Positions 1-25,339 of a stretch of 25,339 nt of DNA are shown here, one piece after another. The DNA is from a virus: positions 1-25,339 of the IMG/VR virus record IMGVR_UViG_3300036985_002253; one strand, written 5' to 3'. Under the pieces are notes generated by a model that was not told the DNA's origin, searched no databases, and saw only the letters and a program-made list of their open reading frames with translations. Every line of letters begins with the position of its first letter. Within the stretch, counting starts at the first letter, position 1. The translations under genes and the position numbers were made by a program.

Positions 1-24
1 AGCATTTGTTCTATTATTGCTCAT
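1..24 (-). CDS. Start of a leftward gene, truncated by the window edge
   Basis: An ATG on the minus strand at 24 opens eight codons (MSNNRTNA) that run off the left end. It is preceded by an AT-rich leader resembling those of the other leftward genes, and by the structured element at 73-199. Too little is visible to identify the product, and the start itself is inferred only from context. Confidence 0.35.
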
Positions 25-72
25 GATATATTATTTTAAGTTTTAATGATTTAAAAATAATCCCTCTGCACT

Positions 73-199
73 CAGTTATAATAGGTAGTAGCTCCTTACA
101 ATACCTTTCTTCTACAAAACTTGGTCATATAAAAGAAGTCTGGCTACAATTTCAGTGAGGATCGACCCTTATTAAGCCTCAATCTTCCTATTACAACTG
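73..199 (-). ncRNA. Structured RNA candidate closed by a 13-bp stem
   Basis: CAGTTATAATAGG at 73-85 and CCTATTACAACTG at 187-199 are complementary over 13 positions; the single exception is a G-U wobble when read as minus-strand RNA. The enclosed ~100 nt has no ORF but can form shorter helices (GAGG/CCTC, CTTCT/AGAAG, TAGC/GCTA). It lies between the terminator-like hairpin of the gene at 219-524 and the next leftward start at 24. It could therefore be a free small RNA, or a 5' leader element controlling that gene. I recognise no known RNA family. The strand is inferred from the surrounding genes. Confidence 0.45.
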
Positions 200-210
200 T
201 TTGCATTAGG

Positions 211-232
211 AATATCTTTTATTCAAGATATT
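211..232 (-). terminator. Hairpin at the stop of the 101-aa gene
   Basis: AATATCTT (211-218) pairs with AAGATATT (225-232) around a 6-nt loop that contains the stop codon of the gene ending at 219. It is AT-rich with a weak downstream T stretch, so it is a modest terminator or a 3'-end stabilising hairpin. Confidence 0.4.
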
Positions 233-524
233 TCATTTCTTCTTCTTGATCAGCTAATGTAGCCAAATCAGGATCTTGGGGTTCAACAAGTTCTTTAAAA
301 CCTATTCCACAAACCATAAAAAATCTATCATGGTCTTGAATAACATCTCCAACTGATGTGCTTCTTACTTCATTCATAGCCCAATCAACATGATCATTTT
401 GTGCATATTCAAATGCTTTTTCAATTGAATCTGCTTCTACAAACCCAACATATTGTCTAGGTTGACTTTTTGTTTCAGTAAATCTTAATGAAGATATAGC
501 ATGAAAAATGTGATACTGTTTCAT
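219..524 (-). CDS. Hypothetical 101-aa protein with an RSTSVGDV motif
   Basis: The reading frame can be extended to an ATG at 569. The ATG at 524 (MKQYHIFHAI...) is preferred because it follows the same AAATATAAAACAA-type leader seen before other leftward genes, and the 15 extra residues look non-conserved. The protein contains R-S-T-S-V-G-D-V followed by a possible beta strand (FFMVCGIGFKEL), and an acidic C-terminus. I have seen this motif in small proteins of other large phages but know no function for it. It is soluble, with no membrane segment. It ends in the hairpin at 211-232. Confidence 0.7.
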   Translation of the reverse strand: MKQYHIFHAISSLRFTETKSQPRQYVGFVEADSIEKAFEYAQNDHVDWAMNEVRSTSVGDVIQDHDRFFMVCGIGFKELVEPQDPDLATLADQEEEMKYLE

Positions 525-623
525 TTGTTTTATATTTAATGATGAGTAATTTATAAATAACATATACATCTTGTTCTTCTTAAAGGCTGGGTTAATATAA
601 TCCTCTATAGAGAGAAAGAAACA

Positions 624-845
624 CTAATCTTTATTAATGTATTTTTTCTTAGTAAATCTTAACTCTAAAGTGTCATCTGTATTCTCTTCAGAGAGTCTAC
701 CATTATACTTAATAGCATTATCTTCTGTTCCCCAAAAATGCATATCTCTAATTCTTTCAATAGTTTCTAATTCCTCTATTGATTCTCTTATTAGTTTGTA
801 TCCAACAACATTGTCATCAGAATTTCTAACGATTTCTACTTTCAT
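624..845 (-). CDS. Hypothetical 73-aa charged protein
   Basis: A short leftward gene, rich in Glu and Lys (IEELETIERIRDM), with no recognisable domain, Cys motif or membrane segment. It is the first gene downstream of the non-coding 846-1149 segment. It lacks the CCTTTA...TAGTATTA box that precedes most other leftward genes, so it may use a different promoter; a palindrome ATGTGT/ACACAT lies at 866-885 just upstream. An antisense ORF at 637-849 covers the same bases and is taken as a shadow. Confidence 0.6.
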   Translation of the reverse strand: MKVEIVRNSDDNVVGYKLIRESIEELETIERIRDMHFWGTEDNAIKYNGRLSEENTDDTLELRFTKKKYINKD

Positions 846-865
846 ATAGATTATGTTTTAAGTTA

Positions 866-885
866 ATGTGTTACAATAGACACAT
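866..885. promoter_or_regulatory. Palindrome ATGTGT-N8-ACACAT, possible operator
   Basis: ATGTGT at 866-871 is the inverted repeat of ACACAT at 880-885. It lies about 20 bp upstream of the ATG at 845, and an overlapping CACATGTG palindrome sits at 881-888. The spacing suits a dimeric helix-turn-helix repressor, but no repressor gene is visible nearby. The role is inferred. Confidence 0.3.
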
Positions 886-908
886 GTGATTAAATATTTA
901 TAGCTATT

Positions 909-917
909 TTATCCACA
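909..917 (+). promoter_or_regulatory. Perfect DnaA box TTATCCACA
   Basis: TTATCCACA matches the bacterial DnaA consensus TTATNCACA at every position. A single 9-mer is expected by chance about once per 260 kb for an exact match (more often in AT-rich DNA). The hit is meaningful mainly because it lies 110 bp from the parS site and the iteron-like repeats. Confidence 0.5.
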
Positions 918-1029
918 CACATTTTTTTGAAATCTGCATGTTTTGAAAAGATAAAAGAATAGGCTGTGTGTTTACACCCACTCTCTAAGTCTCTCACAAT
1001 CAATGAGTTAAGTGGTTTTTTTTTAGAAA

Positions 1030-1045
1030 TGTTCCACGTGAAACA
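1030..1045. promoter_or_regulatory. parS: parS centromere-like site TGTTCCACGTGAAACA
   Basis: The 16-mer is identical to the Bacillus subtilis parS consensus (TGTTNCACGTGAAACA with C at the N position), the binding site of chromosomal-type ParB, which is conserved across most bacterial phyla. A chance exact match to a 16-mer in 25 kb is very unlikely. It sits outside any gene, between a DnaA box and iteron-like repeats. No parA or parB is present in the window. The site may serve a phage ParB encoded elsewhere, or capture the host ParB. Confidence 0.75.
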
Positions 1046-1050
1046 ATAGA

Positions 1051-1090
1051 GTTACACACGACACACGATAGTTACACACGACACACGTCA
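1051..1090. repeat. Two 17-bp direct repeats at 20-bp spacing (iteron-like)
   Basis: GTTACACACGACACACG occurs identically at 1051-1067 and 1071-1087, so the spacing is 20 bp, or about two helical turns. The repeats start 6 bp after the parS palindrome. Tandem repeats with two-turn phasing are typical of initiator-binding iterons or of partition-protein arrays. The internal ACACACGACACACG is itself a smaller repeat. The binding protein is unknown. Confidence 0.55.
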
Positions 1091-1149
1091 TAAAAGTAAT
1101 AAACGTAATAGGAGTATGGTTGATAGTGTGTATTGTAAACTTTAAAAAA

Positions 1150-1183
1150 TAATGCCTACCACTATAATAAGTAGTAGGCATTA
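1150..1183 (-). terminator. Intrinsic terminator of the SSB-like gene
   Basis: TAATGCCTAC (1150-1159) pairs perfectly with GTAGGCATTA (1174-1183). On the minus strand the hairpin is followed by a run of Ts, and it sits 10 bp beyond the stop codon at 1193. This is a classical rho-independent terminator. Confidence 0.8.
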
Positions 1184-1192
1184 TTAATTTCC

Positions 1193-1729
1193 TTAGAACG
1201 GAACCTCTTCTTCATCTACAGCCTCAAGTTTTTCTACCACTCTTTGAGCAGGTATTGGAGGTAATAAACTTGCAGCAAGTTCCTGTGCTTTTTTAAGTTT
1301 ATCTAAACGTGCATCTTTTTCCCGTGAAACAATAACCTTTGCATCAATGTTATCTGCTGATTCTCTAATTAACTCCGATAGTCCTTCGGATTTAACAACC
1401 GTTCCGTTAGTAGGATTGATATAAATCATACTTGAACCTTTAACTTGGTTGACAGCATTATTAACTCTATCTTCCCCTAAAGTGTGTGTTGTAACTCCTG
1501 TTTTAGGATTCGTATAGTCGGAGTCTTGAACTATAAGAGTGCTACCTATTAAATCGTCAAGTAGCTTTTCATTAATACCTACAATACCGTTTAGCATATT
1601 TTTAGTAATTGCTACGGGTACGTCTTTACTGTCTTCAGTACTACATATGAATGTAGAATAAGACGTTGCAGTTGCAAAAGTGGTTGTGATTCTTTCAACC
1701 TTTTTGAATGTTAAATGTACATTTGCCAT
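1193..1729 (-). CDS. ssb: Single-stranded DNA-binding protein-like (178 aa)
   Basis: The call rests on layout. The N-terminal ~110 residues are predicted rich in beta strand (MANVHLTFKKVERI..., KGSSMIYINPTNGTVV). A charged linker follows (about 130-165). The acidic-hydrophobic C-terminal peptide DEEEVPF matches the SSB tail consensus (DDDIPF) that docks host repair and replication proteins. The N-terminal part does not closely resemble bacterial Ssb in sequence, so it would be a divergent phage type. It likely coats ssDNA during phage replication. The gene has its own promoter-like box (1762-1783) and terminator (1150-1183), and lies beside the candidate origin. A partial parS-like 16-mer is embedded at 1316-1331. 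Confidence 0.6.
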   Translation of the reverse strand: MANVHLTFKKVERITTTFATATSYSTFICSTEDSKDVPVAITKNMLNGIVGINEKLLDDLIGSTLIVQDSDYTNPKTGVTTHTLGEDRVNNAVNQVKGSSMIYINPTNGTVVKSEGLSELIRESADNIDAKVIVSREKDARLDKLKKAQELAASLLPPIPAQRVVEKLEAVDEEEVPF

Positions 1730-1761
1730 TTTGTGTTTTGTTTAAATTTTGAAATGAAAAA

Positions 1762-1783
1762 AAATATTAATATAATAAAGGAT
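1762..1783 (-). promoter_or_regulatory. Promoter-like box before the SSB-like gene
   Basis: On the minus strand this reads ATCCTTTATTATATTAATAT. It is a variant of the box repeated before most leftward genes, and lies about 35 bp upstream of the ATG at 1729. An inverted repeat AAAGGATAA/TTATCCTTT overlaps its upstream half. Confidence 0.4.
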
Positions 1784-1822
1784 AAATTTAAAACTTATCC
1801 TTTATATAAATTAACTAATTTG

Positions 1823-1859
1823 CTAAAGGTGTTCTACGACTGAAAGGAGTAGTTTGGAA
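1823..1859 (-). repeat. Conserved-flank hairpin element, copy 1
   Basis: On the plus strand it reads CTAAAGGTGTTCT, then a stem CTAC/GTAG with an 11-nt loop, then TTTGGAA. The same flanks recur at 2485 and 3238 around different stems. It lies between the terminator at 1875-1905 and the promoter-like box of the SSB-like gene. Confidence 0.55.
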
Positions 1860-1874
1860 ATTAATAGATAATGT

Positions 1875-1905
1875 AAGAACTCTACATTGTTAGTGTAGAG
1901 TTCTT
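1875..1905 (-). terminator. Intrinsic terminator, 12-bp perfect stem
   Basis: AAGAACTCTACA (1875-1886) pairs perfectly with TGTAGAGTTCTT (1894-1905) over a 7-nt loop. It lies just beyond the stop codon at 1912 and ends the 157-aa gene's transcript. Confidence 0.75.
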
Positions 1906-1911
1906 AATTAA

Positions 1912-2385
1912 TTAAGCTGACATTCCAAAATCAGGTTCTTTTTCAACTGGAACAGGTAGTACTTTATTCCAAGCTGTGTGTTTCACCCATTGAACCCTGT
2001 TATCCATTCCCCCTTTCTTATTAGGTACTTGAAATTGGATTTTTAATTTACTATCCATGTATATATCTATATCTACAACTGTAACAAAGTTGATAGTACC
2101 GTATATACTGTCATCTCTTTCAATACTTTCAGTAGTCCAAAATCCGTATTCTCTAATTCCAATTTCAGAGAATAGTTCATCCCCAACTTGGAAATCAACA
2201 TTACAAGGAAAACCGTTTAGGCTATTGTACAAATAACCTAATGAATTATCATTCATCATTCTGCCAACAATTGCTTCAGCAGCAATTTCTTTGTGTTTAA
2301 AATCAGGATGCAAATTGTTCAATAATAAATCTGCAATAGAGTCCACACTAATTTCAATACTAATTGATTGATTAAACTTTTTCAT
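1912..2385 (-). CDS. Hypothetical 157-aa protein
   Basis: A leftward gene of unknown function. The sequence is moderately acidic with alternating hydrophobic segments (INFVTVVDIDIYMDSKLKIQFQV) that suggest a beta-rich core after a short helical N-terminus. There is no Cys motif, membrane segment or catalytic signature. It is a complete single-gene cassette: promoter-like box at 2405-2437, AT-rich leader, ORF, and a perfect terminator at 1875-1905. It sits directly upstream of the SSB-like gene, so a role near replication is possible, but nothing in the sequence shows it. Confidence 0.65.
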   Translation of the reverse strand: MKKFNQSISIEISVDSIADLLLNNLHPDFKHKEIAAEAIVGRMMNDNSLGYLYNSLNGFPCNVDFQVGDELFSEIGIREYGFWTTESIERDDSIYGTINFVTVVDIDIYMDSKLKIQFQVPNKKGGMDNRVQWVKHTAWNKVLPVPVEKEPDFGMSA

Positions 2386-2404
2386 AATTAAATGATTTTT
2401 TAAA

Positions 2405-2437
2405 GATTAAAAAAATAATACTAATATACCAAAGGAT
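2405..2437 (-). promoter_or_regulatory. Promoter-like box before the 157-aa gene
   Basis: Minus-strand ATCCTTTGGTATATTAGTATTA followed by TTTTTTTAATC, about 20 bp before the ATG at 2385. It matches the shared box at the core ATTAGTATTA and the terminal TTAATC. Confidence 0.45.
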
Positions 2438-2484
2438 ATACATACATTACATATATATTTTCTATAATATTATAAACTAAGTTT

Positions 2485-2518
2485 CTAAAGGTGTTCTGGA
2501 CGATAGTCCAGTTTGGAA
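2485..2518 (-). repeat. Conserved-flank hairpin element, copy 2
   Basis: CTAAAGGTGTT, then a perfect CTGGAC-GATA-GTCCAG hairpin, then TTTGGAA (plus-strand reading). The stem differs in sequence from copies 1 and 3 but is fully paired, while the flanks are unchanged. This pattern is expected of a conserved RNA or cruciform structure. Confidence 0.6.
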
Positions 2519-2532
2519 CATTGTTAACAAGA

Positions 2533-2569
2533 AAGAACCCCTATCAGATTTCTCTGAATCGGGGTTCTT
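2533..2569 (-). terminator. Intrinsic terminator of the 74-aa gene
   Basis: AAGAACCCC (2533-2541) pairs with GGGGTTCTT (2561-2569), and an inner CAGA/TCTG helix caps the loop. It lies 4 bp past the stop codon at 2574. A T-rich stretch follows on the minus strand. Confidence 0.8.
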
Positions 2570-2573
2570 AACC

Positions 2574-2798
2574 TTAGAAGGTTTCATCTTCTATTGTACC
2601 TATTAAACGGAATCTATGAATTCCGCTAACAAGGTATTCAGATGATGAGTTGAATCTTTCTTTCAATAGAGATACAGCTGATTCTTCATCAGTAGCATCC
2701 ATTTCGTATGTATCGTGGTCAATATCTATTTGACCAGTTTCATCCGAAGGATTGAAAGAAATAATTTCAACGTTAAAAACATAAGTGAGTACACTCAT
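2574..2798 (-). CDS. Hypothetical 74-aa acidic protein
   Basis: A small leftward gene with no recognised domain. It has a beta strand-like start (MSVLTYVFNVEIISF), an Asp/Glu-rich middle (DETGQIDIDHDTYEMDATDEESAVSL shortened here to its acidic character) and a possible C-terminal strand. The strongly acidic composition would suit a DNA-mimic or inhibitor protein, but that is only a compositional remark. It has its own promoter-like box (2812-2844) and terminator (2533-2569). Confidence 0.6.
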   Translation of the reverse strand: MSVLTYVFNVEIISFNPSDETGQIDIDHDTYEMDATDEESAVSLLKERFNSSSEYLVSGIHRFRLIGTIEDETF

Positions 2799-2811
2799 TT
2801 TATTATATTTA

Positions 2812-2844
2812 GATTAAGAAATAAAATACTAATTTATTAAAGGA
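2812..2844 (-). promoter_or_regulatory. Promoter-like box before the 74-aa gene
   Basis: Minus-strand CCTTTAATAAATTAGTATTT followed by TATTTCTTAATC, 14 bp before the ATG at 2798. Its 5' end overlaps the end of the strong terminator at 2842-2895, so one cassette's terminator tail is the next cassette's promoter box. Confidence 0.5.
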
Positions 2845-2895
2845 AGAAGATAGTGTAGGTGGACGTTTTCATCTCCTAATTGACTATCTTCTTCC
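2842..2895 (-). terminator. 13-bp stem ending the structured RNA
   Basis: GGAAGAAGATAGT (2842-2854) pairs perfectly with ACTATCTTCTTCC (2883-2895). The 28-nt loop contains a smaller GGA/TCC helix. On the minus strand it is followed by TTTAATAAATT. It is the strongest hairpin of the left block, and there is no gene immediately upstream of it, so it must end a non-coding transcript. Confidence 0.7.
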
Positions 2896-3158
2896 AATAT
2901 GATGTGCCGACTAAGGCTGCGGTGGTATTACGGTCCAAAGTTATAAGGAACCAACCTTAATTGTATTTTCCCACACCATGATGTGAACATATATAACTAA
3001 TAGTATATATACCACTCTTCGGCAAGGGGAATTTAAATATGGGAGCAGCAGAGTATTCCCTGCTCCCTGACCTTTCTGTTATGACCACAGTCTATTCCGT
3101 AGGTTGGAACAGGGCAACTGAGTATTACTCTCAATAAGAAAAGTATCATTCCACGTTT
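2842..3158 (-). ncRNA. Structured non-coding RNA candidate, about 300 nt
   Basis: The gene-free segment is less AT-rich than its surroundings and full of local complementarity. It has GGGAGCAG with CTGCTCCC (about 3041-3067), CTATTCC/GGAACAG (about 3091-3111), AAGG/CCTT and CACA/TGTG helices, plus the terminal 13-bp hairpin. It begins right after a promoter-like box at 3159-3184, whose downstream edge forms a TATTATTCC/GGAATGATA hairpin. With a promoter box at one end and a terminator at the other but no ORF, it has the same cassette form as the neighbouring genes. It does not look like tRNA, tmRNA, RNase P or 6S RNA to me. Its function is unknown. Confidence 0.55.
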
Positions 3159-3184
3159 GGAATAATACTAATTTAATAAAGGAT
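3159..3184 (-). promoter_or_regulatory. Promoter-like box before the structured RNA
   Basis: Minus-strand ATCCTTTATTAAATTAGTAT followed by TATTCC, a near-perfect match to the shared box although no protein gene follows. This is the main argument that 2842-3158 is transcribed as an RNA. Confidence 0.5.
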
Positions 3185-3237
3185 TATTATAAACTACATT
3201 ATATATGTATGTTCATAATATATATTAAACTACTATT

Positions 3238-3266
3238 CTAAAGGTGTCCTACGTAGTAGTTTGGAA
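3238..3266 (-). repeat. Conserved-flank hairpin element, copy 3
   Basis: CTAAAGGTGTC, a short CTAC-GTA-GTAG hairpin, then TTTGGAA (plus-strand reading). It lies between the terminator at 3281-3319 and the box at 3159-3184, the same relative place as the other two copies. Confidence 0.55.
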
Positions 3267-3280
3267 CTTATTTGTAAGTA

Positions 3281-3319
3281 AAGAACCCCTTCATCATATT
3301 TCTATGTGTCAGGGTTCTT
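3281..3319 (-). terminator. Terminator of the 84-aa membrane protein gene
   Basis: AAGAACCC (3281-3288) pairs with GGGTTCTT (3312-3319), 12 bp past the stop codon at 3331. The stem sequence is shared with the terminator at 2533-2569, suggesting duplication of the cassette end. Confidence 0.7.
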
Positions 3320-3330
3320 AATCTAATGTC

Positions 3331-3585
3331 TTAAAAGCATGCAGCTACAATTGTTATTAATAACATTCCCATCATTACTGCTAGTATACTCATCCATTTA
3401 TACTCTTGTTTTTCTGTGTTCTGTGGGTCAAGAGCAATAAATAATACTGTACCAAATACTGCTTCTCCTATATAATATACAAGATCCTCAGTTTCTTGCT
3501 GAGTTCCCCATATCATATAGTAACAAAATCCTAGATATGCAAATATTGTTAATACTCCTGTTGCATAATGTAAATACCTTTTCAT
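3331..3585 (-). CDS. Small membrane protein, three predicted TM helices (84 aa)
   Basis: Hydrophobic segments at about residues 7-27, 36-55 and 65-84 are separated by short polar loops (QQETED and DPQNTEKQEYK). A basic N-terminus (MKR) points to a cytoplasmic start by the positive-inside rule. It could be an inner-membrane superinfection-exclusion or host-modifying protein, or holin-like in size. However, it is in the leftward block away from any lysis enzyme, so a holin role is not supported. It has its own box (3603-3628) and terminator (3281-3319). Confidence 0.65.
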   Translation of the reverse strand: MKRYLHYATGVLTIFAYLGFCYYMIWGTQQETEDLVYYIGEAVFGTVLFIALDPQNTEKQEYKWMSILAVMMGMLLITIVAACF

Positions 3586-3602
3586 AATATATATTTTTAA
3601 AT

Positions 3603-3628
3603 GATTAAGAAACTAATTTAATAAGGGA
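3603..3628 (-). promoter_or_regulatory. Promoter-like box before the 84-aa gene
   Basis: Minus-strand CTTATTAAATTAGTTTCTTA followed by ATC. It is a shortened version lacking the TATTA in the middle, and its first bases belong to the preceding terminator (3623-3644). Confidence 0.4.
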
Positions 3629-3644
3629 GAAATGAATCTCCCTT
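3623..3644 (-). terminator. Terminator of the 75-aa gene
   Basis: AAGGGAGA (3623-3630) pairs with TCTCCCTT (3637-3644) over a 6-nt loop, directly after the stop codon at 3648, followed by ATTAAATT on the minus strand. Confidence 0.7.
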
Positions 3645-3647
3645 ATG

Positions 3648-3875
3648 TTAAAACTTGCTAACAATACCTTTTCTTAGGTCTATCAACCTATCAGCAACCT
3701 GTTGTTCAGATGCTACAACTGTCTTATCCATTCTAAATATAGAACAGTTAATACAATCTTCATTGTTAAACACTGCAATTCTAATACATTCTTGAGCTTT
3801 AGCCTTATCACTATACTCAAGAATCTGTGATTTACCTCTGTTAAAGTGTAGAGTCACTACCCATACTTGTGTCAT
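3648..3875 (-). CDS. Hypothetical 75-aa protein
   Basis: It starts with a strand-like MTQVWVVTLHF, then a helix (DKAKAQECIRIAVF) and a basic C-terminus (DLRKGIVSKF). There are three Cys residues, but not in a metal-binding spacing. No family is recognised. The gene is a stand-alone cassette with box 3890-3923 and terminator 3623-3644. Confidence 0.6.
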   Translation of the reverse strand: MTQVWVVTLHFNRGKSQILEYSDKAKAQECIRIAVFNNEDCINCSIFRMDKTVVASEQQVADRLIDLRKGIVSKF

Positions 3876-3889
3876 TGCTATTAATTTAT

Positions 3890-3923
3890 GATTAAGAAAT
3901 AAATACTAATTTTTTAAAGGAAA
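3890..3923 (-). promoter_or_regulatory. Promoter-like box before the 75-aa gene
   Basis: Minus-strand CCTTTAAAAAATTAGTATTT followed by ATTTCTTAATC, 15 bp before the ATG at 3875. It directly follows the T-tract of the terminator at 3930-3951. Confidence 0.5.
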
Positions 3924-3929
3924 AAGCAA

Positions 3930-3951
3930 TAGCCCCATATTTCAGGGGCTA
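3930..3951 (-). terminator. Terminator of the 54-aa gene
   Basis: TAGCCCC (3930-3936) pairs with GGGGCTA (3945-3951), followed on the minus strand by ATTGCTTTTT. It is a clear rho-independent terminator 6 bp past the stop. Confidence 0.8.
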
Positions 3952-3956
3952 ATGAG

Positions 3957-4121
3957 TTAACAATGTTTATCTACAAACTCTCCAAAATTCATTTTGTTAT
4001 TGAGAAACTTAAAACCAAGTTTAAAGTGTCTCTTGTCAAATCCCCATAGATAGCATACAGCTCCTATGATGAATGATACTACTACAAATGCAAAGAATGG
4101 AACGTACAATAAATATTTCAT
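3957..4121 (-). CDS. Small single-pass membrane protein (54 aa)
   Basis: A short gene read from the ATG at 4121 to the TAA at 3957-3959. The N-terminal hydrophobic helix (residues about 3-26, YLLYVPFFAFVVVSFIIGAV and on to W) is followed by a basic tail (DKRHFKLGFKFL) and the end DKHC. The cassette is convincing: box at 4137-4168, an AAATATAAACAAA leader, and terminator at 3930-3951. The function is unknown. An inner-membrane location with a cytoplasmic basic tail is inferred from charge. Confidence 0.65.
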   Translation of the reverse strand: MKYLLYVPFFAFVVVSFIIGAVCYLWGFDKRHFKLGFKFLNNKMNFGEFVDKHC

Positions 4122-4136
4122 TTTGTTTATATTTAA

Positions 4137-4168
4137 GATTAAGAAATAATACTAATTTAATAAAGGAT
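4137..4168 (-). promoter_or_regulatory. Promoter-like box before the 54-aa gene
   Basis: Minus-strand ATCCTTTATTAAATTAGTAT followed by TATTTCTTAATC. This copy is closest to the overall consensus, and its end lies 16 bp before the ATG at 4121. Confidence 0.55.
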
Positions 4169-4170
4169 AT

Positions 4171-4200
4171 TGAAGAACTCCCTAAAATGGAAGTTCTTCA
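4171..4200 (-). terminator. Hairpin spanning the stop of the 68-aa gene
   Basis: TGAAGAACT (4171-4179) pairs with AGTTCTTCA (4192-4200). The loop contains the TAG stop (4182-4184), so the 3' arm of the coding region is part of the terminator. The codons for the EELPF tail are therefore also under structural constraint. Confidence 0.6.
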
Positions 4201-4388
4201 TTATCAAGCTGTTGCATTTTATTCTTTAATACTTTTCTTTCTTCAAGAATAAATGCTGATGCAATTTCATATTCATCAGCTTGTTGTTTAAAATCTTCAT
4301 AACAATCTGAACATATAGCCTCTTCTTGGCTGTAATGAAAAGCTTGAATACCTTTGTGTTCATGGCAATAATTACATTCATGTAACAT
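4182..4388 (-). CDS. Zinc-ribbon protein with an SSB-like acidic tail (68 aa)
   Basis: C5-x2-C8 and C26-x2-C29 form a compact zinc ribbon. A helix follows (about 32-58, DFKQQADEYEIASAFILEER), and the C-terminus is QQLDNEELPF. The last six residues closely match the SSB C-terminal docking peptide and resemble the tail of the phage SSB-like protein (DEEEVPF) encoded 2.5 kb away. The ribbon might bind nucleic acid or protein. The tail could bind SSB partners of the host (RecQ, PriA, ExoI, DNA polymerase chi). Family unknown. Box at 4405-4436. Confidence 0.65.
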   Translation of the reverse strand: MLHECNYCHEHKGIQAFHYSQEEAICSDCYEDFKQQADEYEIASAFILEERKVLKNKMQQLDNEELPF

Positions 4389-4404
4389 AATAACTAATTT
4401 AACT

Positions 4405-4436
4405 GATTAAGAATAAATACTAATTTACTAAAGGAT
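4405..4436 (-). promoter_or_regulatory. Promoter-like box before the 68-aa gene
   Basis: Minus-strand ATCCTTTAGTAAATTAGTAT followed by TTATTCTTAATC, 16 bp before the ATG at 4388. It is the first box of the leftward block and would be the outermost promoter. Confidence 0.5.
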
Positions 4437-4655
4437 TAATACTCTAGTTACTTTCTTATCTAGAAGATTAAGCATTCTTTTATTATGCTGAATTCTAATG
4501 GCGTCATGTCATTTTATGGGGTGACCCCCCTTACTAAGTTGATGGGGGAGTTGTTGATTAGATGGCACCAACATCCTCTAATATCAAAAAAAATTTTTTT
4601 ATATAAAAAAAATAATTAAATTTGCTAAGTTTAAACATTTAAAGTATATTATATT
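4437..4655. promoter_or_regulatory. Divergent intergenic region between the two gene blocks
   Basis: Leftward genes start at 4388 and rightward genes at 4656, so promoters for both directions must lie here. Visible items are a C6/G5 hairpin (4525-4530 with 4544-4548), an A8T7 tract at 4586-4600 followed by further A-tracts (probable bent DNA), and TTTAAAGTATATTATATT directly before the ATG at 4656. The last resembles AGTATATT-type stretches before later genes. No ORF or tRNA is seen. Confidence 0.45.
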
Positions 4656-4892
4656 ATGAACCAGCAACAAATTGAAACTCTTCAGACAGACACGGGAGAA
4701 ACTCTCTTTTCCCATTATAGAACAACAAAGAAAGCTGACGGCACTTCTGTAGTTGTACCAGTGATAGATGTAAGGGATGGTATATCTTACAGAATTATGG
4801 CTTATCAAATGACCAAGGCTAACAATCATAGTAAGTATATTCAATATGGTGAATATCATAGACCATCTCGTAAACCTCAAACTATTATATAA
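4656..4892 (+). CDS. Hypothetical 78-aa protein, first gene of the rightward block
   Basis: No recognised domain. The Q-rich start (MNQQQIETLQ) is followed by a polar region and a basic C-terminus (RPSRKPQTII). The gene opens the rightward transcription unit, right after the AT-rich divergent region. Its TAA overlaps the next ATG by one base (TAATG), indicating translational coupling. The opposite-strand ORF over 4599-4901 lacks a leader box and is considered a shadow. Confidence 0.6.
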   Translation: MNQQQIETLQTDTGETLFSHYRTTKKADGTSVVVPVIDVRDGISYRIMAYQMTKANNHSKYIQYGEYHRPSRKPQTII

Positions 4893-5197
4893 TGATGACA
4901 CATAAGTGTAAAATACAATGTCTATCTGTAGATCAGAAGTTATCTGAACTTACAGGACAAGAAGACCCAGGCAAATGGATGGATTTTATATTTGATATGG
5001 AAATTGTAGATGCAGCTAAACTTACATCAGATGACCCTACAAGAATTACATACGGATGCACCACCATATTTTGCAGTAGTGGAGAAACTTTTATATTAGA
5101 TACACCCTTTGAAATATTCAGTGAAAAGTTTCAAGAGTATAACCATTGGGTGGATGATAATGAAACTACCTCTGGAGAAGGGGATATAAATTTGTAA
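4892..5197 (+). CDS. Hypothetical 101-aa protein
   Basis: Acidic protein of unknown function. There are two possible starts (ATGATG); the first overlaps the upstream stop. A segment TTIFCSSGETFILDTPFEIF looks like a beta hairpin similar to small phage proteins that carry a strand-turn-strand before a conserved E-I/F. This is a weak resemblance only. It ends in an acidic tail (DDNETTSGEGDINL). Confidence 0.6.
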   Translation: MMTHKCKIQCLSVDQKLSELTGQEDPGKWMDFIFDMEIVDAAKLTSDDPTRITYGCTTIFCSSGETFILDTPFEIFSEKFQEYNHWVDDNETTSGEGDINL

Positions 5198-5216
5198 TCA
5201 ATTAAATTAAAATAAA

Positions 5217-5519
5217 ATGGCAGATCAAACAACAGCTCCATCTAAAGCAGAAGTAATTGCTTTCTTACAGGAGCAGATTGAGGTAAAGAAAGTACAATTA
5301 GAACTTCAAACTCTTAATGCAGATTTAGCTGATGCTAAAGCAAGAGAAGTTAGAGCACTTGGACTTATTGGACAAATGACAGCTCCTAAACAAGAAGACA
5401 CTGTTCAACACAAAGTAACTCAGGAAGATATTGACAACAACCCCGAAATGGTTGAAGCTGGTATTAAAGTGGGAGATGAAATCCTAGTTCCTAAAAACAG
5501 TTTTCCTGAACAAAAATAA
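5217..5519 (+). CDS. Coiled-coil protein (100 aa)
   Basis: Residues about 9-55 form a heptad-like helix rich in Leu, Glu, Ala and Lys (AFLQEQIEVKKVQLELQTL). A short C-terminal segment follows (VTQEDIDNNPEMVEAGIKVG DEILVP). It starts after an AAATTAAAATAAA leader and is followed 5 bp later by the GNAT gene. An oligomeric scaffold or structural role is possible, but no homologous family is recognised. Confidence 0.6.
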   Translation: MADQTTAPSKAEVIAFLQEQIEVKKVQLELQTLNADLADAKAREVRALGLIGQMTAPKQEDTVQHKVTQEDIDNNPEMVEAGIKVGDEILVPKNSFPEQK

Positions 5520-5524
5520 TTAGA

Positions 5525-5959
5525 ATGTCCCCCATCTATAAACTAAAAGATTACAAGGAAACATTTATATTTGAAAAGGAGCATCCTAAAGAACTTCGAT
5601 GGGATGACAAATATAAATTATATATGCTTCTTGAAGATAAACGCTTACAGGGCATATGGCTTAGAGATAATAAAACAGAACTAGTAGCAGAGATGCTTCT
5701 ATCGTGGCAGTCAACCAACGTGTTACATATAGAAAGCTTCACTGTATTACCAAGTCATCAGGGTAAAGGGCTAGGTCATGATCTTGTAAAACTTGCTATA
5801 GAATGGGGGACTAATTCTGGTTATGAATTTCTAACAGGAGAAGCTCGTCAAGGAGCTAGTTGGAAAATCTTTGAAAACTTTGGAGCTAGTCCAATCTTTT
5901 TATATAAGAATTGGAATGGTACAAAAGAAGATTACATGAGTTTTAAATTAGAATTATAA
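5525..5959 (+). CDS. GNAT-family N-acetyltransferase (144 aa)
   Basis: The GNAT acetyl-CoA binding signature is clear. Strand LHIESFTVLP is followed by SHQGKGLGHDLVKLAIEWG (the Q/R-x-x-G-x-G/A pyrophosphate loop and helix alpha3, about residues 78-98), and later by the NFGASPIFLYKN strand region. The length is typical for the family. It transfers an acetyl group from acetyl-CoA to an amine whose identity cannot be told from sequence. Phage GNATs can modify host proteins or phage components. It lies in the accessory part of the late operon, touching the next gene (TAATG overlap). Confidence 0.8.
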   Translation: MSPIYKLKDYKETFIFEKEHPKELRWDDKYKLYMLLEDKRLQGIWLRDNKTELVAEMLLSWQSTNVLHIESFTVLPSHQGKGLGHDLVKLAIEWGTNSGYEFLTGEARQGASWKIFENFGASPIFLYKNWNGTKEDYMSFKLEL

Positions 5960-6330
5960 TGGCAATAGTAAATAAAGTAGACAAACGAGTTAGGTTAGAT
6001 AAGTGGGGAGTTGTAAAATATCAACTTCTCACTCATTGTTATATTAATAACATTACAGTGAGTGATGCAGATTTAAATTGCCTCACCTATCTCTGTATAG
6101 AAGGAGATCAAGAGTTGACAACATTTTGTAATAAAGCTCATGAAAAAAGTATATTTTCTTCAATACAATCTGTAAGAAATAGTTTAACAAAAACAGAAAA
6201 GAAAGGACTAATAAAAAAAGAAGGAAAGAATAAGAAAAAAATATTCATCAATCCTACACTTAATATATTTTCTAAAGGAAATGTATTATTAGATTTTAAA
6301 TTTATAAGTATTGAGACCACGGAAAGCTAA
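5959..6330 (+). CDS. Winged-helix-like DNA-binding candidate (123 aa)
   Basis: The order of segments fits a small winged helix. There is a helical N-terminus (KWGVVKYQLLTHCYI), a possible recognition region (SSIQSVRNSLTKTEKKGLI) and a Lys-rich wing (KKEGKNKKKIFINPTL), which resembles MarR/replication-initiator-type folds with the recurring NSLxKLxKKGLI pattern. It is strongly basic. Directly downstream, overlapping by 20 bp, is the HU-like gene, so both may act on phage DNA or transcription. Family assignment is inferred from pattern only. Confidence 0.5.
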   Translation: MAIVNKVDKRVRLDKWGVVKYQLLTHCYINNITVSDADLNCLTYLCIEGDQELTTFCNKAHEKSIFSSIQSVRNSLTKTEKKGLIKKEGKNKKKIFINPTLNIFSKGNVLLDFKFISIETTES

Positions 6331-6715
6331 AGATCTTATTCCACAAGTGGCATCTCATCTATCATTTTCAGAACAATTGATAGAAGATGTTATCACTTAC
6401 TATTGGGAGAATATACGTAAAGCACTATCAAGTTTAAAACATACCAGAATCCATGTTACAAATCTTGGAGATTTTACAGCAAAGCATTGGAAGATAGATG
6501 ATAAGATTGAGATGTTAGAACGATGGGAAGAAAATAATAAACAAAAAGGAATGCAACAAATCACTGCAAGATTTAAAACTGCTGAATCTCTATTTGATTT
6601 GAAGAATTTGAAAGTTATGATGGAACAAGAAAAACAAAGAAAAGATTTTATTAAACTACATAAAATTAATAGCAATGAATCTGAAAGCAAACATAATAAA
6701 AATATGGAAAAGTAA
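6311..6715 (+). CDS. HU/IHF-like DNA-binding protein, TTG start (134 aa)
   Basis: The N-terminal ~75 residues follow the HU/IHF fold: helices LIPQVASHLSFSEQLIEDVI and YYWENIRKALSSL, then the beta segment RIHVTNLGDFTAKHW, which corresponds to the HU motif v.l.gfGtF. The C-terminal ~55 residues are a charged extension not found in HU. No ATG is available before residue 68, so translation most likely starts at the TTG at 6311 inside the end of the upstream gene. It probably bends or compacts phage DNA. HU/IHF-like genes are common in Bacteroidota phages. Confidence 0.7.
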   Translation: MRPRKAKDLIPQVASHLSFSEQLIEDVITYYWENIRKALSSLKHTRIHVTNLGDFTAKHWKIDDKIEMLERWEENNKQKGMQQITARFKTAESLFDLKNLKVMMEQEKQRKDFIKLHKINSNESESKHNKNMEK

Positions 6716-7004
6716 AGGACAGATAATTGAGGGCATCACTAATAGTATATTTAAAAAAGATGATGTAGAAGAGATTGCACAACAGAGAATGCAGATATGT
6801 GAGAAATGTGCACTTTACGATGTGCAAGGAGTTGGATGTATGGTACCAGGAACCAATCCTTGTTGTAATGAAAAGCTGGGAGGATGTGGATGCAGTCTTG
6901 AATTTAAAACAAGAGCTCTTAGTTCAGAGTGTCCTACAGGTAAGTGGATGGCAGAACTAACAGAAGAAGAGGAAACTAAATTAAATGAAAAATTAGGATT
7001 ATGA
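6675..7004 (+). CDS. Cys-rich metal-binding-type protein (109 aa)
   Basis: Eight cysteines at residues 42, 45, 55, 63, 64, 71, 73 and 86 form C-x2-C, C, CC, C-G-C and C groups, consistent with one or two zinc sites. The sequence QRMQICEKC...GGCGCSLEFKTR...ECPTGKW is typical of a small Cys-rich family often met in Bacteroidota phages; I cannot name it with certainty (possibly the DUF6171 type). The N-terminus is helical and basic. It overlaps the HU-like gene by 41 bp and the nuclease gene by 4 bp (ATGA). Confidence 0.65.
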   Translation: MNLKANIIKIWKSKGQIIEGITNSIFKKDDVEEIAQQRMQICEKCALYDVQGVGCMVPGTNPCCNEKLGGCGCSLEFKTRALSSECPTGKWMAELTEEEETKLNEKLGL

Positions 7005-7828
7005 GTATATTAAAATTTACAGCAGAAGATCATAAATACCGTAGTGAAGATGATATGGATTGGTTAAGTGTCACTAGCTTTATTGGAAACTTTAAACAAC
7101 CATTTGATGCAGATAAGATAGCTACTAAATGTGCTAAAGCAAAGAAGAGTAAGTGGTATGGAATGACACCTACAGAAATTAAACAAGCTTGGAAATCAGA
7201 AGCTAATAGAGCCACCACTCTTGGTACATGGTATCATAACCAACGTGAAAAAGATATTTGTGAGATAAATAATATGGAAAGACATGGTAAGACAATACCA
7301 ATTTTCAAACCACAAGAAGTTAATGGAATAAAATATTCTCCAAATCAAAAACTTGAAGAAGGTGTCTATCCAGAACACATGGTGTATTTAAAAAGTGCAG
7401 GAGTGTGTGGTCAATCAGATCTTGTAGAAGTGATAGATGGCAAAGTACATATAACCGATTATAAAACTAATAAAGAAATTAAAGTTGAAGGATTTACAAA
7501 CTGGGAAGGAGTTACACAAAAAATGTCAAAACCTGTGGGTCATTTGGATGATTGTCATCTTAATCATTATGCTCTCCAGCTTAGTATGTATTTGTATATT
7601 ATTCTTAAACATAATCCAAAACTTACTCCTGGCATTCTCACAATCCATCACATATTATTTGAAGAAGCAGGAAGAGATCAATTTGATAATCCTATTTCTG
7701 CTATTGACTCTCATGGTAATCCTATTGTAACAGATATTATTCAATACGATTTACCCTATCTAAAAAAAGAAGTTATTAATTTAATACATTGGTTAGAAGA
7801 TAATAAAAAAACTTTAAAACCTCATTAA
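7001..7828 (+). CDS. RecB/Cas4-type PD-(D/E)XK nuclease (275 aa)
   Basis: All motifs of the RecB-like exonuclease branch are present in order: G75-TWY-H79-NQR-E83, then GVCGQSD140-LV, then ITD153-Y-K155-TN (the D-x-K catalytic pair), and Q193-LSM-Y197. There are no Cys residues in the arrangement of the Cas4/AddB iron-sulphur cluster. It would cut or trim DNA ends. In phages such enzymes act in recombination, genome processing or host DNA degradation. It sits in the operon just ahead of the terminase region, overlapping the previous gene by ATGA. Confidence 0.85.
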   Translation: MSILKFTAEDHKYRSEDDMDWLSVTSFIGNFKQPFDADKIATKCAKAKKSKWYGMTPTEIKQAWKSEANRATTLGTWYHNQREKDICEINNMERHGKTIPIFKPQEVNGIKYSPNQKLEEGVYPEHMVYLKSAGVCGQSDLVEVIDGKVHITDYKTNKEIKVEGFTNWEGVTQKMSKPVGHLDDCHLNHYALQLSMYLYIILKHNPKLTPGILTIHHILFEEAGRDQFDNPISAIDSHGNPIVTDIIQYDLPYLKKEVINLIHWLEDNKKTLKPH

Positions 7829-7829
7829 T

Positions 7830-8069
7830 ATGGAAAATAAAGAAGAAGAAGTAATACTTACATTATCAGAATTATTAGATCAATACGAATCTGGAGAATT
7901 AATTCCTGAAAATAATGCTAGAAAAGTATATTTAAGTGAAGAACAAAAAGCTTATAAAAGAATAGCATGGATTCATGATCATGAGTTAAGAGGTCAAGCT
8001 CTTCTTAGAAGAATGGGAACAGCTGCAGGAAGAGATTTATTAAGACAACCCCCCTCAAACAATTTATAA
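7830..8069 (+). CDS. Hypothetical 79-aa protein
   Basis: A short, charged, mainly helical protein (EEEVILTLSELLDQYESGEL... KAYKRIAWIHDHELRGQALLRRMG). Its length and position upstream of terminase would fit a small DNA-packaging accessory, but there is no helix-turn-helix signature. It overlaps the next start by one base. Confidence 0.6.
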   Translation: MENKEEEVILTLSELLDQYESGELIPENNARKVYLSEEQKAYKRIAWIHDHELRGQALLRRMGTAAGRDLLRQPPSNNL

Positions 8070-8584
8070 TGGTAAGACTATTTGATGTACAAAGTGGTAA
8101 AGTGATTCCTAGTGAACATTGTTATACACTAAAATTTCTTAAAGATATAATGGATGAATATCCTGAAGAGTATTTACAGATATATACATATCTATTTTAT
8201 ATGACTTGTCCTAATCCAGATTTTAATCCTTTCTTTGATGCACCAGAAGAAGATAAAGAAGCAATAATATTACGTGAATTAAAAGTGGATTTTTCACTTG
8301 ATGATGAATTAATAATTAGTGCATTAGCTAAATGTAAAAAGTTATATGAAACTCCTACATACAGAGCTTATCAGGGTATTAAAATATTCTTAGATAACAT
8401 GGCTATGAGTATGGCAACAGAAACTCTCACCTTTGGTAGAGATGGATCTAGTCCTGCTCTTCTTAGAATGGCAGAGAAGTATGATGCTGTTAGACAATCA
8501 TTTAAAGGAGTGTATAAAGATTTAATGGAAGAACAACAGTCGTCTGTAAGAGGGGGACAAAATTTGGCATATGACGATGTTTAA
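8069..8584 (+). CDS. Hypothetical 171-aa protein, possible small terminase (weak)
   Basis: Helical protein of unknown family. The C-terminal half (FLDNMAMSMATETLTFGRDG... RQSFKGVYKDLMEEQQSS) looks like an amphipathic oligomerisation region. It is separated from the large terminase only by the homing endonuclease, the Acb2-like gene and an 84-aa gene, the usual neighbourhood of TerS. That is positional inference only. Its last codons (QNLAYDDV) are repeated at the end of the downstream endonuclease gene (QNLAYDQ), indicating that the endonuclease inserted at this gene's 3' end. Confidence 0.6.
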   Translation: MVRLFDVQSGKVIPSEHCYTLKFLKDIMDEYPEEYLQIYTYLFYMTCPNPDFNPFFDAPEEDKEAIILRELKVDFSLDDELIISALAKCKKLYETPTYRAYQGIKIFLDNMAMSMATETLTFGRDGSSPALLRMAEKYDAVRQSFKGVYKDLMEEQQSSVRGGQNLAYDDV

Positions 8585-9287
8585 TTATGAATTATAAAAA
8601 ATTATATGATCAACTTGTAAGTTCTCGTAAACTTTTAAATCGTAAAAAAGGATTGGAATTTTATTATGAAGCTCACCATATAATACCTGTATGTTTTGGT
8701 GGAATAGGTGATCGTAGAAATATTAAACATGATAATATAGTTTTATTAACTCCTAAAGAACATTATATAGCTCATTTATTATTAGTATCAATTTATCCAA
8801 AATCATCTTGTATGATTAAAGCTCTTTGGAGTATGTGTAATACAGGAAATAATAGATACATCACATCTGCAAAATCTTTTGGTAGAATTAGAAATGAATA
8901 TATAAAAAATGTAAAAGGAATGAATGGAACTTTTTATGGAAAAAAACATACTGTTGAAAGTTTAATTAAAATATCTGAGGCTTCTAAAAATAGAAAAGCT
9001 AATCTTGGTAATAAACATACAGAACAAACAAAAAATAAAATATCAAAAGCTAGAAAAGGTAAAATATTTATTACAGAAGAAACAAAGAAAAAGATTAGCA
9101 AACGTATAAGTGGAGGTAATCATTATAATGCAATTCCAATAATGTGTGAAAAAACAGGACAAATATTTGGATCAGGTAAAGAACTATCAAATTTTTTAAA
9201 TATTCCTGCTAGTTCTATAAGAAGATGGTTAAATGGAACAACAACTGCTCCAAAATGGTTTAATTATAAAAGACAAAATTTGGCATA
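8556..9287 (+). repeat. 16-bp direct repeat flanking the homing endonuclease
   Basis: GACAAAATTTGGCATA occurs at 8556-8571, the end of the 171-aa gene, and at 9272-9287, the end of the endonuclease gene, in the same reading frame (QNLAYD). The interval between them is the endonuclease insertion. It is most simply read as a displaced copy of the original 3' end of the invaded gene. Confidence 0.75.
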
Positions 9288-9297
9288 CGATCAATAA
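8587..9297 (+). CDS. HNH homing endonuclease with NUMOD3 repeats (236 aa)
   Basis: An HNH nuclease core occupies about residues 25-66: EAHHIIPVCFGG (catalytic H30-H31), D49-NIVLLTPKEHYIAHLLL (metal-binding H). Three NUMOD3-type DNA-binding repeats follow at about 115-185 (YGKKHTVESLIKIS, GNKHTEQTKNKISKARKGK, ITEETKKKIS). The C-terminal NUMOD1/helix-turn-helix-like domain is CEKTGQIFGSGKELSNFLNI...IRRWLNG. It makes a site-specific break in endonuclease-free alleles, so that repair copies the gene in. The A-rich base composition is higher than in its neighbours. The C-terminus QNLAYDQ duplicates the end of the upstream gene. Confidence 0.9.
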   Translation: MNYKKLYDQLVSSRKLLNRKKGLEFYYEAHHIIPVCFGGIGDRRNIKHDNIVLLTPKEHYIAHLLLVSIYPKSSCMIKALWSMCNTGNNRYITSAKSFGRIRNEYIKNVKGMNGTFYGKKHTVESLIKISEASKNRKANLGNKHTEQTKNKISKARKGKIFITEETKKKISKRISGGNHYNAIPIMCEKTGQIFGSGKELSNFLNIPASSIRRWLNGTTTAPKWFNYKRQNLAYDQ

Positions 9298-9314
9298 TAA
9301 TTTAAATATTAAAT

Positions 9315-9560
9315 ATGGAATCAAGACAAATGACACTTGGAGAAAAATTAGTAGGACTAACATTTAATCCTTCTGGAGATCCTAAAGTACAAAGAGCAAA
9401 AGAATTATGTGCTGAGTTAGCTGACTTATTACATGATTATTGGTATGAACAGGATGCTTATACAGATGGAGCTCATTTAAGAAACCAACTATATGATCAT
9501 GCAATGGGAGAAATTCTTAATGCTCAAATGAATGTAGTTAAGGTATTAACATTTAAATAA
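9315..9560 (+). CDS. Acb2/Tad1-like cyclic-nucleotide sponge candidate (81 aa)
   Basis: The pattern matches the small helical-hairpin family annotated as Acb2/Tad1 in phages: GEKLVGLTFNPSGDPKVQRAKELCAELADLLHDY, a short linker, then a second helix ending in EILNAQMNVVKVLTFK. The signature parts are G-x3-VG-x-x-FNPSGDP near the N-terminus and AQM-x-x-VK-x-LT-x-K at the C-terminus. Family members form small oligomers that bind and sequester the cyclic nucleotide signals of CBASS (Acb2) or Thoeris (Tad1). Which signal, if any, is bound here is unknown. The gene sits between the homing endonuclease and terminase. Confidence 0.7.
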   Translation: MESRQMTLGEKLVGLTFNPSGDPKVQRAKELCAELADLLHDYWYEQDAYTDGAHLRNQLYDHAMGEILNAQMNVVKVLTFK

Positions 9561-9568
9561 TTAAAATT

Positions 9569-9823
9569 ATGAACACAGAAGCCTATCAAGATTTAGAAAC
9601 AGCTTATAAAACAAACATGAACTATTTAGAAGACTGGGTATTTCATTATAACATTCATATAGATAAATGGGCAGCTATTCCTAGAGATAATTATCATGAT
9701 TATTGGAATGATTTTTCCAATCCTAATATTATACGTAGTACAAGGATAGAAACACTTTTAGAATTATTATATAAAACTAAAGGAGATGCTTCTCTTATAG
9801 ATGAATTATTAGTCAAATGTTAA
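9569..9823 (+). CDS. Hypothetical 84-aa protein
   Basis: Rich in aromatic residues (Tyr, Trp, His: NYLEDWVFHYNIHIDKWAAI) and acidic, with no known domain. Its stop overlaps the terminase start (the ATG at 9817 lies before the TAA at 9821-9823), so translation is probably coupled to terminase. It may be a packaging accessory factor, judged only by position. Confidence 0.6.
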   Translation: MNTEAYQDLETAYKTNMNYLEDWVFHYNIHIDKWAAIPRDNYHDYWNDFSNPNIIRSTRIETLLELLYKTKGDASLIDELLVKC

Positions 9824-12030
9824 GTAACTATATAGAAATTCCTACATTTGAAAGTAATGTATGGTCCATTACAGTATATAAAACTCGTGAGGACTTTCGT
9901 GACTTTGTACGTTCTATATTTAAAGATGCTGGACCAGATGAAGGATATAATTTCACTGTAAACATTTCTAAACACTTTAATAATCAAGCTCGTAACTTTC
10001 AAAAAAATGGATACTTCTGTCAAGCTCCATTAAAAAGTAAAGACTTTATTGATTATTGGAATGATCAAAAAGAAAAATGTCGTAATGGTGTAATATATAA
10101 AGATGGAGATGGGGTATGGTATATAACCAGGGATTACTACATGTGGTTAAACTTTCTTCCTATTTATGATAAAGAAGAAAAAAGATTTGATTTTGCTAAA
10201 GTGAGAGATGCTCAATATCACATGGCTCTTTATGAATGTCTTGGAGAACTATATTATAAACATCTTCCAATTCTAAAAAAACGTCAGATAGCTTCTTCAT
10301 ATTTCCATATGGCTAAGTTAATCAATGCATATTGGTTTGAACAAGGATCTGTAAATAAAATAGGAGCTAGTCTAAAAGATTATATTTCTGAGAAAGGTTC
10401 TTGGAGAATGCTTAATGAATACAGAAACTTTCTTAATGAACACACTGCATGGTATAGACCTTCTGAACCTGATAAAGTATTCTCATGGCAACAAAGAATT
10501 AAAGTGAGAATAAATAACCGTGACACATATAGAGGTAATAAATCTATCATCACGGGTACTTCATTTGAAAAAGATCCGACAAATGGCGTAGGTGGACCCG
10601 TCACCTATTTCTTTCATGAAGAAGCAGGTATTGCTCCCAAGATGATGCTCACATATGAGTTTATGAGACCTGCTATGCAGTCTGGTATGATTACTACGGG
10701 TACATTCATAGCTGCAGGATCAGTGGGTGATCTTGAACAATGTAATCCATTAAAGGATATGATATTGTATCCTCATAGATATGGGATGTTTGCTGTAACT
10801 ACAAATCTATTGGATGGAAAAGGAACTATAGGAGAAACTGGTTTATTTATTCCAGAGCAATGGAGTATGCCTCCTTACATAGATGAAGCTGGTAATTCTT
10901 TAGTTAAAGAAGCTATAGAAGCTATTATTCAAGAAAGAATACAATGGGAGATAGATCTTTCTCCTGAACAATATCAACTTCGTATTTCTCAGAAACCAAT
11001 GAATATTGAAGAAGCATTTGCTGCTAGAGCAGTGAGTAAGTTTCCTCCACATTTGGTTTCTAAACAAATGCAACGTATTCAAGATAAGACATATCCTGTT
11101 GAGTATCTGGAACTTACAAGAGATGCTGATGGTAAAATTGTAGATAAACCATCTAGAAAAACTCCAATTATGGAGTTTCCTATTTCAAGAAAGTCAGATG
11201 ATAAAGAAGGAGTGATATGTATTTATGAAAGACCTTGTGCAAATCCCACCTTTGGAATGTATTATGCTTCTATAGATCCAGTGAGTGAGGGAAAAACAAC
11301 TACATCAGATTCACTTTGTTCTATATACGTATTAAAGAATGCCGTAGAAGTTATAAAAGACAATGGTAAAGGAGATGTAAAAAGTCATTTTGAACATGAT
11401 AAAATTGTAGCTTCTTGGTGTGGACGATTTGATGATATTACTAAAACACATGAAAGATTAGAAATACTTATAGAGTGGTATAATGCCTGGACACTTGTAG
11501 AAAATAACGTAGCTCTTTTTATACAATACATTATTTCTAAAAGAAAACAAAGGTATTTAGTACCTAAAGATATGATTCTCTTCTTAAAAGATATAGGAGC
11601 TAATCGTAATGTATTCCAGGAATATGGTTGGAAAAACGTTGGCACTCTTTTTAAAGGGAATATTCTATCGTATGGGGTAGAATATCTACAGGAGGAGTTA
11701 GATCATGAAACTCTTCCAGATGGTACAATAGTAAAAACCATATATGGAGTGGAAAGAATACCTGATCCTATGCTTCTAAAAGAGATGCAAATGTACCAGG
11801 ATGGTCTTAACGTGGATAGACTTGTAGCTTTTTGTTCTCTTGTAGCTTTTGCTAAAGTACAACAATCTAATAGAGGAATGACTAAACGTGTGGAAGTTAC
11901 TAATCAATATTTGGATAACTCCCAAAAATTTAGTAAATTAAATTATAGTCCTTTTAGACATATTGGTGCTGGAAGATCAAAAGTTCCAGGAGGAAAACCC
12001 TCACGAAATGCTTTTAAAAATATACGATAA
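9817..12030 (+). CDS. terL: Terminase large subunit (737 aa)
   Basis: This is the packaging motor, with an N-terminal ATPase and a C-terminal nuclease. Visible parts are a Walker A-like region LPILKKRQIASSYF (about 150-163, without the canonical GK[ST]), Walker B VTYFFHEEAG (262-271, with the acidic pair E268-E269), coupling motif TGTF (294-297), and nuclease motif YYASIDPVSEG (first catalytic Asp D487). The protein is long for TerL, as in crAss-like phages. It converts the head-full concatemer into packaged genomes at the portal. It overlaps the preceding gene by 7 bp and is followed by a 39-aa mini-ORF and the portal gene. Confidence 0.9.
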   Translation: MLSNYIEIPTFESNVWSITVYKTREDFRDFVRSIFKDAGPDEGYNFTVNISKHFNNQARNFQKNGYFCQAPLKSKDFIDYWNDQKEKCRNGVIYKDGDGVWYITRDYYMWLNFLPIYDKEEKRFDFAKVRDAQYHMALYECLGELYYKHLPILKKRQIASSYFHMAKLINAYWFEQGSVNKIGASLKDYISEKGSWRMLNEYRNFLNEHTAWYRPSEPDKVFSWQQRIKVRINNRDTYRGNKSIITGTSFEKDPTNGVGGPVTYFFHEEAGIAPKMMLTYEFMRPAMQSGMITTGTFIAAGSVGDLEQCNPLKDMILYPHRYGMFAVTTNLLDGKGTIGETGLFIPEQWSMPPYIDEAGNSLVKEAIEAIIQERIQWEIDLSPEQYQLRISQKPMNIEEAFAARAVSKFPPHLVSKQMQRIQDKTYPVEYLELTRDADGKIVDKPSRKTPIMEFPISRKSDDKEGVICIYERPCANPTFGMYYASIDPVSEGKTTTSDSLCSIYVLKNAVEVIKDNGKGDVKSHFEHDKIVASWCGRFDDITKTHERLEILIEWYNAWTLVENNVALFIQYIISKRKQRYLVPKDMILFLKDIGANRNVFQEYGWKNVGTLFKGNILSYGVEYLQEELDHETLPDGTIVKTIYGVERIPDPMLLKEMQMYQDGLNVDRLVAFCSLVAFAKVQQSNRGMTKRVEVTNQYLDNSQKFSKLNYSPFRHIGAGRSKVPGGKPSRNAFKNIR

Positions 12031-12149
12031 TGATGACGACAATAGTAACAGTTAATTCAAGTGTTTCCATTAGTGTATCTGCAGAAGATGTAAGATTTGA
12101 TGTAACAACAATATCTGCAATTGATTCTCTCATAACATTAACTAATTAA
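12030..12149 (+). CDS. Mini-ORF of 39 aa between terminase and portal
   Basis: The start ATGATG overlaps the terminase stop (TAATG), and the frame stays open for 39 codons, rich in Ser, Thr, Val and Ile (VTVNSSVSISVSAEDV). It ends 7 bp before the portal start. Overlap and spacing are those of the surrounding real genes, but length and composition allow a chance frame. Confidence 0.4.
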   Translation: MMTTIVTVNSSVSISVSAEDVRFDVTTISAIDSLITLTN

Positions 12150-12155
12150 AATAAC

Positions 12156-14906
12156 ATGCAAATATATAATGCCTTACAATTAAAAGCTGGAGCTAAAGTA
12201 GAGTACAATAAGATGGGTACTCTAATTCAGCCTTTTCAATTTGTACCAGATAGTGAAAAAGATGATCAATGGAGAGCATGGAATCTTGACTGGTTAGAGT
12301 TTCAGGGAATGAAACAACTTAGACGTAATGCAAAACGTTTAATGAAAAATTATAAATTAGCTAAAGGTATAATTGATAAAACAGATTATATTATTGAAGA
12401 AGATAATGAAATGGCTGATTTAGTAGATACACTCACTAAAGAAGATGTATCAGCATTTGAACTTAAATTTTATCCAATTATCCCTAATGTAATCAATGTA
12501 CTTACTAATGAGTTCTCTAAACGTACATCAAGAATTATGTTTAGAGCTGTTGATGACATGTCTTATAATGAGATGTTGGAAGAAAAAAGAGATATGATAG
12601 AACAAACTCTTCTTGCTTCAGCTCAACAAAAGCAACAGAAGATGGTTATGGAAATGGGGTTGGATATGGAAAGTGATGAAGCAAAACAACAACTTGATCC
12701 AGAAACTCTTAAAAGTCTTCCAGAAATAGAATCATTCTTTAAGAAAGATTATCGTTCTATGATAGAAGAATGGGCTAGTCATCAAATGGCTGTAGATGAG
12801 GAAAGATTTAAAATGCAAGAATTAGAAGAAAGAGCATTTAGAGATATGCTCATCACTGATAGAGAGTTCTGGCATTTTAATATGATGGAAGATGATTATG
12901 AATTAGAACTATGGAATCCTCTACTTACCTTCTACCATAAATCTCCTGATGTACGATATGTATCTCAAGGAAACTGGGTGGGTAAACTTGATATGATGTC
13001 TATATCAGATGTTGTAGATAAGTTTGGATGGATGATGACAGAAAAACAATTAGAAGCTTTAGAAGCAATATATCCTGCACGTTCTGCTGGGTATGCTATA
13101 CAAGGTATGCAAAATGATGGATCTTATTATGATCCTACACGATCTCATGAGTGGAATACACAAATGCCTAGTCTGGCTTATAGACAGTTCACTTCCTTAT
13201 ATGATGCAGGATCTCAATTCGGAGATATTGTACAATGGATATTATCAGACTCAGAAGACTTGCAAGACTTTGGTAAAAGTTACATGCTTAGAGTTTCAAC
13301 AATCTATTGGAAATCTCAAAGAAAAATTGGGCATCTAACTAAAATTACAGTGGAAGGAGAAATTATACAAGATATTATTTCTGAAGATTATAAGATTTCT
13401 GATAAACCAGAATATGATACTTCAGTGTATAAACAAAAATCAAAAGATAATTTAGCATTTGGTGAACACATTGATTGGATATGGATTAATGAAGTGTGGG
13501 GTGGTATAAAGATTGGTCCTAACCGTCCAGCTTTTTGGGGTATGAATAATCCAGGTGGTATTAATCCAATATACTTAGGACTTAATGGAGGTAAACCAGG
13601 AAGAGTTCCTTTTCAGTTTAAAGGAGATACTACAGTGTATGGTTGCAAACTTCCTGTAGAGGGTTCTGTATTTGGAGATAGAAATACTAGATCAGTAGCT
13701 TTAGTGGATTTAATGAAACCATTTCAGATAGGTTATAACATTGTTAATAATCAAATTGCTGATATATTAATTGATGAACTTGGTACTGTCATAATGTTAG
13801 ATCAGAATGCTCTTCCTCGTCACTCATTAGGAGAAGATTGGGGTAAGAACAACTTAGCTAAAGCTTATGTAGCAATGAAGAACTTTCAGATGCTTCCTTT
13901 AGACACTAGTATTACCAATACAGAAAATGCTCTTAACTTTCAACATTACCAGGTGCTAAACCTTGAGCAAACAAATCGTTTAATGTCAAGGATACAACTT
14001 GGTACATATTTTAAAAATCAAGCATTTGAAGTAATAGGATTAAATCAACAAAGAATGGGTTTACAAATAGCCCAGGAACAAACTGCTACAGGAGTTGAAC
14101 AAGCTACTAATGCATCTTATGCTCAAACAGAACAATACTTTATACAGCATAGTGATAACCTTATGCCTAGGGTTCATCAAATGAGAACTGATTTAGCTCA
14201 ATATTATAATTCTAAAAAGCCTAGTCTTCGTTTACAATATATAACAGGAGCAGATGAAAAAGTTAATTTTCAGATGAATGGTACAGATCTTTTATTAAGA
14301 GATTTGAATATATTCTGTACAACTAAAACTAATTCTCGTGCAATGATGGAGCAACTAAAATCTTTAGCATTAAATAATAATGCTACAGGTGCTTCTATAT
14401 ATGATTTAGGAAGTGTTATAAAATCTGAAAGCATTGCTGAATTAACAGGTGTACTTAAAGCTTCTGAAGAAAAAGTTACACAACAAAGAAAAGAAGATCA
14501 ACAACACGAACAACAAATGCAAGAACAGCAGATTAAAGCTGCTGAACAACAGATTCAAGCTGCTAATCAATTTAAAGCTGAAGAAGCTGCAAAAGATAGA
14601 CAAGCTAGACTTCTTGAAGCTCAGATTAAAGCTGCTGGATATGGATCTGCATCTGATGTTAATCAAAATGAACAATCAGATTATTTAGATGCAATGGATA
14701 ATATTCAAAAGCAACAGAATTATCAAGATACAATGAATTTTAAAAGAGAAGTTGAAGTAAATAAAAATGCTCTTAATCAAGATAAACATAATATTGAAAG
14801 AGAAAAACTTCAAAGTCAACAAAGTATAGCTGAGAAACAATTACAAATTGCTCGTGAAAATAAAAATAAATATGATGTAAAACCAAATTCTAATAAAAAG
14901 AAATAA
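12156..14906 (+). CDS. Portal protein (916 aa)
   Basis: Assigned from position (directly after TerL, before scaffold and capsid), size and architecture. There is a long mixed alpha/beta body (about 1-760) with a wing/stem-like region, including FPIIPNVINVLTNEF..., KTNSRAMMEQLKSLAL. A Gln/Lys-rich coiled coil follows to the end (about 770-916: EEKVTQQRKEDQQHEQQMQ and on). A dodecameric portal at the packaging vertex would dock TerL and the ring/tail proteins. Long portals with a Q-rich tail that reaches into the capsid are known in crAss-like phages. No membrane segment is present. Confidence 0.8.
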   Translation: MQIYNALQLKAGAKVEYNKMGTLIQPFQFVPDSEKDDQWRAWNLDWLEFQGMKQLRRNAKRLMKNYKLAKGIIDKTDYIIEEDNEMADLVDTLTKEDVSAFELKFYPIIPNVINVLTNEFSKRTSRIMFRAVDDMSYNEMLEEKRDMIEQTLLASAQQKQQKMVMEMGLDMESDEAKQQLDPETLKSLPEIESFFKKDYRSMIEEWASHQMAVDEERFKMQELEERAFRDMLITDREFWHFNMMEDDYELELWNPLLTFYHKSPDVRYVSQGNWVGKLDMMSISDVVDKFGWMMTEKQLEALEAIYPARSAGYAIQGMQNDGSYYDPTRSHEWNTQMPSLAYRQFTSLYDAGSQFGDIVQWILSDSEDLQDFGKSYMLRVSTIYWKSQRKIGHLTKITVEGEIIQDIISEDYKISDKPEYDTSVYKQKSKDNLAFGEHIDWIWINEVWGGIKIGPNRPAFWGMNNPGGINPIYLGLNGGKPGRVPFQFKGDTTVYGCKLPVEGSVFGDRNTRSVALVDLMKPFQIGYNIVNNQIADILIDELGTVIMLDQNALPRHSLGEDWGKNNLAKAYVAMKNFQMLPLDTSITNTENALNFQHYQVLNLEQTNRLMSRIQLGTYFKNQAFEVIGLNQQRMGLQIAQEQTATGVEQATNASYAQTEQYFIQHSDNLMPRVHQMRTDLAQYYNSKKPSLRLQYITGADEKVNFQMNGTDLLLRDLNIFCTTKTNSRAMMEQLKSLALNNNATGASIYDLGSVIKSESIAELTGVLKASEEKVTQQRKEDQQHEQQMQEQQIKAAEQQIQAANQFKAEEAAKDRQARLLEAQIKAAGYGSASDVNQNEQSDYLDAMDNIQKQQNYQDTMNFKREVEVNKNALNQDKHNIEREKLQSQQSIAEKQLQIARENKNKYDVKPNSNKKK

Positions 14907-15020
14907 AACTATAGCCATATAATCCGCACCTTAGCTAAAGTTTTTAAAACTTTTTTAAATATTTAGAGTTTAAAGTAGTATATTTTTAATGTAGAGATAC
15001 ACATAAAAAACCAAACAAAT
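14907..15020 (+). promoter_or_regulatory. Spacer with possible promoter before the scaffold-like gene
   Basis: This is the longest gap in the portal-to-capsid stretch. It contains AAAGTTTTTAAAACTTTTTT (a short inverted repeat AAAGTTTT/AAAACTTT with T-run, possibly a weak terminator) and then TTTAAAGTAGTATATTTTTA, which resembles the AT-rich GTATATT stretches at 4636 and 23091. The gene leader AAAAAACCAAACAAAT follows. Confidence 0.4.
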
Positions 15021-16286
15021 ATGACTGATAATCAAAGTAATGTACAAACATCAATAGAAGAAGTTGATATAGATATTGATGGTTTGTTTTCAGGAGCTCC
15101 AGCAGCAAGTAATATTCTTACTCAAAGTGGAGATGCAACAGAAATCAAACCAAATATCTTTAGTAAAAAACAAACTAATTTAGATTTTCTAGATGAGGAT
15201 GATAAAGTTAATACAACTAATACTTTTAATTCAACTACTAATGATGTAGCAGATAAAGGAGAAATCAAAGCTGTATTAGATGAAATATTAGATGAAGGAG
15301 ATATTCCTGAATTTGATGCTAACGAACCTAAAAAAGGAAGACCTAGAACAGAAAAGTCTGGACTAGTTGAGTTTCTAAAGAAAAGAATAGAATCAAATGA
15401 AATGTTTGCATTTGATGACTATGATGAAAAGAAACAATCTTTAGAAGACTATCTAGGAGGACTTGCAGAGAAAGATGTAGAAGAATTATGGCAAGCAAAT
15501 GTTACTAATATTAAACAAGAAGTAGCATCTAAAGCTCCAGCTCAACTTTTTGAAAGTCTTCCAGAAGAACTTCAATATGCTGCTAAATATGTAGCAGATG
15601 GTGGACAAGATTTAAAAAGTTTGTTTCAAGCTTTAGCTCAAGTAGAACAAGTGAGAGCTCTTGATGTTGATAATGAAAATGATCAAGAACAAATTGTTAG
15701 GTCTTATTTACAAGCAAGAGGAGAAGATGAAGCTGATGTTGAAGAAGAAATATCCACTTTAAAAGATTTGAATACTTTAGAAAAGAGAGCTAAACAATAC
15801 AAACCTAAGTTGGATCAAATGCAGGAACAAATTGTTCAACAACATGTTGCAGAACAAGAACAACGTAAACAGCAACAACAACAAGCTGCAGCTGCATATC
15901 AACAAAATGTATTTGAAGCTCTTAGACCTGCTGAAATAAATGGACTTAAGCTTGATAAAAAAACTCAAGCACAATTATATACAGGATTGGTACAACCACA
16001 ATATCCTTCTATATCAGGAAAGCCTACTAATTTACTAGGTCATCTTTTAGAAAGATATCAATTTGTAGAACCAAACTATCCATTAATTGCTGAAGCCCTT
16101 TGGTTACTTTCTAATCCTGAAGAATACCGTGGAAGTTTGAAAAGAGCAGGTGGAAATGAGAAAGTAGAACAAACTGTAAGACAATTAAAAATTGAACAAT
16201 CTCGTAAAACAGTGTCTTCATATGAAGAAGAAGATCAACAAAAATCAAGAAAAATAGCTAAACCTCAAAATATTTTTAAACGATAA
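15021..16286 (+). CDS. Scaffold-like or internal head protein (421 aa)
   Basis: It lies between portal and capsid genes, where scaffold proteins are usual. It is acidic at the N-terminus (SIEEVDIDIDGLF), with a short KKGRPRT segment (104-110, AT-hook-like) and a long Gln/Glu coiled coil (about 260-300, QMQEQIVQQHVAEQEQRKQQ). The C-terminus is basic and ends NIFKR. Such composition is typical of coiled-coil scaffolds that leave before DNA entry. An alternative is an internal cargo protein. It has its own upstream spacer (14907-15020) with a possible promoter and an ACATAAAAAACCAAACAAAT leader. Confidence 0.6.
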   Translation: MTDNQSNVQTSIEEVDIDIDGLFSGAPAASNILTQSGDATEIKPNIFSKKQTNLDFLDEDDKVNTTNTFNSTTNDVADKGEIKAVLDEILDEGDIPEFDANEPKKGRPRTEKSGLVEFLKKRIESNEMFAFDDYDEKKQSLEDYLGGLAEKDVEELWQANVTNIKQEVASKAPAQLFESLPEELQYAAKYVADGGQDLKSLFQALAQVEQVRALDVDNENDQEQIVRSYLQARGEDEADVEEEISTLKDLNTLEKRAKQYKPKLDQMQEQIVQQHVAEQEQRKQQQQQAAAAYQQNVFEALRPAEINGLKLDKKTQAQLYTGLVQPQYPSISGKPTNLLGHLLERYQFVEPNYPLIAEALWLLSNPEEYRGSLKRAGGNEKVEQTVRQLKIEQSRKTVSSYEEEDQQKSRKIAKPQNIFKR

Positions 16287-16317
16287 TAATTTATTAACCC
16301 CTTAAATTTAACGCCCA

Positions 16318-17946
16318 ATGGCAACCCCAGTTTTAAACAATGGTATATTCCTACGTGACAATGTGTATAACACTAGCTCTCACGTAGATTCATATCACCT
16401 TTCTAATCTTCTTAAAGGTGCAGAACCTACTGATTTAGGTCCTGTTGATCTTTGGGCAATGGCACAAAAAGTTGAAATGCCTTTGTATCAAATGTCATCT
16501 TTTGGTGGAAAGAACGTGATATCAGTAGACAATGCTCGTGGTGAGTATAAATGGCAAATTCCTGTAGCTCAAGATCTTCCCTACATTGTAGAGGACATCG
16601 AAACAGGAAATGATTCTAGCCATCCTCTTGGTATTGATGGTCAAACCTTCAAAATCAAAATTAACAAACGTACTTTTGGTCATGGTGATATCATCACTTA
16701 TGATAAGTATAATGGTGTAGAATTGTATATCACTGCAGATGATATCATCCCTTCTGGTGATGGTTTTATTTACACTGTACAGTTAGTTAATAACGATAAT
16801 AATAAATTCTTACAACGTAAGTATATTACTGTAGGAACTAAAGTATTTCGTAAAGGTTCTGCTCGTGGTGAATACGGTGAAAGATTCTCTGATCTTGGTA
16901 ATGTATCAGCTGGATTCCGTGAATTCTACAACTACGTTGGTGGTGCTGAAGCTCACGTACACTATTCTATTTCTAGTCGTGCTGACTTGATGATGAAAGG
17001 TGGAATGAAAGCTGATGGTACAGTTCCTGTAATTGAAATGTGGAGAAACTTCGATAAGAATGTTGATCCTTCAGTTACTAACCTGGAAACTATGGCTGAG
17101 AAAATGGGTAAAGACTATGTAAAGAAAGCCTATGCTAATGGTCAACTTACACGTTCTTTCCTTACTACATTGGAAGCAGCTCATCTAACCAAAATTGCTA
17201 ATGACATTGAGACTTACCTTATGTGGGGTCAAGGTGGTAAAGTTAAGCAAGATGGTCCTGATGATATTCGTTTGTCAGTGGGTCTTTGGAAACAACTTGA
17301 TAACTCTTACAAGAGGATTTACAACAAAGCATCTTTCAACTTGGATTTGTTCAAATCTGAAATTTTCAACTTCTTTAACGGTAAAGTTGAATTTAAAGGA
17401 CCAGATCCTCAACGTGCTCTTATTGTACAAACAGGTATGGGTGGTATGAAACTTGTAAATGAAGCAATTAAGAAAGAAGCAGTTAACTCTGGTCTTGTAT
17501 TGAATGCTCATGAGCTTGGTGCTGTAACTGGTAAAGGTATGGATCTGAATTTTGGATTTGCATACACTAGTTATGTTATTCCATTCTTAGCTAACGTTAA
17601 GTTTGTATTGAATCCAGCTTTTGATAACGTTCATACAAATGATATTGAGAATCCAATTATTGATGGTTTCCCATTAAGTTCATATAATTTCATTATCTTT
17701 GATATCACTGATAACACTAATGACAATATCTTCTTATTGAAATTGTCTTGGGATAATCAATTGAAATGGTTCTATCAAAATGGTACTATGGATTACATGG
17801 GTCGTACTCAAGGATTCCAAAGTTCTGGAAACTTCAATGGTTACCGTGTTTTCATGACACAGACAATGCCAGCAATTTGGGTTAAAGATCCAACTAAGGT
17901 TTTGAAAATTGTTATGAGAAATCCAGTAACAGGTGGATCATTCTAA
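16318..17946 (+). CDS. Major capsid protein (542 aa)
   Basis: It follows the scaffold-like gene, has the expected size, and is Asn/Gly/aromatic-rich with long beta strands (for example FNFFNGKVEFKGPDPQRALIV, FAYTSYVIPFLANVKFVLNPAF), as in large HK97-fold capsids. Codon choice differs from its neighbours: Arg is often CGT instead of AGA, and Asn often AAC. This points to selection for high expression. The leader has AACCCCTTAAATTTAA before the ATG. It is followed by the structured hairpin at 17955-18004. The HK97 fold itself is inferred, not visible. Confidence 0.8.
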   Translation: MATPVLNNGIFLRDNVYNTSSHVDSYHLSNLLKGAEPTDLGPVDLWAMAQKVEMPLYQMSSFGGKNVISVDNARGEYKWQIPVAQDLPYIVEDIETGNDSSHPLGIDGQTFKIKINKRTFGHGDIITYDKYNGVELYITADDIIPSGDGFIYTVQLVNNDNNKFLQRKYITVGTKVFRKGSARGEYGERFSDLGNVSAGFREFYNYVGGAEAHVHYSISSRADLMMKGGMKADGTVPVIEMWRNFDKNVDPSVTNLETMAEKMGKDYVKKAYANGQLTRSFLTTLEAAHLTKIANDIETYLMWGQGGKVKQDGPDDIRLSVGLWKQLDNSYKRIYNKASFNLDLFKSEIFNFFNGKVEFKGPDPQRALIVQTGMGGMKLVNEAIKKEAVNSGLVLNAHELGAVTGKGMDLNFGFAYTSYVIPFLANVKFVLNPAFDNVHTNDIENPIIDGFPLSSYNFIIFDITDNTNDNIFLLKLSWDNQLKWFYQNGTMDYMGRTQGFQSSGNFNGYRVFMTQTMPAIWVKDPTKVLKIVMRNPVTGGSF

Positions 17947-17954
17947 ATAAAAGG

Positions 17955-18004
17955 CTAGTGTATGCAAGAGGAACTGTAGAATGGACCTCTTGCACACTAA
18001 CTAG
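17955..18004 (+). terminator. Strong hairpin after the capsid gene
   Basis: TGCAAGAGG (17963-17971) pairs with CCTCTTGCA (17986-17994). The stem is extended by AGTG/CACT after a TA bulge and flanked by CTAG/CTAG. It has no T-tract, so it may be an attenuator or an mRNA 3'-end stabiliser rather than a full terminator. It shares TGTATGCAA with the hairpin at 18244-18290. Confidence 0.6.
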
Positions 18005-18039
18005 TCAAATAAATTAGTAACCAATAAAAATTAAATACA

Positions 18040-18198
18040 ATGGCTGGTAACACAAAAACAAGTAAGTCAACTGCTCCTAGTAAAGCAATTTCTGTAGCTG
18101 GTTCTAAAGGTGTAAAAGTGGGACTTAATCCTAAACCTACTACTCAATCTACTGCCCAATTTAAAAAAGGTGGAATGGTTGGTAAGAAAAAATGTTAA
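18040..18198 (+). CDS. Small Lys-rich protein (52 aa)
   Basis: Starts at ATG 18040 after an AAAATTAAATACA leader and ends at the TAA at 18196-18198. It is low-complexity Ser/Thr/Lys (NTKTSKSTAPSKA) with a basic C-terminus FKKGGMVGKKKC. It sits directly after the capsid gene with no overlap. It could be a minor virion protein or a DNA-condensing peptide. No family is recognised. Confidence 0.55.
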   Translation: MAGNTKTSKSTAPSKAISVAGSKGVKVGLNPKPTTQSTAQFKKGGMVGKKKC

Positions 18199-18243
18199 CC
18201 CCAATATACTTTAATATAGGAGTCATGATCTATGTAAAGTAAC

Positions 18244-18290
18244 TACCTGTTGTATGCAAACTTCAGAGGAATTGCAGCCCTCAACAGGTA
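18244..18290 (+). promoter_or_regulatory. Nested hairpin in a capsid-downstream leader
   Basis: TACCTGTTG (18244-18252) pairs with CAACAGGTA (18282-18290), and inside it TGCAA (18255-18259) pairs with TTGCA (18272-18276). It lies 22 bp before the ATG at 18313. It could be an mRNA processing or attenuation element controlling the next gene. Confidence 0.5.
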
Positions 18291-18312
18291 CAAAAAATAA
18301 AATGTCAAACAA

Positions 18313-18537
18313 ATGAGTGATGATAAAATAGAATGTACAAAAAGTGGTGATACATATCACTTTAAGAAACCAAAAGTGATTAAGAACATTTTTGGTAATA
18401 AGAAGACTATGTACAGTCAAGAAAATTTTACTATGATTCAATTAAACCAAAAGATTAATCTGTTAAAGAAGCAGTTAACTGAATTAACAAATAAAAAAAA
18501 TATGGCTAAAGCATTGGGTAAAATCCCAAAGAAATAG
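18313..18537 (+). CDS. Small basic protein (74 aa)
   Basis: The start follows TAAAATGTCAAACAAATG. A helical segment (MIQLNQKINLLKKQLTELTN) is flanked by Lys-rich ends, and the C-terminus is KALGKIPKK. The earlier in-frame-like ATG at 18301 gives only a short peptide in another frame. It is similar in charge and position to the neighbouring short proteins. Unknown function. Confidence 0.55.
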   Translation: MSDDKIECTKSGDTYHFKKPKVIKNIFGNKKTMYSQENFTMIQLNQKINLLKKQLTELTNKKNMAKALGKIPKK

Positions 18538-18550
18538 CTTGTAAATATTT

Positions 18551-18670
18551 GGGGAGTGATAAGAAAGGTTAAAGTCGCTTTTCTTATTACGGAGCAGAGT
18601 TATTCTATCATAGGATGACTTATTATATGATAGTTTTTGTTCAGCAGGTGTAAGACAGTTGCACTTCCCC
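18551..18670 (+). ncRNA. Structured RNA junction, about 120 nt
   Basis: The closing stem GGGGAGTG (18551-18558) / GCACTTCCCC (18661-18670) has a one-base bulge. Inside are two clear hairpins: ATAAGAAAGG/CTTTTCTTAT (18559-18587, 10 bp with one G-T) and CTATCATA/TATGATAG (18605-18633, 8 bp). A single-stranded region rich in potential tertiary contacts (TTGTTCAGCAGG) follows. This gives a multi-branch junction with no ORF. It may be a free RNA or the 5' leader of the gene at 18720. It belongs to no family I recognise. Confidence 0.55.
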
Positions 18671-18719
18671 TTAACTTTTTAACTTATAAAAATATATTGG
18701 CATTTTAAAATCATAACTT

Positions 18720-18950
18720 ATGGCACTTAAAATTTTTACACGTTTAGGCAAACTAATTAAAGTAAGAAATACTAAAACTAAATCTTTCTCACATGAGAAT
18801 GAATATTATGTTGCAGTGTGGGTGAAGGAAGGTGATGAAGTAAAATGTCTTATGTTCACTGAAGCTGAAGTTGTAAAAGCTCAATTTAGAGGAGAAAAGA
18901 ATGTAGAAGATCAAACTCAAAGAAGTTGGATCTCAAGATTGTTAGATTAA
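18720..18950 (+). CDS. Hypothetical 76-aa protein
   Basis: Basic beta-rich N-terminus (MALKIFTRLGKLIKVRNTK), a charged middle (AVWVKEGDEVKCLMFTEAEV) and a helical end. The leader AACTTATAAAAATATATTGG and following spacer contain an AT-rich promoter-like stretch. The gene is closed by the hairpin at 18960-18976. It is probably a small virion component by position. No family is recognised. Confidence 0.6.
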   Translation: MALKIFTRLGKLIKVRNTKTKSFSHENEYYVAVWVKEGDEVKCLMFTEAEVVKAQFRGEKNVEDQTQRSWISRLLD

Positions 18951-18959
18951 GTATAGTAC

Positions 18960-18976
18960 ATCGGAATAACTCCGAT
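18960..18976 (+). terminator. Short hairpin after the 76-aa gene
   Basis: ATCGGA (18960-18965) pairs with TCCGAT (18971-18976) over ATAAC, followed by TTGTTGATT. A small terminator or partial terminator before the 338-aa gene. Confidence 0.55.
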
Positions 18977-19014
18977 TTGTTGATTATAATTTTACATAAA
19001 AAACCAAAAAACCA

Positions 19015-20031
19015 ATGAGTAGTGTAACTATCGTGGAAAAGTATCCACAAAACAAAAAATCAAATATTACAATTCGTCCATATTTTAATGTTGATGTAGA
19101 TAATATGGGACTTCAAAAATATGGACTTAGTCTTTTTGATGGAGCTTTTCATGAAGAAAGTATAGCTTGTTTAGAAATTAATGGTATTAAAAGATATTTG
19201 ACAGGATTGAATGAATATGCTCCAGAAGTTAAAATGCTTCCTTTTGAAGAACAAGAAGCTAAAATAAAACAAATTCGTATTATTGTATCTCAATTAGAAA
19301 AAGAACTTGCGGCTAATGTAATAGATCCTAATGATGAAATGTTTTGGAACAAAGTAAAACTACTTAAACAAGACAATAGTGATTTTTGGGATAAGATAAA
19401 AATAAGATGTGGTAATGAACCAGTACATCTTGAACCTAATACAGATCCTTATGATCTTATTAGACTTCTTGCACTTGAAGCAGGTGGATTTTCAATAGTA
19501 GCTAAATCTTTAGAAGATGCTCGTAAAATGCCAACTCCTCCAAAATTCTATCTTGATAGAATGGAAGAAAGTGCTTCTCTTAATACAGAAGTTAAAAAAC
19601 TTAGAAATAAAGCCTTGGCTGAACTTCAAAAGTTATTTGATAAGAATCAGAATAAACTATTTTATGTAGCTAAAGTGTTAGATATAAATGGTACTCATTA
19701 TAAGAAGTCTACACCAAATGATATTATTTATGATAACATGGATAAATATATTAATGGTGAATCAGTAGATAAAAATAAAAAGAAAACTGCTGAAAAATTT
19801 TTAGAAGTTTCTAATCTTGATATGGAATCATTAAAGATTAGAGCTATGGTAAAAGAAAGTCATCAATATAAATATATTGCTACTAAAGCTGATGGTTTTA
19901 TTTATCATATGGAATCTACTACAATGATGGGACGTAATCTTACAGATGTTGTAGAGTATTTAAGAAATCCTTTAAATGAGGAAATTCTTGTAAACATCAC
20001 TAAGAAAGTAGAACAACATTGGAATGCTTAA
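19015..20031 (+). CDS. Virion structural candidate (338 aa)
   Basis: Position after the capsid genes suggests a virion role. The middle part is predicted helical and charged (residues about 75-110 and 185-225: EEQEAKIKQIRIIVSQLEKE; KKLRNKALAELQKLF). The N-terminus starts with beta-like VTIVEKYPQNKKSNITIRP. The C-terminal ~60 residues (KYIATKADGFIYHMESTTMMGRN) resemble a compact domain with a strand-loop-strand. No catalytic motif is visible. The leader ACATAAAAAACCAAAAAACC resembles that of the scaffold gene. Confidence 0.55.
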   Translation: MSSVTIVEKYPQNKKSNITIRPYFNVDVDNMGLQKYGLSLFDGAFHEESIACLEINGIKRYLTGLNEYAPEVKMLPFEEQEAKIKQIRIIVSQLEKELAANVIDPNDEMFWNKVKLLKQDNSDFWDKIKIRCGNEPVHLEPNTDPYDLIRLLALEAGGFSIVAKSLEDARKMPTPPKFYLDRMEESASLNTEVKKLRNKALAELQKLFDKNQNKLFYVAKVLDINGTHYKKSTPNDIIYDNMDKYINGESVDKNKKKTAEKFLEVSNLDMESLKIRAMVKESHQYKYIATKADGFIYHMESTTMMGRNLTDVVEYLRNPLNEEILVNITKKVEQHWNA

Positions 20032-20050
20032 TAATTAAAAAATAAAAACC

Positions 20051-20236
20051 ATGGCAACAAAAAGTATAAGTAATACAGATAGACAATGGGAAGTAGAGGA
20101 TGCTTTAAGAACTTTACAAAGAGCTGAAAAAATTAGAAAAGATTCAGCTTTAATGGGAGAAGTTAAAAAATCCGTTGCTAGTCTACAAAAAATGGCATTT
20201 GGTGGTAGTACACCAAAACCTACTAAAAAGAAATAG
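20051..20236 (+). CDS. Small basic helical protein (61 aa)
   Basis: Helical (RQWEVEDALRTLQRAEKIRK) with a Lys-rich C-terminus (STPKPTKKK). It is the second of the two ORFs of this length in the overlapping frame, and the other strand is a shadow. It is followed immediately by the 47-aa gene. Possibly an internal or DNA-binding virion peptide. Confidence 0.55.
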   Translation: MATKSISNTDRQWEVEDALRTLQRAEKIRKDSALMGEVKKSVASLQKMAFGGSTPKPTKKK

Positions 20237-20238
20237 TC

Positions 20239-20382
20239 ATGGCTGAAAAAGATAAAAAATGGATGCAAAAAGCTGTTGATCCAGCTCATAAAGGATATTG
20301 TACTCCAATGACTAAAGCTACATGTACTCCTAAAAGAAAAGCTTTAGCTCAGACTTTTAAAAAAATGGCTAAAAATAAATAA
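20239..20382 (+). CDS. Small Lys/Trp protein (47 aa)
   Basis: Runs from ATG 20239 to the TAA at 20380-20382, directly touching the next gene. The sequence KKWMQKAVDPAHKGYCTPMT continues into KATCTPKRKALAQTFKKMAKNK. The KWxQKA start with a basic C-terminus resembles the small DUF5872-type proteins of large phages and viruses; I recall the layout but cannot confirm homology. Two Cys residues in YCTPMTKATC could be a metal or disulphide pair. Confidence 0.6.
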   Translation: MAEKDKKWMQKAVDPAHKGYCTPMTKATCTPKRKALAQTFKKMAKNK

Positions 20383-21081
20383 ATGAATAACAATCTATTA
20401 CAAATCAAAGTAAAACAAAGACTAAATAAATTAGCTTCTTTGGACTATGATAACATAGAATGTTGGCAAGTAGCTGAAGCTGTAAATAAAGCTCAGATAG
20501 AATGGACCAGGAGACAACTATATGGTATTAATATTCGTAAAGAAGGAGCTGAACAATCTAGTGGTTTAGTAGATGATTTGCAAAGATTAATGATTCATGA
20601 TAGATTAACAATGGTTGATAAAAAACTTTACTATGAAGGTGAACTTCCTAAGAACTATTTACACTATGTAAGAACAGATGTATTTGCTAAACAAGAATGT
20701 TGCCCTGAACGTAGAATGACAGTGTATGAAGTGGAAGAATCAAATATAAGTATTATTCTTTCTAACAATGATAAAAAACCTAATTTTGAATGGGCTGAAA
20801 CAGTATCTACTTTAATGGATAATAAAGTTAGAGTGTATACTAATGATGAATTTCATATTACTGAATGTCATCTAATTTATTTTAGAAAGCCTATTGAAAT
20901 TCAGTTTAAAGGTTGTGTAAATATTTCTACAGGAATACTGTATACATTAGATCAAGAGTGTGAATTTAATGATGATGTAGCTGAAATAATAGTAGATGCA
21001 GCTGTAAGTATATTAGCAGGAGATATTGAGTCTTCAACCCAATATCAAAGAGAACAACAAAATGTACAATCAAATAGTTAA
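20383..21081 (+). CDS. Head-tail adaptor (ring-type) candidate (232 aa)
   Basis: Helical N-terminus (LLQIKVKQRLNKLASLDYDNIECWQVAEAVNKAQIEW) followed by a beta-rich domain (DEFHITECHLIYFRKPIEI). It ends with a helical C-terminus containing IIVDAAVSILAGDIES. This helix-sandwich-helix order and the LIYFRKPIEI strand are similar to gp6-type adaptor proteins and to the first ring protein of crAss-like phages. It would sit between portal and tail. It is inferred from layout. Confidence 0.55.
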   Translation: MNNNLLQIKVKQRLNKLASLDYDNIECWQVAEAVNKAQIEWTRRQLYGINIRKEGAEQSSGLVDDLQRLMIHDRLTMVDKKLYYEGELPKNYLHYVRTDVFAKQECCPERRMTVYEVEESNISIILSNNDKKPNFEWAETVSTLMDNKVRVYTNDEFHITECHLIYFRKPIEIQFKGCVNISTGILYTLDQECEFNDDVAEIIVDAAVSILAGDIESSTQYQREQQNVQSNS

Positions 21082-21083
21082 TC

Positions 21084-21683
21084 ATGAAAACAATACCTAG
21101 ACCAACAGTATTTAGTGTTAAAGGTCCTGATGTAACAACTGGTGCTCCTAAACAAACAGGAATTAAAACAGCACCAACAAAAGGAAAGAATCCTTTGATA
21201 GATGATTCTTGTATTAGCTTTCTTAATTACAGAGTACAACAAGAAGATCTTTCTTCTAGAATTTATTTAGCAATGTCTCTATGGTTAGATAATAATGGAT
21301 ATGTAAATTCTTCTAAACTTTGGAAAAAATACTCAGATGAGGAAAGAGGACATGCTGATATAGCTAGAGAATATCTTTTAAATATGGGAGTTCAACCAGC
21401 AACAGCTGTTTTAGAACAACCAGCAGAAGTTTATAGTGGTCTTCCAGAAATTATTCGTAAATCATTTGATCATGAGATAGATATCACTACTCAATGTAGT
21501 GAGTTAGCTAATCATGCTTTAAAAGATGGAAGTCATATGTTATATGAGTTGGCTCTTCATTATCTCAGAGAACAAAATGAAGAACATGGTAAGATGCAAA
21601 ACTGGGTAGATCAGTTAAATGCATTTGGAGAAGACAAGACTGCTATGAGACTTCTTGACCATGAAATAAAAGATTATTTGTAA
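21084..21683 (+). CDS. Ferritin-like iron-storage protein (199 aa)
   Basis: After a 40-residue N-terminal extension comes a complete four-helix ferritin. The ferroxidase ligands are conserved: E54 and Y61 in QQEDLSSRIYLAMSLWL (helix A), E86-E87-x2-H90 in KYSDEERGHADIAREYL (helix B), E131 in FDHEIDITTQ (helix C), and E163-Q164 in ALHYLREQNEEHGKMQNWV (helix D). It oxidises Fe(II) with oxygen or peroxide and stores Fe(III) in a shell, usually of 24 subunits. It lies inside the head-tail gene run and starts 2 bp after the adaptor candidate. The extension may attach it to the virion. A virion role is inferred. Confidence 0.9.
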   Translation: MKTIPRPTVFSVKGPDVTTGAPKQTGIKTAPTKGKNPLIDDSCISFLNYRVQQEDLSSRIYLAMSLWLDNNGYVNSSKLWKKYSDEERGHADIAREYLLNMGVQPATAVLEQPAEVYSGLPEIIRKSFDHEIDITTQCSELANHALKDGSHMLYELALHYLREQNEEHGKMQNWVDQLNAFGEDKTAMRLLDHEIKDYL

Positions 21684-21734
21684 TGTCAAAAAAAAATTGT
21701 ATTTTATATTTATAAACCCCTTAATTTTTAAATT

Positions 21735-23018
21735 ATGTATTTTAATCACGCTTTTAGGAAGAGCTTTCTTCCTGTAACAAGTCCAGGTGCATTACCTGGT
21801 GATCCAGTACAAATTGTACCAATTGTAGCTGGAACTACTGCAGCTTTGACTGCAGGTCAAATTGGTTTTTATAACGCAAAAACATGGACTGCAATGGCAG
21901 CAGGTACAGCAGCTCCATTTGTAATTGCTCAAGGTTCTTATTTTACTAGTGACAAGATTGGTCCTGTTCACGGTGGATATAAAGAATCAGTAAAATCTAA
22001 AGTAATTAATCCTAAGTACATTAGTAGATTAATGACTGTAGCAGCAGCTAGTCCTTTAAATCAAATTAAAGACATTTGTGTATGTAACCTTGAATGTGGT
22101 AAAACATACAGACTACGTCTTGATTTAAAAGGATCTCCTACTTTACGTTTTTTAAGTCATAACTTATATCGTACTTTAGATGTATTTACAGGATGTTGCA
22201 CAGATGATTGTTCTGCTCAATGTACTGGTGCTATTGTAGATCCTACTATTGCCACAATTGGTTGGGCTAAACAAATTGCCACAAACCCATGGTTACCTGG
22301 TTTTATTCTTCCTACCGTTAATGATTGGGATGGTAATGAAGTTGCTGCTTTAGCTTCTAATTCAGAAGTTGATGTTGCTGCTTTTATTGCTGACTTAGAT
22401 GCTTATAGTTCTGCTACTTCAGGATGGGATGAGTATCTTGTTGATAACCCTACTGGTGCTGCAGAAGTTCAGTCTTGTTTACAACTAGCAGTAGCTTATG
22501 AAGAAACTAAATTTGGTAATTGTACTTTTACTCCTACTGATTTTTATGAACTTCAACCTTTGAAAATCATTGCTTCTTTAGTAGATGAAACTGGTGATCC
22601 TTGTTATCTTCAATGCGTAAGTATTACAGGTACATGGACTAATGGTGTATATACACCTGATGTACAAGAACCTGCACAGGCTTCTGGAGTAGGTGAGACT
22701 ATTCTTCGTGAATTAATTTTAGATGGTCGTTATCTTCAAAATGCTTTTCCTGATAGTTCTCGTGTAGAGAGTTTGAGGATGAGAGAGATTGAAGCTGATC
22801 CAGCTTTAGCTACTGTTAATCGTAATGGTTTGTATGATCAAGTTATGGTTTTACATAGTGTACCTCGTTTTAATAACCCAACTGGTACATTTGATAATGA
22901 TCAATACTTGTTGAAAATTCACGTACCAGTAGGTACTAATATATCAGCACTTACAACCTTTATTCTTGCAGCAGCAACAGCGGCAGGTAATACAAATCTT
23001 GCTGTAGAACCTTATTAA
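21735..23018 (+). CDS. Probable major virion protein (427 aa)
   Basis: A beta-rich, Ala/Thr/Gly-rich protein of unknown family, with two Cys clusters (ICVCNLECGK and GCCTDDCSAQC). It ends in a hydrophobic Ala-rich stretch (TFILAAATAAGN). It has its own AACCCCTTAATTTTTAAATT leader, similar to that of the capsid gene, and its own strong terminator at 23039-23064. This suggests a separate, highly produced transcript such as a tail tube, decoration or major tail protein. CGT codons for Arg are frequent, as in the capsid gene. It is placed among tail-end genes. Confidence 0.6.
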   Translation: MYFNHAFRKSFLPVTSPGALPGDPVQIVPIVAGTTAALTAGQIGFYNAKTWTAMAAGTAAPFVIAQGSYFTSDKIGPVHGGYKESVKSKVINPKYISRLMTVAAASPLNQIKDICVCNLECGKTYRLRLDLKGSPTLRFLSHNLYRTLDVFTGCCTDDCSAQCTGAIVDPTIATIGWAKQIATNPWLPGFILPTVNDWDGNEVAALASNSEVDVAAFIADLDAYSSATSGWDEYLVDNPTGAAEVQSCLQLAVAYEETKFGNCTFTPTDFYELQPLKIIASLVDETGDPCYLQCVSITGTWTNGVYTPDVQEPAQASGVGETILRELILDGRYLQNAFPDSSRVESLRMREIEADPALATVNRNGLYDQVMVLHSVPRFNNPTGTFDNDQYLLKIHVPVGTNISALTTFILAAATAAGNTNLAVEPY

Positions 23019-23038
23019 TAAGATATTCTATATAAATT

Positions 23039-23071
23039 GGGGAGGAGACATAACGTCCCTCCCCTTTTTTT
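23039..23071 (+). terminator. Strong intrinsic terminator
   Basis: GGGGAGG-A-GAC (23039-23049) pairs with GTC-CCTCCCC (23055-23064) around ATAAC, with a single bulged A, followed by TTTTTTTATTTT. It is the most classical rho-independent terminator in the window and ends the transcript of the 427-aa gene. Confidence 0.95.
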
Positions 23072-23085
23072 ATTTTGAAAACTAC

Positions 23086-23152
23086 TCAAAAAATTGTATA
23101 TTAATAGTGAGGGATCACTCAATTTTTCCCATAAATTTTTAAAGTTTATATA
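23086..23152 (+). promoter_or_regulatory. Promoter-like spacer after the terminator
   Basis: A new transcript must start here after the strong terminator. CAAAAAATTGTATATTAATAG and the inverted GTGAGGGATCACTC stretch (GTGA/TCAC) precede an AAATTTTTAAAG leader. A similar AAATTGTATTTTATATTTAT lies before the 427-aa gene at 21692. Confidence 0.45.
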
Positions 23153-23740
23153 ATGGCTTACAAACATCAATTAAGTTTAGAAGTACCTGATACTAACAAC
23201 TGTAGTGTATTTCGTGTTGTAGATACAAGCATATATGATGAACATGTACCTGTTACATGTCCTAAATTAGAAATCACTGCTCCAGGGTATAATGTACCTA
23301 TTACAATAGATGTTGTACTTTCTGAAGATCCAGTGACACATGCTCCAATTAATTTTAGTTATATTCTTAATGGTTGTACACTTGGTATTCAAACATCAGG
23401 TTGTGGTACAATAAGTGAAAGACTTCCTGATGGTATATATACACTTAGATATTCTGTAAGTCCAAATGATAAAGTGTTTGTGCAATATCATTACTTAAGA
23501 GTGTGTATGACAGTTAATAAATATTACAATGAACTTTGTAAGTTAGAATTAGCTGCATGTGAACCAGCTCCTGATGTAAAAGATGCTTTAGATGAGTTAA
23601 GACTTATCAAATCTTTTATTGATGCTGCTAAGGCTAAAGTGGAAATATGTGATGATTTACAGGAAGGTATGGAACTATTAATCTATGCTCAAAAGAAATT
23701 ACAAAAATATCAAAGTAGCGGTAGTTGTTCAACATGTTAA
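23153..23740 (+). CDS. Tail-associated structural candidate (195 aa)
   Basis: The N-terminal ~115 residues are beta-rich (YKHQLSLEVPDTNNCSVFRV; PDGIYTLRYSVSPNDKVFV). This is followed by a helical hairpin (ALDELRLIKSFIDAAKAKVE...MELLIYAQKKLQ) and a Cys-containing end (GSCSTC). The combination of a beta domain with the PDGIYTLRYSVSPN motif and a helical C-terminus is recurrent in Bacteroidota phages near tail genes, without an assigned function. Confidence 0.55.
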   Translation: MAYKHQLSLEVPDTNNCSVFRVVDTSIYDEHVPVTCPKLEITAPGYNVPITIDVVLSEDPVTHAPINFSYILNGCTLGIQTSGCGTISERLPDGIYTLRYSVSPNDKVFVQYHYLRVCMTVNKYYNELCKLELAACEPAPDVKDALDELRLIKSFIDAAKAKVEICDDLQEGMELLIYAQKKLQKYQSSGSCSTC

Positions 23741-23763
23741 TATAATTCACAAAAACCAAATAT

Positions 23764-23907
23764 ATGAATTGTCCTAATTGTAATACAGCACTAAGTTGTG
23801 GCTGTCAAAAAAGAGTAGCTTCCGATGGAAAACAAGTATGTTCCACTTGTTTACTTGCTTATGAAAGAAATTTAAAAGCACAAAAAGAAAAAAAAGCTTT
23901 AATATGA
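23764..23907 (+). CDS. Mini zinc-ribbon protein (47 aa)
   Basis: From ATG 23764 to the TGA at 23905-23907, with an AAAAACCAAAT leader. Cys residues at 3, 6, 12, 14, 26 and 29 form CPNC, CGC and CSTC knuckles for one or two zinc ions. A Lys-rich helix follows (LKAQKEKKALI). The stop overlaps the next start (ATGA). Function unknown. Confidence 0.6.
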   Translation: MNCPNCNTALSCGCQKRVASDGKQVCSTCLLAYERNLKAQKEKKALI

Positions 23908-24533
23908 GAAACTTACTTCCTCAAAAAGATAAATATCTTATGAATTTTGCAAATTCAGTTTATAATGAATTTCGTCAAATGAAGTATGGTATACAGTCAT
24001 GTAGAAAAGCAGGAAATCTTTTATTAGATGAAATGCGTAAAGATATTGTAGAATATCAATCACATGATGATGGGGAAGCATTAACACAAGTTTCTATTCA
24101 ACATATGGGATGGCTTCCAGTATATTATCCTACACATGATACTTCATGTGAATATATGCCACCATGGATGGATGTAAGTAGATATCAAGTGCCCACTTGT
24201 AATAGGGGTCCTCAAGGTATAGGTACATCCTATGTTGGTCAAAATTCTTCTGCAAATTTAATTGAAGTAAATTCTGGTGGATGTATAACAAGAATTAACA
24301 TTAATCCAGCAATTACTATTACTAATTATAATAACTCTTCATTTACATTTATTCAGAATTGTGGTGATCCACAAGCTATTTGGTATATTAATCATAATTT
24401 AAATCTTGTACCAAATGCTTGGGCTGAAGATTGTAATGGAGATAATATATCTGGTACTTTAGATGTTGTAAATAGTAATACAATCACTCTTACATTTAGT
24501 AGTCCTGTAGCTGGAAAAGCATACTTATCATAA
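23904..24533 (+). CDS. Tail protein with a C-terminal beta adaptor domain (209 aa)
   Basis: The helical N-terminus (MNFANSVYNEFRQMKYGIQSCRKAGN) is followed by a Pro/Tyr/Cys-containing middle (LPVYYPTHDTSCEYMPPWMD). The C-terminal domain is WYINHNLNLVPNAWAEDCNG, running to NTITLTFSSPVAGKAYLS. The last domain has the layout of small beta domains found at the ends of phage tail and fibre proteins (HNL-x3-P...G...N-x-T...G-x-AYL). It probably connects the tail to the fibre encoded by the next, overlapping gene. Confidence 0.65.
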   Translation: MRNLLPQKDKYLMNFANSVYNEFRQMKYGIQSCRKAGNLLLDEMRKDIVEYQSHDDGEALTQVSIQHMGWLPVYYPTHDTSCEYMPPWMDVSRYQVPTCNRGPQGIGTSYVGQNSSANLIEVNSGGCITRININPAITITNYNNSSFTFIQNCGDPQAIWYINHNLNLVPNAWAEDCNGDNISGTLDVVNSNTITLTFSSPVAGKAYLS

Positions 24534-25339
24534 TGGCAGAAACTAAAAAATACTATCATAACTTAGATGTAGATGGGAATAAGGTTAGCAATCTTATTCT
24601 TAATCCTATGACCACTGTTCAAAAAACAGCATTAGGATTAACACTTGGTATAGCTGACAAAGGTTACTTTGTATATGATACAACTTTACTTCTTCCATAT
24701 TATTGGGATGGCACTGCATGGGTAACCACTGCTAGTATTCCAGGTGTCACTACTGTAACAGCATCATTACCACTTTCTTCTACAGGAGGTTTTACACCAA
24801 ACCTTTCTATTTCTCAAGCCACTACATCTACAGATGGATATCTATCTTCTACAGATTGGAATTTATTTGATGGTAAACAATCAGCATTAACATTTAGTTT
24901 ACCATTAGTTAATACATTAGATGTTATATCAATACCTGCTGCCACCACTTTAGTAGATGGATATTTAACAGCTATTGATTGGACTACTTTTAATAGTAAG
25001 TTCACTCTTCCTTCATTAACTGCTGGTTCAGTGTTGTTTTCAGATGGCACTACAATAGCACAAGACAATGCTCTATTCTTTTGGGATGACACTAATAACA
25101 GACTAGGAATTGGTAATGCTATTCCAGCTCATCCTTTAGATGTAACTGGTGTTATAAGAGGTAGTTCTGATGCTATTATTAATGGGCTCACTGTAGGTAA
25201 GGGTTTTACAAATAATGCTAGTGCAACAGCTTTTGGTGTTGATGCTAACTTAGTGAACACTTCTCTTTATGCTACAGCTTTTGGATACCAAGCATTGAAG
25301 AATAATACATCTGGAGGTATAACAGCCGTAGGGTATCAG
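24533..25339 (+). CDS. Tail fibre or spike, 3' end beyond the window
   Basis: An open frame from ATG 24533 (overlapping the previous stop) to the window edge, at least 268 residues. It contains repeated units STDGYLSSTDWNLFDGKQ and LVDGYLTAIDWTTFNSK, then RLGIGNAIPAHPLDVTG, a strand-loop typical of the region before intramolecular-chaperone-type fibre ends. YadA-head-like repeats (TAFGYQALKNNTSGG, AVGYQ) follow. This is the usual order of a trimeric receptor-binding fibre. A minus-strand ORF inside it (24814-25092) is a shadow. Confidence 0.8.
   Translation, partial: MAETKKYYHNLDVDGNKVSNLILNPMTTVQKTALGLTLGIADKGYFVYDTTLLLPYYWDGTAWVTTASIPGVTTVTASLPLSSTGGFTPNLSISQATTSTDGYLSSTDWNLFDGKQSALTFSLPLVNTLDVISIPAATTLVDGYLTAIDWTTFNSKFTLPSLTAGSVLFSDGTTIAQDNALFFWDDTNNRLGIGNAIPAHPLDVTGVIRGSSDAIINGLTVGKGFTNNASATAFGVDANLVNTSLYATAFGYQALKNNTSGGITAVGYQ

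Follow-up and report, generated by a model that had tools for sequence, protein, structure and literature searches.

Phage genes for ferritin-like proteins are usually classed as auxiliary metabolic genes. Here we ask what one such gene is doing inside the capsid gene cluster of a phage. The DNA analyzed, hereafter the window, is a stretch of 25,339 nucleotides (IMG/VR virus record IMGVR_UViG_3300036985_002253). It is a fragment of a crAss-like phage, with a terminase large subunit gene at 9817-12030 (+ strand; phrog_6681, E = 4e-62) and a Crassvirus-family major capsid protein encoded at 16318-17946 (+ strand; PF23898, E = 7.8e-31; phrog_11589).

The ORF in question, at 21084-21683 (+ strand), encodes 199 amino acids and starts with an ATG two bases past the stop codon of the upstream gene. 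Tested against the curated model, it contains a ferritin domain (PF00210, E = 1e-19; 71.3 bits against a cut-off of 24.5). A sequence search of the PDB gave 66 matches at E ≤ 1e-3, headed by the Vibrio cholerae ferritin 3qz3 (E = 4.8e-18, residues 39-195 aligned), and the ferritin match extends to the C-terminal end. The ferroxidase ligands named in the first-pass annotation (E54, Y61, E86, E87, H90, E131 and Q164) are all present at those positions, as are the C-site glutamates E163 and E167, equivalent to E126 and E130 of E. coli FtnA, and each ligand pairs with a counterpart in the alignment with the V. cholerae protein. Judged by its sequence, this is an FtnA-type ferritin with a full ferroxidase ligand set, and its family is characteristic of crAss-like phages. 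The protein has the same domain, A/B ligand set, C-site residues and C-terminal end as FtnA (V. cholerae 3qz3, E. coli 1eum), but differs from it in being encoded in a capsid gene cluster and in carrying a tagged N-terminal extension of 38 residues.

All of the relatives that we found are uncultured phages. Searching IMG/VR with the single protein yielded 31 loci, and an alignment query yielded at least 183, of which 80 were kept; tblastn of the ferritin against phage isolates gave no more than two weak matches, both gut fragments at 20-24% identity, and Leptolyngbya phage Lbo-JY46, whose major capsid protein is the closest among isolates, has no ferritin at the equivalent place. Across 66 distinct complete ferritins of related phages, every ligand is invariant except the secondary-site E86 (60 E, 4 G and 2 D). 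None of the 66 has degenerate primary ligands, a count in which E54, Q164 and E167 are partly fixed by the searches, as one pattern includes E54 and another Q164 and E167, while no pattern constrained E87, H90 or E131. The ferritin domain (codons 39-199; 21198-21680, + strand) is under purifying selection, with a core dN/dS of 0.10 in two clades. Ferroxidase catalysis is likely, as had been proposed from the window alone, because no relative found departs from the primary ligands and the core dN/dS is about 0.1. The refutation named in the first-pass annotation, relatives whose ligands have decayed at the same locus, was put to the test in this way, and the outcome favors catalysis.

The first-pass annotation had also suggested checking whether related phages keep the location of the gene, and they do: in 76 loci the ferritin lies immediately 3' of the same upstream gene. 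In 11 others it adjoins the portal gene instead, and in 7 it lies elsewhere, behind the muzzle gene, among giant genes, near fibre and lysis genes, or 5' of the terminase gene. The six tested records with oddly placed ferritins all carry the Crassvirus capsid protein, and searches with the upstream gene and with a Dps alignment gave no matches in records with ferritin elsewhere. In a ferritin-bearing relative, L027, we recognized a muzzle protein (PF25731, E = 1.6e-32); the window ends before that region.

Which genes flank the ferritin? They had been described as adaptor and major virion protein genes, and the upstream half of that description stands, weakly. The upstream gene, c1 (20383-21081, + strand; 232 amino acids), resembles ring protein 3/4 or an adaptor (phrog_29507, E = 6.5e-6). 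Its match to the ring-protein family PF25710 has an E value of 0.045 in the window, under the curated cut-off, and of 2.8e-4 in the best relative, and its match to the ring protein gp34 of 7qoj reaches only 0.11. We tentatively regard c1 as a ring-like or adaptor-like component of the virion. The downstream half needs revision, as the major capsid gene ends at 17946 and the gene that follows the ferritin, c5 (21735-23018, + strand; 427 amino acids), encodes a predicted auxiliary capsid (decoration) protein. A sequence search of c5 against the PDB found no match, and the likeness emerged by fold alone: its AlphaFold2 model, of middling confidence (pLDDT 69.5), matched 7qof_a in Foldseek (E = 5.8e-10), and in VIA-align it scored Z = 15.6, well above unrelated rows, against chain a of the crAss001 icosahedral capsid, with 305 of 333 residues aligned. 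We identify c5 as the auxiliary capsid protein because its predicted fold is that of this chain and because the crAss001 auxiliary capsid protein gp36 is described as ending at residue 333 (PMC10172136). A further conserved gene, c6 (23153-23740, + strand), follows in synteny. In crAss001 a ring gene likewise lies beside the auxiliary capsid gene (gp35-gp36), and the available part of that description mentions neither ferritin nor Dps (PMC10172136). Since gp35 and gp36 are consecutively numbered, no gene is expected between them, so the window ferritin sits where crAss001 should have none.

To describe the contents of this position, we searched with the upstream gene, a query fully independent of the ferritin sequence. 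It returned 80 loci, of which 6 ended too early and 74 were scored. A Dps-like gene occupied the position in 61 of them, a ferritin in 9 (one of these with both) and nothing in 4. The four empty loci (L129, L154, L166 and L173), where the ring-like and auxiliary capsid genes are adjacent, are natural deletions, so the module is not essential. Across 25 large records from both sets, 14 have ferritin without Dps and 11 have Dps without ferritin. Tandem ferritin and Dps pairs also occur, and the exclusion is therefore usual but not absolute. Taken on gene content and order, the position between the ring-like and auxiliary capsid genes is a dedicated slot. Another clade has a second slot, bordered upstream by the portal gene (12156-14906 in the window, + strand; phrog_6547, E = 1.3e-88) and downstream by c7, the gene of the portal-capsid interval (15021-16286, + strand); it holds ferritin alone, Dps alone, both or none.

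The alternative occupant, c19, is absent from the window. It is 137-172 residues long, and its family matches are phrog_858 (E about 1e-21), PF19174 (DUF5856) and, weakly, PF00210; a profile search linked it to HP-NAP (E = 1.5e-7). Its model is a confident four-helix structure (pLDDT 88) whose closest structures are Dps proteins, aligning with MsDps2 over 127 residues (Z = 16.5, r.m.s.d. 2.1), and Foldseek against Dps structures gave a probability of 1.00 with an E value of just 6e-3. Four residues, H38, H50, D65 and E69, are invariant, with the spacing H-x11-H-x14-D-x3-E in 49 of 53 proteins; the other 4 have indels between the ligands, and in one of them, L117, the same residues align. This is the spacing of H51, H63, D78 and E82 in E. 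coli Dps. The slot partner is, on this comparison, a Dps-like mini-ferritin that keeps the Dps ferroxidase ligands. Phage proteins of the same family (phrog_858/DUF5856) with the Dps ligands include rI.-1 of the RB49 group of isolated T4-like phages (H18-H54) and a protein of Methylophilaceae phage P19250A. The slot Dps is about 30 to 35% identical to these and differs from them in adjoining an auxiliary capsid gene and in having a tag in common with the ferritin.

That the ferritin is exchanged with Dps, and that the two share an N-terminal tag, is the main point of this study, and it was absent from the first-pass annotation. A tree of the upstream protein contains at least 9 changes between the ferritin and Dps states, 7 of them forced by well-supported branches. 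The clearest example is one pair of metagenome assemblies, L163 and L159 (the latter being the contig of L033), in which the Dps version comes from one contig. Their upstream proteins are identical, and the DNA on the two sides of the slot agrees to 99.2% (1190 nt) and 98.3% (2203 nt). The slot ORFs share their first 35 nt (11 residues, MAEQPRNLLKR) and then continue as Dps in L163 and as ferritin in L159, with unrelated bodies. The shared tag could persist through recombination that crosses over at the 5' end of the gene.

The N-terminal extension, put at 40 residues in the first-pass annotation, is genuine: in the window protein the ferritin match begins only after residues 1-38, and most relatives have 17-52 residues ahead of the same point, although one has 5. 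Comparison of N-termini divides it into a tag, MKTIPRPTVFSVKGPD (codons 1-16; 21084-21131, + strand), of a type common to the Dps-like slot occupants, and a variable, probably disordered linker rich in K, T, P and G (codons 17-38; 21132-21197, + strand). The tag motif is a hydrophobic residue, any one residue, R and often P, or else L-K-R. Among distinct N-termini, the strict pattern occurs in 39 of 51 slot ferritins and 39 of 46 slot Dps proteins, in 15 of 440 other genes of these loci, in none of 22 bacterial ferritins, and in 0/6 and 1/6 of the family ferritins outside the slot. Because the pattern was composed after the sequences had been viewed, these counts describe likeness and are not an independent test; shuffled slot tags gave about 2.5 and 1.3 matches. 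The tag has a dN/dS of about 0.3. The portal-side slot lacks this tag, and the sole N-terminal likeness there is another short one (MALDIN/MIDIN). We also considered, and rejected, a general capsid-targeting tag of the T4-like type, carried by many cargo proteins of one phage. In the near-complete records G001 and G018 the motif is nearly confined to the slot protein; the few other proteins that match it form no family.

Ferritin and Dps both oxidize and sequester Fe(II), and their cages differ in size and symmetry. Because the iron chemistry is what the two have in common, and cage size and symmetry are not, selection would act on the ability to oxidize Fe(II), with O2 or H2O2, and to sequester it. 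A fixed slot in the capsid cluster that takes either of two iron-oxidizing cages under the same tag, freely exchanged and each with its own ligands intact, argues that the chemistry is selected rather than a particular protein. The place of the gene among capsid genes and the sharing of the tag suggest late production and docking: the protein would be made late, together with the virion proteins, and the tag would tether the cage to the particle or to assembly intermediates. A precedent for such docking by an N-terminal tag comes from the head fibres of crAss001 (gp21 and gp29), whose N-terminal segments are capsid docking devices, with the first 38 and 58 residues seated in a pocket of the major and auxiliary capsid proteins (PMC10172136). 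The benefit would be that phage DNA and proteins are spared some Fenton damage, whether at a late stage of infection or within the particle. We favor, with a probability of roughly 0.6, an exchangeable ferroxidase module that is selected for its chemistry, produced alongside the virion proteins and probably tethered to these by its tag.

A more specific form of this model, to which we give somewhat less than even odds, is that the ferritin or Dps cage stays on the virion, docked to the capsid by the shared tag, as the particle's own defense against iron and peroxide. We infer virion attachment from the gene's position and the tag. If true, the cage would be an enzyme-like shield of a kind seldom met on phage particles, with a bearing on how much iron the phages in water contain, and the tag would offer a ready-made means of attaching protein cages to crAss-like capsids. 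The natural swap pair opens this question to a direct test.

The strongest rival is that the slot protein is free in the cell, where a late-expressed cytoplasmic ferritin or Dps would shield the host cell, as it dies, and the replication of phage DNA from Fenton chemistry; on this view the tag would be a mere remnant, kept by recombination at the conserved 5' end or by translational needs. The Dps and Mn-catalase genes of gut Gratiaviridae and other gut phages have been interpreted in this way, as raising oxidative tolerance (PMC8008677), and so has the Dps-like gene of Lactobacillus phages (PMC6669764). Some family ferritins, moreover, lie outside the capsid cluster and have no tag (L051, L083 and L091). 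However, the tag is conserved as protein across diverged lineages, at the dN/dS given above, and is common to two unrelated proteins, and in the main clade the gene always occupies the same slot among virion genes, whereas the stretch upstream of the ring-like gene varies freely. We therefore hold free detoxification to be unlikely, although it outranks the other alternatives.

The N-terminal tail of E. coli Dps binds DNA. As the slot partner is a Dps homologue and the tails contain K and R, positively charged tails might bind phage DNA, so that the ferritin or Dps would coat or guard it during packaging. Many slot Dps tags, however, contain just one basic residue or two, and what they conserve is a short motif and not charge, which makes this reading improbable. 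Still further down we place an extension of the Ferrojan horse idea, in which a loaded cage on the virion would exploit host iron uptake or deliver iron to the host. It would suit the place among virion genes and the intact iron chemistry, but nothing in our data links the protein to receptors, and Dps, which stores far less iron than ferritin, replaces it freely; we consider it very improbable. The original Ferrojan horse idea of iron in tail proteins, cited in the first-pass annotation, gains no specific support from these data. Finally, the reuse of the ferritin fold for structure alone, as a non-catalytic part of the virion, which the first-pass annotation had listed, has the location in its favor and is hardly credible, given that none of the 66 relatives has degenerate primary ligands and that the ferritin is exchanged with a cage of another symmetry that keeps its own.

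Where did the phage ferritins come from? Together with one flavobacterial subfamily (Winogradskyella, Maribacter, Aureibaculum and others) they form a group with an SH-aLRT of 100, apart from ordinary Bacteroidota ferritins. The subfamily is 41-47% identical to the window protein (one member 40%) and the ordinary ferritins about 25 to 29%, and an ordinary, recently acquired host gene was rejected as the source on the strength of this grouping. In our tree, a quick one with long branches, the flavobacterial sequences (L100-L109) are nested within the phage diversity, and a transfer of ferritin from phage to flavobacteria is possible. In the one neighborhood examined (L100) the flavobacterial gene is chromosomal, and no slot tag was found in the subfamily. 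The portal-side ferritins are scattered among the slot ferritins in the same tree, which indicates that the gene has moved between positions. In L030, a GIY-YIG endonuclease gene (6524-7342 of that locus) lies directly 3' of the ferritin gene, and its protein ends in FESFGTEQITLLHIDEKMGELA, similar to a ferritin C-terminus, as if a ferritin gene had been invaded; no notable nucleotide repeat was found at this site.

Phage Dps genes have been described before and interpreted as oxidative protection (PMC8008677, PMC6669764). The Gratiaviridae Dps and Mn-catalase are likewise phage-borne enzymes of the ferritin superfamily, and the available part of that report describes no ferritin, capsid slot, exchange or tag (PMC8008677). 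A literature search that covered few subscription journals turned up no account of ferritin or Dps from crAss-like phages, and none that describes the shared tag or a slot among capsid genes where ferritin and Dps are exchanged. Within these bounds, what is new here is the dedicated slot, the exchange and the tag.

Several features of the surrounding DNA deserve mention. Just 5' of the auxiliary capsid gene lies an AT-rich element, TATATTTATAAACCC (21705-21719), and a similar one, TATATTTATAACCC, precedes the same gene in L163 and L159. As a candidate late promoter, TATATTTATAAACCC occurs exactly once in the window, a looser pattern does not occur in G001, and a match with up to two mismatches arose in 24 of 100 shuffles; we dropped the idea because the element is not significant against shuffles in the window. 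A sigma-70 promoter scan gave no excess above shuffled sequence. Between the major capsid and ring-like genes (18040-20382), the window encodes small, often lysine-rich proteins that are highly variable across relatives, unlike the fixed ferritin/Dps slot. Upstream of the terminase lie a GNAT acetyltransferase gene (5525-5959; PF00583, E = 7.6e-11) and an HU/IHF-like gene (6311-6715; PF00216, E = 1.6e-3, below the cut-off). The ORF at 8587-9297 contains NUMOD3 and has an HNH-like N-terminus, and is probably a homing endonuclease gene; its 3' end repeats 16 nt from the end of the preceding gene (8069-8584), as if it had been inserted at that gene's 3' end.
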